Position numbers and translations under genes: made by a program. A DNA stretch of 64,000 bases from Sipunculus nudus (lineage: Eukaryota; Annelida; Sipuncula; Golfingiida; Sipunculidae). The stretch covers positions 90,373,142 to 90,437,141 of the forward strand of contig CM049306.1 of NCBI GenBank assembly GCA_026874595.1. Reading direction: 5' to 3'. The notes under the pieces are model-generated. The model was not told the origin of the DNA, searched no databases, and saw only the letters and a program-made list of their open reading frames with translations. Shown here in pieces: positions 1-64,000 of this stretch (position 1 is its first letter; every line of letters begins with the position of its first letter).

Positions 1-673
1 CAGGAACCGTTTGACCGATTGAGCCAAAATTTTGCATGTGTATAGATCTCACATAGCTAGCTCTCTCATCATAGGCAAAACTGGTGGTGCCACCTGCAAC
101 CATTTATGCACAGCGTCCATCTGTTCATCTGCCTTGGGATAAAATCACTCATATCTCAGCAGTGGTTTGACTTATCCACCTGAAATTTTGCAGGTTTATA
201 CATCCTGGACAGCTTTCTTGATTATATGACAGGTGGCCCACCTACATTCATGTTTACTCTGCAGACATCCAAGCTCATATCTTTGGAACCGTTTGACCGA
301 TTGGGAAAAATTTTTGCTTGTGTATAGATCTCACATAGCTCTTCATCATAGGCAAAACTGGTGGCGCCACCTGCAACCACTTATCCACAGCATCCATCTG
401 TTGATCTGCCTTGGGATAAAATCACTCATATCTCAGCAGTGGTTTGACTTATCCACCTGAAATTTTGCAGGTTTATACATCCTGGACAATTTTCATGATT
501 TTATGACAGGTGGCACCACCTACATTCATGTTTAAGCTGCAGACATCCATGCTAATATGCAACACACCACGCTCTATTCCCCTTGCCACTTAATCCATGC
601 ATCACTTCACCCGTCCCACTCTGATTTCTGCGGATACACATAGTGGCTTGTTGACTACCCATATTCTGGTTTT
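1..673 (+). mobile_element. Helitron-like element, family 1, 3' part (cut by window edge)
   Basis: Tandem modules carrying TTTGACCGATTG, CTGGTGGCGCCACCTGCAAC and AAATCACTCATATCTC repeat with alternating ~130/148-bp spacing. The same family is complete at 45,025-46,359. The 3' end is a decayed version of that copy's hairpin and CTAGTT terminus (here 'tagtggcttgttgactacccatattctggtt'). No transposase ORF is present; the open frame at 233-460 is a by-product of the repeat. Confidence 0.75.
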
Positions 674-1520
674 AAAATGTCCTAGTCCGAAACTTGCAGG
701 TCAGAAACGTCCATTTTGCTGAAATCATAATGACAGGTAGATATGTCTGATATTATCTGGTAACCACAATGTGTTATCCATGAGGTAGCATCCTCACTTT
801 CTCTGGAACAGCCTCTGGAGTAGCCTGCCCTACTACAGGCAGTACAAGCTTTTTCGTTTACAGGAATTACATCTTGACCTTATCTTGTGTATGGGGCTGT
901 GTTCATAAACAAAGCCAGACATTAATATACATGCTTGACCAACTGTCAGAGGTTCTGTACACTGCATGAACTCACAGGAACTTGTCCAGTATCTTTTGTC
1001 TGAACCAGACCTAACCTTTGAGGACATAATAAATATTTCAGGGGCTCAGCTCCTTCCTCTGGACCATCTCAGCTCTGCCTCCTGCTGCAGCAAACCAGAT
1101 TACCCCAAGGTCTCTTGGTCCTTAACACAGGGTTTCTGGATTTTGTCAGTGGAGTGAAGCAGGTTTTCATGGCAACTGTTCATCTGTTGATGAAGTACAT
1201 GGAATTTCGCAGTCATGGCTGTAGATAATTAGATTTTGATGGAAATTTTTAGCTCTATTTTATTGATAGTATAGTGATCTTAGCTTTATTTCACAAGATT
1301 TGGCTGGGAATTTTTATGTTATTTCATGAATATCTACATTCTCTGTTTCTTTCATTCTCTACATTGACTTTGTTTCACTAAAAGAGTTTTAGAGACATTG
1401 GCTCCGTTTCACTAAATAAGTTTTAGAGATACATTCTCTGTTTCACTTATGGAGTTTTAGAGATACTGACTCTGTTTTAGAGATTTTTTTGCAGAATATC
1501 ACTGAATTAGATATTTAGGC
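674..1520. other. No gene recognised; unique AT-rich DNA
   Basis: I see no exon-like segment with good splice borders and no repeat. The short open frames on both strands (833-1,157) show no recognisable motif. Whether this is intergenic or ferlin 5' intron cannot be decided from the window. Confidence 0.5.
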
Positions 1521-1895
1521 AATATATTCATGGAAGAGTACTACAGAAGGTTAATTGAATATCAAATAGAATAGCAAGATTGTGGAATCTGACATTGGGA
1601 ATGTAGGATATATGAAAGAATGTGGGATAGTGGGATATCTTGCAGAAAAATTGGATAATGGGATATCTGAATGAATAGTGGGGTAGTTGGCTATCTGATA
1701 GAATCATCTGATTATGGGATATCCTAGAGAACATTCAGATATGTACCAGAGTGGAGGGAAGAAGAACATGTGACATAATAGTAGGATAGGTGATGTGTGA
1801 CCTAACATTGGGATAGTGGAATATTCAACTGAATGTTTGGATAGTGGGATATTTGACAAAATGATGGGATCGTTTGATTTCTGATAACAGTGTGA
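1520..1895 (+). repeat. Degenerate ~30-bp tandem repeat with 'GTGGGATATCTG' core
   Basis: Units such as 'gtgggatagtgggatatct', 'aatgggatatctgaatga' and 'tatgggatatcctaga' recur through about 370 bp with many substitutions and uneven length. It looks like an old minisatellite. Minus-strand open frames at 1,528-2,006 are a consequence of it. Confidence 0.6.
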
Positions 1896-2688
1896 TTGTA
1901 TGAAAGTTGACAGGAAAGTAGTTTGTCTTGCAGAATTTGTTAAATGAACATCAGTAAAGAAAAATCCTTTCATAAAAAAGCACAAATTTAACGAAAACTT
2001 TTTCATTTATGAATAAATGTTAGACAAAAAGATTACAATGGGTGAGTTATCATAAAAAATACCGGACCACAGTGTTAAATCAGCTGTACCAGAAATATGT
2101 TTGCCTCCGAGCAAGAATCAATGCAATGCAAATGAAGTGAACATTTTGTGAGGTTGCGTTTGGAGTCTGATTGGACAGTGAGTATTAGAACAGCTGGTCG
2201 GTGTTACTGAGGTCAGACAGTGATGAGGATCAATGATGATGGGGGAGGGATGACATTGACATTGTGGATGCTGGTCAACCAGGTGTTTACATTAGAACCA
2301 TGTACCAATACTCGGCCAAATGGTGGTTGATCATGGTCATTGGAACAACATTTCTAGTCAGGCCAAGCCAAAAAAAATATTTAAATGGTTTTACAGAATT
2401 GCCATGGGACTCCCTTTTTTCTCCTGAAACTTTTTTTTGAGTAATGTTTCTATTTGTCCACTTGCCTTGATCTCTCAAAACTACAAAGGTCTCATAGGAA
2501 ATGTGCATGTTACTTACATATATTGTTCAAGAATTGAAGCATATTTTTGTTTTCTGGGAAAATTTGCAAAATTTTGCTTTTTTTTTGGTCTGCAGCATGT
2601 GCTCTTCTACAATGTCAAGTGTAATAGAGTTATCTCAGTATCTGCAGAATTTTCTCATTAGCTGCCTTCAAATGAAAATAGCCATGCA

Positions 2689-2723
<35 letters not shown>

Positions 2724-3879
2724 TGATATCAAAGGTCATAAGGTCACCAAGTGACAGAAAAAGAAAAAATAAAAGCGAAATCATACAATTATTACCACTT
2801 TTATTTTATCAAGAATATCACTGAAATATTCTTGTTCTTAGATTCTACTTGGTGTTCTCAATCACAGACCAAAAACACCTGAAATGTAAATCAAATATAT
2901 CAATTAAAGTAAAGAATATATCCCTAAGAAATGTAAACAGATACATGTATATCAAATAAAGTTAGGGATGACCAGAAAAATTAGGGTTGGTAGGTTTCAG
3001 AAATAAAAAATTTAATCAGTTTGGCCTTAGTTTGTTGAACATTTGATTTTTTTTTGCTGTGGCCTAACATTTATTAATTTTAATGGCACTTGAAGAGTCC
3101 ATGCCTGAGCATTGCAAAATAATCCATATCCTGGTCCAAGCAAAAATGTGATGGAGTATTTTTCTCTGGTACCAACCCTGCACAAAGTGTAATGGAAGAA
3201 TTTATTCTTTTTTTTATTTATAATCCTAAAAGTAAAAAAAAAAACTTATGAAATGTTATCTCTTTTGTTGGGGGTAAAAATGCCCCTTTCTGATATGTTT
3301 GATTGATTTGTAGAATTCAATAATAAGTTCTTTGAAAAATATGTAGACCTTCTGAAACTTTAAAATTAAAATGCAACTCTTGTGGTATGGAAAATATAAA
3401 AATGGATATGAATGCTTATGCATATTGATATATATGATGCCCAAACATTTCATAACCATGCAACCAGATATATATGTATCAATCAGTTAAGGTCAATTTA
3501 AATAGGTTTGTATATAATTTGGGCATTTATAAATTATAGCACATACCAGCATAATTCAGTATATAAATGTGTGTATATCATACTCCTGCTTGTTAGTCAC
3601 TGGAAAATGAAAGTTTATATATTTGTTAACAGTTTGCTACTTGACATATATATGCACCAGCATGTATATCAGTTAACTGGACACGTACATTCAGATCTGA
3701 AACTGATTATGAGTTTCTGTATATGACAGAAAAACTGATCTCTTATCATTACACCAGAATGTTTCATTTAAAATAAATCCTGGCAAAGGAAAAATCCAGT
3801 CCCAAGATTATTAATGAATCATATACATATATACACATCAGTTGGTACATTTACCAGAGAGACGTGTTAAAATGGTCAT
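1896..3879. other. No gene recognised; AT-rich, one microsatellite
   Basis: Apart from the (CA)n at about 2,690-2,720, I see only AT-rich unique sequence. None of the small open frames carries a recognisable domain. Confidence 0.5.
2690..2720. repeat. (CA)n microsatellite
   Basis: An uninterrupted run of alternating A and C of about 28-30 bases. Confidence 0.95.
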
Positions 3880-5290
3880 TGTATCCCCAGACAAACTATG
3901 TTTTCATAATGGTCCCGCCACCACATATAAATCTTGCATGGATTGATTCCAAAATCAAGTTGATGGAAGATCATGGATAGGGTTGTCATGTTTCCAGAAA
4001 CTGGTGGCACCACCTATTATTCTTTACTTGTTTTCCTGCTGTTTAATACCCCCAAAATTGCTAATTGACAGTACTGTGAGCATTATAAGTCAAAAACTAA
4101 TGGACAGATTTCTTTTATATTATGCATATACATAGATATGGGTTATGGGATGATGTATATATATATTTGGGTCATGACCTTTTCCATAAGAGTGGCCTTG
4201 ACCTTGAATATTGCTATATATGGTGAAAATCACACAAAATCATTAATATCTCAATAAGGGATGCATTGATTGGTCCAAAAATCTACTTGACCTAAGATCT
4301 TGGATAGTGTTGTCATGTACCAGAAACTGGTAGCGCCACCTGTTATTCTTTTACTTGTTTTCGTGCCGTTTAATACCTTATCATTGCCACTTAACAGTAC
4401 TGTGAGCATTATAAGTCAAAAACTATCGGACAGATTTCTTTCATATTATGCATATACATAGACATGGGTTAGGGGATGATGTATATTGAAATTGGGGTCA
4501 TGACCTTTTCCATGAGAGTGGCCTTGACCTTGAATATTGCCATATATGGTGAAAATCACACAAAATCATTAATATCTCAATAAGGGATGCATGGTTTGGT
4601 CCAAAAATCAACTTGATCGAAGATCTTGTATAGTATTGTCATGTACCGGAAACAGGTGGTGCCACCTGTTATTCTTTCACTTGTTTTCGTGCTGTTTAAT
4701 ACCCCATCATTGCCACTTACCAGTACTGTGAGCATTATAAGTCAAAAACTAATGGACAGATTTCTTTCATATTATGCATATGCATAGACATGGGTTAGGG
4801 GATGATGTTATATATATTGGGGTCATGACCTTTTCCATGAGAGTGGCCTTGACCTTGAATATTGCCATATATGGTGAAAATCACACAAAATCATTAATAT
4901 CTCAATAAGGGATGCATTGATTGGTCCAAAAATCTACTTGACCGAACATCTTGGATAGTGTTGTCATGTACCAGAAACTGGTAGCGCCACCTGTTATTCT
5001 TTTACTTGTTTTCGTGCCGTTTAATACCTTATCATTGCCACTTAACAGTACTGTGAGCATTATAAGTCAAAAACTAATGGACAGATTTCTTTCATATTAT
5101 GCATATACATAGACATGGGTTAGGGGATGATGTATATTGAAATTGGGGTCATGACTTTTTCCATGAGAGTGACCTTTTCTATGAGTGTGGTCTGATATTA
5201 ATTGTTGCTGAAGATGGATGGCCTGTTCTTAAAGGGGGGATTAATTGTCTGGGGATTCTATGGCACCTGCGGTGCCAAGAAATATCTAGT
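3880..5290 (+). mobile_element. Helitron-like non-autonomous element, family 2, copy A
   Basis: The left end is T-GTATCCCCAGAC and the right end is GTCTGGGGATTCTATGGCACCTGCGGTGCC, nine bases, then CTAG|T. The GGCACC-TGC-GGTGCC stem-loop a few bases before CTAG is the classic Helitron 3' signature. The 5' TATCCCCAGAC and subterminal GTCTGGGGATA are inverted repeats, as in HINE/pearl elements. In between are about four 326-bp tandem monomers (anchors GTCATGACC at 4,171, 4,497, 4,822 and 5,148). No protein is encoded. Confidence 0.8.
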
Positions 5291-5483
5291 TCTGTCTTGT
5301 TCTTGGGATGAAGGGGAATGTGAATATTGATTAATAGCCAGGGTTGTGGGTTGATTATCAGTAGAATTACAGCTGGACATTGGAATAAGTTGCTGTCAGT
5401 GATATAATAATATAATGATTGATAATTTGAACAATAACTATAATCATTTGTAATTATATATATATAATACAGCTATGAATTAT

Positions 5484-8317
5484 TGTTTCCCCAGACAAAG
5501 TCGGGGGATACAATGTTTTCATACCGGTCCCGCCGCCGCCGCATATAAATCTTGTTGGCGCGATAACTCAAGAATTATATATCACAGATCTTTACCAAAC
5601 TTAGTATATGTATAGATATTGGTGAGAGGACAACGCCTATTTAAAATAAGGGCATGACCTTGACTAGGAGAGTGTCCTTGACCTTGAATACATCCAATTT
5701 TGGGGAAAATCACACAAATTCCTAAATATCTCAAGAAATCTTGCATGGATTAATCCCAAAATCAAGTTGATGGAAGATCATGGATAGGGTTGTCATGTTC
5801 CAGAAACTGGTGGCGCCACCTATAATTTTTTACTTTTTTTTGTCGTTTAATACCCCCAAAATTGCTAATTGACAGTACTGTGAGCATTATAAGTCAAAAA
5901 CTGATGGACAGATTTCTTTTATATTATGCAAATACATAGATATGGGTTATTGGATGATGTTTATTTAAATTGGGGTCATGACCTTTCCTATGAGAGTGGC
6001 CATGACCTTGAATATTGCCATATATGGTAAAAATCACACAAAATCATTAATATCTCAATAAGGGAAGCATGGATTGGTCCAAAAATCAACTTGACTGAAG
6101 ATCTTGGAGAGTAATGTCATGTACTGGAAACAGGTGGCGCCACCTTTTATTCTTTTACTTGTTTTCATGCCGTTTAATACCCCCATCATTGCCACGTAAC
6201 AGTACTGTGAGCATTATAAGTCAAAAACTATCGGACAGATTTCTTTCATATTATGCATATACATAGACATTGGTTATGGGATGATGTATATATAAATTGG
6301 GGTCATGACCTTTCCTATGAGAGTGGCCTTGACCTTGAATATTGCCATATATGGTGAAAATTACACAAAATCATTAATATCTCAATTTAAGGGATGCATG
6401 GATTGGTCCAAAAATCAACTTGGTCTAAGATCTTGGATAGTATTGTCATGTACTGGAAACAGGTGGCGCCACCTGTTATTATGCCCCCGCCACAAAGTGG
6501 CCGGGGCATATAGTTTTACCCATGTCCGTCATTCCGTCCTTCTGTCCTTCCGTCATTCCGAAATCAAACAGTTGTACGGACTTTTTTTCACAATGCCTGC
6601 AGATATTGGCCTGATTTTTTGTGTGTGGGCAGATATAGACCAGTTACAGATCAAGTTCGTGTTTCGTCCCGGTTGACCTACTTTTGACCGTTTTATGGCT
6701 CCTAAACTTAGAAAATTTCATGAAAAATAAAAATTTTCATGACAAATACACATGTACGGACTTTTTTTCGCAATGCCTGCAGATATTGGCCTGATTTTTG
6801 GTGTGTGGGCAGATAATGACCAGTTACAGATCGAGTTCGCGTTTCGTCCCGGTTTACCTACTTTTAACTGTTTTACGGCTCCTCAACTTAGAAAATTTCA
6901 TGAAAAATAGAAATATTCATGACAGATACACATGTACTGACTTTTTTTTGCAATGCCTGCAGATATTGGCCTGATTTTTGGTGTGTGGTCAGATATAGAC
7001 CAGTTACAGATCGAGTTCGCGTTTCGTTCTGGTTGACCTACTTTTGACCGTTTTACCGCTCCTGAACATGGAAAAATTTCATGAAAAATATTAAATTTCA
7101 TGACAAATTTCATGACCGTTTTGCGGTGCTCTCACATAGAAAATTTCATAAAAAAGTGCACATGTATGGATTTTTTTTCGCAGTGCCTGCAGATACAGGC
7201 CTGATTTTTGGTGTGTAGGCAGATAATGACCAGTTACAGATCCAGTTCTTGTTTTGTTCCAGTTGACCTACTTTTGACCATTTGACTGCTCCTGAACATA
7301 GAAAGTTTCTTGAAAAATGGAAATTTTCATAACAAATGCATATGTACTGACTTTTTTCCTCAATGCCTGCAGATACCACCCTGATTTTTTAATGTGTGGG
7401 CAGATAATGACAGTTACAGATCGAGTTAGCGTTTTGTCCCGGTTGACCTACTTTTGATTGTTTTACGGCTTCTTAACATGGAAAATTTCATGAAAGACAG
7501 AAATTTTTATGGAAAATGCACATGGACTTTTTTTCACAATGCCTGCATATACTGGCATGATTTTTGGTGTGTTGCTTGATAAGGACCCGTTACAGATCGA
7601 GTTTGCATTTTGCTCTTGTTGACCTACTTTTGACAAAATGACACCTCCTGAACTTAAAAATTTTTCAAAATTTTACAAATGTTTCTAATTTGCCCCAGGC
7701 GGGGGCATTCATGTCATACCGACACATCTAGTTCTTTACATGTTTTCGTGCCGTTTAATACCTCATCATTGCCACTTAACAGTACTGTGAGCATTATAAG
7801 TAAAAAACTAATGGACAGATTTCTTTCATATTATGCATATACATAGATATGGGTTATGGGATGATGTTTATTCAAATTGGGGTCATGACCTTTCCTATGA
7901 GAGGAGCCTTGACCTTAAATATTGCCATATATTGGAAAAAATCACACAAAATCATTAATAGCTCAATAAGGGATGTATTGATTGGTCCAAAAATCAACTT
8001 GACCAAAGATCTTGGATAGTATTGTCATGTACTGGAAACTGATAGTGCCACCTGTTATTCTTTTAATTGTTTTCATGCTGTTTAATACCCCATCATTGCC
8101 AATTAACAGAACTGTGAGCATTATAAGTCAAAAACTAAAGGACAGATTTTTTTCACATTATGCATATACATAGACATGGGTTAGGGGATGATGTATTTTG
8201 AAATTGGGGTCATGACCTTTTCTATGAGAGTCTATGAGGGGGCCTATTCTTAAATGGGGGGGGGGGGTTAATTGTCTGGGGATACTATGGCACCTGCGGT
8301 GCCAAGAAATATCTAGT
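5484..8317 (+). mobile_element. Helitron-like non-autonomous element, family 2, copy B (interrupted)
   Basis: It has the same 5' block as the copy at 53,734 (CCCCAGACAAAGTCGGGGGA, then CATACCGGTCCCGCCGCC), ~326-bp monomers, and the same 3' hairpin with CTAGTT at 8,313. A different element occupies 6,481-7,731; subtracting it restores the monomer spacing (anchors 5,975, 6,302, 7,882, 8,209). A G-run just before the 3' end marks the family's variable tract. Confidence 0.8.
6481..7731 (+). mobile_element. Helitron-like element, family 3, nested in copy B
   Basis: It starts ATGCCCCCGCCACAAAGTGG, whose start is inverted near the 3' end (CAGGCGGGGGCAT), and ends with a small TGTC-ATACC-GACA stem, then CATCTAG|TT. 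Inside are about six ~180-bp monomers (anchor TGCCTGCAGATA at 6,593, 6,773, 6,953, ~7,183, ~7,363, 7,540). The host repeat is continuous across it (CACCTGTTATT before, CTTTACATGTTTTCG after). No coding potential beyond repeat-derived open frames. Confidence 0.8.
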
Positions 8318-10399
8318 TATATAGTTATCTCATTATCACGAACCAGTGAGCTTATGCAGTGGTGTAGTGCCGTTCGTTGTCCATATATTAACTCATACTA
8401 TCTCAAAAACAGCAGGAGCTAACATCACTAAAATTAATACAAAAATCAGTCATATGTAACACTGTTGGAGTGAGCTTATTTTCATCTATCTGCATTGCCT
8501 TAGATTTTATAGGGAAAAGGAAAAAAAAAACCTTTAACAATCTTCTTCTCCGAAACTGTCAAGGAAAATTGTTCAGTATTTAACAGAAATAATCCCAAGA
8601 ACAATTTCTCTCAAGTTTGCTCAAATGGTTTCAGTTCAGTGATTTTTGGCCGATCGCTGGAACCTGAACTTGGTCCTTTAGCCAAAAAAAGCATACTAAA
8701 ATTAAAGTCTCAGAAATGGCTGGTGCTAGCATTCACAAATTTTATGGAAAATTCTGTCACATGTCAAATCATGTTGAATTGAGCTTTATGTGGCCACAAT
8801 CATTTTGTGTTGTGTGCACCCATGCCAGTATTTCAGCAGTGATGTTTTTGTAATTGGTTCTTGTACAAAATGAAGTTTTTGCATTGTTCATATACATATT
8901 ACACATTAAATTGAAAAGTAATGTTCCAGCATTGAAGCATTATACCTGGTGTATAAACCAATGCACAGGTATGCATTAGGCCAGGGATGTAATTCATTTA
9001 GTATGTATTTGTGTGTGTGTATATATATATATATTATAAATTTATTGTATAACACATTATAATATTATATATTCTGATAATTAATAATTATTTTTTATTT
9101 TCTCATTTGGTACTTTATCATAGGTGTTAGTAAAATTACAGTAGGGGTTTTATATTTGGTAGAAGATAAGATATCAAGGGTTCTATTTCATCTACAGGCA
9201 TGGTATATGAAGATTGTTAATGATTAATGGCAGGTTAAATGTTTGTAAGTACTTGAGATAATATGAATGACACTTGACATATCTTGCATGTGTCATACAT
9301 GTTAAATGTGTGCAGAGGAAGTGTGATGAAGGAAGCTACAGGACATTTTCGTTGGATATATATCACCTTAGCTATTTTCATATATACTTATCGCTGATTT
9401 GATGCTGCATATGTACATGTGTGTTTTAATATTATGAAATCCCATTTAATTTTAGTCTCAGAGTAGTGCATGTGCAGTAATGTCTTACATTGACTGCTGT
9501 GAGTCAGTGATGTGGTTTCATCTGTTCAAATAAACAGTTGTATTTATAATACAAATAGATTGTGTAGAAGAGATAATTTACATTTAATAAGATTGAAATT
9601 ATATTTGGGACCTACAGCCACATTATGGTAAAATATGTATATATCATATTATATTGTTCTTGAAATTAATCAGTATCTTCTGTTTTTCAAATCAATTAAA
9701 TTATATCTATGAAGATATCCTAATTGAAAAAAAATACACATAGGTATACGCTATATTTCATCCTTTAGTTGCAGTCACTGAAAACTTAATATTACTGTTA
9801 AGCTACCAGTGGCTTAAATTAGCCAGCTGGATGTACATATAGGGTTCATACTGCCTAAAAGAGTCATATATTTTAAATGTGACATTTCTAACCTTAAAAC
9901 ATGATAAAAAAACATGAAAAAAAACCCATCAAATATGCTACGAAAATGTAATCTGCAGAAATGTAGAAAGTCATAAAAAGTTGAAAATGGGAATGTTATA
10001 AATTTTTAGAAAATGTTTAAATATCATAAAAAAAATAATGAAAATTTGGTCTTTTGAAAGTTAATGGACCCTAAGTAAGGATTGTATTATGAAAAACATG
10101 GTGAAAAAGGTCATGCATGTTGTCACAGGTCATGAAGAAGTCCCTTAGAAAAGGTGATCTATAAAAATGTATGAACCCAGTGATACGATGTTTTGCAGAT
10201 ATAAACATCCTCAAACGTGTTACCAGATGTGCTATTTATGATGTGTGACACCTTATTTCACAGAAAGGAAGTGTTAACAAATTCAGACTTGTTTTAATGT
10301 ATTTGGTGTTATCATCCATTGAAATCAGGTCAAGGGTGTTTCAACAAAAACTGTTCAGCATCGCCTTGAGCAAAAACCAGAGAACGTTCTGTCTCAGTC
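8318..10399. other. No gene recognised; AT-rich DNA
   Basis: Low-complexity AT stretches (for example a TA run near 9,022) but no convincing exon, terminal inverted repeat or RNA gene. Confidence 0.5.
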
Positions 10400-11690
10400 A
10401 GTATTCAAGTGCTGTCCATGGTCAATGTCTGTCCCTGGTCATTCCAATGTCTTTTCCCACCCTGATCCTTTTCTGTCTCTGGCCTATCATGTCTTTCCTG
10501 TCCCTGATCCTTTTCTGTTCCTGGCTTATAACATGTGATTCCTGTCCCTGATCATTTCTGTTCCGGGCCTATATCACACATCTTTTCTGTCCCTGATCCT
10601 TTTTCATTCCTTGTCCTATCATGTTTTTCCTGTCCCTGATATATTTCTGCCCCTGGCCTTCCACATGTGATTCCTGTTCCTGATCCTTGTCTTTCCCTGG
10701 TCATTCAAGTGTCTGTCCTCTCCCTGATCCTTTTGTGTCCCTGGCTTTTCACGTCTTTTCTGTCCCCGATGAATTTTTCTGTCCCAGGCCTATCACATGC
10801 CTTTCCTGTCCCTGATCTTTTTCTGGCCCTAGTCTTTCACATATCTTCCCTGTCCCTGATCCTTTTTTATCCTTGGCCGCCCACATCTTTACTGTCCTCC
10901 CCGATTCTTGTCTGTCCCTGGCCAATCACATGCCTTTCCTGTCCCAGATCTTTTTCCGGCCCTGGCCTTTCACAAGTCCTCCCTGTCCCTGATCCTTTTA
11001 TATCCTTGGCCGACCACATCTTTACTGTCCCTGATTCTTGTCTGTCCCTGGCAAGTCACATGCCTTTCCTGCATGTCCCTGATCTTTTTCTGGCCCTGGT
11101 GTTTCTTAAGTCCTCCCTGTCCCTGATCCTTTTATATCCTTGGCTGACCACATCTTTACTGTCCCTGCTTCTTGTCTGTCCCTGGCCAGTCACATGCTTT
11201 TCTGTCCCTGATCTTTTCCTGGCCCTGGTCTTTCACATGTCTTCCCTGTCCCTGATCCTATATAACCTTGGCTGACCACATCTTTCCTGTCCCCGATTCT
11301 TGTCTTTCCCTGGTCATTCACATGTCTCTCCTTTTCCCTGATCCTTGTCTGTCCCTGGCCTATCACTTCTTTCATGTTTCTGATTCTTGTCTGTCCCTGG
11401 CCAGTCACAAATGTCTTTGCTGTCCCTGGTCCTTGCCTGTCCCTGGTCAGTCACATGTCTTTGAAGTCCCTGATCCTTTTCTGTCCCTGGTCAGTCACAT
11501 GTCATTGCTGTCCCTGATCCTAGTCTGTCCATGACCAATCACCTATCACATATATGTTCCAGCCCCATTCCTCTCCCTTAACATGTCCCTGATCCTAAAT
11601 CATGATTCATGCCAGGTCTTGACTAATTGTAATATTGATGACCCTGGCCCTTGTCTGTCCCTGACCAATCACATCCCAAGTCCCAGTTCT
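10400..11690 (+). repeat. 44-bp minisatellite, roughly 28 units
   Basis: Units of the form CTGTCCCTGATCCTTTTCTG..TGGCC.ATCACAT repeat every 42-46 bp (TCCCTGATCC anchors near 10,501, 10,545, 10,590, 10,633, 10,678, 10,721, 10,763, 10,809, 10,853 and on). The strand is strongly pyrimidine-biased. A 202-codon open frame at 10,667-11,275 and several others arise because three units are 132 bp; they are not genes. Confidence 0.9.
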
Positions 11691-11699
11691 ATATGTTAA

Positions 11700-13748
11700 T
11701 TCCTGTTTCTGTGTCTGCATATACATACTTTTCTAATAGTTTTCACATGTAACTAAATATTCTATAAAGAGTGTATATGCTCAATGTCATCTTCAAAGTG
11801 CTGATCCTGTTTGTTAATCAAAAAGAGTACAGGTGTATGCCCGCATGCCTCAGCTGATCTTCAGAAGAATTAAGCTTGATTATTAGAGCTGTATCCCTAG
11901 TGTAGAATCGAAGCCAGTGGATACCAATAAATCCTTTCATGGCCTGTATCCATTGCCTCTACAGCAATTTTTGGGGTCACTGGGTTCAGTTTTGATGTCA
12001 ATAGGTTGGTACACATCAAACCATTCCTGTAGTGATCACAATTACTCTTATTGACTATACACCTACACAAATACCATTGGTACTGGGAAATGTTTGTCAC
12101 ACCCTGCCCTGGACTTTGATAGATTGTTTCACTGAATCATATCTTGTTACATTTATAACATCCTGTTTAATACTATTGAAGAAATAGAGTTGCATTCAGG
12201 AGTGCACATACCACTGCCATGGTTAAACATGCTACTAGATTCTTCCTTTTGTTCAGATCCCCTTGTCCACAACTTTTTGAAGTATGGTGGAAGTTAAAAA
12301 TCTTGCTAACAGTCAAACAAACCAACAAAATAACTTCATATGAGTTAAAAAAAAGAGAGTCTTATAGCTTATTTTTTTTTTTTTTTGTACTTTGTTAATA
12401 TTTAAAAGGCCCAAATTTATTTAGAAGAACCCACAACATTACAATGAAGGCCAGTTGACATATAATTAGGGGACAATTTCTTTATGTTAAATGGAATAGA
12501 GTATCTGTATAAAATATACCGTAAAGGTCCTCACATTACCTGGAGGCCGCTAATCCAATCTGGTATATGTATGCAGTCATGTCTAGCTCATGGATTTAGG
12601 AACAAATTTTGTATGGAGTTAATTCTTATATGTTTTAACTATATATTGAATAAAATTTCAGTACTTGTGGATAAATTACTTACCCCTTGCAGATTGCAGA
12701 TATCCAGAAATGTCTTAAACATTTAAATAATATAGTTTACTGTTTTATGTGATTTTATTTTCAGTTACTCAAGTCAGACATAAGTATAATGCTTATAAAA
12801 TGAATTTAAAAAAAAAAAGACTAGTTTATAATATTTTCAATTGAACATCAAGTTTATAATAAGTCTTTAACAAAAAGATTAATTAAGCTTCTCCATAATT
12901 AATATACTGAACATTAAAACATGATTTTAACTTATATGTATAATTATTTATAACCATTCGATTTATAACCATATAAAAAAAGATACTCTTATCAATGTAA
13001 TAATTTGGGTTCTATCAGATTTCCATCAGATTTATGCATAATAAACTGATTGATATACATATAATCACTAGATAAAATGAAAATGTAATATTACTTGAAA
13101 ATAAATATAAATTTCAGTGATTAGTACCATTAGATATTTATCTTGCACATGAGTATTTTAGTTTTAGTTGAAATTGAAGATAAATACAACTTTAGCATGA
13201 GCAGTTGTGTGGTACGTACTGCAGGAGTGGCTGTATGTGACATTCATGTACAAAGGCCCTGGACCAACTTTAGTCAAAGTGGCCCAGCCCTAGCCATAAA
13301 TTCACATACTAAGCCCCCTCCACAGGGACAAGTGAGTAATTTGTTTCTCCTGAGCAATCTTGAGACTGGCCTTTGATCTCTAATAAAGGATGCTCAGACT
13401 ACCAATCCACTCAACAAACACCTACATCCCCAGGGAGACATGTCACTTTGTACTGTGGTAGTCACTCTGCATTTTCATAAGTTAATATTTATATCATTTC
13501 ATTTAAAAAATTTTACCAAATATATATATATATATATATATGTATATAAATTATGTGTTATATGTGTTTGACAGAGTTATCAAACAGTTTAAAATTTACA
13601 GACACATGTGGTGATAATAATATAAGTATAGTGAACCCTTCATATTATGGACATTTTAACTACCTACAATTTTGCCTGTGTCAGTGAGGTAACCATGTTT
13701 TCACCGCCCAGATGTTTAAGTTTTAAGAATTTTAGTGAACAGGAATTA
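11700..13748. other. No gene recognised; AT-rich DNA
   Basis: Contains a T-run near 12,370 and a (TA)n near 13,520-13,541. A fragment near 13,632 ('agtgaacccttcatattatggaca') resembles the inverted-repeat element at 62,770. No exon recognised. Confidence 0.5.
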
Positions 13749-14009
13749 GGCAAAAAAAGGAATGATTCTTAGGCACTTTTTCATAAATCAGTGTGGGCAG
13801 GTGGTATTTTAATTTTTGACCTTTGTGCGTTACTACAAAAATGTCATATGATCAGGGAAAAGCAAGAAAATAACATATCTTGATAAAAGCACTACATGAA
13901 TAGTATTATTTATCTTGTTGAAAGATAAAAATCAAAATAAAAATGTTTTATGTGGGGGGTTAAATTGACGTGGGCGGTGCCTGAAAACCATACCTTTAAT
14001 TTTTTGGCA
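13749..14009. mobile_element. MITE, PIF/Harbinger-like (copy 1)
   Basis: Flanked by TTA on both sides, with imperfect terminal inverted repeats (GGCAAAAAAAGGAATGATTC at the left; GAAAACCATACC...TTTTTTGGCA at the right) and a conserved interior (GATCAGGGAAAAGCA, AAAGATAAAAATCAAAATAA). Two related copies lie at 25,828 and 32,003. A 3-bp TTA duplication is typical of PIF/Harbinger. Confidence 0.65.
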
Positions 14010-15030
14010 TTATCACATGATAATAATAGAGTGGTTATAAAATTGAGTTAAGTATGTTTTATATTACTGCCTTGTGTCTGTAACAGAGGAAAGCTCTGCC
14101 TGTAAGGAGATGTTTCCCTATACTTTATAGTCCTGTCCTTTTATCCTGGCCTTTTAAGAAGCTCAAAAGTGCTGATATTTACCCAGGCTTCAGACATGCA
14201 TAGTAATGAATTATGTGGTTGCAGTGTTACTCCTGGCATGCACATTACTCATTAGGTTTAAAGTTTATCAAGGGCAGATGGTGCAGTTCTTCTGATCTTT
14301 GATTACACTTGCAGAATTAGTTTGTCAACAAATTAAACAAACATCCTGACCTCGAAAAAAATAACTATTTACATATGTATACTTCTAAATATATATGTTT
14401 TTGTATTTATCTTTATCTTGTATTTTGAACACTAGATATTTGCCTGTATTAGAGAGGTGACCATATTAGAAAGGATACAGATAATATACTATGTTTATCT
14501 ACTTATCATGGGACCACTTAAAGTGTCCAAAACAGAGAGATGCCCATTAAGGCAGGTTTTTCTGTATCAGCCTTTGAGATTTCTTCATTTTATGTATACA
14601 TTGTATTAGCAAAACAATTCATGAGAATTACAGTGGTAGTATAGCTAAAGTATGTATATTCTCTCAATAGTGTTGAATTGATTTTACAAGGGGACAGTTC
14701 TTTCACACGAATATCCCTTTGCTAGAAAACCACAGTATTAAGTTACTATTTCATGTCTCACAGGAAAAAACTACATCACCATGTTTAATTAAATACCAGC
14801 TGATAATACTACAGATAAATTGACATATTATACTCAAAATCCTGATGAGTTCATTTCACTTTAACACAGAGAGCATTTTTAACCAAATGACACTGATCTT
14901 GTTAAAATCAGCCGCAGACCTATACCTGCTGTAGATGGTATCCATGCTGAAATTTGATATATTATATGTGGTCTTCCTTTATAATAAACAGGTTTCCTGT
15001 GATTTCTCAAGGGAGATTTATTAAATTATT
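14010..15030. other. No gene recognised
   Basis: AT-rich sequence. A stretch at 14,430-14,580 ('gcctgtattagagaggtgacc ... ggaccacttaaagtg') resembles decayed copies of the inverted-repeat element at 62,770. Confidence 0.4.
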
Positions 15031-15392
15031 TTATGCTTTGTTTTTCCCCCCTTTGTTGCTGTTTCTTTGTTTCTATTGCTTCTATGATCTTTTTGTCTTT
15101 TTATTTTTTTAAATTCTCTTCCACTGTTCTTTTTTTGGTTTTACCCTTTCTCTCTCAGTCTCTCTCTGTCGCTATCTGGCTGTTTCTCTGTTTTCTTGAT
15201 ATGTTTTGTTTCTTAATCAACATCTTCTTTCTCTCTGTCTTCTCTTTCTTCATGGAATGTATTTTCTCTCTGTTCTTAATTCTTTGTAAAACTCTTTATC
15301 ATTGTCTTTCTCTCTCTTCCCTTTCCCTTTTCTTTTCTCCTACTTTCTCTTTTTCTCTTTCTATGTCTCCATAAGTTCTTTTTCTCCTTCCA
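15030..15392 (+). repeat. Pyrimidine-rich tract (~350 bp)
   Basis: Almost only T and C, with repeated TTTCTCTCTGT / CTCTTTC motifs. The open frame across it (15,033-15,374) is Phe/Leu/Ser composition forced by the bias. It could form unusual triplex DNA but shows no gene signal. Confidence 0.75.
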
Positions 15393-18300
15393 GAGATAGT
15401 ACCATTATTGAGCATTGAATAAAGATAAAGCTGTTAATATTATTTGTCAAGATAAAAGCATCAATTTGACAAAGAATTTCCTGTTCATTTGAAATGATAT
15501 TAGTTTAACTACTTCAAGCACAAACCAAGGAACTGTCTAGTCTTTACTATGATAAGCACAGCTGATTCAGTCTTCATAACTGTCACAGAATCCTGTCAGG
15601 GTTACATCATATGTTGAATAATGGTAAAAAAAGTATCACTCCATCAGATCAGGGACAGTTATAAATTATTTAAGAGGGAGACACGTCATGATGATAGGGA
15701 TTGAATACATAATAATACAAGATGAAAAGGATTATAGGTGATGTAGGTCCTGAAATTATTCTGTGTCTGGATAAATCATCATACCAGTGACTTCCTGGCC
15801 TGTTGCTATATACAGAGAGCAGCTACCCAGGGTTTGAAATTGTTATGGGTCCACAGGCCCCAGACATTTTTGCTTTTGCTTGGCAAAGTGTCAGCCTGTA
15901 TAGGCCTGTAGAAATCTTCATGAACATTGAAAAATTACTAATTTTCAGAGAGATTTATGTTAGGAGTGTTTTGTCAATCTGTTGTATGTAATACAAGACT
16001 ACACTTCTTAGTGCTGAGAATCTGGATTATACTTTCAACCTAAATTTGTATAAAATATGTAAATATGTAAAATTACATGATAAACTAATGAAACCTGTTA
16101 GCTCCAGGCTCTGCTGACCTGTAACTTTTAAAACACATTTCAAACCCTGGTTACCCCTTTGTGTGTCACTCTGCCTCCCTGGCTGTGCTGAAAGTTCACT
16201 GGCCAGCAGGGATAGGATGCTGGCGTAGCTAGTACCTGCAGCTTGTTGACATTGTTCTTCACTGCTGATTTTTGTATGATGGATGCTGGACTGGTACTGC
16301 ATAAGCAGGTGTTGTTATTAATCTATACCAGGTCTGCAGACAGCTGTCCTGTCCTGGCACAGTTGTAAAATTTCTGTGTCACTAATTTATGAGATTTTCT
16401 TTTTTTTCAATAATAATAGCACATGTAAAATCCTTGGTTTACTGTGTTTTGAATGAAGAAAAGTTATATAAAATTTATATATATCATTGTATATATATCT
16501 AGATATAGATGTATCTATTTTAAAATTCTTATGTAAGCAGACTTTTAAAAAAATAAGAACAACATTGTCCTGCATAATAAATATCTGCTTAAAACATGGA
16601 GCAGCAGACAGCCTGCCTGTTCCACAATATCATATCTCTGTCACATATTATGGTATTTTATAGAGCTTTGATTATATGTGAAACAAATCTGAAATAATAT
16701 AAACAGGAATACACCTGAGAAGGTAGAGTATATACTTAAAAAAAGACCTATGGCCTGAGAAATGACTCTGAGAGAGTTAACCTCCAAACATATGTACAGC
16801 TAATTATTCCCTAATAATGAAGTTGCTAGCGCCATATTGCCCCTCTGACATTATGACCAGATTACTGGCTGTTTGAGTGCCTTTACATCTAGGTCTGAGG
16901 AAGGCATTAAAAGGCCTCATGAGGATGCAAATATTTTCATTTTTTTTGACAATTCCTCATTTCCTACAGGTACACTCTCAATTGACATAAACCAGATAAA
17001 TTGTTTGATAAAAGTATTTTAGTATACTTTTTAACAACACAAACATGAGCGAGAAAAGTTCCATTTTAACCCAGTATAATGGTAAACCTCTCCATGTGTT
17101 TTTTGAATTTCTGACAATACAAATAAAAGCATTGCTTGCATGCGTTACTGGATGCAGCAAACTTTTACGTGTTACAGGAAATGACTCGTTACCATACAGA
17201 CAGGGTTTCAGTTTGGGTTGTGGGTTCACATGTATTCTCCTGTGTTTATTCATCATTCGTAGCACAATGTTAAGATTATGGGCTGTTTACCACAATATGA
17301 ATGCAACATGATGGAAGACCACTGGGATGCATTCCTCGATATTGCTTGTATCACGACTCAAGTGGGCTTACCAGCCCAATTATCATTGCCTACTGAGCTG
17401 GGTTGTCTATAAAGTTGCAGGAGGGAATACAGTAATAACTCTGTGCATGTGTTAAGCTATACCATTCTACCAAACCTTTCATCTTTCTCATATACATGCC
17501 CACCCACAGATGAAGAGCCTTATCGATTTTGAGGTCACCGGATTTTAGTCAAGGCCACAGGTCCTGAGCACTTCTTTAAAAAATTTGTGGACACATTTTA
17601 AGCAAAAGTTTTCATCTCAAACCTTCAAACTTTCACATATGGCTCACCCTCCCAGTCCCAGTAATGCCATGTATTAGCCACAGAATGAAAGAGTTTGCGA
17701 CTCCAGAACTCACATTATTTGAATACCATAATGTATATTTAGTGAGTCCTTGTTACTGCAGTAAAATCACTACATATACCACTAAGTAGTGCTTGTCACT
17801 GCCTTATCTTTACTATGCAGGTTATTTTACAGGTCTAGGTGATCTACCTTGAAAAAACAATCTGCTTACATCTGACCTTACTGAAGGCCTGTCTCTCAAC
17901 CCATGTGTAGCATAGAAACCTGGGGGATTCAAGGGCCAGCATATAGCCAGTAATACCATAAACTTATAAAAAGATACAGCAGACTTTCATATCAGAGTGC
18001 ACTAGAAATCCAGGCTCTGACTGACACATGGTGACATCTGTGGGCAGAAAATCAAGAACCTCTGCATTTGTGGTTACAGAGGATGGATGGCTTCCTAATT
18101 CCTGACGGCTCAGTGACTGGTCTTTGTGGCTGGTTCTGGTTAGTGCATCACAGGAAATTGTGGGTTAAAATCCTGCCAAATTGTAGGAGTGGTATACACA
18201 ACATTATTAAATGCACTCAGTGTAAAACAAAAAGCCAAATGATTATTAAAACAGATTGATGCTGACATTTAGATAATTATGCACAAATATTTTGTTGGCT

Positions 18301-18649
18301 TCATATTTTCTAGGGTTAAATTTGAATTTCCATTCACAATATTTGTTGTCATTTTCCTTTACAGATGAGTGGTAACCACGAACCTTGGCACGGAGTCTCT
18401 TTACCGGTGACCTCTGCTGGAAATTGATTTAACTTTTTGTTGTTCTTTTGTACCACTTTAACAATTAATGCAAAATTCTGTGTCCTTCTTTCAACCAGGT
18501 TAAACTTCTTTACCTACATTTTGTCTGGAAAAGTTAATTTGCAGATGAAAATTTATCTTCCCACAAGGTATACTTTTTTCTAAAAATCCATTTAGCAGTT
18601 TCTGTGTTAGTATATTTTGTAATTTTAGTTGTTGTTAATGCCACTGATG
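15393..18649. other. No gene recognised; old repeat fragments
   Basis: A decayed relative of the tandem repeat at 42,880 occurs at about 17,460-17,690 ('aaacctttcatctttctcatataca', 'gattttgaggtcacc', 'gtggacacattttaagc'). A tRNA-like segment is listed separately at 18,130. No ferlin C2A exon was found. Confidence 0.5.
18130..18190 (+). mobile_element. Possible tRNA-derived SINE head
   Basis: 'TGGTTCTGGTTAGTGCATC' resembles an A box region and 'GTGGGTTAAAATCCTG' a degenerate B box about 32 bases later. No closing acceptor stem, so it is not a tRNA gene. Confidence 0.3.
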
Positions 18650-19015
18650 TGTCTCAGATTTAACTAGAAAATTTGCATTCTAAGGGTCGAATGCAAACCA
18701 TAGCCATAAGGAGAAGGAATGTTTTCCTTTTTGTGGGATTCTCCCCAACCCATGTAAGCATTCACTTATTCAGCCTATATTCCTAGGTTGATTGATGCCT
18801 AAGTGACTGCACATTTGTGAAGATTTGCACAAGTCCATAATGGATTTGGATCATGAGCTTGACCCACACCAAAATCTAATCAATCCTTCATTGGCCAAAT
18901 CTGAGATGCCTTGATAATATCATGGGATTCCATTCATGATTGCAGGAGTTCTGTTGTAAACTATTGCTCATTTAAGGGGATTAACGCCTGCCCTCCTGGC
19001 TGATGCAGTGAGATA
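18650..19015 (+). repeat. Interspersed repeat, copy 1 of 2 (LINE 3'-end-like)
   Basis: It shares with 23,580-23,905 the blocks 'gcattcacttattcagcc', 'tattcc(t/c)aggtt', 'ggatc...ccacaccaaaatc', 'attgca(g/a)gagtt' and a terminal 'CCCTCCTGG'. The tail style resembles 3' ends of RTE-type retroposons, which is inference. Confidence 0.55.
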
Positions 19016-19670
19016 TAGTTCTATAGAAAAGGCAGTGCCAAAATAATAATTGTCAGTGGTAGATTAGTAAAAATGAGTAAGTCTTTTTATTGTCAGGACA
19101 CAGGAATATATTTTCTGTGAATCCTCCTTTTTTTATGATCACAGTGACCCACCCAGGAAATGATGGTGTTTGAATGTGTCATGAATTTGGTGTTAGGTTA
19201 CCTGAAAGGTTATATCCGCATAACAGGTGCTGTGGTTAACCTACCAGTCACGAGGATTCATTCATCCCGGTACATGTAGTGTGTCCTGATGGTGGTTGTC
19301 ATGGAAACAGGAAGTTTGAGATGAAAGGTAGCAGGAGATATAACCCAACATTTGTGGTATTACTTGGAATGAAAATAAAAAGGTACATTCTGTGCAGAGA
19401 TACAGCAAACATTGCTTGAATTTATTTTAATATTGTCATGTCCCTCAATAGATAAGTCAATATTCAGTGGCAGACTTTGTATTGAAAGTGAATTTGATAT
19501 CTGCAAGATATTTATTATTAAAGTTATGTGGCTGTGTATGTTTAAATCTAATAGGTTTGATCTCATCATGGATACACAGTGTTCATTAAAATGTGTTTCT
19601 GAATGACGTCAGTACTTGGACAGAATGAACAAATTATATTTTATTGCACTCTTTTTAGGTTTTATTTTTA

Positions 19671-20457
19671 TTATACGCCCGTCTATGAAGGGATGTATTA
19701 TGGTTTACCCACTGTCCGTCTTAATAACAAGGCGGGGCTGTGATGAATTTTCATGAAACTCACCATAACTACTTACCAATAGATTATCTGGCCAGAGTTC
19801 GATTATGGGCAAAATCCACCCATATTTAATAAGGTCAGAGGTCACTAGGCTACTTTGTGGTGTTGCTGCTATTACTTATGAGGAATATGACAGATTTTAA
19901 TAAAACTCAAGAGAAATGTTAATCAATAAAATACCTCGCCTAAGTTCGATTTCCAGCAACTTCCATGCATATTTAAGGAGGTCAGAGGTCGCCACACTTT
20001 GGTAGCACCAAAAATCTAGAGACTCATTATACATATTTACCAATAGATTTCCTCACCTCAGTTAAATTCTAAGCAATATTCACATATATTTTTGAGATCA
20101 TATGTCACCAGGCTGCTTTTTTCAGGCCATTTTGTAGTGTTACTGCCATAACGTACAAGGAATATAATGGATTTGATAAAACTCAATAGAAATATTAATC
20201 AATATAATATCTCAACTAAGTTTTATTTCTGGCAAAATCCATGCGTATTTAATGAGGTCAGAGGTCACCACACTTTGGTTGCACCACCCCAACTTACCGA
20301 AAATCTTATGGATTTTCATATAACTCATGATGAGTATTTAACCAATACAATTTCTCACCTGAATTACATTATCAGCAAATCGATGCTTATTTAATGAGGT
20401 CAGAGGTCACAGAATATGCAACGGACACATTAGGCACCATTTGCGGTGCTCTTGTTT
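19671..20457 (+). mobile_element. Helitron-like element, family 4, with ~150-bp repeats
   Basis: It opens with TTATACGCCCGTCTATGAAGG and closes with GGCACC-ATTTGC-GGTGC, then TCTTGTTT, a stem-loop near the 3' end as in families 1-3. Inside, 'AGGTCAGAGGTCACCACAC'-type modules recur (near 19,832, 19,978, 20,256, 20,398). No protein encoded. Confidence 0.6.
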
Positions 20458-23275
20458 CATAATCCAATGGCTTATTTGCTTAGTTAACTGCAAAAAACAT
20501 ATCTTACTCTCATTATATCATTCATTTGTCTGGGACCAACAGTTATGATAAATATTTCAAGCAGATATTCTTTTTATAAACAAGAAGAAACCCTTTTTCA
20601 AGTCATGTCTCATGAGCTAAAAATTTGCAGTCCTAACCACAGAATATTGCATGAGGAAAGAGTGCATGTGGCACACACCCAGTTCCTAACAACCCTCCCA
20701 TATCATTTTACACTCACACACTGGATGATATAAGCCTAGCACCACCATTTGGCTTGTTAGTAATGAAGAAAATATTAATAGTTTTTGTTCTTGCAAATTT
20801 AATTTATCCCTCACTGCATCTGTCATCTGTCCACCTATCAACATTTTACAAAATGATCTCTAAAAATCTTCCAGGTCTACCACTTTTTGTGGAGTGTATC
20901 TTAGGGCTCTCCTTACCTCAAATGGTCACATTACTTTGTTTATCGCAGGTTGATAGACTGATTTTTTTTTTAAATTATGAAAATTATAATTATAAATTAT
21001 TGAAAAATTATGTATATATATGAAGTTTAAAACTTTATTTGATTAAAATAAAGTTTTAAATATGTTTTCTGGCATTGGCTTGGGGCTTTCAGTCATCTCT
21101 GGCTCACTTTGGATCTCCTTTTTTTATTTTCATCCAATTTGAGCTTTGGTTCTCTGAATATAAGAAAAACTGAGTGTGTTCATATATCAAACTGTGTTAA
21201 TTGATTTCACAAGAACAAATATATAAATTTACTTAAATTACAATTTTAAAGAAACCACATTAGTATAAATTGATAATCTAAAGCATTAATAAAATAGAAT
21301 ATATTAGATGGATCACCTGATAGATAAATCATTGTTGTGTAAGATTAGGATGTGGTACAGTATGATCATTTTATAGGGCCATGACATCAGTCAGAAATCA
21401 TGACCTTTGATCAGCCAAAGTATTGTTATCATCAGGTATTCTATTGTTGATGAGGGTCATCATAGCCAGACTTATTGATTTATTTGATAGACTAATCAGA
21501 TGTACCACATGCTGCTCTGATTGTTGACAAATATTTCATATATATCATAAATATATGTATCAATCATAAAATGAACATGCAGTGTATGTTGTTAATCTTG
21601 ACCACCTGATATGATTTTCTGTGAAGCCTCTTTAAAATATTATTCTACCTCTTTGTATTGAAATAAAGTGTAAAGAGGTAAGGGAAGCACTGCTTATGCA
21701 CTTTTATAATAATAGGAATATTGTTTAAAATACAGAATTATTTTAGAAATATTAATATTTCTATCTGAGAATAAATAAAAATAATTAACAAATAAATTTT
21801 ATTTATAATTATAAATAATTAATTATATATCATATGATAATAACAATTATAATATAATTTAAGTTATATGATAATATAAAAAATTATAATTTAAATGTAT
21901 TTATAATTTTAGGTTCATGTTTAGTTCATTGATGTTTTGGTGGTATGTTTGGGTAGACCTTGGTGTAATGTCCGTGGGGTTCTTGATTCAGAAACTGATA
22001 GAGTTAACACTCCTGGAGTAAGCTCTCCTGTGTGACTGGCCTTGACTGATTACAGCAGCTGTTTTTTATACTGGAGGAATGCTTTGTGATAATGCTAGGC
22101 AGATTTTATGGAATTTGATAGCATTCCAGTCTGTTGGGGGAGGTGGCGCCATCTAGTAGGTTTCCAGTCACTTAATGTGAGTTTACTTCAAGAGTATATG
22201 CAGGTATGTTAACTTTTCATAGTTTAAGGTAATTAAGTACTATGATGTACAGTGTTCATAGGATGAAGCCTGGGTTTAAGGTTTAAACTTGAGGAATCAT
22301 GGCCCTGTTAAAACCCCATACAAAGAAAATCGGAAAAGCTTGAAAGTTCCCAAGACTTGATTTGCTCTAATATCTGGTTGACAGGTAATGACTTCTCAAG
22401 TGTATCTTGACCAATGAATATAAAACATGAAATCCTCATCACTTTATAATAAAACATTCTTGTTGCATGGTTACTGTCATCCATTTTCAAACTACAGTAC
22501 ATGCCACCAACAGGCCATTGACCTATCTTTAAAAATAATAATATATTATTCATTATCCTTGCAATGATTCATGAGGCAACACAAGCTTCAAATGGGAAAT
22601 ATGTGTTGGTCTAAATGATAATGTCAAATTACTGCTCAGGTGATTATTGTGGGCCTTTTTATTTGTTCCCATGCTTATCAATCAAATCAGCCAGCTGTAT
22701 TAAGTTGTGTCAAAGCTGATGAAAATAGAACACCAAAGGAAGGTTATAACTTATTTAGACTGTATACTCAGGTTCTATATATAGATACTTAAATGTATGT
22801 CACTCAAATTGACAAACCTTTGCACTTACTGCCAGTGAGGGTTACTTACAGGGCATTACACACAGCATGGAGGTGAAATGCATGGAGGTAAAATACAGGA
22901 GTGTGCACTCCCAAATCGAAAACTGCTTTGATGATTCCTCCAATAATTTTATTGCGCTGGTGTTTTGCTCCAATGGAGCTTGGCTGTTGATTTCCAAGTC
23001 CTCATTTACCTTGACACATTATCCCTCCGAACTTTAATACATAAATGAAACAAGTTTCAATTACTCAAACTTAATCAGATTAAATGCTAAAACCTTATTT
23101 GTTCAGTTGAGCATATCAGCACCAGTCATACATGCCAGAAACCTGGATCACTGAATCCTACAATATGAATCAATAAGCAGAACAAAGCATTTTAATGTGT
23201 CTTTGTATACTAGTGTGTTCTTTTTAAATTGTTTAACTTGCTGTATGGTCACTCAGTGTATATTGTTTCTTTCAG
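20458..23275. other. No gene recognised; AT-rich DNA before the first ferlin exon
   Basis: Very AT-rich at 21,720-21,910. A GGTGGCGCCATC palindrome relative at 22,143 and one SINE-like copy at 22,270 are the only structured parts. Confidence 0.5.
22270..22545 (+). mobile_element. SINE-like repeat, copy 1
   Basis: Its 3' half matches the copies at 59,560 and 62,025: 'TATTAAACCTGAAATCC'-like block, then a block around 'CCACCAACAGGCCA' and a short A-rich end. The tRNA-like head is decayed (GGTTTAAACTT in place of a B box). Confidence 0.45.
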
Positions 23276-23378
23276 ATTGCTTGGCCAGGCAACAGTTTCA
23301 TTAAAAGACCTGAGTAAGGGGCAGACTCAGATGAAACTATCTCTGAAGCTTAACGACAGCAATGGCAGGCCTACTCCA
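23276..23378 (+). CDS. Ferlin exon E1: C-terminal half of C2A
   Basis: A pyrimidine-rich acceptor (tttctttcag) precedes the exon and GTAAGT follows it. The first base finishes a codon started upstream; 34 codons follow, starting [15 protein letters not shown], and the exon ends at a full codon. The motif matches the 'IGTATVALKDLTGDQ' strand of ferlin C2A. This is the first ferlin exon I can recognise, and it requires an upstream exon ending in phase 2 that I could not find in 1-23,275. Confidence 0.92.
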
Positions 23379-26300
23379 GTAAGTATACATACTCATAGTT
23401 CAGTACCTTATAGAACATTTTATTACAGGACAACCTTAGGCTCAAGTTATCTTTAATTCTTTTAATTTAACCTTCTTTTAAGTGAAGTGAGAATTATTGC
23501 TTTTGGTTGAGTCTGTCTGGGTGTGTTTCTGCAAGATATCTGAAGAACAGTTAATGTTTTTAACAAGAAATCTGCATTTTAAGGAATGCATGCCTCCATG
23601 ATTCATTAAATATCATGTTTGCATTCACTTATTCAGCCCATATTCCCAGGTTCATTCATGTATAAGTGACACTGCATTTATGAATATTCTTTATGACATT
23701 CCTGAATCTGGATCGTATGCTGGATCCACACCAAAATCGAATTGTGTCTTTAGTAACCCATTCATGATATGCAAATAAAATTTCATGAGATTCGGTTTAA
23801 GATTGCAAGAGTTATGATGTGAACAAACAGACAAACAGACAAACACACACACAAACAGGGATGAACACATACCCTCCTGGTGGAGGCGATCGGGTGTGAT
23901 GTATAAGTTGTGAGTATGAACATCTCTGATTGATCATATTTTGGTGTCAATCCCAGCACAAATAACCCCAGGCAGTATTGTTTACTTATGAATAGTGCAT
24001 GTCTGACATGACGTCACTGAGAAGAATGATTTCAGACACCAGGTGGCTGAAGGTCTCTGTCTTCAGCATGAGCATGAGTGTTGATATTTGTATATATGGA
24101 GAATAATACAAACAATTCTGAGGTGTATTTTATTCATGAAATAAATATGCAAACATGAACATTAAAAATAACATGTGAGAAAGGTTTGTTATCTCACAAT
24201 GTAAAAAGATTATATGTAGGCTGAGAATATAAAGTCCTTCATTATAGGTATGTTTTTATGTATTTATTAAGAGTGACTTTCTTTGTATGTTTTATGTCAT
24301 CAGATGATAATTTGTTAGAGCATAAACAATATTGCCATCATTGCATCTACCTTAATGTAAACTGTATATATCATACTTAAAAATGCAGTTAATTATACTT
24401 AAAAAGGCAGTTAGTTAACCACTAATCTGCTATTATCAGAGATTATGTATTATTTGTATCTTTCTTGACACAGCAAGATACAAATGTTTAAAGATTTAAC
24501 CCATACCAACATTAGATGTTTTTTATCTTGGGAGGTTATGTTTTCCACTCTGTCTGTCTGTTTGTCAGAGCTCAGGATTGCGCAAAAACTACACAACTAT
24601 TTTGCATGAAACTTTATGAAAGGATTGTATTTGATGTGATTTTTTTCCTTGGCAGTGATATGTGCTGGTCTGAGTCTTTCTTGTTGTTGTTGTATTACAG
24701 GCAGTACTGAATTTACATATCACATACAACCCACCAGCGTCAGCCAAGGCAGCGGGGCAGGCAGGCACAGAGGTTACAGTTGGAGGTCAGTATGCAAAAT
24801 AGTGTATATTGATATATTATTTATCTTTCCCACATAAACAAATTTTGATTTTAATTCAGTTTTAGAATTAACACAATAGGTAGAACATTTAAAGGTAATT
24901 CAATTTCTCAATTATTTGTTTTCTGAGCAGTTGTTTTTCAGATTTGCCCAATTGGAAATTATAATATCCAACTGTTGATCTTTTGATTAGAGACTATCAT
25001 TTGTGCAGTGCATATATATGACAGCATTGTTGTCAGTCACCATTTAAAAGCTCAGATCAAAGGAAATATAAACGGGAATCTTTACAAAATATGTGTAAAA
25101 GAATCCCCTTTTAGTGTTTATTTAAACCAACAGCAATGAAAGCACAACTCTATTGACTGAAAAATTGCCAAAATGTTACTAGGCCTGATATTTAAATTAA
25201 ATTGTGCATACATTCAGCTTCAGTTAATTGTGTGGGTTTCAATTTGACATTCTTTTGACATGAGTGCTGTTTCACTTTTGTTCTTATAACATGGCATGTG
25301 CACATTTACTTGCCTCAGAGTACTATTTCTAATCTAAAAAAAATTTTCCTGTTTTGAGATTGCCTTTAGATGACTTTTCAGGTCAAACTCACACATCTAG
25401 AATAGAAATTGTAACCATGCTCTAATTTAATTACCCGTCTTTTTATCAGTATATATGTATATTTTAAATAGCACCGCCAGACAAAAAGTCAGATGGTAAG
25501 AATTTCAGTAAACACACATCAATTATATTTTCTCACAGTTATCTATGTGGTACATTTCTGTTCAATTCTTGGGCTGCTTGACTGACAAGGACTTTGTATT
25601 AATGCACAGATTATTGTGTTATGGTCATCATGTTTTAATTCATTTTGTTAAAATATATTATATTGGAGCCTTGAGTTCAACACACTTTTTGTCATACATT
25701 TTTACCTTTCACTGATTTGTCAAATTTTTCCTCATTCTTCCTATTTTCCTGAACTTTTAGCCATTTTTTTTATCATTATACATTACACTTGCATTTTATA
25801 AAGTATAATCACATTTCACAACTCTTAGGCCAAAAAAATATAAAGGTATGGTTCTCAGGCACCGCCCGCATCAATTTTAGACCCCCGCATCAAAAAATTT
25901 TATTTTGATTTTCAATAGAAATTTTACCATTTTGAGCTGCAGCCGCTTGGACATCTCTTTCAAGAAGATATAAATCAAACAATTTCCTTTGTTATGTAGT
26001 GCTTTTACTGGTTTAGCAAAATAAATATTTTATTATCATGCTTTTCACTTATCATTTGATATTTTTATCGAAACATACCAAAAAATTAAAAATTAAAAAA
26101 CCGCCCGCCCGCATTGATTTCTGGAAAAAAAGTGCCTGAGAACCATACCTTTTTTTTTTATTTTGGCCTTAAGTCAAACATTTTGCATCATTTGTTGCTA
26201 TTTGAAGACTTGATATGCTCTCCCTATTTGATTAATCTGCACTAATCTTGTTCCATCACATATACAGTGTTGCTTATGTTTCCATGTTTCTTCATTATAA

Positions 26301-26525
26301 GACTGTGATATTGCTTTTTGTGGTCTCTGTGCTTTGGTCTGTGTTGTTCATTTAACTGTAAATACAAGATTTTTAGGTTCAGTGTGAAGGGGCTGTTCTT
26401 TAAAGTGGCTTTCAGTGTTATGAAATTTTTTGGTGTGTAAGAAGACTTTTGTGTCTTATTTTTATATTTGTCAAGGTAAATTATGAAATGTGAATGAATG
26501 TCAACCATACAGAAGTTACAAATAA

Positions 26526-26596
<71 letters not shown>

Positions 26597-29500
26597 GTTA
26601 TATATGGAACCCGCAATCTTCCGATTTCTGGTCGGGTGCGTTATGTATATATCTAGTACCATTAATCTATCCGTAATATATAAAAAAACACCACTTTTTC
26701 AAACTGATAAGTATGTCTGCTTGACACACTAAGAGCTTACAACTTGTCTTTTGGCTTTGACAATTTTTTTTTAATTTATGTTAATAAGGAGCCAATGAAG
26801 GTGGACAGGTTGTTGATGTTGGCGGTAAGACAAACTTTTTGAATGTGTCTATAATACCCTCAGCAAGAATAAAATGATAAAACAAGGATAATTATACTGA
26901 ATATACTAACATAGATACGCCCATTATTGCTAAACCTAACTAGAATATTGCTTGCCTGACCAAACTGTAGCAAAATCAGTTAATATATCAGTCGAATTGT
27001 ATGGACAATGGTTTCATTTGTCCAAAGATTCCTTCAAATTGAAGCATGAAAAATTGATGTGGAATAATTTATGTATTGCATTAGGATCAATGTTAAATAA
27101 AATGAGCATGTCTTTCACAGATGTTGTACATGTGGTATGGTTTATCGCTTTCAAAATCCGACATTCATGTTGAAATCAATATTAAAACTTTTCTCCTTAT
27201 TTAACTATATATTTTCCTCAGTTTAATCATGTCAACTTTCAGGGCATAAATTATAAAATATCAGCTTAATTTCCTTCCAGATTAGATTATGATTTAAATG
27301 AATAAAATATTGGATTTTCTCTTGTGGTTTCAAATGGCTAAAGTTTTAATTGCTATTTTAATATAAATTTATACTCATACACACAGATATAAAATTTATT
27401 TAAATCTATCATATGTTGGCCATTCATGCCACCATACATGCCACAGGGCCTTGGGTTATTTGTGTATTAATTGTCTCTTGACTGTAGCTGTAGATCTGAT
27501 ACCAAAAGGGGGTGTGGCTTGTTAAATTTATTCATGTAGATTTTAAATGCAACCAGAAATAAAATCAAGTCTGTACTGCATACAGTGTACATACAGTACA
27601 CCACCATAACCTGTGTGTGTAGGTGCCCATTATTACACATACATTGACATGTGGAATGGCCTACATGGGGTGTCAGCTGTGCAAATTGGATTGGCTACTT
27701 GTAATGCCTCGTCAATATTAGGTTCTAGGCTTGTGAGTTGTATGTAACATCAAACTGATCGATACTTGTACACTGTTCAGTAAAAGGGGTACTCTTTATT
27801 GACCATCACTTTCACAGGTGTTTGTGTGGTCATTTATTCATTTGGACATATGCTGCCAGGAAAATAATACCAGAACTTTGTCAGCTCTTCAGTTTGGATA
27901 AATTCAACAGCATGTATCTAAAATGTAAAAAGTTCCATACTGGTCAATAATGCATTGTGGATATTTTACTTGGATTAATATTAATAACCTCTGTTAAAAG
28001 TTTGTGTAGGATTTCAAGGTTGCATGGGCCTCCTTTCAGACAAGATGGCCATGAATCTTAATTCATTTGGACTAAAAACATGTAGACAAATTATAATCGT
28101 GGTTAAGACCATGGGTGAGATCTTCATTGAGAATTTAAGATTTGAACCATGCATTTAAAATCTACAATATTTTCTGTACATGTTAGTTGATCTTCAATAT
28201 GAACTGGATATCTTTGGGATATGGTATTTCCAGAGGATTTCACAGACTTACATTTTATTTGGTGCCCTTCTTATAAAAAGAACTGGATTCTTTAAAGAAG
28301 TTCAGGCAGTTTGAAATGAAGATTGGATTTTACTACAAATCATAATACAAGTGGGATCAAAGACAAAAATTATTAATAGGATATTAGCATGTGCATGCTT
28401 TTTTCAAACAGAATCATCATGATCTTAATTATCTATGTTTCTATGTTCATCTGGATAATTCATAATTGATGCTTCAATAGAAAAAAAATCAAAACTTGAA
28501 TGACTTGATTTTAGATAAGGATTTCTCTTCATGGCACCATGAGACAAAAGATAAAACAATCAAGAGATGCGATGTAATTTCATAGATCTGTTATAACATA
28601 CACACTTATTTGCTGAAGAAGAGAGTAAATGCACTAGATTTTGAACCAGATCGAATTGGAAAAATATGTCAAAAGCAAGCAGTGAAAGTGGGGAAAAGCC
28701 AAAGGCTGGACTAGCAACATTAGAGAAGCCTGCAGAGGGAATTAAAAAATTGTTTGCAAAAGTAACTCCAGCACCATCAGAGCACTCTGAAGATCTCCAA
28801 ACTGAAGCTGCCTTAGCAAACCCTGGTGAAAAGGGAAGCAAGGATGCAAAATCAGCTAGTAAAGGCATGGGAAAAAAAAATAAAAATGCTAAAGGGGGTA
28901 AGCTATTCAGTTACACATGCAGCTTGTGATTTTAAATGATATTTCTGAAGAAAAAGGACTGGTCTAATTCCCATATCTTTATACTATATACAGTTAATTA
29001 TATTTTCCTTATATTCCATAGTTTACATATATATATATTTGAGACCGACAAGATGTAAAATTCTCGCCTCTCTCCTCTGGTGACATGGGTTTAATCGCCA
29101 CTAGCTGTGAGAGAGGGTTGTAGTTGCCTGTCCAAGGCCGGTGGTTTTCTCTAGGTTCTCCAGTTTATTCCATATCTCTGGACACTGCCGAAAGCCACCA
29201 CCTGAGCCATGGAGAGTGCCTCGATTAGTTATAATAATTATTTTTATAATCCATGTAAATAGATATGTTTATAACATGTTTCAACAGGATTAAAGGTAAC
29301 TAGATTCTGGTTGTTGGGGAAAGGGTTCATTTGCCTTGGGAGAGGTGTTCTTTACATCATTTAAACCAGTAGTTTTCATTATAAAGTAAAGCATGTTCCT
29401 AATTAAGGAATGTAAATTTTGTCTGTGATTTTGTAGTGATGGGATTTTAGTCGTATTCTACCATTTTGCAGTGATAATATTTTCCACAGGTGGCACCACT

Positions 29501-32500
29501 AGTTCCATCAGTTGATGGTGTAATTGACACCTCAGCTGTTGTATATGTTTTATGTCCAACACCTGTTAAATTAAGATCTTCAATGCATGCATGCTGCCTG
29601 ACACCTGCATCTGAATATAAAACTAACAGTTCACAGCATAATTAGTAATTAAAATCAGTCATCAATAGCTGTTTCACGCATGATCATATTTATTACTTTA
29701 GAACATGTTTGCAATAATCATTATTTATTCATGGTCCATAGTGACATATAAGTAAAATATTTATTATTGGCTAGATGGTATATTTATTTTGACCCACAAT
29801 AACCTTTTATTAGTGAGGTGACCCAGTCGAGCAGCCTGCTTCAGTCTACATATTTATTAATTAAGTGAATTATAATTACATGGAAAATATTATTATATCT
29901 AAAAGTCCAATAAGATTTGAAATCGCTTAATTTCCAGTTTACCTGTTTAGACCTTCACCATTTCAAAAAATTTTCAAGGGTAAGATTGGTCAGATTAATT
30001 ACTGGAATCACTTCCAGTAAGGTAGCTTTACATAGACTGGGGTAAACTTGCAGAAAATTTGAACACTAGTACTTTTATCACCCATACAAATATAAAAGTC
30101 TAAATCTGTATTTTTCAGACCATATGTATTAAGTCACTTTTCGTATGTCCTTTGCTACATATTCCTGAATATTTTAACTATCAAGATGTGTCTTCAGTTG
30201 TATGAGCTATTTTAGAAGAACTTTTCAGAAAATAAAATGTGTTGAGTTCTTATTGATCTTGGCTTCATTAATTTGACAACTCTAAATCCTGTAACTGAAG
30301 TTTTTATGTTTAAGCATATATGTATAAGTTACATCATGTAGTAGAAAGACTGATGATGGCTCAGTAATATATTAAAAATAAATACTTCATCTGGATCATA
30401 CAGCAGACTGTTTACTGCTAGAGTATTGCATACTTTCCATCTTTTTCTTTGTATGACTTCCCCAAGTACTAAATAACCCTTTCAGATCCTAAGCCTTCTG
30501 ATTAATAATATCTCAAAATGACTATAGGAGAAACTGAGGGAGACCTTAGTCAATCAGTGCTGTTTTGCTGAAGTCCATGAGTTTTAATTAAATATTATCA
30601 TGATAAGTCAATATAATATGTGATGCTCCAGGAGAATACGATGATGAGGAAGAGGAGGATGAAGAAGAGGAAGAAGAGGATGCAGGAGATGGAGCACCAA
30701 CAGTTGGTCCTGATGGAAAGGTACAGCGCAAGAAGAAAAAGAAGAAGAAGAGATCAAAACGTCGACTCAGAGGCACATTGTCCAGCAAGCCACAGGACTT
30801 CCAGGTCAGTTTGTGTTTACTTTTAATTATCACCTCTGCCAGTTAGGCAGAGTGGTTAAGTTTTACAGAAGTAGGCATTTTGCACCACTGACAATAACAG
30901 TCTGCCAGCCATGCCTGAGAGGCAGAACAAGTCCTACTGTAAACTCAGACATTTTCAGAGGGTAAAGTCATTTCCAGGTATCATGTCATTCCAAGTTATA
31001 TGTAAAATTTTTTCTGACACCTGCTATATATGAAAAAAAGATCTGTGATAAATCAGCTTTCTGTTAAGTCTCCTGCAGTTCTTTTGAATCTTGCTCATGG
31101 ACAGGTATGTCCATTTTGGTGTCCTTGATGGATAGCTTTGTCAAGGCAAGCTGCAATGTAAAATTCTCTCTAGATATAGGGAGGCAAAACTGTTCTCCTT
31201 TATTATTCTTGTTATGTCCAAATTTCTGTTATCCCTGCTGTTTAAATTTTCTTACTTTGGTGGATATAATCAAGCTATATTTAAGCTGGTTACAGTGCCC
31301 TTTGCTGTCTCATATAGAGGCCATAGGCTCTGGCAGTACTTGCTTGCATTAACAAGGATTTGTAATGTACAATTTTTAGCTTGAGAAAAAAGTTGTCTGA
31401 TAATCCACATAAGTCCCCTGCCATGATTGTAATTATCTCCACCTTTATCCGTATGTAGAGAAATTGTTTTGGTATTCTTCTTTTTCTTATTATTCTGCAA
31501 CTTATGTATTTCATTGATACTTACTCAGGATGTACCATCTATATATTAATAGCGTAAGGCGATTTTTGTAATTTTCCGTATCTCCTCTGATACCAGCGTA
31601 CGGAATGCCGTGATTTTCGACATCCATAAGCTCTGGGTTTGTCCGAGGAGATTCCACCCACTTTTATTTACAATATTTGCGTATTACATGCATAATTAAT
31701 AATTTCAATATTTGCTCCCATGTGGGCGCCTCTTTTCTTTGTGTCTTCGAGCCCAGTAACACAATAGCCACAACTGTGTGATGGCGGGACAGAGTTTTAC
31801 TCCTGGGGCCCCATTTGGGGTTTCCTTATATTTGCGGTCACCGGCCCGAAATAATCCCCATCGGTGATCCTTTCTCAAAGGGGGGATCTTTGAAAGATGT
31901 TTTGCAGGCCTTCCTTCGACCTGGGGGTTGCAAAAAGAGAGCTCCTTCACATGACCTGATATGCTTGAGCGCACATCTACTGGGTGACAGGAATTTTGGT
32001 TAGGCCAAAAAAAGGGTTTGATTCTCAGGCATTTTTTTTCAGAACCTGTGCGGGCGGGCGATATTTTACCTTTGTTTTGTATGTTTCGATAAAAATGTTA
32101 TATGATCAGGTAAAAGTATGGAAATAACAGAATTGTTTTGCTAAACAGGCAAAAGCACTCCATAACAAAAGAAATCTTATCAAAATTGTATTATTTTATC
32201 TTCTTTAAAGATGAAAATCAAAATAACAATTTTGATGCTTGCGGTGGAGGGGGGGGGGTAAAAATTGACGAATGCGGTGTCTAAGAACCAAACAATCACA
32301 CCGGTCGCACGAAGTCCAGGGCCTTGCATGAGATTTAGGTCCCTAACAAATAATCACAATGCAATGTTGGCCTACGCCTACTATGTTACAGATGTACAAA
32401 TTTGTTAACCAAATTCACGTCGTGGTTGGTACAGTGTGAAGTGTACACGTGTGGAGTGGAATTACCAAAGTTGTAAATACATAATATTGACTTAAAATGT

Positions 32501-35500
32501 TTTGAAATGGAGATTTTTCGTCATTAAAGCAGTAACAAATGTAAAACTCTTGTAAAATTGTAAATTTAATAAGTTTGTGCTGGTATTTGTTCCTTTACAT
32601 GCATATGCCATTTCATTTTCAATGATGTTTATGTAATACTCTTTGTTTTGAAAGACTTTAAATAATTCATTCAGTGTGTATGCTAATTCGTATAAGTCAT
32701 GGCTATTATTCTTACTATTTCCACAAATAAAGATTTTTTTTTTCATTTTGGTCTAAGGTCTATTCTTTGGACGATTTCTTATGTATGTATATGTGATATT
32801 ATATATCAGTTTCTCATGTCACATGGTATATGTGTAGGTGACTATTTGTCAAAGACCCCGACCACATTTTAGGGACTGGCTTAATTCGAGAGACCGTGTG
32901 CCACTGTACGCTGATCCGAAACAATCCCGAAAGACTTTTATCCACAACACTATACATATAATGGAACTATATATTAATAGGGTAAGGCGATTTGTATGAT
33001 TGTATGATCCGTATTTCAGGATTTTTGATGGATTTCCGTTACCACCATTCGGATTGTCGCGTTCGCCCCAAACCATGTGTAGCACGGGTAATTGCTAGTA
33101 GTAATTAATTTGATCCAGTTTCAGTGACCTTGACCTATATTCAAGGTCACAGGGCTAAACAAAATGCTCAGATTTTTAATGTCTAGTTTCTTCTTATCTA
33201 TAAGGGGTACAGACAAATTGGATAAAAAATCCTTACCAAATCTGATTCCCACAATTTTTAATAAAACAAAAACATTTGAATTCTTTTATGCAGAAACATA
33301 TGAGAAAAGCTACTCAGCACTTTTCAGTGTAAATCTTTGTCCGTCATGTGACAATTACAAGAAGTCTAGTTATACTTGAGTATGAGCTTCATAGAAAAAT
33401 GTGTGCCACTAATCACCAGCTGCTTCATTGGATCACAGATGACCTCTGCTCGCTAGAATCAGAGGTAGCATCAATGCCAGTTGTGGTTCTGTCCTTCAGC
33501 TGGATAAACAGATTGCCATGCCTCGTATTCCTTAAAAACATGTTATGGTTAATTGTGATCCAGATAACCTAAAAAAAATAAGGAGTTGTTAATTTAAATG
33601 GTAATTGTTACCCAGAATGAGAGGTTTCATCAAAGTCCAATCATACATCTTGAGTTAAGTTGTTATAAGTTGAATCAAACAAATTATAGAATTACTGTCC
33701 AAATAACCAATTTCGATAAAATACCTCCTAGCTGAAGTATATAAAAAAAGTAACACACCACAGTAGTGGTAAAGAATTGATATACTATAATGTAAAGTTT
33801 GATTACATATATGGTTAAACATGGTCTGAAAATAAGTCTGGAAAACACAGGATAAATATGAACAAATATGGTCCAGATTAGTGAATTATGATACATATTC
33901 TCCAATCATGCTTGAGTCTGTTAAGCTATTGACAGACACATGAGGGCCCATTGTATGTTTTCCGCTTTGTTGTTGTATATCACGTGGCAGTGACTTTTGT
34001 TTTGGTTGGATGTCATGATGACGTCTGATCAATGAGTCACACCTGTTTATTACAGAAAAAAATAATATCCAGAGCAGAAGTAAACATGCAGCTCAACATG
34101 CCTGGTATATGTATAAATGAATTTAATCAATGTTGGGAATATCTGATACCTCAGTTGTTGATATCATTTTAATGACCTCTGAAAGCTGATTGATTGGTTT
34201 ATTATGTATTTTCTTCTTAACTCATAGCAAACTACAGCTGTCATCTATTATTAATATTTTCATAAACAAATCATTGTATCCCCAGACAGTAACTTTAGTC
34301 TTGGGTTTTCTTAATTACTGCTGCACTCAGTGTGCTCACTTAATATTTAAATCTACAAAAATAAAATATAAAGTTGGTTACACATGTGACAAATTACAGA
34401 AAGGAGAAAACCCTCAGAGAGTGCATACCCGCACCCATGCTCTTGCTTGGATCTGCATACATAAGTTTTTCTCCGTCCCTAGTCCATGACGCATAGTTAT
34501 CCCTAAAAATTTCAGATAAAGTAATGTTTAATATTTAGACATATTATGGGCAGGAAACAAGTATGCACATAATGTTGCCTCAGCCAACTTTAATAGAAGA
34601 GGTAATAATTGAGAAATCAAATCTTATAATTACAAACACCAATCATTCAGTAACCAGTTGGTGATATAAAGGTATGACAATTATAAGCGCATTAGGTCTT
34701 TATGGCAGGAATAAAGCAAACGTGTTGCACTAATGGAAAAATAAAACATGGCTTATGACATTTTATACATTATTCCTGTTATTACCTTGACCGTTTATAT
34801 AAATCTGCTGCTGACATTTAGTATGTCATTACGACAGCAGGAAGCAGCAGCCAGACAACCAATATGGTCCCTAGCAGAATAAACAATCCTCATTTATATG
34901 TATGACTTGTGTTTATACAGTATCAATTGGTGTCTGCTTCTTCACATATAGGAAAGTTCTGCTGTTTTTTACCCTAATTTGTCCGTCTGTCCATACAATA
35001 TCTCAAACAATTATCAGTGAATTTCTGGCAGCTTGGCTATGTGCTGAGGAAGATGTTTTCAAAATATTTGCTCAAATAATTTAGGGTCTGAACTTGATGT
35101 AGATCCAACAAATTCTTCCCAATTTGTTTTGTTTTTTGTTTGTTTGTACAATGAACTCTCACAATATCTCCTCAAGGTGGAGAATTAATCTGATTGAAAA
35201 TGAATAAAAGTTGGGCCATAATAAGCTAATGATTAAATTTTGTGGCCAGATGCATGGATTTTAATTTTTGCACATCTGGTTCTTGATCTATAGGCATGGT
35301 GGTGGTGTGTGCTCTCTGTGCAATCTAGTTATTGTAGTGATCAGTGTGGGAGGAAGAGGATTTCACAACATTTGAACATTAGCTCCATTTGAACATTTGA
35401 ATAAACTACCCATAACTGAAAGCCTGAACAGCAGGTCATGCTTTAACAGTTTATGCATATATCAGTAACATATGGATTACTGTATGACAGACATGTACGT

Positions 35501-38500
35501 ACCACCATTGAGTGTTTTTATAAAGTCTGCATTCATTGTGTATACACTACTGATCATGCTGGCTTATAACTGGTATGGCATCATGGCGGCCACATGATGT
35601 CAGTCGAATTAGAAATTTAGGACAACGTATATTTATAACCAATTCCATTCGGACATAATTTCCTGGAAACCGTGAATATCAACATCATGGTCACATGTAA
35701 AGACACGTGAATGAGAACATTATATTTGCCAACCAGTGTTAAAATTTGATCATTCAGCAAATTTTGCGATCTGGAATCAGTCTAGGCTACATGTTTTTCA
35801 TACCTAAGGAACTTACTTTGGTCATCTTTTTATGTTAAGAACTTCAAATGTAGAAGAATCTGTCACATGCAAGCATGGAACTAGGTCCTGCTATTTCTTA
35901 TACTTGGAAAAGGACAAATATTCTTATCAAATAGCAGAACAATGAGATCTCTCATAATTGCACAAAAAGGAAAAAGCACTGATTTTGGAAGTCATGTAGA
36001 TCAAGACTAGGAAGGAAAAAGTATACATCCAGTATGAATATTAATGAGATACCACTCAGTGATTGTGATTTAAGTGCATTTGCCAGGAGAGCCAGTCAGT
36101 GACAGATATATGAACGTCTTTATTATTTTATCAGAATAATTAGAAAAACCAGTATGGGTAGTGAATCAAAGGATAAGTTTGATGGTAAATTGAAGCTGGT
36201 GTACAGCTCCGCAGCAGACCCAGAGAAACCGCGGGATCACCAGGTATGGCTGTCCTTAATACTTCTCTGTGTCTGGTCAAATGATTTTGTAACCTTGCTG
36301 ACAAAAGCATTTCTACCGGCCTTCCTAGTGAAGCTTGCTTTATAAAAGAAGCAGGTAGAATGTCTGACTTGTGTGTCACCGATTGCCAGGTTCGAATTCA
36401 CATTCAGGACCGTTTCTTTTTCCACCTGTTACAATGGTGGCAGCGGTGGGATCCTAGTAGTTGGTGTCTTGGCATAATGATCAACCCAGTACACTTGTGT
36501 GGGCCCCAGGATAGCTCCCCTTATTCTGGGGACAGAACATTTCAGAGAAGGGGTGAATGTAACCATGAACTCAAAAGCATTCCTACTGGCCTTGGTAGTG
36601 AAGCTTGCTTTATAAGTAGACTGGGTAGACTTGTGTATCACATGTTGTGGGTTCCAATCCACATTTGGCCCTATTTCTATTTTCACCCATTCCAGTATTA
36701 TTGGGGATATTGTGTAAATATTCCTGCCAGTGCCATTTAATTGTTGATATAACATTTATTAACCTCTAAAATATGTACTATCCCATGTCCTTATGTTTTT
36801 TCCACATCAATCTTTTAGAGCAAATTAAGGTTACATTCTTGCTCCTGTGGCAGAACAAAAGCATAGCAATAAGCTGAAAGTAAGATAATACTGTGCCTTA
36901 AAAGTGCACGGTATATACACTTAATTCTGATATATGATTTATGAAATCCAGGATTTCATGTATATGCCAAATGGCAGCGTCCATGGGCAGATTCAATATT
37001 TATGAGAGGTCAGGGTGTGATAAGAATTGGAAACAGAAAAGTAGTACTCTGAGCACAGATGAAGGTAGAAAACTTTCTGTGGAGAGAGTTTATGGTCAAT
37101 AGAACTGTATCTTCCAAGTACATGCCAGAGGAATGCTTTGCCAGTGACTGCATGGGCATCCACACATTAATTATAATGAAGTTATATTAAACAAGATGAA
37201 ATAGTCTGAAACCTCATGTATACCTCCCCCAGGATCATAATCAAACCTTGTAATATGCTACACAGATAAATGTGTCATGTTTCACCAACTCCATGGTTTG
37301 ATCACAGGTGAGCTCTGCTAGCTAGAACAAAGGCAACCTTTAATGACAATGAACGGCTCTGGCCTTGGACAGGATACATAAATCTGGTCTTATGCCCTAT
37401 CTCACAATAGCAAAGAATCCTTAAAAAAAAAGATAAAAATAGTTATAATAGTTCACCATATTTTAAAAGTTTTACTATTTATTTGATAGATCCGTATCAA
37501 GATTGTGGAGGCACGACAACTCCAAGGAGCTAACATTAGCCCGGTCACACGTCTATCATGCGCAGGTCAGATGAAACAGACGCGGGTCCAGAAATCCACC
37601 AACTCACCGTTCTGGAATGAAGTGTTCTTCTTCAATTTCCACAGTTCACCAGTAGAGCTGTTTGATGAACTGGTCACATTCCAGGTAACAGAAACTCTTT
37701 TAAATCTGTTCATACTTAACAGCTGTATAAAAACCTTGTTCTGTCAAACTTGTTGAAGAGGAATATCTCATTTGTGTCAAATTTCAAGCTTTTAAGTTAC
37801 AGTGTAAACTTTAGTCAAATTATTAATTAAGCTTGCATGTGTCAAACTACAGTGTAGTTTCCATTCACTTATACATGGTGATAGTTTTACTCTTTTCTGA
37901 CTATTGTTTCAACAGTCTCTAACTTTGTCAGAGGTTTAAATGTTTGTTTATAGTACTTAGGACACCACCTGTCAGATAGTTATAATACAGAATTACATTG
38001 GGACTAAGGAAGTCCTTAACTTATTAGAAAATCACTCAAAAACCTAGTTCAGTTTATTTGTAGATGTATATATTCAAAATATATGACATGAAAATTTGAG
38101 TTGCTTCAGTAGAAAAAACAAATAAACCTTATACATATAAAGAAAATAAAAAATAAAGTAAGAAAAATTTGCCTTTCTGTATTTTCTTTTTTTTTCAGTA
38201 TATGTAAAAACATGTCTGAGAATGAATAAAAAGTTCTTCACTTTTTTTTACATTTAAACCTTTTTGATAAAAGTGATCCATGATATGAGAAGAAGGTTGC
38301 ATTTTCTTTGATTGTCAAAAAATTAACTCCTTTTATTCCTCATTCTTAGGTTTACAACTCCAGGAAGTTGAGATCTGATGCATTTATTGGATCATTCAAG
38401 GTATGTATTGACCACTGATGGTAGATATATAACCCACTTTACAAGAAATCTTGATTAAATATTGTGCACTTCCAAAACAAGGCAGTAAGCAACAAGGTCT

Positions 38501-41500
38501 CGCAACTAGGCCTAAATATTGTATGATATAGGCCATATGCATCCCTTTGCATGGAGAGAAATAAGCTTTAAGTTCAATATTGTAACCTTGTTTTCTCACT
38601 TAAGTGATCTTTAAAACCAAACAAAATTGTGACAAGGAGTATCTGTTATAAATAGTTTTTACAAATAGCAAAATTTTCAGGAACAATTCTAATGAATAAA
38701 TACATGCGTTATAGCACTTTTTGACATTATTGCAGTGGGAGCACTAGTACCGTATATTCTCTATCTAAATCTGCGGCTTAAGTTAGAAAACTAGTGCTGT
38801 AAAACCTTCAAATGGAATTATGCCCAAAGCAGATATTTGTTATAAGTTGAATTATACATGTTTAGTTCTATAACAATTGAAATATCCCTTCTTATTCATG
38901 ACAATTTTCATGCATTTAATTTTGACAACATTTTACATTTATATGTTAGAAAATCTGTAATTTTTAACACTTTGAAGCAGCACATAGTTTGACTCCCTTT
39001 CAATGTTGTAGTGTGATATTGGTATGATCTATGACGAGCCTCAGCACTCACTCATTAACAAATGGTTGCTGCTGAGTGACCCTGATGACCATTTAGCTGG
39101 AGCTCGGGGATACCTGAAAATCTGTGCCACAATACTCGGTCCAGGGGATGACCCACCTGTAAGTACTTTATTAAAAAAAATAACATATATTTATGTTTCA
39201 GGTGTTGTTTTAGTTCCATCACTAAAGAACCAGCCCAGCTTGGCAATTGGTTTAAACCTTTACAACATTTGGTTAATGCTCATGCTGCACTTTGACTCTA
39301 AGTCTTAAAATAAATTAGGACATTTTATAGAACAAGACTGAAACTTAACTGTTTGACAGTGATTAGATTAATTGTGTTAGGAGAATGGGGGATGACAGAA
39401 TGTGTAGTATGCACAGCCACTCTGTCCAAGATGAATCATTGGCATACCAGTTAGTTTAAATCTAGGCTGGCTTGGTCAGGGAACATGCACTGACAGGATA
39501 ATGTCAAACTTGCACACCATGAAGGGGAGCCACATATAGGAGGGTAAGATTAGGTTAGGTTAGGTTAGTTAGATTATACTAATAAACAAAGAGAGGTCGG
39601 TACCTTCACAAAAATACTAGTATTTAAAGTACAAAAGTCACACTATGGATACTATGGACTCAAATCATGAGGCTTGAATGTCACCATTGTAACTGTGGTA
39701 TTCAGTGATGATCCAGCCTTAAAGAGCCAAAACAGTATTATTAATAGATTGATTCAAAGTCATTTTGATTAGATAGAACTCTTGCAACAAGTTTTGTCAC
39801 TTTCTCTTTCAGTCATTCAAGTCATCAGCTCAAGATGAGGATGAAGATATTGAGTCGTGAGTATCACTTCAGTCATAAGAAATTACAGGAAGGTTACAGT
39901 GATGAATACACATAAGTTTTCACTAAAATCAAGAACACGGTTCCTGGGAATCAGAGAAACCAAGGAAAAGGAGTTTTCAGTTAGCAGTGTGGGGAAAATT
40001 GTTGGGATTTGAGAAAAATGCCTTAACTTAGAGAAATGTCAGAAATTTGTATTTTCCCGAAAAAAAAAACAATTATCAGTCAGTTATATCTTGTCTCAGC
40101 AACTGGATGGTTGGCTATGGTTTCTTCCCTCCAGCACACTGAGACCACAGTCAGTTGTATTTTAAGTTCAAACAGTGACTGATGGTGTCATATAACGTCT
40201 GATGCCACATAGTTCACTGCAGTGATGATGATGTGTCAAACTAGAAAAAGGTCACAAAAAATTTTGCGATTTCTTAATTATGAACGTTTCAGGAGGGTTT
40301 CATTTTCGAGTTTGGACCAGAACCTGTAAAATCTAAGTACAGCAGGATCTGTATTGATGTAAAATTTAGAGAAAAAAAATCCTTATTTAAAAAATACTGG
40401 TTCAGTCATTACTTATGAATTATGTCACAGTCGATATGTATCACAGCCTCTGAGTCAGCTAATGCATGGGCTAGTTTCGAAAACTGGCACAGATAAGGTT
40501 GCTGATAAGGTTGTTTTCAAAGGTAATCTTATTTGATGGGGCATCTTATTCCCGAGGGTTTCATATTCGCGATTATTTCACATTCGTGAATATTGTGAAA
40601 TTAAAACCCTCGCGAATAAAAAGGCAACCACAGTATTTCATTCATGCAGTATTGTTATGTTTTACTCCATAATGTTTCTTACCTCAACTCAATTTAATAT
40701 AGTAGGCTGCAGTTTTAAATGTACTTATTATGTATTACTTTCATCTTGTGCTTGAAACTGGAAGGCTTAGAAGGTATTTAGGTTAAAGAACAAGATAATA
40801 GTATCTGTATGTAACATCTCTCTGGCCATAAACAAATTTTATTTCCTGTTTGGTAACTCCCTTTATTTGTTCTTTTAAAACTAGCATGTCCTTGTGTTAC
40901 ACAGGTTCAGGTGACTTTGGTCGGTTTGTTCAGAAGGGTTTTCAAGTTTACCCACATACACTGTCATGGTGTATGATGGATGTATGGCATTACAATAGAC
41001 CTTTCATGAAATTTCTCAAATACTCTCAAATTCCTCAGGTTTTATGGAGAAATTTACAAATTAATCCCCTGTAGAACAAACTTGGCAGTGTTCACAACAA
41101 TTCAAACCACAAACATAATTTCTGAGGGGTTTACATGAGGAGTTGCTTTGCAGCCATTTTATAGTATTACCATCAGTCTTAATATAGATTCATCAAGGGA
41201 AAAATAAGGCTAAATGAGGAAATTTTTTATTGGGAAAACTTATCTAATTACCTATTTTAATCCTACATGTACATTTATATCATCTGATTAACATTTTGTG
41301 TGCCTGTTGAACCTCTGTCTTAATTTATTTGTGTATCGGCCATTAAACACAGCTGTTGCTTTTACTGTGTCCTGTTTATCTGGCACAGGTATTGTAATGC
41401 GCCCAGATGTCCCATTTGTATTGACATATGAATGCATCATGTGGGATCATTGGAGTTATTATTCATGCACATGCACTCCTCAGTAACAAAAAATCTGTTA

Positions 41501-44500
41501 AACATGTGTACACATAAAAGCAGGCTGTAGAATGTTTTATCATCTGTTTTTTTGTTGTTGAAATTGATAATATAAGTTGGATTTTTGTTTTCCACTTGCA
41601 TTTTACATGAAACCGACTTCATGATCCAGACAAATTAATCAATAAACTGACTAATTTTTGGGGAAATACAGAATAAAAAAAGTAATGTAAAGAGATGCAC
41701 TGTATTTTAAGAAATATCACAAACTGAAATTGCTGATCACTTAAATAAATTTAGAGTAACATTTACAGTTGAACCTGTGAAGGAAGGACAACTGGAGTGG
41801 TCTCAGTTCACAGGAAGTCTTCTTGGACGGGTCATTTATAATGAAATAAATGCTTACAGTTTAACAGAAGATGTATTGACAGGCATGTGGTCTTATTAGA
41901 GAGGTGATCTTTCAGACAGGTCCCACTGTATATGATATAATCTATGATTACATATGAAAATAAACGATATGGAATGGGTAAATTAGAAGGGCATCTGTGA
42001 TTTAAGTTGTGTCCTGTGTTTCGAAGGAGATTGTTTATAAGAACATCTGTTCTTGTGGAGAATGCTGTAAATATGAACTGAGGCATTACCTTTGGTATAC
42101 TTATGAGATCACTATTGTATAATGTGAGATTTTACTTGGACAGTATATAACTCCCTATCAGTAACACATAAAGCTTAATTAGCCAGAATCAATCTTTGTC
42201 TGCATCGGGCCATTTGTTTACATTCATGGGTGAGTGAACACCACTAACATTCAGTAATTTGGAAAAAAAATTTCTGAATGTCCATTATCTACTTATCAGT
42301 TAGTAGGGGTAAATTTTGGTTTCCTTATTTAAATTTCAGAGAAACATTTTTTTTTGGAAAAATAAAGATTTCAAAATTAGAGGTTAAACTGTTATATATG
42401 GTCACAGCATTTCATAAACTCATATGATTTAACATGGATTGCACAGTGAAGGTCATGGGTATCTGTTCTTTAATAAATATAATATTAAGTTATGGTTGGT
42501 TGATATATTTATGTACTATTGATATTATACATATATCAACCAACCATAATTATCATTGACTGTTGTCTATTTTATTAATTATCACTGTTCTTCAGGAACC
42601 TCCTGAGGCCCGCTGGGGTGATGCTGAGACCAGCCACATTCAAGCTGAGAATCTACAGAGCTGAAGACATCCCAAGGAGTAAGTTTTACTGTCAAACAAA
42701 GTTTACACATATTACATAACATTCAGTATATACACAGGTTTTATTGACAGATGTACTTTTGAGAGCAAAAGTTCCAATAGATGGCTTTTAGTTTTAGAAT
42801 GAACCTTGAATTTTTAAAAAAAAAAAGGATTTGACTAAATGCATATGGTGGGTGTCCATGGTATATTTATTAGCTCAGCTGACTTTCAGTCATGCTGGGC
42901 TATAGCGATGGGTCTTTGTCCGTCGTCCTTCCGTCTGTCCGTCCGGCCGGCCGTCCGTCCGTTAGCAGGGCACAAATCGTAACCGTAGGGGCTAGGGCCA
43001 TGAACCCTATGCAGTCTTAGAGGTTATAAAAAGATCTCCTTGCAAACTTGAAATTAGGTCACCATGACCTATATTCTCGAAGTTATGGGGTGTGTTTGCA
43101 CCCCCCAGAAATAACTCTTTGAGACAAAATATTTATCCCAAACCTTCCATCTTTCACATACAGCTCACCTACCAACAGGGGAAGAACCATAATTTTTTTT
43201 AGGTCAAAAGGTCAAAGGTCAAGGTCACAGGAGCCTCTTCTTTGAAAAGCCTGTGGATGCATTTTAAGCCAACCCTTTCATCCCAATTCTTTGATCTTTC
43301 ACATATAGCTCACCTACTAAGTTGGAGAAGAATCCTATAGATTTTGAGGTCACAAGGTCAAAGGTCAGGGTCACAGGATCCACTTCTTTGAAAAGGTTGT
43401 GGACACATTTCAAGCTAGACTTTTCACTCCAAACCTTTCAGCACTGATATGGCTTCTCTGCCAACAGGGGAAAAGACCTGTTGATTTTGAGGTCAAAGGT
43501 CAAGTTCACAGCACCCACTTCTTGCATGGAGTAATTTTCAGGCAAACTTTTCAATCTGTACCTTCCATCTGTCATATATGGCTTACCTACCAATAAGGGA
43601 AGAAGCCTATTGATGTTGAGGTCAAAAAGTCAAAGGTCAAGGTCACAATATTTAATTGTTCTAAATGCTTGTTAGCATATTTCAAGTGTAACTGTTCAAC
43701 CCAAACCTTCAGTCTTTCACATATGCCACATCTATGCATCACTCAGTTTGACTCAAACTTCATATTTATGGGTCTTTTTGCTTGAATAAATAACTTATTG
43801 ATTTTGGGGTCAGCTGGTCAGCAGGTTAAAGGTTGCAGGTCAAAGTTATTCACCCATTGGTTGCCAAGTAATTACACCAGATTTAAGTAGTTAGTAGTTA
43901 CCCATCATTTAGAAAAAATCCAGTTGATATGTGGGCAAAAGGCCAAGGTCATAGGTCAGTGATGTTCACAATTACTTATTTTATAGGTCAGTGATGTTCA
44001 CAATTACTTATTTTATAGACCATCTCTATTTTTCTTGTATATATAACCATCCCACCCCAGCTGGTAATCTCCCTGTGTGGCTGTAATTGTGAGTGACACT
44101 GGTGACATATGACTCCCTTTTGTTTCAGCCTATTAAGTGATAAGGATCAGTGATAAGTACCTCGTTACTTCATAACAAAAACACTGTTGTCTGAATGTTT
44201 CAGCCAGGCATTAAGACTATGAGAGTATAGTATTAAGGTTTAGCTACTGATTTATAAGATGATGGGAACATTTTGCAGTTTATTTTATGGAATCCTAGCA
44301 ATAAACATAGTTTCCTAGATATCTGAATATTTTAATATATATCACTACATATAAAAGCAAGTATTTGTTCTCATAATATGTGGATGTGTACCTTGATTTA
44401 GGATGGCTTTTTTTGTTTTATTTCAAGACCCTTAGTCATGCTTTCTGCATTTCTTTTCTTTCAGGTTTGGCAGTTTACCTACCCTGCTGACCCCATTGAA

Positions 44501-47500
44501 AAGCAGAGTGATAATAAAAAATTTTGGACTTACACTTTTTACAATTGCATATCTATAAATCTGATATGAGCGCCTGGACATGCCTTTTGAATTATTTTGG
44601 GCATTCATTACTGGATAATTTGCCCTAAGTTTGGTCTCTTATTGGAGAATGTGGGATATCAAATGTCATACTTGTCAGAAATCCATTATGTCTGCCAGTT
44701 AGCCACCTAAGAAATTATTTCTTCAGTGCAGTTTCAGTAATTTTTCTTTAATGTTTGGTCCGATTTAGAGAATGTTTGTTGTCTAATTTCAGACTTGTCA
44801 AAAGTCCAATATGGCCACCAGGCAACCATCTTTTAATTCCTTTTGATCATATTATCTCAAGAACAGTTAAAGTGAATGCAGTTGGATGTATATTTATGTA
44901 ATCTTGTAAAGGATTGGGTCAAATATTTCTGAATAAATATTACCATCATTTATAAAAGTGCAATACAGTTGGGTTGTATTGAATAAAAATTCATACAGAA
45001 GCACCTGTTTCTCAATAATTGCATCCGCCAAAACAGAGTTTTGCGGATACTAGGTTTTCAGCTGCACACCGCTGCTGCCGCGTAGGTGTCCGGAGAACTC
45101 CTCCATAACCGCTGGGCAGAATTTTAGGAAACCCGGGATTATGTTCAGTTCACATGTGAACTGCTGCACGCCAATTTTGTTTTGACCTCTGACCTTTCTT
45201 CTGCACTCTGCGTCAGTTTGTGTGTCTGTTTCCACACATAAACCAACATATCTCGGGAACCGTTTGACCAATCAGGAAATTTTTTTGCACAAATGTAGCC
45301 CTTGGAGAGCTGTTTAACATACAAAAAATGGTGGCGCCACCTGCAACCATGTTTCCACAGTGTCCATCTGTTTGTATGCCTTGGGTTAAAATCACTCATA
45401 TCTCCGCAGTGGTTTGACTAATTCACCTGAAATTCAGCATGCGTATACAAATATAGCCCTGGGATAGCTTTATAACATATACAACAAAAGGTGGCGCCAC
45501 CTGCAACCATGTTTGCACAGTGTCCATTTGTTCATCTGCCTGGGGTTAAAATCACTCATATCTCTGCAGTGGTTTGACTAATTCACCTAAAATTCGGCAT
45601 GCGTATACATCCTAGACAGCTTTTCTGATTTTATGACAGGTGGCGCCACCTACATTAACGTTTACGCTGCAGACATCCAAGCTCATATCTCGGGAACCGT
45701 TTGACCGATTGAGCCAAAATTTTGCATGTGTATAGATCTCACATAGCTCTGTATCATACGCAAAACTGGTGGCGCCACCTGCAGCCATTTTTGCACAGCT
45801 CCCGTCTATTTGTCTGCCATGGGATGAAATCACTCATATCTCTGCAGTGGTTTGACATATCTGCCTAAAATTTTGCAGGTTTATACATCCCCGACAGCTC
45901 TCTTGATTTTATGACAGGTGGCGCCACCTACGTTCTACATTTATGCAGCAGATATCCAAGCTCATATCTTGGGAACCGTTTGACCGATTGGGCCAAAGTT
46001 TTGCATGTGTATAGTTCTCACATAGCTCTTTATCATACGCAAAACTGGTGGCACCACCTGCAGCCATTTTTGCACAGCGTCCATCTGTTTGTCTGCCAAG
46101 GGCAAAAATCACTCATATACATGTAGTGGTTTGACTTATCTGCCTTAAATTTTGCATGTGTATACAACTTGGACAGCTTTCTGGATTTTGTGGTAGGTGG
46201 CGCAACCTACATACACAATGGGGCTGCAGACATCCATGCTAATATGCAAAACTTCACTCTATTTCCCCTTGCCACTCAATCCATGCCTCACTTCACCAGT
46301 TCCACTCTGATTTAGGTGGATACACGTAGTCGCTTGTGGACTACCCGTATTCTAGTTCTGGCATGTATTTCCTTGATTTTTGCTATATATTTTGATCTTA
46401 TATTTGCCCTTTGTGAAGTTCCTTATGAGACTGACAGGTTTCAAGCAAGCTGTTGGAATAGTTCCTGATAGCTTAACAATCATACATTTTCCTCAGACCA
46501 TCAATTCACTGTGTTTTAACCAGACATAGGTGATATATATTTCTGTTGTCATAGAAAATTTTCAACAAATTGGCAAATTGGTTCTTCAAAATTTGACTGG
46601 AAGTTGTGAATCTCAGGCCATGATGTCACAGGTCATGCATGGCAGCTGAGCGTCATGACCCATGGGTCACTTGTATAATTTATGATAATGTTATTTTTTG
46701 CAATACCATGCAAACTTTATATATGTTGGTTCAGACATGAAACTTATGGTTCAAAACATGTACTTTGTCTCCTTAGAGATTTCACGTTTTTTGGTCTAAA
46801 CAGAAATCTTCAACCAGACTTAAAATGATCTGTTAATCAGTATTTATATACATATTGATGATGGAGCTTTAATGAATGGGGATATTTCCTGGCAGAAGCT
46901 GCATATCTGTGGCAGTGGAAGCTTTGTTAAAGCATCCCTCCACAGTCTTGTACATACAGCATTACATTGTTATATTCATTTCTAATGTGGGCGATTTTAT
47001 CATGTTGATGCTGTTTTCAGTGGATTCTGACTTTATGCAAGGAGTTAAGAGCTTCTTTGGAAGTGATGAAAAGAAAGAACTTGTTGACCCCTATGTCATC
47101 TTCAGCTTTGCAGGACAGGAGGTGAGTATATGTTAATCTTATGTCTCTCTAAAACAAATGATCATCTGGTCCTGGTCATCAATGTTCAGAGATGGGTAGT
47201 TCAGATGAATTAACCAAGCTTAGATGTGGCTCTGATAACAATATTATATTTTGTTATGACTTTGATAACATTAAAATTATATTGTGTTCTGACTCTGATA
47301 ACATATTTTGTTATGACTCTGATAACATTTATCATGTTCTACTTGAGGATGCACATTGAATGTTAGCAATATTTTATAAATTGGCAAATTAGTTCCATGA
47401 AGTAACATGCAATGAAGGAATGAAGTGTTGGCCTTGTGATATACTGAAACAAAAAAAAAACAACACCTTTCAAATGCATTTAAGAAATGGAAGAAAATTT

Positions 47501-50500
47501 TAATTATATGTTGAAGTATGTGATTTTTTCCCTTTTATACCATTCTTCCATACATTTACCTTTTTATTTTTAAACTTTCTGATACATTTTAAATGTCATT
47601 GCTGGTATTCCAGGTGTGTAAATATATTTATACATGCAACTTTTTATTGCAGGTAAAATCAAAGATCATGTATTCAAATGACCACCCAGAGTTCAACCAG
47701 GAATTAAATCTTGGCATTAAGGTGAGTGAAGTGAGCCAAAAGTTAAGATTATGGTTAGGATAATTTCTTGAACCAAAATTCTAAAGTTTGCAGTCTTAAG
47801 TTTTCTCAGATTAAGAGAGTTCTGTAGTATTAACAGTTTGTGAACCGTAATATATCTCAATCAGCTGGTTACCAACATCATGTAAGAATGTTCAATAAGT
47901 ATTCTGACCTCAAAATGTCTCATTGGCTGTTCTGTAGCTAGTATGTCTGACATTATCAACAATACAGGCTGCTGTAAGCTGTGATACTTCATTCTGGGGG
48001 GGGGGGGGAGGCAACACTGGTACATATGAATTACTAAATATCCACCTACTATACAGATTGTACTTAATTAACGCATGATAAGATTAAGCTACAGCACAGA
48101 TTGAAAACTATGACAGTAAGGAAAAAAGAGATTTTCATAGATGGTTTATCTGATGTATAATGCATATATGTAGAAAACTTTTGTGCTGTTGTTTAAAAAA
48201 AGTTGTAATTCTGTAATAATAAAATTTGGAATATCTTAATTTTCCCAATACTTTTTGTGGCAGTTCCCATCCATGTGTGAGAGACTCAAACTGCAGATGA
48301 TGGATTGGTGAGTTTGGTGTTTTCATTATACTCCTTGTGTTCTGTATGAAATCTGTAAAATAATGCTTATATGCATAGGTATACACTGGTTCATTCTCTA
48401 CTGTAATATTTGATTTAGTCAAAAGTTTATACTTTACCTGTCTTGTTTTATGATTATAAAAGACTTTGTTCTTGAACATAACATTTTTGTTCTTAAAAAA
48501 TGAAATATATTAAATTTAGTCTGTACAAGGTAAGATATAATTAAATATTTTTATGGGGCTGTACTTTTAAGTTTGCCTAATTAAGTCAGTTTCTCCCCAA
48601 GTTTCAGACTTTTTTTTAGGGATGCAGGATTCAGAAAACCACAGAGATCCAAGGGGAATGAAACTTCAGTAATGCAACTATATTCCAGACTGAGCTGGTT
48701 GCCTCATTTACGGAGTGGTTGCCAAACAGAATCCCGTTTTGTTTGACACTGAATATATCATACTATTTTACCATGTGTATGTTTGATATGAATGTATTGA
48801 TGTTTTGGTGCCAAACAAAAGTCCACCCAGACAAAAGCCTTTTCTCTAAATTAAGGGCAGTCTTCTTGCTTCATAGTATTTGATCATAACAATATAGAAA
48901 AAATAATATAAAGAACAATAAAAATATAATAACTGATTCAGCAAAATGTTGAGGCTATTTTTAATTTTGAACAGTAATCGGGTTAAGTACTTGTATGCTC
49001 TTCTAGGTCCAGATTTTGTGCCAAGTGATTTTGCCAGGGTGGGCTTTCGTGCATTGCCTTTGTTGGTATTTGGTAAAGGAAATGATATTTTGAAATTGGT
49101 TTGGTGTATGGGATAATTATGTTGCTCTGTTATGCTGCCGTATTTGAGTTGGGTCTGGGTTCTTTTATGTTTGTCACAGGGACCGTATCACAGAGGATGA
49201 CTGCATCGCATCCGAATCAATCGGTGTATCAGCCATCTCTCGCTCAGGAGATGAGGGTTCGTCTTTTGTCACGTGGTTGCATGCTTTAAATCCTTCCCTC
49301 ATCCTGCCAGCTAATGAGCTAATGCCTTTATGCTATGAATATACCAGTACAATAGAGCTTGTTTGTGTACAAATATGTGATTGATCCAAACAGCCACATC
49401 CACATCTACATACTTAGTTAAGTGTTCAGATTATTCCAATTTACTTTGGGTTTAATTGGAAAAAGGCCTTAACGCTATGATAAACAAATGAAATAATCTT
49501 TTTATAACATAAATCTATTTCAAAAACAAAATTGGCAAAATAAAAATACAACATCTTGTCGTTATGTTGGATCTGAAGTGGACAATGTCAAATGCTTTCA
49601 TGATATCATCAAACCAAAATGATCTTATTTATTTTATTTTAGTTTAAAGTTAACTTTACCTTTTATTGAATCACACTTGGCAGAGCATTTCATGGTGATG
49701 TACTTTATGGTAATTTATGAACTTGTCAATAACTCCAAACCCCACCACGTATTGTGATTGTGCTCATTTGTGTGTAGGTAATGGTTGTGTGAATGTACTG
49801 CAACTGTCCATGTGTTATTTAGCAAGTCCTGAATTATCAAATGAGTGAATATTAATGTCTTGTGAAGAGGAATGTAGTCAGTGAATGTTATCCTTTGAAT
49901 ATGTCGTGTATAATTATAAGATTATCTTGATTTTTATCTGAGATTCAGTATTCCTCGCAGTAAGGAACCATCAAAATGTGTTGATTTAATATGTATCTTA
50001 TGTTCTATGAACAAAACTAAAAATTTTCTTAAATCAGGTAAACAAAATTTTTTATCGGTAATCAAAAGGTCTCTTCAGAAGCAGATGATGGTGTCATTTT
50101 GTGAAACAATATTTTACCTCCAGTAAATGCTTTATTCCTGTATATTCACTCAAATTTGACAATAGATTATTGCTGAAACTAAGTATGAAATAAATGTGCT
50201 GTAAAAAATCATTGTTATCTTTTACACAAGGTATTTCATATTTGTTGAAACCAGGATGAATGAATGTGGACAATTAATGGTCATGAAAATCAGAATTGAT
50301 TTGATGAGGATACTAACAAGAGCATGCCACAAGTAATGATTATAATAATGTCACTAATAATGTCACTAACAAGCATGATTTTGTTCATTTACAGTTCCCA
50401 GCTGTTTGTTAATGTTCCCATGCATCCAGCCAGTGAGGATAATTCTAAATTATATCCCTTTCACACAAAAGAATGGTTTCAAAATTTTTTGGACTGTGGG

Positions 50501-53500
50501 TAAATCAAGGTGGTTGTAAAATATTTTGTGCATTCATTCAGACAGTATACATTGATTTTCCTCATCATGGATGGGTCCATCAGTTTTCACATGTAACTCG
50601 TTGATACACATTTTGTACATGAAGCATCTAGGGGACAAATTTGAAGTACTGTTGCTTGTGCACTAAGAGACTCTTGCTTTTTTCTAGACCAGAAACAATA
50701 TCAAAACCTACATTTGAAAAAAAATTGTTTATCCAGACTGTAATTGCTGTGTGAATTCTCAAGAGGCTTTGGAATGTCACCTGACTTCTGAGACATTTTT
50801 TATTTCTAATGTGAAAGGGGTATCATTATGAGCCTCAGTTGATGAATCATAGATTATGTAAATTGTATGATTCTATGAATTAACGTTTTTACAGCACAGA
50901 TTGGCCAATGGTGAACTAACTTGATTACTAACCAGACATTGCATGTTGGCAGGGACCGACTAACTGAGGATGATACAATAGGAACCACGTTCATCTCCAT
51001 CTCACATGTATCAGCAGCTGGGGAACCTGGTGATGTTTCTTTGTTAACGCTGGCTATTTTAGCATGCTTTTACTTTTACAGACTCCTATTATTTTTGACT
51101 ATATATAATACTTTATTTATTAGTAACATCAGCTTATAATTTGGTTTATTTTCAATGGGCCCTTGGAACCTCCATCTGACTTTTTATCTTAATTCACTAT
51201 TCCTGTCTGTTAGTTGTTGAGAAATATTAGTCAGTATAAACTGTTACACAAAGCTTGGGCTTGGCTTTTGTATTCTTTTCACCAAATAATATATCTTATT
51301 GATTCTGTTTGACCTTCAGACATTTCTGTCTGTTTGAAGGTCAAATATTAACAGAATTCTAACATATCCAATGTTTGCTTGTTCAGACATGGAATATTTT
51401 AGTTGATGTCCAAGGTATAACTTAAACCTATTCAGTAGCTGAGGTACAATTAGTAAAATTTTTACCAGAGGACTCCTCATATTTGTGGCCCAATGAGATG
51501 AAACCCTTTGAATCTTGAATTTTGTAATAGTCAATTCTTCATTCACATAAGTTACTTTTGATCTTTGATTGGAATTGAATTGGAATTTAAGCCCATGGGC
51601 ATGAATTTATGAACAAATTTTCCAGCACCCATGTTTTCCTTATTAAAACTTATTTGTAATTGTTCATCTCCTGGATTAGTTTAATTTGACCCTTTTTATG
51701 GTTGCCTCAAGGAGCATGGTAAGCAGTTGAAAGTTTGATAATAACACATATTTGCCAATTGAATTTCTTGCTATCAAAATATTGAATTTCAAATCATGTT
51801 TACCGACATACTGAAGTTTCATAAATCTTTTTAAAATTGGAATTGAATCTGAATTTAACCTTGATGTCTGTTAAATAACCTACAATTTAACCTTGATGTC
51901 TGTTAAATAACCTACAGTCTTTTTCTGTCCAGTTTTGATCTTCTTTCCCTGGTTCAGGGAGTTAGCTGTGACTAACATACAAATCCAACTCTTGACATCT
52001 GGTGACCTTTATTTGACCTGTGGTGACCTTCATTGCCTTTTGATAACATCTCCTTTTGACTTTGGTGAATTGCTGATAATTTCTCTTTGCCTTTCCTGAA
52101 TATTCTTTTTTCTAACTTAGGGTTTTCATAAGACCTATGATATTACTGCTATAAACCTGGTGTGAAAGTTCCTTTTCAGTTTGTCAGTTTTATATTCTGT
52201 AGTTTTCTGATCATGTGATTTTCTTCTGTTCAGGGTGATGCAAGTGTGTTTCATTTTGAGTTTGCAAAGGCATGGTGTGGGTTTAGCTATTACATAAATC
52301 ACAAAATATTATAAAATTAGAACAATAATTCACTAGATATTCAAGAGTCTCATTTTTACACATACTTCAAATTATTAACATTCAGTCAGGTTTCAAAGAG
52401 CCAATGATTAAGTAAAAGACATTTTATTAACCAGTAGATTATCTATTACAGCTAAGAGTTAGAACATTAATAGTCACATCAAAGTTTATTTATTTTAGAT
52501 ATGGAAAACAATGTATTGAAAGCAGATACAGTGCTGAATCAGTCTTAAATTTCTGAATGAGAAGTTCTAGTCATCTAAGACTATATCATGTCAACATATA
52601 TGGACATTTGACTCCATAATGTATATATATATTTATTCATATCTAAGATGGTTGTCTGTTCTTTTATTTGCTAACACTCAAGCAGACAAGGGAGAAGGAG
52701 GTAACTTGGAACTCCTTATATATAACTAATATATTTCACGTGTATTTAAATTTCACTTTGGTCAGTATTGGTCATATTGGTGTTCCTTGCACAGTGTTCA
52801 GAAAAATAATCCTCTTTTAATAATTCCACAACTGTTAATGTTTTAAATAATTCTCAAGTTATTTTTCTAACAGTAAGATACACTAAAGAGTTAATTTTAT
52901 ATAAAGAAATTTCTGAATATTCACTTTTGACACTTATTCTCCTCAGAGATATTTTCAAAAATGTTATCCAGCTGTTTAAGAGGTGTTTACTGGACAGCAT
53001 TTTCCATTCAGAAACTTGTTAAATGTTCACATAACACTCACCTTTAACTTTAACATTCTGCGCATATATGCACCAATGTGATGTGATGTTAATGCTGCAG
53101 GTACATTTTGTTTTGTCTTGTCTGTAATGTTTGCTGTGTCTTTGTCTTCCCCCCTTTGTATTGTGTCTTGTCTGGCTCACCTATCTTGTTTATATTGTCT
53201 TGTGTGGCTCAAATATCTTGTCTTGTGTACTTTGTTTTGTTTTGACTCATACCTTATATACTTTGTCCAGTCTTCTTCAGATATTTTATGTTCAGTGTCT
53301 TCTATTTGGTATTTTAATTTGTGTGGCTTATATTTTTGTACTTTCATTCATGAACAACATAATTTTTATGTATTGTATCTCTCAGCCCCCACCCCAGGGC
53401 TCCCAGTACATTTCTAACTACAAATAGTAGTGAGATATGTGGAAAGGTTATGGTAAAGTCTTTTTTACCATAACTGCTGCAATGTGTTTTTATGTTTGTT

Positions 53501-56500
53501 CAATAATCCTAGCCTTATCTTGCAAAATTCACAAATCTTAATTGATCTAATACCACTAAATATTATGATAAATTATCTCAACAGTTGAAAATGACCCATA
53601 TCCATTGTTTTAGGAAATTTCTCTATACTTTCCATATTAAGCAAATACATACACGGATATATGAAGCATCCTTCACTATTAGTGGCTGTGTATGCAAATG
53701 TAGTGCACAATCATTGTATAATAGACTAATCATTGTATCCCCAGACAAAGTCGGCGGATACTATGTTTTCATACCGGTCCCCCCGCTGCCACCGCCACCG
53801 CCGCCGCCACATATAAATCTTGTTGGCGCGATAACCCAAAAATATTTCACGGAACTTTACCAAACTTGGTATATGTATAGATATGGGTAAGAGGACGACG
53901 CCTATTTAAAATGAGGTCATGACCTTTACTAGGAGAGTGTCCTTGACCTTGATTAGGTCCAATTTTGGGGAAAATCACACAAATTCTTTAATATCTCAAG
54001 AAATCTTGCATGGATTTATCCAAAAATCAAATTGATGGAAGATCATGGATAGGGTTGTCATGTTCCAGAAACACCTATTATTCTTTACTTGTTTTCGTGC
54101 CGTTTAATACCCCAAAAATTGCCACCTTACAGTACTGTGAGCATTATAAGTCAAAAACTAATGGACAGATTTCTTTTATATTATGCATATACATAGGTAT
54201 GGGTTATGGGAAGATGTTTATTTAAATTAGGGTCATGACCGTTCATATGATAGTGGCCTTGACCTTGAATATTGCCATATATGGTGAAAATCACACACCT
54301 CTTATGATATCTCCAGTGTTGATAGCCATATGGATTTCAAACATGACTTATGTATGGCCCACCACTAAAGTAAGAAGCCTATAGGTTCTAGGGTCTTGAG
54401 GTCAAAGATCAAGGTCAATGGACTGGCATTTTAAAAGATACTGTGGATGCATTTTAAGCCAAATTTTCATCCTAGGTCTTCCATCTTGAATATATAGCTC
54501 ACTTGCCGTTAGTGGATGATCCATATAAATTTTGGGGTCACAAGGTCAAAGGTCAAGGCCACAGGAGCTATCTGTCCAAAAATTAGTTTCTGGATGATAA
54601 TTCCTGCTTTTATTGATGTATTGATTTCAAACTTGACTTGTATATGTCCCATTGGAAAAGCAAGACCCAAATTGATATTGGGGTCATGAGGTCAAAGGTC
54701 AAGGTCACAGGACACATCTTTAAAAAGATTGTGGATGCATTTTCAGCCAAACATTTCATCTCAGATCTTTCATCTTGCACATATAGTTCACCTGCCAAGA
54801 GAGGAAGAACTCTATCAATTTTCAGGTCACAAGGTCAGAGGTGAAGGTCACAGGAGCCATCTGTCCAAAAATTAGTTTCTGGATGATAATTCCTTCTTTT
54901 ATTGATGTATGGATTTCAAACTTGACTTGTATTTGACCCATTGGAAAAGCAAGACCCGAATTGATTTTGGGGTCATGAGGTCAAAGGTCAAGGTCACAGG
55001 AAATCTCTTTAAAAAGATACTGTGGATGCATTTTCAGCCAAACAATTAATCTCAGATCTTTCATCTTGCACATATAGTTCACCTGCCAAGAGTGGAAGAC
55101 CCTATCAATTTTGAGGTCACAAGGTCAAAGGTGAAGGTCACAGGAGCTATCTGTCCAAAAATTAGTTTCTGGATGATAATTCCTGCTTTTATTGATGTAT
55201 GGATTTCAAACTTGACTTGCATATGTCCCATTGGAAAAGCAAGACCCAAATTGATTTTGGGGTCATGAGGTCAAAGGTCAAGGTCACAGGACACATCTTT
55301 AAAAAGATGTGGGTGCATTTTCAGCCAAACATTTCATCTCAGATCTTTCATCTTGCACATATAGTTCGCCTGCCAAGAGAGGAAGAACCCTATCAATTTT
55401 GAGGTCACAAGGTCAAAGGTGAAGGTCACAGGAGCCATCTGTCCAAAAATTAGTTTCTGGATGATAATTCCTTCTTTTATTGATGTATGGATTTCAAACT
55501 TGACTTGTATTTGACCCATTGGAAAAGCAAGACCCGAATTGATATTGGGGTCATGAGGTCAAAGGTCAAGGTCACAGGAAACCTCTAAAAAGATTGTGGA
55601 TGCATTTTCAGCCAAACAATTCATCTCAGATCTTTCATCTTGCACATATAGTTCACCTGCCAAGAGTGGAAGACCCCTATCAATTTTGAGGTCACAAGGT
55701 CAAAGGTGAAGGTCACAGGAGCCATCTGTCCAAAAATTAGTTTCTGGATGATAATTCCTGCTTTACTGAGGTATAGATTTCAAACTTGACTTGCATATGT
55801 CCCATTGGAAAAGCAAGACCCGAATTGATATTGGGGTCATGAGGTCAAAGGTCAAGGTCACAGGACACATCTTTAAAAAGATCAAGGTCACAGGACCAAC
55901 ATCTTCAACAAGATTGTGGATTGTTAGATGGAAGAAACAATAAATATGCCAAGTGTCAGTATATGCTGCTAAAAATGGGGGTCTATTCTTAAAGGGGGGG
56001 CCTACTATGTCTGGGGATACTCTGGCACCTGCGGTGCCAAGAAATGTCTAGTTAATAATAATTTTGTTATGTCCTTGTGTGTGGATTATATATATATGTG
56101 TGCAAGTTTCTTCAGGGAATGTATTTGGTATTAATTGTACAATATAGAAAAATTCATATTTCAGTTTAATCTGTTGGAGTTCTTTAAAAACCAAAAAAAA
56201 AAATCTCTTTTCTAATCAACTCTAAAGAATAATATTAATGGTAAGGAGTTAATTAATGTAAAAAATTATTCAAAGCCATAATATGTAAGTACTTTGACAT
56301 TTTCAACAGAGAAAGTGTGCCTCTTGTCTTACAAATAGTAGTGAGATATGTGGAAAGGTTATGGTAAAGTCTTTTTTACCATAACCGCTGCAATGTGTTT
56401 TTATGTTTGTTCAATAATCCTAGCCTTATCTTGCAAAATTCACAAATCTTAATTGATCTAATACCACTAAATATTATGATAAATTATCTCAATAGTTGAA

Positions 56501-59500
56501 AATGACCCATATCCATTGTTTTAGGAAATTTCTCCATACTTTCCATATTAAGCAAATACATATACGGATATATGAAGCATCCTTCACTATTAGTGGCTGT
56601 GTATGCAAATGTAGTGCACAAGCATTGCATAATAGACTAATCATTAATAATAATTTTGGTATGTCCTAGTGTGTGGATATATAAATGTGTGCAAGTTTCT
56701 TCAAGGAGTGTATTTTGTATTAATGGTACAATATAGAAAAATTCATATTTCAGTTTAATCTGTTGGAGTTATATAAAAAAAAGTGTTCTAATCAACTCTA
56801 AAGAAAAATATTAATGGTAAGGAGTTAATTAATGTAAAAATATATTCAGAGCTATAATATGTAAATACTTTGACATTTTCAACAGAGAAAGTGTGCCTCT
56901 TGTCTTGCTATCAAAATTCTAAATGTATTTAATAAATCTCGATATTTGTGTATAATGTTTCCACCACAAGTGCTTAAATAGCATGAAACAAAGATTCAAT
57001 TTTTTGCTGTAATTTTGTATGCTCTCAACCTGTGTATAAAATATGAGAGACAATAATTTGTGTAACAGTTGTTGAAAATATTAATATTTATTGCATGGCA
57101 ATATGCAATATAATATTTTAAACAAGTTGTGTGTCAAATAGTTCAATTGATTGGTTGTATTTGAATAATTTAAAATATAATATAAAATGATACTTGATAA
57201 ATTATTTTGAAATCTGATTACAAATAATAAGACAATATTTCTTTATATTTTGGAACTTCTCAAAGAATTTCAGGTATGAGGTTATGAGATGTTTTAATCC
57301 AAAATAAGTAAAATAACACACCACATGTATTGAAATGAAAATTAAAAATCTGCTTAAATGTTTATGTATTAATTCAGGTTTCCAATTAACATTGATTTTT
57401 TTCCTCCAACAGGATTCCTGCCAACCTTTGGTCCCTGCTTCCTCAACTTCTATGGTTCGACCAGAGAATACTCGGACTTACCTGATGAGTATGATGACCT
57501 CAACCTCGGAAAAGTAGGTCAACTGATGTTGAATTTTCAAGTAAAATTTAAAAAGGATAGTTTCTCACAAGTTCTCTATAAGTAACATTATGTCAATAAA
57601 GAATAAGTAAAAATAATAAATAAAAAAAATTCAACATACTCTGGGTGCAGATCGTTATTTAAATTCTGTGTGATAGAGTTCGACATCTGGAGTCATGAGA
57701 ACTTTCAAATAAAAAGTGCATAATACCTTAAGTTTAAACTTTTCTTAATGAAACCCACTGGGGCATAGTAAATTTTCTGCTAATATTGAGTTCTGACTTT
57801 TTCAGGCCACATTTCGTGGAATGCCTGTGGTACATATCAATGCCTGATGCCTTATTTCAGGGTTCCCACTGATCCTTAAAAATCCTTGATAAATTTTAAT
57901 GCATTTCCAAGGCCTTGAATTTTATTCGTATAGCTGCCTGTGCTACACCAAAATCAGGTGACTTAATTGTTAACACAGTTAATATACCCTTGTGAGGTAC
58001 TATATTATCCCTCAACTTGAATCAGTCTTGTGTCTACTTTGAAAAGAGTTTGATTTTCCAGTAGTTGGGTTTGAATTGCACTTTAATTTAAAAATAGTCA
58101 CTTAATAAATATAGTAATAAAGTGATGATTAAAAAGAAAAAAAATTAAAGAGATTTGGATAGCTGTAGAAAAAAGGGTGTAAAGGAGGAATTAAAATAGG
58201 AAGGGAAGTTTTTCTTGAAAACCTTGACGACCTTGAAAATGCTATTAAAAAAATGTGGGAACCTTGATTTATCAGCTTTTTATTTACAGCCCCTTTTGAA
58301 TGGTGTGTTAAGGAATGTGAAACTTATTACTTGTTATGCTGTTGCAGTTATGCTGTTTGGATCCCAAGCTTCCATTAGGAACAATGATGACCATATATAT
58401 GATATAGGGCTTGCATATTGAATAATATTAACAAGAGTGACATTTAATTATGTTTTTTAACCTCATTTAAACTCATTCACAGAATCATCTTTGTAAATGT
58501 GTAACTTAAATATATAAAGAAAAATATCTGTCCAGATATATTATGAAATTGTTGCAAATTAACTCTTGAATTCTGACTTCTTCATTTGGTTTTCTCCTGC
58601 CTGAACCAGTGATGATGCAGATATGTTATAATCAGAATTCTGATGAGAGACCATACATATTGTGTTCAGACTTTATGGGTTGTGTGTATTTCTGACCTGA
58701 CCTGTACTAACAGTATGATGTATTTTGACATGCAGCATATTTTCAGCTTTGACCATTTGCACTAACATTTGACTCAAAGCTTGAACTGGTCATATGTTTC
58801 ACAGGGAAGATGAAAAGTTCTCTAAATATCATCAACTTCATATGATAATTATTAAAAGAAACAGAAAGGTCTTTTAATCATATAAAAATGAATATGTTTT
58901 TGTAATAAGCATTATTGTACCAAGCTGTGGTTTAAGTAGTTGAGCCCTTTCACATATCAATTGTTTGAGATGTAAACAAAATTAACTTAATTATATAGCT
59001 CAAAAGGTAAAACAGTAATTTATCTTGTCCAAAGTACTATATTTGTGACTTTACCTTTTTCAATATCCAGACTCATTTTGACAATTATCACAAGTCTTGT
59101 CAGGCTATAAATGTACTGATTAGCTTTATATTGACATGTGGTAATATTGACAGGGTGAAGGTGTGGCGTACAGGGGCCGGGCCCTGGTGGAGCTGGTTAC
59201 AGTGCTGGGGGAGAGCCCTGTAGTCGATGTAGAAGACCTCAACCAGGAAGACCAGTGGAAAGTCCAGGTAAGAATATGATTGGTAGGGCTTGATACTGAG
59301 AGAAATTAATTAGTTATTGATTACCAGCAGAGATGCAATGAGGATTTATTGATAATCTCACCTAATAACCACTCCAGTTTAGTGACCACCTCAAAATCCT
59401 GAACACATTTTCATAGTCCCAATTCCTTTTTGCTCTCTTTTAGATCTCTTTTAGACAACCACCATGAAAATGTTACCATTTTATAGAGGTCTGGTTGGTG

Positions 59501-62500
59501 ATAATAATTTCAATGTTTCACTGTATTAGGGTTAAGCATCAAGATATAAATGAAATGGGTAGGACATAACCAAGTGGTTAAGGGGTAGGAATTTGTTCCT
59601 GGTTTGAACCCTGCTGTTGCCTCAATGGCATATTGGTGTAATCTCATTGAACCTCGGAGATTCACTCCAATGTCTTAATGACAGGTTATGACTGATTGAC
59701 GATTCCTTACCCCGTGCATATTAAACCTGAAATCCAGAAGGCTTAATAAAAACATATCATTCTTACTGTAGAGATACCTTCATCCACATTCAATAGATAG
59801 TGCCACCAACAGGCCATGAAACTTTCTGTATAAAAAAGAAGAAGATATAAATTAGGAGAAGCATGTACTTCCACTCAATCCCTAACCGGGAAACCAGATA
59901 GAAGCCTGTAGATGTACACAAAGGTTAAGATTAGATAAAGAAACATTAAAAATGGAGGTGGTTACCTCCAAAGAAAAACAAATTGTGACAGTGGTTTTTG
60001 GAAAGGAAGTCAATCAAATGAAACATGCCTAGTTTTTGGGTGATTACCCCAGGATTACTCAACCAGGATTTAAATCTTTCTTTTTCAGAAATTCATGCGG
60101 CGGCGGAAGTACAAGCTTCATGCTGCTTTCTTAAACGCAACAATGGTCAGTGAAGTAGATGCCCCAGTGGAATTTGAAGTCAGCATAGGTAAGGACATCT
60201 TTGAATAAGGTAACAGTATTTTCTCCACCCCAAAATTGAATTTGAATTGTAGATCTTAAGGCATATGCATTTACATGAATTACACCTGAATGCTAAATAT
60301 GACAGTATTTCTTCAGCTTGTAGATTGTCCGTTAAAGTTGGATTTTCTTGGGATCTTCAGATATTGTTTGATCATATTTTTTACATACATGGCCAAAGAA
60401 AAATAAAACATTTCTCAAACAAGGAAAAGTTGTTTTTGTATAACCTGCAGAGTTAATAAGAAAAAAAAATTTCCAGGTAACTATGGTAACAAATTGGATG
60501 AGAGTGTGCCACCATGCAGTTCCACCACACAGCCAACCAATGCGGTGTTTGACGGCTGTCACTACTACTTCCTGCCATGGGGTGACACTAAGCCGTGCGT
60601 CGTCGTGGACTCTTCCTGGGAGGACATCAGCTTCAGACTGGAAACTATGAATCTCCTGGAGGGAATCATAGAGAGACTGGTCAGTCATGAAATCTCTCTG
60701 TACTATCTTTGGATTCTTATTACCATTTCCTATTTTCTCTATGTTAAAAGGCATCCATTTGCACAGTTCTTGTAGGCCAAGGCTTAAGTTTTGATAAAAC
60801 GGAAAATTATATGAGAAATAGAAAGTTTTTTATTTACCACATATTATGCGTGTAACAAAGTTGAAAACAGAAAACAGTGTATAAAGAAATATCAGATTCC
60901 TCAATAAAGATACACATTTATTTACTTATACATAAAGATGTTTTGGATTTAAGGGAGTCAGTTGTTGAGCATTCACCCAGAAAGTGAAAGGTCTAGGTTT
61001 ATATGTCGGGTACTAGGAAACTTAGATTTATGATGATAAATTTTTCACAGCTGTAAGTATAAGATCTTAAAGTTAGAGAACATCAGTTGGTTAAAGCATT
61101 TTGCCTCGTCTTTCAGGAGACCAACATGGAGCATGTACGTGTGGGTCTTCAGGCGAACCTGGAGGGGCCAGAGCAGGCTCAGTTGATGATTACACTGTTA
61201 GATACACTTATTGCTGACTGCAGGTATGTAACAGTACAAAACAATACACAATCTGAATTCAAAGAGGAAGTGAATGAGATTTCTTTTTTTTCAATCCTTG
61301 TTGATGATGTACACCTTCATTTGGAGCCATAGTGATGAGCTCTACTGTCTGTTAGTAATGTATGTGTGTGAACTGTTCCAGGTGACAAAATATTCCAAAC
61401 AGTTTCTTAAATTCAGTTCAGGTGAACGTAACAGGTACCAATTATGGGTCTCCCCTGTGCTTAACTGATTTTCTGATTTTCATTGAATTTTTTTTAATTT
61501 CATTCTTCAAATTTGGTTCTTAAAATTGGATTATTTAGTATAGCCAAATTATAAATTCTTACATTAAATTTTTTTTGGTGATTTGTTCTGTTTCTTGTAT
61601 AATGTTCATTGTGGATATCTGTCAACTTTTCAAGACAGATGTTTTACTTTCTGTACTTTCTAATATTCTGATATTGCTGTCTTATTAAATATTGACTTTG
61701 CACAATCTCTTTTCACCCATATCACCTTGATTCTGAGTTTTGTTGTGCTACATATCACAACTGAATTTCAACTTACTTTCTTTGATAGAAAACCACTGCC
61801 TGTGCCTGAAGATGGTCGTCATGTTCAGAATGACCTTGACATTCAGCTTAGGAGCTACCGAGAAACAGAGCTGAAACATGTCCTGAAGGAGAGTGTGAGA
61901 CTGAGGGAGAATGCGACTGACGTAGGGGAGACTCTGCAGGAGGTCGAGGCTTTCCTGGGCATCCTCAAAAACACGGCTGTTGAGGTGAGTCTTCCTGTAC
62001 TGTGTATATTCAGAACGTCAGGAAGTTGGACGTTGTCTATTTGGTAAAGACATTAATAACACAGCAGCAGATCCATAGTTTGAACCCCACTGGTTCAAAC
62101 CACTGGCATAATTGGTGAAATGTTGATAGAACCTCAGGAATTTACTCTATTGTCTCAAAGACAGTGTAAGAATTCTGAAAAATCTGTAGTCCCTAGCAAA
62201 CCTGAAACCCATCATGCTCTATATTTAAATAATAATGATATATAATTCTTATCATATGGTTCCCTTCATTATCATTCAATAGACAGTGCCTCCTACAGGC
62301 CAGGACCTTTTCTTTAAAAAAAAATCAAAATCTCAGCTGCCAAAAGTTTATTCTTATTAAAATAGATGCAAAACCAAGAAGAAACAAGTTTCTCTTAATA
62401 CAGTGTTTGGATGTAATGCTTGTCTTTTTGTGCTGAAATTGCATTTTCAGGTTATAAACCAAGGTAATATCTTTTAAGATTAGAATTGGGTTTAATAGAA

Positions 62501-63818
62501 TTTAAGGGTAAAACTAATTATTGATATTGGTGCACCTTTTCTTCTTTAATTAGAAGAATTTTTATAATCATTAGAACACATATGAGATGAAGTGTTCTGA
62601 TTTTATTATCAGCCCCAGAACAGCATGCCTGACGTGGTGATATGGATGATCAGTGGCACCAAGAGGACGGCCTACTTCAGATGTCCGGCTCAGCACCTCC
62701 TGTGGTCGGCCAATCCTGACTACCGCGGCAAATTTTGTGGCAAGCTGGAAACCATCAACCTTAAGGTACAGTAAAACCTGTGTTATGAGACCACCCATGT
62801 GACCAGCCAAAAGTGGTCTAAAAGTGTCAAAAGTCAAAAGACCAGTCAGTTGTAACCAATGTGTATGCTTCTGGTTCACCTAAGGGTTATCTTAATAGAC
62901 AGGTGGTCTTTTAAGAGTGGTTGTCTTTCAAACAGGTTCCACACCATGTGACCATGTACACATCCATAGGAAAATGATAAGCTGTGTTCATATGATGTCT
63001 CAGATGATTTAGAATACCAGTTATTGTAAAATTGCAGATGATCAGGGAAGACACGAGGACATCATAATAATTCCTTGTTTGGTGTATATTGTAAGTGGTT
63101 TTGTAAATTACTAAAAGTAAGTTGAATACAGATTATGGAACTCTGATGTCATTTGCTGATAGGCTATTTTGACAGATGACCAGGAAGGAGGCTGTATTCA
63201 TTAGGTTGATGTATTTGAGTATTTGTTACTCTGTTATTAATTGGTTTTTACAGGTTCTTAGCATAATCCTCCTGTTACGCAACCATCCACATTTGGTATA
63301 AGTATTCATCTGTTTATCTAAAATTTCCTGTTCTTCTGTACATAAGAAGATTTATGATATATTCATATTTTTGTATTTAAACCTGTTTATTTTGTAATTT
63401 AAAAAAAAAGCCCCAACCGTCATTTTTAACATATTCAACATTTCTGTTATGTCCTAGCCTGAATAAATTGGGAAACAACAACAATTGACGATACTTGTTT
63501 AATGCCGATCTTCCAACATGGCGAACAACAGACTGAACGCTAGTACCGTACATAAAACAAGGAATATGTAATTTCAACTCCCACCCATAGGTGGCAGCAT
63601 CAGCTATACTACAGTTTCTTTTAAAACCACTGGATAACAATCAATTAATATCTGTACTGTATTCTGTTTTACAGTACCCTGGTAATAAAGCAGAGAAGGA
63701 CAACAAGTGGGAGATCCCTGCTCTTCTTAGACTCAAGATCTGGCTGGGTCTGGAGAAACACGAGTCAGAGTGGCATAAGATGCAGACAGAGGGAGACCTG
63801 GCTGTGTTTGCTGAGACT
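23276..63818 (+). CDS. Ferlin gene (dysferlin/myoferlin-type), partial, multi-exon
   Basis: Ferlins are tail-anchored multi-C2 proteins that act in Ca2+-dependent membrane fusion and repair. The exons here translate, in order, to the end of C2A, a charged linker, C2B, FerI (motif WLLLSDPDD, then GARGYLK), C2C (RAEDIPRMD, LVDPYV, WDRLTEDD), a GFLPTFGP linker, [15 protein letters not shown], FerA ([11 protein letters not shown] and following helices) and FerB ([12 protein letters not shown], then [12 protein letters not shown]). These motifs follow the established order of animal ferlins. The last exon ends in VFAET, which in dysferlin and myoferlin leads towards the DysF domain, so a type-I ferlin is favoured; the short C2C-to-GFLPTF linker is otoferlin-like. 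Neither gene end is present: the first ~70 residues of C2A are not recognised upstream, and C2D onward plus the transmembrane tail lie beyond the window. The span given includes introns; exons are listed separately. Family assignment is sure; the subtype is inferred. Confidence 0.95.
23580..23905 (+). repeat. Interspersed repeat, copy 2 of 2 (LINE 3'-end-like)
   Basis: Homologous to 18,650-19,015, ending with 'gacaaacagacaaac', a short CA run and 'CCCTCCTGGTGGAGGCGAT'. It lies in the first recognised ferlin intron. Confidence 0.55.
24701..24785 (+). CDS. Ferlin exon E2: last strand of C2A and start of linker
   Basis: The acceptor is tgtattacag and the donor GTCAGT. The exon reads 28 codons plus one base ([16 protein letters not shown]... 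ending TVG). It corresponds to the 'IDLVIGYDPPSAP' end of vertebrate ferlin C2A. The remainder is an Ala/Gly-rich linker. It exits in phase 1, matching both micro-exons and E6. Confidence 0.9.
25472..25495 (+). CDS. Ferlin micro-exon E3 (24 nt) in the C2A-C2B linker
   Basis: The acceptor is ttttaaatag and the donor GTAAGA. Entering and leaving in phase 1, it adds eight residues, read with the flanking G as APPDKKSDG. It is hydrophilic, proline/lysine-rich and divisible by three, so it can be included or skipped without a frame change. Support is from splice signals and phase only; so short an exon carries little homology information. Confidence 0.6.
25828..26168. mobile_element. MITE, PIF/Harbinger-like (copy 2, best preserved)
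   Basis: TTA|GGCCAAAAAAATATAAAGG at the left and GAACCATACC...TTTTGGCC|TTA at the right: near-perfect inverted ends plus a TTA duplication. The inner CCGCCCGC blocks are also inverted. About 341 bp, no ORF, inside the intron between micro-exons E3 and E4. Confidence 0.75.
26526..26592. repeat. (TA)n microsatellite
   Basis: About 65 bases of alternating T and A with one C interruption, about 200 bp before micro-exon E4. Tyr/Ile-repeat open frames on both strands are artefacts. Confidence 0.95.
26789..26824 (+). CDS. Ferlin micro-exon E4 (36 nt) in the C2A-C2B linker
   Basis: The acceptor is the TAAG just before GAGCC and the donor is GTAAGA. Entry and exit are both phase 1, adding twelve residues read as [12 protein letters not shown]. 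Like E3 it is phase-symmetric and can act as a cassette. Joined to E6 it reads VGGEYDDEE. The acceptor is preceded by an A/T-rich tract with a T-run (caattttttttt). Support is splice signals plus phase. Confidence 0.6.
26825..28270. other. Ferlin intron, no other feature recognised
   Basis: AT-rich intron between E4 and alternative exon E5; no repeat ends or exon candidates with matching phase seen. Confidence 0.5.
28271..28279 (+). promoter_or_regulatory. TATA-like box upstream of alternative exon E5
   Basis: The sequence ttcttataaaaagaac contains a good TATA-box match about 390 bp before the E5 start codon. AT-rich intronic DNA yields such matches by chance, so it only marks where a promoter could be. 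Confidence 0.2.
28666..28897 (+). CDS. Ferlin alternative first exon E5 (start codon, Ser/Lys-rich N-terminus)
   Basis: An ATG at 28,666 opens 77 codons plus one base (starting [15 protein letters not shown], ending KNKNAKGG) followed by donor GTAAGC. It exits in phase 1, exactly what E6 needs. It cannot be an internal exon: an in-frame TGA at 28,641 lies just upstream, and the AG sites at 28,649 and 28,637 give the wrong frame, which hits a stop inside the exon. The best reading is an alternative first exon giving a ferlin without C2A. The N-terminus is disordered-looking, with an [12 protein letters not shown] segment that may be amphipathic. A TATA-like TATAAAAAG lies at about 28,271-28,279, which would leave a 5' leader near 360 nt; that link is inference. 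Confidence 0.6.
29035..29265 (+). mobile_element. SINE-like repeat, second type
   Basis: A head 'GACAAGATGTAAAATTCTCG' leads to 'GGTGACATGGGTTTAATCGCC' (B-box-like) and a body with 'GGTGGTTTTCTCTAGGTTCTC', ending in an AT-rich tail. This layout fits a tRNA-derived SINE; no second copy is in the window. Confidence 0.4.
29266..30631. other. Ferlin intron, no other feature recognised
   Basis: A lone AGGTGGCACCACTAG near 29,490 is a relative of the family-1/2 palindrome. Nothing else stands out. Confidence 0.45.
30632..30804 (+). CDS. Ferlin exon E6: acidic-then-basic linker leading into C2B
   Basis: The acceptor is tgctccag and the donor GTCAGT; entry is phase 1 and exit phase 0. The 57 full codons begin [18 protein letters not shown] (a long acidic run), pass through a neutral APTVGPDG segment, then switch to a Lys/Arg run ([14 protein letters not shown]) and end LSSKPQDFQ. 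The last motif matches the conserved 'SNKPQDFQ|IR' junction before ferlin C2B. The abrupt acid-to-base switch is not a feature I know from vertebrate ferlins. Confidence 0.93.
31539..32002. repeat. Repeat with CTATATATTAATAG start and GC-rich body of unknown origin
   Basis: It starts with the 14-bp block that also starts the element at 32,967, followed by GTAAGGCGATTT in both after one variable base. From about 31,730 to 31,990 base composition rises sharply above the surrounding AT-rich intron, with open frames on both strands (minus 31,705-31,974; plus 31,815-32,003) that I cannot assign. It could be a mobile-element fragment. Confidence 0.4.
32003..32290. mobile_element. MITE, PIF/Harbinger-like (copy 3, right end decayed)
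   Basis: TTA|GGCCAAAAAAAGGGTTTGAT at the left; the interior GATCAGGTAAAAG and AAAGATGAAAATCAAAATAA blocks match copies 1 and 2. The right inverted end stops at 'aagaaccaaaca' without a clear GGCC-TTA. Confidence 0.6.
32967..33098 (+). mobile_element. Short Helitron-like element (~132 bp)
   Basis: It begins CTATATATTAATAGGGTAAG and ends with ACCATGTG-TAG-CACGGGT (a stem with one bulge, 33,072-33,089), AATTG, CTAG|T. A hairpin shortly before CTAG and a following T is the Helitron 3' pattern. Confidence 0.5.
33099..36153. other. Ferlin intron, mostly unique
   Basis: At 34,271-34,287 the 17 bases TCATTGTATCCCCAGAC exactly match the 5' terminus of family-2 Helitron-like elements without any downstream body. 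No other gene or repeat recognised; this includes the region before alternative first exon E7, where no clear core promoter is visible. Confidence 0.5.
36154..36243 (+). CDS. Ferlin alternative first exon E7 (short N-terminus joined directly to C2B)
   Basis: An ATG at 36,154 opens 30 codons ([17 protein letters not shown]... ending EKPRDHQ) ending at a complete codon before GTATGG. The exit is phase 0, as needed by E8, giving [12 protein letters not shown] in place of [12 protein letters not shown]. Used as an internal exon from the phase-0 E6 junction, the nearby acceptors (36,134; 36,152; 36,161) each run into a stop within three codons, so it must begin translation here. The predicted product lacks C2A and the charged linker. 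Confidence 0.6.
36303..36700 (+). repeat. Duplicated ~125-bp block with tRNA-like B boxes
   Basis: 'AAAAGCATT(T/C)CTAC(C/T)GGCC' plus 'TAGTGAAGCTTGCTTTATAA' occurs at 36,303 and again at about 36,573. Each copy continues into a B-box-like stretch (AGGTTCGAATTC; GGGTTCCAATCC). It begins 60 bases after the donor of alternative exon E7. Probably two SINE-derived copies. Confidence 0.5.
36701..37489. other. Ferlin intron, no other feature recognised
   Basis: AT-rich intron leading into C2B exon E8; no further repeat or exon candidate seen. Confidence 0.5.
37490..37684 (+). CDS. Ferlin exon E8: most of C2B
   Basis: Phase 0 in and out, 65 codons, acceptor atttgatag, donor GTAACA. It encodes [19 protein letters not shown], then [20 protein letters not shown] and FDELVTFQ, the standard ferlin C2B core. 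Loop 1 (GANISPV) lacks the paired aspartates of Ca2+-binding C2 domains, as in other ferlin C2B domains, so Ca2+ binding here is unlikely. Confidence 0.97.
38350..38400 (+). CDS. Ferlin exon E9: end of C2B
   Basis: Seventeen codons in phase 0 ([17 protein letters not shown]) between ttcttag and GTATGT. It corresponds to 'DSRSLRTDALLGEFR' of vertebrate ferlins, the last loop and strand of C2B. Confidence 0.95.
39012..39158 (+). CDS. Ferlin exon E10: FerI domain
   Basis: Forty-nine codons, phase 0, acceptor tgttgtag, donor GTAAGT. It encodes [18 protein letters not shown], then [17 protein letters not shown] and ILGPGDDPP. FerI is a short conserved region linking C2B and C2C, found in all ferlins. 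The exon also carries the completing strand of C2B. Confidence 0.97.
39547..39570 (+). repeat. Short (TTAGG)n-like run
   Basis: Three and a half head-to-tail TTAGG units inside an intron. Too short to signify a telomeric remnant. Confidence 0.6.
39813..39856 (+). CDS. Ferlin exon E11: acidic FerI-C2C linker
   Basis: Acceptor tctctttcag and donor GTGAGT. It encodes [14 protein letters not shown] plus two bases of a serine codon. The DEDDIESNLL acidic hinge is conserved in ferlins, and the split serine codon is completed by E12 to give ES|NLLRPAG. Confidence 0.93.
39857..42489. other. Ferlin intron between E11 and E12
   Basis: Contains a palindromic segment at 40,535-40,625 and a decayed inverted-repeat element at about 41,765-41,935 ('cagttgaacctgtgaagga ... 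cagacaggtcccactgta'). No exon with compatible phase found. Confidence 0.5.
40535..40625. mobile_element. Palindromic MITE-like segment
   Basis: TTATTCCCGAGGGTTT at the left is mirrored by AAACCCTCGCGAATAA at the right, with an inner TTTCAC...GTGAAA pair. The whole ~90 bp can fold as one hairpin. Confidence 0.55.
42490..42549 (+). repeat. Perfect 19-bp inverted repeat just upstream of exon E12
   Basis: The arm 42,490-42,508 (TTATGGTTGGTTGATATAT) is the exact reverse complement of 42,531-42,549, with a 22-nt AT-rich loop. It lies 46 nt before the exon E12 acceptor, inside the likely branch-point and polypyrimidine zone. In RNA it would form a stable hairpin; in DNA a small cruciform. No other window copy was seen. 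Confidence 0.85.
42596..42678 (+). CDS. Ferlin exon E12: first strands of C2C
   Basis: Acceptor gttcttcag, donor GTAAGT. After completing a serine codon it reads [19 protein letters not shown], then YRAEDIPR plus one base. NLLxPxG and YRAEDxPxMD are conserved ferlin signatures. The single leftover A joins TG of E13 to give the methionine of RMD. Confidence 0.97.
42880..44030 (+). mobile_element. Tandem-repeat element, family 5 (AGGTCAAAGGTCAAGGTCA modules)
   Basis: It starts around TTAGCTCAGCTGACTTTCAG and a GTCCGTCC-rich block, then carries about five ~145-bp modules with 'CTTTCACATATAGCTCACCTAC', 'GATTTTGAGGTCA' and 'AGGTCAAAGGTCAAGGTCACA'. A 33-bp direct tandem duplication (GGTCAGTGATGTTCACAATT and following) is at about 43,952-44,018. 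It lies in the intron between E12 and E13; ends are not sharply defined. Confidence 0.65.
44031..45024. other. Ferlin intron, no other feature recognised
   Basis: Plain AT-rich intron sequence between two repeat elements. A 'gtttggtctcttattggagaatgtgg' block recurs in altered form within it (44,630 and 44,753), a possible old internal duplication. Confidence 0.4.
45025..46359 (+). mobile_element. Helitron-like element, family 1, full copy
   Basis: The 5' end ATCCGCC-AAAACAGAGTTTT-GCGGAT is an inverted repeat; the 3' end is GTAGTC-GCTTGTG-GACTAC (stem-loop), CCGTATT, CTAG|TT. Inside, GGTGGCGCCACC palindromes at 45,330, 45,491, 45,639, 45,768, 45,917, 46,048 and 46,196 (some with one change) mark alternating ~130/148-bp half units. 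No ORF beyond repeat artefacts. Confidence 0.8.
46360..47020. other. Ferlin intron, no other feature recognised
   Basis: Unique sequence between the family-1 element and exon E13. An open frame reads into E13 from 46,876 but lacks conservation before the splice acceptor. Confidence 0.5.
47021..47121 (+). CDS. Ferlin exon E13: C2C, Ca2+-loop 1 region
   Basis: Acceptor gttttcag, donor GTGAGT. It reads (M)[18 protein letters not shown], then [21 protein letters not shown] is the loop-1/strand motif of C2 domains and carries a potential Ca2+-ligand aspartate, with the RMDSD aspartates just before it. It enters in phase 1 and exits in phase 0. Confidence 0.97.
47653..47721 (+). CDS. Ferlin exon E14: C2C middle strands
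   Basis: Twenty-three codons, phase 0, acceptor tattgcag, donor [26 protein letters not shown] corresponds to the 'xxNPxWNQ' strand of ferlin C2C domains. Confidence 0.95.
48264..48307 (+). CDS. Ferlin exon E15: C2[15 protein letters not shown] strand
   Basis: Acceptor ttttgtggcag, donor GTGAGT. It encodes [14 protein letters not shown] plus TG of a split tryptophan codon. FPSMCE is near-identical to vertebrate ferlins. Both E16a and E16b begin with the G that completes Trp. Confidence 0.96.
49180..49256 (+). CDS. Ferlin exon E16a: C2C loop 3, first of two alternative versions
   Basis: It is 77 nt long: one base completing Trp, 25 codons ([17 protein letters not shown] then AISRSGDE), one leftover G. 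Acceptor tttgtcacag is good; the donor is GG|GTTCGT, weaker than consensus because +3 is T. It joins E17 as ...SGDE-GFLPTF. It keeps the loop-3 acidic cluster WDRxTEDD but replaces the canonical IGTTxI strand with IASESI. It matches E16b at 11 of 25 residues by my count. Confidence 0.75.
50953..51029 (+). CDS. Ferlin exon E16b: C2C loop 3, second (canonical) alternative version
   Basis: It is 77 nt long with the same phases as E16a: [17 protein letters not shown] then HVSAAGEP plus one G. Acceptor atgttggcag, donor GTGATG. The IGTTFISIS strand is the usual ferlin form, so this is the ancestral-type copy. It can join micro-exon E16c or E17 directly (...AGEP-GFLPTF). Since 77 is not divisible by three, including both copies would break the frame. 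Confidence 0.88.
51870..51920 (+). repeat. ~32-bp direct tandem duplication
   Basis: 'TTTAACCTTGATGTCTGTTA' plus 'AATAACCTACA' occurs twice in immediate succession, differing by about one base. Recent local duplication within an intron. Confidence 0.8.
52686..52700 (+). CDS. Ferlin candidate micro-exon E16c (15 nt) after C2C
   Basis: A strong local context: pyrimidine tract ttcttttattt, branch-point-like gctaac, acceptor aagcag, then 15 nt, then donor GTAACT. Phase 1 in and out, it would insert DKGEG before GFLPTFGP, giving AGEPGDKGEGGFLPTF. An 18-nt version from 52,683 adds one more residue (Ala). Support is splice context and phase only. Confidence 0.45.
53420..56906 (+). repeat. Tandem duplication (~580-bp unit), first copy interrupted by a Helitron-like element
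   Basis: 53,420-53,733 matches 56,331-56,644 over 314 bp with about six substitutions and no length change. The unit continues after the inserted element at 56,053-56,330, matching 56,645-56,906 with more changes. Unit borders are at ACAAATAGTAG and CCTCTTGTCTT. It lies in the intron before E17 and contains no exon. Confidence 0.9.
53734..56052 (+). mobile_element. Helitron-like element, family 2, copy C, with distinct 288-bp repeats
   Basis: The left end TGTATCCCCAGACAAAGTCG and right end GTCTGGGGATACTC...GGCACCTGCGGTGCC, then AAGAAATGTCTAG|T, match copies A and B. After one family-2 monomer the interior switches to about five 288-bp units (anchor GGATGATAATTCC at 54,592, 54,881, 55,171, 55,459, 55,746) carrying AGGTCAAAGGTCAAGGTCACAGG. 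The uninterrupted target at 56,644-56,645 fixes the insertion between two T bases. Confidence 0.85.
56907..57412. other. Ferlin intron, no other feature recognised
   Basis: Very AT-rich end of the intron before E17. Confidence 0.5.
57413..57513 (+). CDS. Ferlin exon E17: post-C2C GFLPTFGP segment
   Basis: Acceptor ttcctccaacag, donor GTAGGT. It encodes [20 protein letters not shown], then [14 protein letters not shown]. GFxPTFGPxxxNxYGSxR is conserved in all ferlins, and LNxGKGEGV continues in E18. Confidence 0.97.
57514..59153. other. Ferlin intron between E17 and E18
   Basis: AT-rich; a 'ccttgaattttattcg' / 'gaaaaccttgacgaccttgaaaatg' style repeat-like stretch at 57,860-58,265, otherwise nothing recognised. 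Confidence 0.45.
59154..59267 (+). CDS. Ferlin exon E18: GEGVAYRGR segment
   Basis: Thirty-eight codons, phase 0, acceptor atattgacag, donor [24 protein letters not shown] is a ferlin hallmark; the second half ([16 protein letters not shown]) is acidic and variable. Confidence 0.97.
59560..59840 (+). mobile_element. tRNA-derived SINE, copy 2 (best head)
   Basis: 'ATAACCAAGTGGTTAAGGGG' resembles a tRNA A box region and GGTTTGAACCC (59,601-59,611) a B box. The body ends with 'CCACCAACAGGCCATGAAAC' and an A-rich tail. The 3' part recurs at 22,270 and 62,025. Confidence 0.65.
60089..60188 (+). CDS. Ferlin exon E19: [11 protein letters not shown] segment
   Basis: Acceptor ctttttcag, donor GTAAGG. 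It encodes [20 protein letters not shown], then PVEFEVSIG(N) with exit phase 1. It matches '[20 protein letters not shown]...IQFEVSIGN' of vertebrate ferlins. Confidence 0.97.
60477..60679 (+). CDS. Ferlin exon E20: GNYGNK to start of FerA
   Basis: Acceptor atttccag, donor GTCAGT. It encodes [20 protein letters not shown], then [20 protein letters not shown] and [20 protein letters not shown]. The final part begins the FerA four-helix region, which binds membranes in a Ca2+-dependent way in studied ferlins. Confidence 0.97.
61117..61223 (+). CDS. Ferlin exon E21: FerA helices
   Basis: Acceptor gtctttcag, donor [26 protein letters not shown], then [12 protein letters not shown], matches the FerA helical region (vertebrate 'LEAGLEQVHLALKAQ...LTDELIAGC'). 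Confidence 0.95.
61789..61984 (+). CDS. Ferlin exon E22: helical FerA-FerB linker
   Basis: Acceptor ctttgatag, donor GTGAGT; 65 codons after one completing base. It encodes [20 protein letters not shown], a charged helix ([18 protein letters not shown]) and [14 protein letters not shown]. The helical character and the [15 protein letters not shown] motif match the equivalent part of myoferlin. Confidence 0.95.
62025..62325 (+). mobile_element. tRNA-derived SINE, copy 3
   Basis: A B-box-like GTTTGAACCCC near 62,079, then a body parallel to copy 2 ('TAGAACCTCAGGAATTTACTC', 'CATTCAATAGACAGTGCC') and a tail of A residues. Confidence 0.6.
62613..62765 (+). CDS. Ferlin exon E23: FerB domain
   Basis: Fifty-one codons in phase 0, acceptor attatcag, donor [26 protein letters not shown], then [11 protein letters not shown] and [13 protein letters not shown], is the conserved FerB core. 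Confidence 0.97.
62768..62948. mobile_element. Inverted-repeat element with 'ACCTGT...GACCACC' ends
   Basis: ACAGTAAAACCTGTGTTATG plus GACCACC at the left is mirrored by GGTGGTCTTTTAAG...AAACAGGTTCCAC at the right. Degenerate relatives occur at about 13,632, 14,430, 41,765 and 59,340. Likely an old, abundant palindromic MITE. Confidence 0.5.
63675..63818 (+). CDS. Ferlin exon E24: end of FerB
   Basis: Forty-eight codons, phase 0, acceptor tgttttacag, donor [26 protein letters not shown], then [13 protein letters not shown] and [10 protein letters not shown], completes FerB. It is the last exon in the window; the next would read into the DysF region of a type-I ferlin. The final 182 bases are intron with no further signal. 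Confidence 0.96.
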
Positions 63819-64000
63819 GTAAGTAATCAGGTCATAATATAATAATTACTGGCTTATCCCCTCCCCCTACCCCCAGTTCACACTTGCTGTGTCAAAATGG
63901 CATCTAAAGAAAAGAAGCCAACCAAATGTATTGCCATGGCAGTCAGTCCTAGCACAGGGATGAATAACCAATGATGTTGCTATGATACCCTGCTGTCACA

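What the first reader, a model, noticed from the sequence alone, without database searches (positions are those of the whole stretch)
49180..51029. Mutually exclusive duplicated exons that swap Ca2+-loop 3 of ferlin C2C
Two exons 1.7 kb apart are each exactly 77 nt, both complete the Trp codon from E15 and both leave one G for E17. They encode [15 protein letters not shown]... and [15 protein letters not shown]..., identical at 11 of 25 residues by my count. Because 77 is not a multiple of three, including both or neither breaks the frame, the hallmark of mutually exclusive exons. The swap keeps the acidic loop but changes the following strand, so it could tune Ca2+ or lipid binding of C2C. 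E16a also has a weak donor (GTTCGT), suggesting regulated or rarer use. I do not know of this arrangement in vertebrate ferlins.
Basis: partly seen in the sequence, partly recalled or inferred. Interest (0 to 1): 0.82.

Follow-up and report, generated by a model that had tools for sequence, protein, structure and literature searches.

The report
Swappable exon pair in ferlin gene
A large membrane-fusion gene of an animal carries two interchangeable versions of one short exon, so it can probably make two forms of a calcium- and lipid-binding domain; exon swaps of this kind are known, but I found no report of one at this place in a ferlin.

Summary
E16a (49180-49256) and E16b (50953-51029) are both 77 nt, both finish the Trp codon of E15, both leave one G for E17 (57413), and share 11 of 25 residues. 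Either alone gives a clean dysferlin/myoferlin-type C2C; both, or neither, gives an early stop. Of 144 open AG-77-GT frames (the pair included) E16a scores 59 against E16b; the best of the other 142 scores 8. Third codon positions look saturated while protein is conserved (omega about 0.1, 2dlnL about 10), so E16a was long under selection. Human dysferlin has an exon with the same junction phases. Correction: all loop-3 Ca2+ ligands stay the same; the swap changes the next strand (beta6) and the start of the beta6-7 loop. Both donors are weak, not only E16a's. Proposed switch: UGCAUG (RBFOX) 22 nt after E16a and 13 nt before E16b, the only two between 46637 and 54006. No transcripts or orthologous introns were available, so use of E16a is inferred. 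New member of a known kind.

The parts
42597..42678 (+). C2C first-strand exon ([27 protein letters not shown]); upstream edge not fixed exactly
   Evidence: aligned to myoferlin/dysferlin C2C
47021..47121 (+). C2C exon ([33 protein letters not shown])
47653..47721 (+). C2C exon ([23 protein letters not shown])
48264..48307 (+). E15, 44 nt, [14 protein letters not shown] + TG of Trp; constant exon before the pair
49180..49256 (+). E16a, 77 nt, alternative exon [25 protein letters not shown]; donor AGG|GTTCGT (weak)
49278..49283 (+). TGCATG (RBFOX-type motif), +22 to +27 in the intron after E16a
50915..50920 (+). ACTAAC, first of two STAR/branch-point-like elements before E16b
   Evidence: reading as STAR element recalled
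50927..50932 (+). ACTAAC within TTACTAACC, candidate branch point of E16b and second STAR-like element
   Evidence: inference
50940..50945 (+). TGCATG (RBFOX-type motif), -13 to -8 from the E16b acceptor, where a polypyrimidine tract would lie
50953..51029 (+). E16b, 77 nt, canonical exon [25 protein letters not shown]; donor CTG|GTGATG (weak)
51062..51066 (+). GCATG (as AGCATG), +33 from the E16b donor; counts against a simple RBFOX switch
57413..57513 (+). E17, (G)[33 protein letters not shown]; constant exon after the pair, carries the L4 region
59154..59267 (+). E18, [20 protein letters not shown]...
37490..37753 (+). open frame holding a C2 exon upstream of FerI (C2B by position); exon edges not fixed
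   Evidence: Pfam C2, 37.7 bits
39012..39158 (+). FerI exon of the same gene
61778..61984 (+). stretch holding the FerA exon of the same gene; upstream edge not fixed
   Evidence: Pfam FerA E 3.6e-5, below its curated cut-off
63675..63818 (+). FerB exon of the same gene
   Evidence: Pfam FerB E 1.1e-4, below its curated cut-off

Best explanation
E16a and E16b are a tandem duplication of one ancient exon (the counterpart of human dysferlin exon 16) in a type-1, dysferlin/myoferlin-like ferlin gene, and are spliced mutually exclusively. Shown from sequence: equal length, same phases, homology, one-and-only-one frame rule, purifying selection averaged over both copies. Inferred: each is used in some tissue; a wrong choice (both or neither) is removed by nonsense-mediated decay. 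The two proteins keep the same Ca2+ ligands in C2C loop 3 and differ in the loop tip (Ile/Leu), strand beta6 and the start of the beta6-7 loop, so the swap most likely tunes C2C membrane affinity, domain stability or packing in the rigid ferlin core, not Ca2+ binding on/off. Most likely switch (hypothesis, about 0.35): both exons have weak donors; an RBFOX protein binding UGCAUG just after E16a promotes it and, binding UGCAUG within the E16b acceptor, blocks E16b; without RBFOX, E16b is the default.
For: Structure and frame. Not chance: score 59 against at most 8 among the other 142 open frames; tblastn E 2e-4 to 4e-4. The E16a DNA with flanks matches one place in the genome. Selection: omega about 0.08-0.10 (grid), 2dlnL 9.8-10.3 for kappa 1.5-3; 31 of 50 first+second codon positions match against 7 of 25 third positions (one-sided Fisher p 0.005); a neutral E16a would be intact in 1% of simulations at 1 substitution per site without counting indels. 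Both C2C isoforms match the Pfam C2 model (52.5 and 47.0 bits) and myoferlin C2C. Human exon with the same junction phases: c.1397+ and c.1480+ variants (PMC7674836; PMC5091283) put the junctions in Trp466 phase 2 and codon 494 phase 1 (numbering). The two donors are the weakest of 13 scored. TGCATG placement; joint positional frequency 0.0003 within 30 nt. An RBFOX-type RRM exon is in the genome. Precedent: C. elegans RBFOX proteins repress egl-15 exon 5B through a UGCAUG in the intron before it, and help choose unc-32 exon 7a, presumed to have weak splice sites, through a UGCAUG in intron 7b (PMC3585155, passages).
Against: No RNA evidence. No orthologous intron from any relative could be searched. 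E16a's donor (GTTCGT) is poor: 16% of all GTs in the window score as well or better (5% for E16b). E16a lost the aromatic residue at position 13 that E16b, dysferlin, myoferlin, otoferlin and both paralogs have. Pairwise omega averages both copies, so recent loss of function of E16a is not excluded. The RBFOX motif was noticed after the fact; plain GCATG also occurs at 50322 and 50373 in the intron between the exons and at 51062, 33 nt after E16b's donor, and the last would favour E16b. The unc-32 site lies differently from the sites here. The Pfam Fox-1 C-terminal family gave no match over its cut-off.
Confidence: 0.82

Rival explanations
1. E16a is a relict: a formerly used duplicate that is now silent or spliced only as noise, kept intact by recency of its loss.
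For: Weakest donor of 13 scored; loss of the aromatic residue of beta6; E16a is further than E16b from human C2Cs (BLOSUM 51 and 48 against 65 and 68).
Against: No stop, indel or splice-dinucleotide loss; simulated neutral survival is 27% at 0.2 and 6% at 0.5 substitutions per site even without indels, so any loss must be recent; E16a still matches the C2 profile well.
Confidence: 0.09
2. E16a is a regulatory (poison) exon: it is included together with E16b, the frame breaks three residues into E16b, and the mRNA is destroyed, so that it lowers ferlin output.
For: Double inclusion gives a stop at once.
Against: A poison exon needs no conserved C2 coding sequence, equal length or matching phase; third-position saturation with protein conservation says that the protein sequence matters.
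Confidence: 0.04
3. E16a is an alternative end: when its weak donor is not cut, translation runs on into the intron and yields a short soluble ferlin.
For: The frame stays open for 42 codons after E16a's last full codon, to a stop at 49382-49384; AATAAA at 49539.
Against: AATAAA is common here (84 in the window, one per 761 nt); the exon ends exactly where E16b ends and keeps a GT there; nothing shows that the run-on is coding.
Confidence: 0.03
4. The exons are exclusive, but through competing RNA structures or steric hindrance rather than through a splicing factor.
For: Both mechanisms exist elsewhere (PMC6071210, search listing; PMC7969005, passages).
Against: The intron between the exons is 1,696 nt and the likely branch point lies close to E16b, so no steric clash is expected; the best base pairing between the introns (only the first 2,500 of 6,383 nt of the third) is within the shuffled range: 9, 25 and 11 of 30 shuffles reach it.
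Confidence: 0.05

Closest known systems
Human dysferlin (DYSF) exon 16 and alternative exon 17 in C2C
   Same: Exon 16 covers the same stretch with the same junction phases; the exon just after it (17) is alternative and its exclusion shortens the beta6-7 subdomain of C2C, with tissue bias (skipped form typical of blood, effectively absent in muscle; PMC9333456, passages).
   Different: I take exon 16 to be single in human (not tested here); exon 17 is a cassette exon, not one of a duplicated pair.
Otoferlin (OTOF) exons 47/48
   Same: A ferlin with two exons that replace each other by tissue (PMC10394277, passages).
   Different: These are C-terminal transmembrane exons with their own stops, not internal exons of a C2 domain.
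OGDH exons 4a/4b
   Same: Duplicated, mutually exclusive exons in a Ca2+-regulated protein (PMC7969005, passages).
   Different: There the swap turns Ca2+ sensing on or off; here the Ca2+ ligands are the same in both. Exclusion there is enforced by distant branch points.
C. elegans egl-15 exons 5A/5B and unc-32 exons 7a/7b
   Same: Pairs of exclusive exons with UGCAUG and RBFOX control (PMC3585155, passages).
   Different: Tested genetically there; only motif positions here. The unc-32 site lies after exon 7b, unlike the sites here.

Membership tests
Mutually exclusive tandem-duplicated exons (criteria of PMC3228551, passages) | Similar length | tested here: met
   77 and 77 nt
Mutually exclusive tandem-duplicated exons (criteria of PMC3228551, passages) | Matching splice-site type and reading-frame phase | tested here: met
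   AG...GT, same phases on both sides
Mutually exclusive tandem-duplicated exons (criteria of PMC3228551, passages) | Homologous peptides (relative score above 15%) | tested here: met
   59/126 = 47% by ungapped BLOSUM62, not that paper's own program
Mutually exclusive tandem-duplicated exons | One and only one exon gives an open frame | tested here: met
Mutually exclusive tandem-duplicated exons | Transcripts with each exon and none, or few, with both | not testable with these tools
   no RNA data held
Ferlin family | C2B-FerI-C2C order and C-terminal tail (features in PMC2923515, passages) | tested here: met
   C2 and FerI exons in order before C2C; Ferlin_C at C1:90483685 in the same orientation, 46.5 kb past the window
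Type-1 (dysferlin/myoferlin-like) ferlin | DysF motifs | tested here: inconclusive
   PPPGWRWDGEW and PAGWEWEDAW near gene positions 65908 and 66912 look like DysF motifs (recalled); the Pfam proxy PF06398 gave nothing over its cut-off
Type-1 (dysferlin/myoferlin-like) ferlin | Closer to dysferlin/myoferlin than to otoferlin | tested here: met
   stretch with E16b: myoferlin 232.5 bits, dysferlin 215, otoferlin 159.4; the two paralogs share otoferlin's one-residue gap in loop 3, this gene does not
Ca2+-binding C2 domain | Loop-3 ligands D-W-D-x-x-T-x-x-D | tested here: met
   present in both isoforms (ligand list PMC12264198, passages); Ca2+ binding itself not tested
RBFOX-switched exon pair | UGCAUG near the exons and an RBFOX gene in the genome | tested here: met
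   motifs; gene: one RRM exon only, while the Fox-1 C-terminal family gave nothing over its cut-off
RBFOX-switched exon pair | Exon choice depends on the sites and on the factor | not testable with these tools
   needs a minigene or knock-down

The most novel reading that the evidence does not exclude
An RBFOX-controlled splice switch re-tunes the main Ca2+/phosphatidylserine-binding C2 domain of an invertebrate dysferlin-like protein between tissues, without changing its Ca2+ ligands. In the same genome an otoferlin-like paralog has two interchangeable tail exons, so duplicated exons would be a general way in which animals with few ferlin genes make what vertebrates get from six.
Probability: 0.27. 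Interest if true: 0.68.

Novelty: new member of a known kind. Interest (0 to 1): 0.5.

Why it matters
C2C is a major membrane contact of myoferlin, with three Ca2+ ions and a bound phosphatidylserine (PMC12264198, passages). A natural pair of isoforms that holds the ligands fixed and varies the strand behind loop 3 is a ready-made experiment on how that strand sets membrane affinity or core rigidity. It also lies next to the place where human dysferlin has its own tissue-biased alternative exon, which hints that this part of C2C is a repeated target of splicing. If relatives keep the pair, ferlin function could be studied tissue by tissue in an animal with few ferlin genes.

Tried and rejected
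Third E16-like copy: none between E15 and E17 by tblastn (elsewhere in the window only a 10-residue match to E16b at 1865-1894, E 0.43). The genome searches with each exon peptide found only that exon itself, not its partner, so they would also miss a diverged copy elsewhere. An all-against-all comparison of + strand ORFs of the gene from position 30000 on (E up to 0.01, pairs within 12 kb: 468, of which those under 65% identity were printed) gave mostly repeat-like pairs, the DysF-like pair, some weak isolated pairs and E16a/E16b. I read this list by eye and did not check exon borders of the other pairs. Competing RNA structures: no excess over shuffles; the shuffle kept base composition in 50-nt blocks, not dinucleotides, and used the first 2,500 nt of the third intron. 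Alternative in-phase donors for E16a: 49376 scores -0.47 against -1.17 for 49256, so it is slightly better by these weights, but it is 120 nt past the homologous end; I kept 49256. DysF by PF06398: nothing over cut-off. Fox-1 C-terminal family: nothing over cut-off; an RRM exon was found instead. Organism: not determined; the molluscan haemocyanin family gave no match, with no positive control, and the strong COX1 matches were bacterial in type. Splice-site weights are recalled human-like frequencies, not fitted to this species; of the 10 acceptors listed one (C2Cmid) was entered one base off. Structure prediction and fold search were not run, because a spliced product is not encoded letter for letter in one frame of the window. 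Relatives of the exon pair in viral or metagenome contigs were not searched (the one query was too short).

Paper searches on novelty: 'ferlin' + 'mutually exclusive exons' (3 papers, each with one 'ferlin'; listing only, not opened for this), 'C2 domain' + 'mutually exclusive exons' + 'calcium' (2 papers, listing only), 'ferlin' with tandem or duplicated exon terms (187 papers hold two terms; one listed, none of the 15 with 'ferlin'). In these searches 'ferlin' matches only at the start of a word, so papers that say only dysferlin, myoferlin or otoferlin are missed. In the texts of PMC9741552 and PMC5740500 'ferlin', 'MYOF' and 'OTOF' do not occur at the start of a word, and the one word starting 'dysf' in each is 'dysfunction(s)'. 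All this covers only the held open-access library.
Full report
What is there. The window lies at C1:90373142-90437141 of a 1.43-Gb assembly in 153 contigs. It holds the first part of a ferlin gene on the + strand: a C2 exon (37490), FerI (39012), C2C exons from 42597, FerA (about 61778) and FerB (63675), with a Ferlin_C tail exon at C1:90483685, 46.5 kb past the window. Sequence comparison with solved chains puts C2C closest to myoferlin and dysferlin (232.5 and 215 bits) and further from otoferlin (159.4 bits). FerI marks two more ferlin genes, on C4 and C6; both are otoferlin-like in loop 3 and encode the E15-E16 stretch in one unsplit exon, with one copy found in the 10-kb loci searched.

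The pair. E16a (49180-49256) and E16b (50953-51029) are each 77 nt with AG before and GT after. Both complete the Trp codon begun in E15 (48264-48307), and both leave one G for E17 (57413-57513). They share 40 of 77 bases and 11 of 25 residues; identity by codon position is 14, 17 and 7 of 25. Spliced with E16b or E16a the protein reads through as a full C2C; with both, a stop comes three residues into E16b; with neither, a stop comes in E17.

Not chance. Scanning both strands of the window and of four 10-kb loci gave 609 AG-77-GT frames, 144 open in phase (the pair included). Scored without gaps against E16b, E16a has 59; the best of the other 142 has 8; their mean is -24.3 (sd 10.7). The E16a DNA with flanks matches one place in the genome, so it is not a spread repeat, within the limits that the tool states. 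The peptide searches each found only the query exon and not its partner, so they do not rule out diverged copies elsewhere.

Selection. A pairwise codon model gives omega near 0.1 (0.08 to 0.10 for kappa 1.5 to 3, on a grid) and rejects omega 1 with 2dlnL of 9.8 to 10.3. First and second positions match at 31 of 50, third positions at 7 of 25 (one-sided Fisher p 0.005). If E16a had drifted freely, it would be intact in 6% of simulations at 0.5 substitutions per site and 1% at 1.0, before counting indels. The model averages over both copies; I conclude that E16a was long constrained, not that it is used today.

Age. In human dysferlin, splice variants written c.1397+2_1397+3insT (PMC7674836, passages) and c.1480+18T>C (PMC5091283, passage) place exon ends at the second base of codon 466 and the first base of codon 494. 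Residue 466 is the Trp of loop 3 by the numbering of the 2080-residue chain, on the recalled assumption that the transcript numbers the same protein. If these are neighbouring junctions, as the recalled exon number 16 implies, the human exon has 83 nt and the same two phases as E16 (77 nt). The pair is then a tandem duplication of an exon older than the split of vertebrates and this animal, in a gene whose otoferlin-like paralogs lack this intron. E16b scores 65 and 68 against human dysferlin and myoferlin, E16a 51 and 48: E16b is the canonical copy. When the duplication happened cannot be told from 25 codons.

What the swap changes. In membrane-bound myoferlin, C2C L3 binds three Ca2+ through D444, W445 (backbone), D446, T449 and D452, with R447, L448 and K450 at the tip, and L4 residues bind the phosphatidylserine head (PMC12264198, passages). 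By the alignments these ligands correspond to D and W from E15 and D, T, D from either E16; all are the same in both isoforms. The L4 residues align to E17. Within the first seven residues of E16 only one differs (Ile/Leu); in the last 18 only five agree. These 18 form beta6 and the start of the beta6-7 loop (strand names from PMC9333456, passages; placement is my reading). E16a lacks the aromatic residue found at position 13 in E16b, dysferlin, myoferlin, otoferlin and both paralogs, but the strand still fits a C2 domain: Pfam C2 falls only from 52.5 to 47.0 bits, and protein kinase C alpha has a similar strand. I infer tuning of membrane affinity, stability or packing, not a Ca2+ on/off change.

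How the choice may be made. Steric exclusion is unlikely with 1,696 nt between the exons, and base pairing between the introns (the first 2,500 of 6,383 nt of the third) is no better than in shuffles. Both donors are poor: E16a -1.17 and E16b 1.31 are the lowest of 13 donors scored with recalled weights (others 1.99 to 8.40). E16a has a good pyrimidine tract (0.76); E16b a poor one (0.47), though E18's is poorer (0.41), among 10 acceptors. TGCATG occurs 39 times on the + strand of the window; between 46637 and 54006 there are just two, at +22 after E16a and -13 before E16b. Random placements with the same spacing have one within 30 nt on both sides at a frequency of 0.0003; since I looked at several known motifs, a fair figure is nearer 0.003 (my estimate, not computed). 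Two ACTAAC elements lie just before E16b, usable as branch point or STAR-protein site (recalled). The genome has an RBFOX-type RRM exon: 34 residues at 85% identity to a query recalled from memory. RBFOX proteins in C. elegans repress egl-15 exon 5B through a UGCAUG in the intron before it and help choose unc-32 exon 7a through one in intron 7b (PMC3585155, passages). Against it: plain GCATG also at 50322, 50373 and 51062, the last 33 nt after E16b's donor; the Fox-1 C-terminal family had no match over its cut-off; and motif presence is not proof. I give the pair itself 0.82 and this switch about 0.35.

What is known. Mutually exclusive duplicated exons are a well-described kind; E16a/E16b meets the three sequence criteria of PMC3228551 (passages), where 90 of 16,180 exons not spliced this way shared such features. 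Ferlins have other alternative exons: dysferlin exons 5a, 17 and 40a (PMC8650162, passages), and otoferlin 47/48 (PMC10394277, passages). I found no report of a duplicated exon in a ferlin C2 domain (searches; texts), in an open-access library only and with search words that miss papers naming only dysferlin, myoferlin or otoferlin. So: a new member of a known kind, at a functionally telling place.

Limits. No RNA, no related animal genomes and no structure model were available. The species was not identified.

Noticed in passing
L017 (C6:9342500-9349000, minus strand): C6:9345819-9345989 and C6:9342934-9343107: The otoferlin-like paralog on C6 has two tandem, homologous transmembrane-tail exons, each with an acceptor AG, the same start (SRPDTSFLWFMNPLKTL) and its own stop (..KKMMGA*..KKIWGA*), the arrangement described for mammalian OTOF exons 47/48. 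Whether this is shared ancestry or convergence was not tested.
   Followed up: partly
54391-55882, and similar repeats near gene position 107043-109028 (in L016): An array of about 5 copies of a 287-289 nt unit (91% matches) lies in the intron E16b-E17; related repeats recur later in the gene region.
   Followed up: no
about 53434-53588 and 56345-56499: Stretches with the same or nearly the same ORF peptides flank the tandem array on both sides, as if array and flanks belong to one mobile or duplicated element.
   Followed up: no
G000 contigs C60, C61, C62, C66, C72, C74, C75, C89 (two places), C123: Nine COX1 genes with nearly equal scores and one other are open under the standard code on small contigs; beside the one on C60 lies an ORF that looks like cox2 (my reading). 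They look like bacteria assembled with the animal. Among the 80 relatives kept of a capped scan the best identity is 58%, so the bacterium is far from the species kept there.
   Followed up: partly
48264-48307 / C4 and C6 paralogs (L006 5409-5528, L008 5531-5412): The intron in the loop-3 Trp codon is present in this gene and in human dysferlin but absent from both otoferlin-like paralogs here, a possible marker of the type-1/type-2 split.
   Followed up: partly
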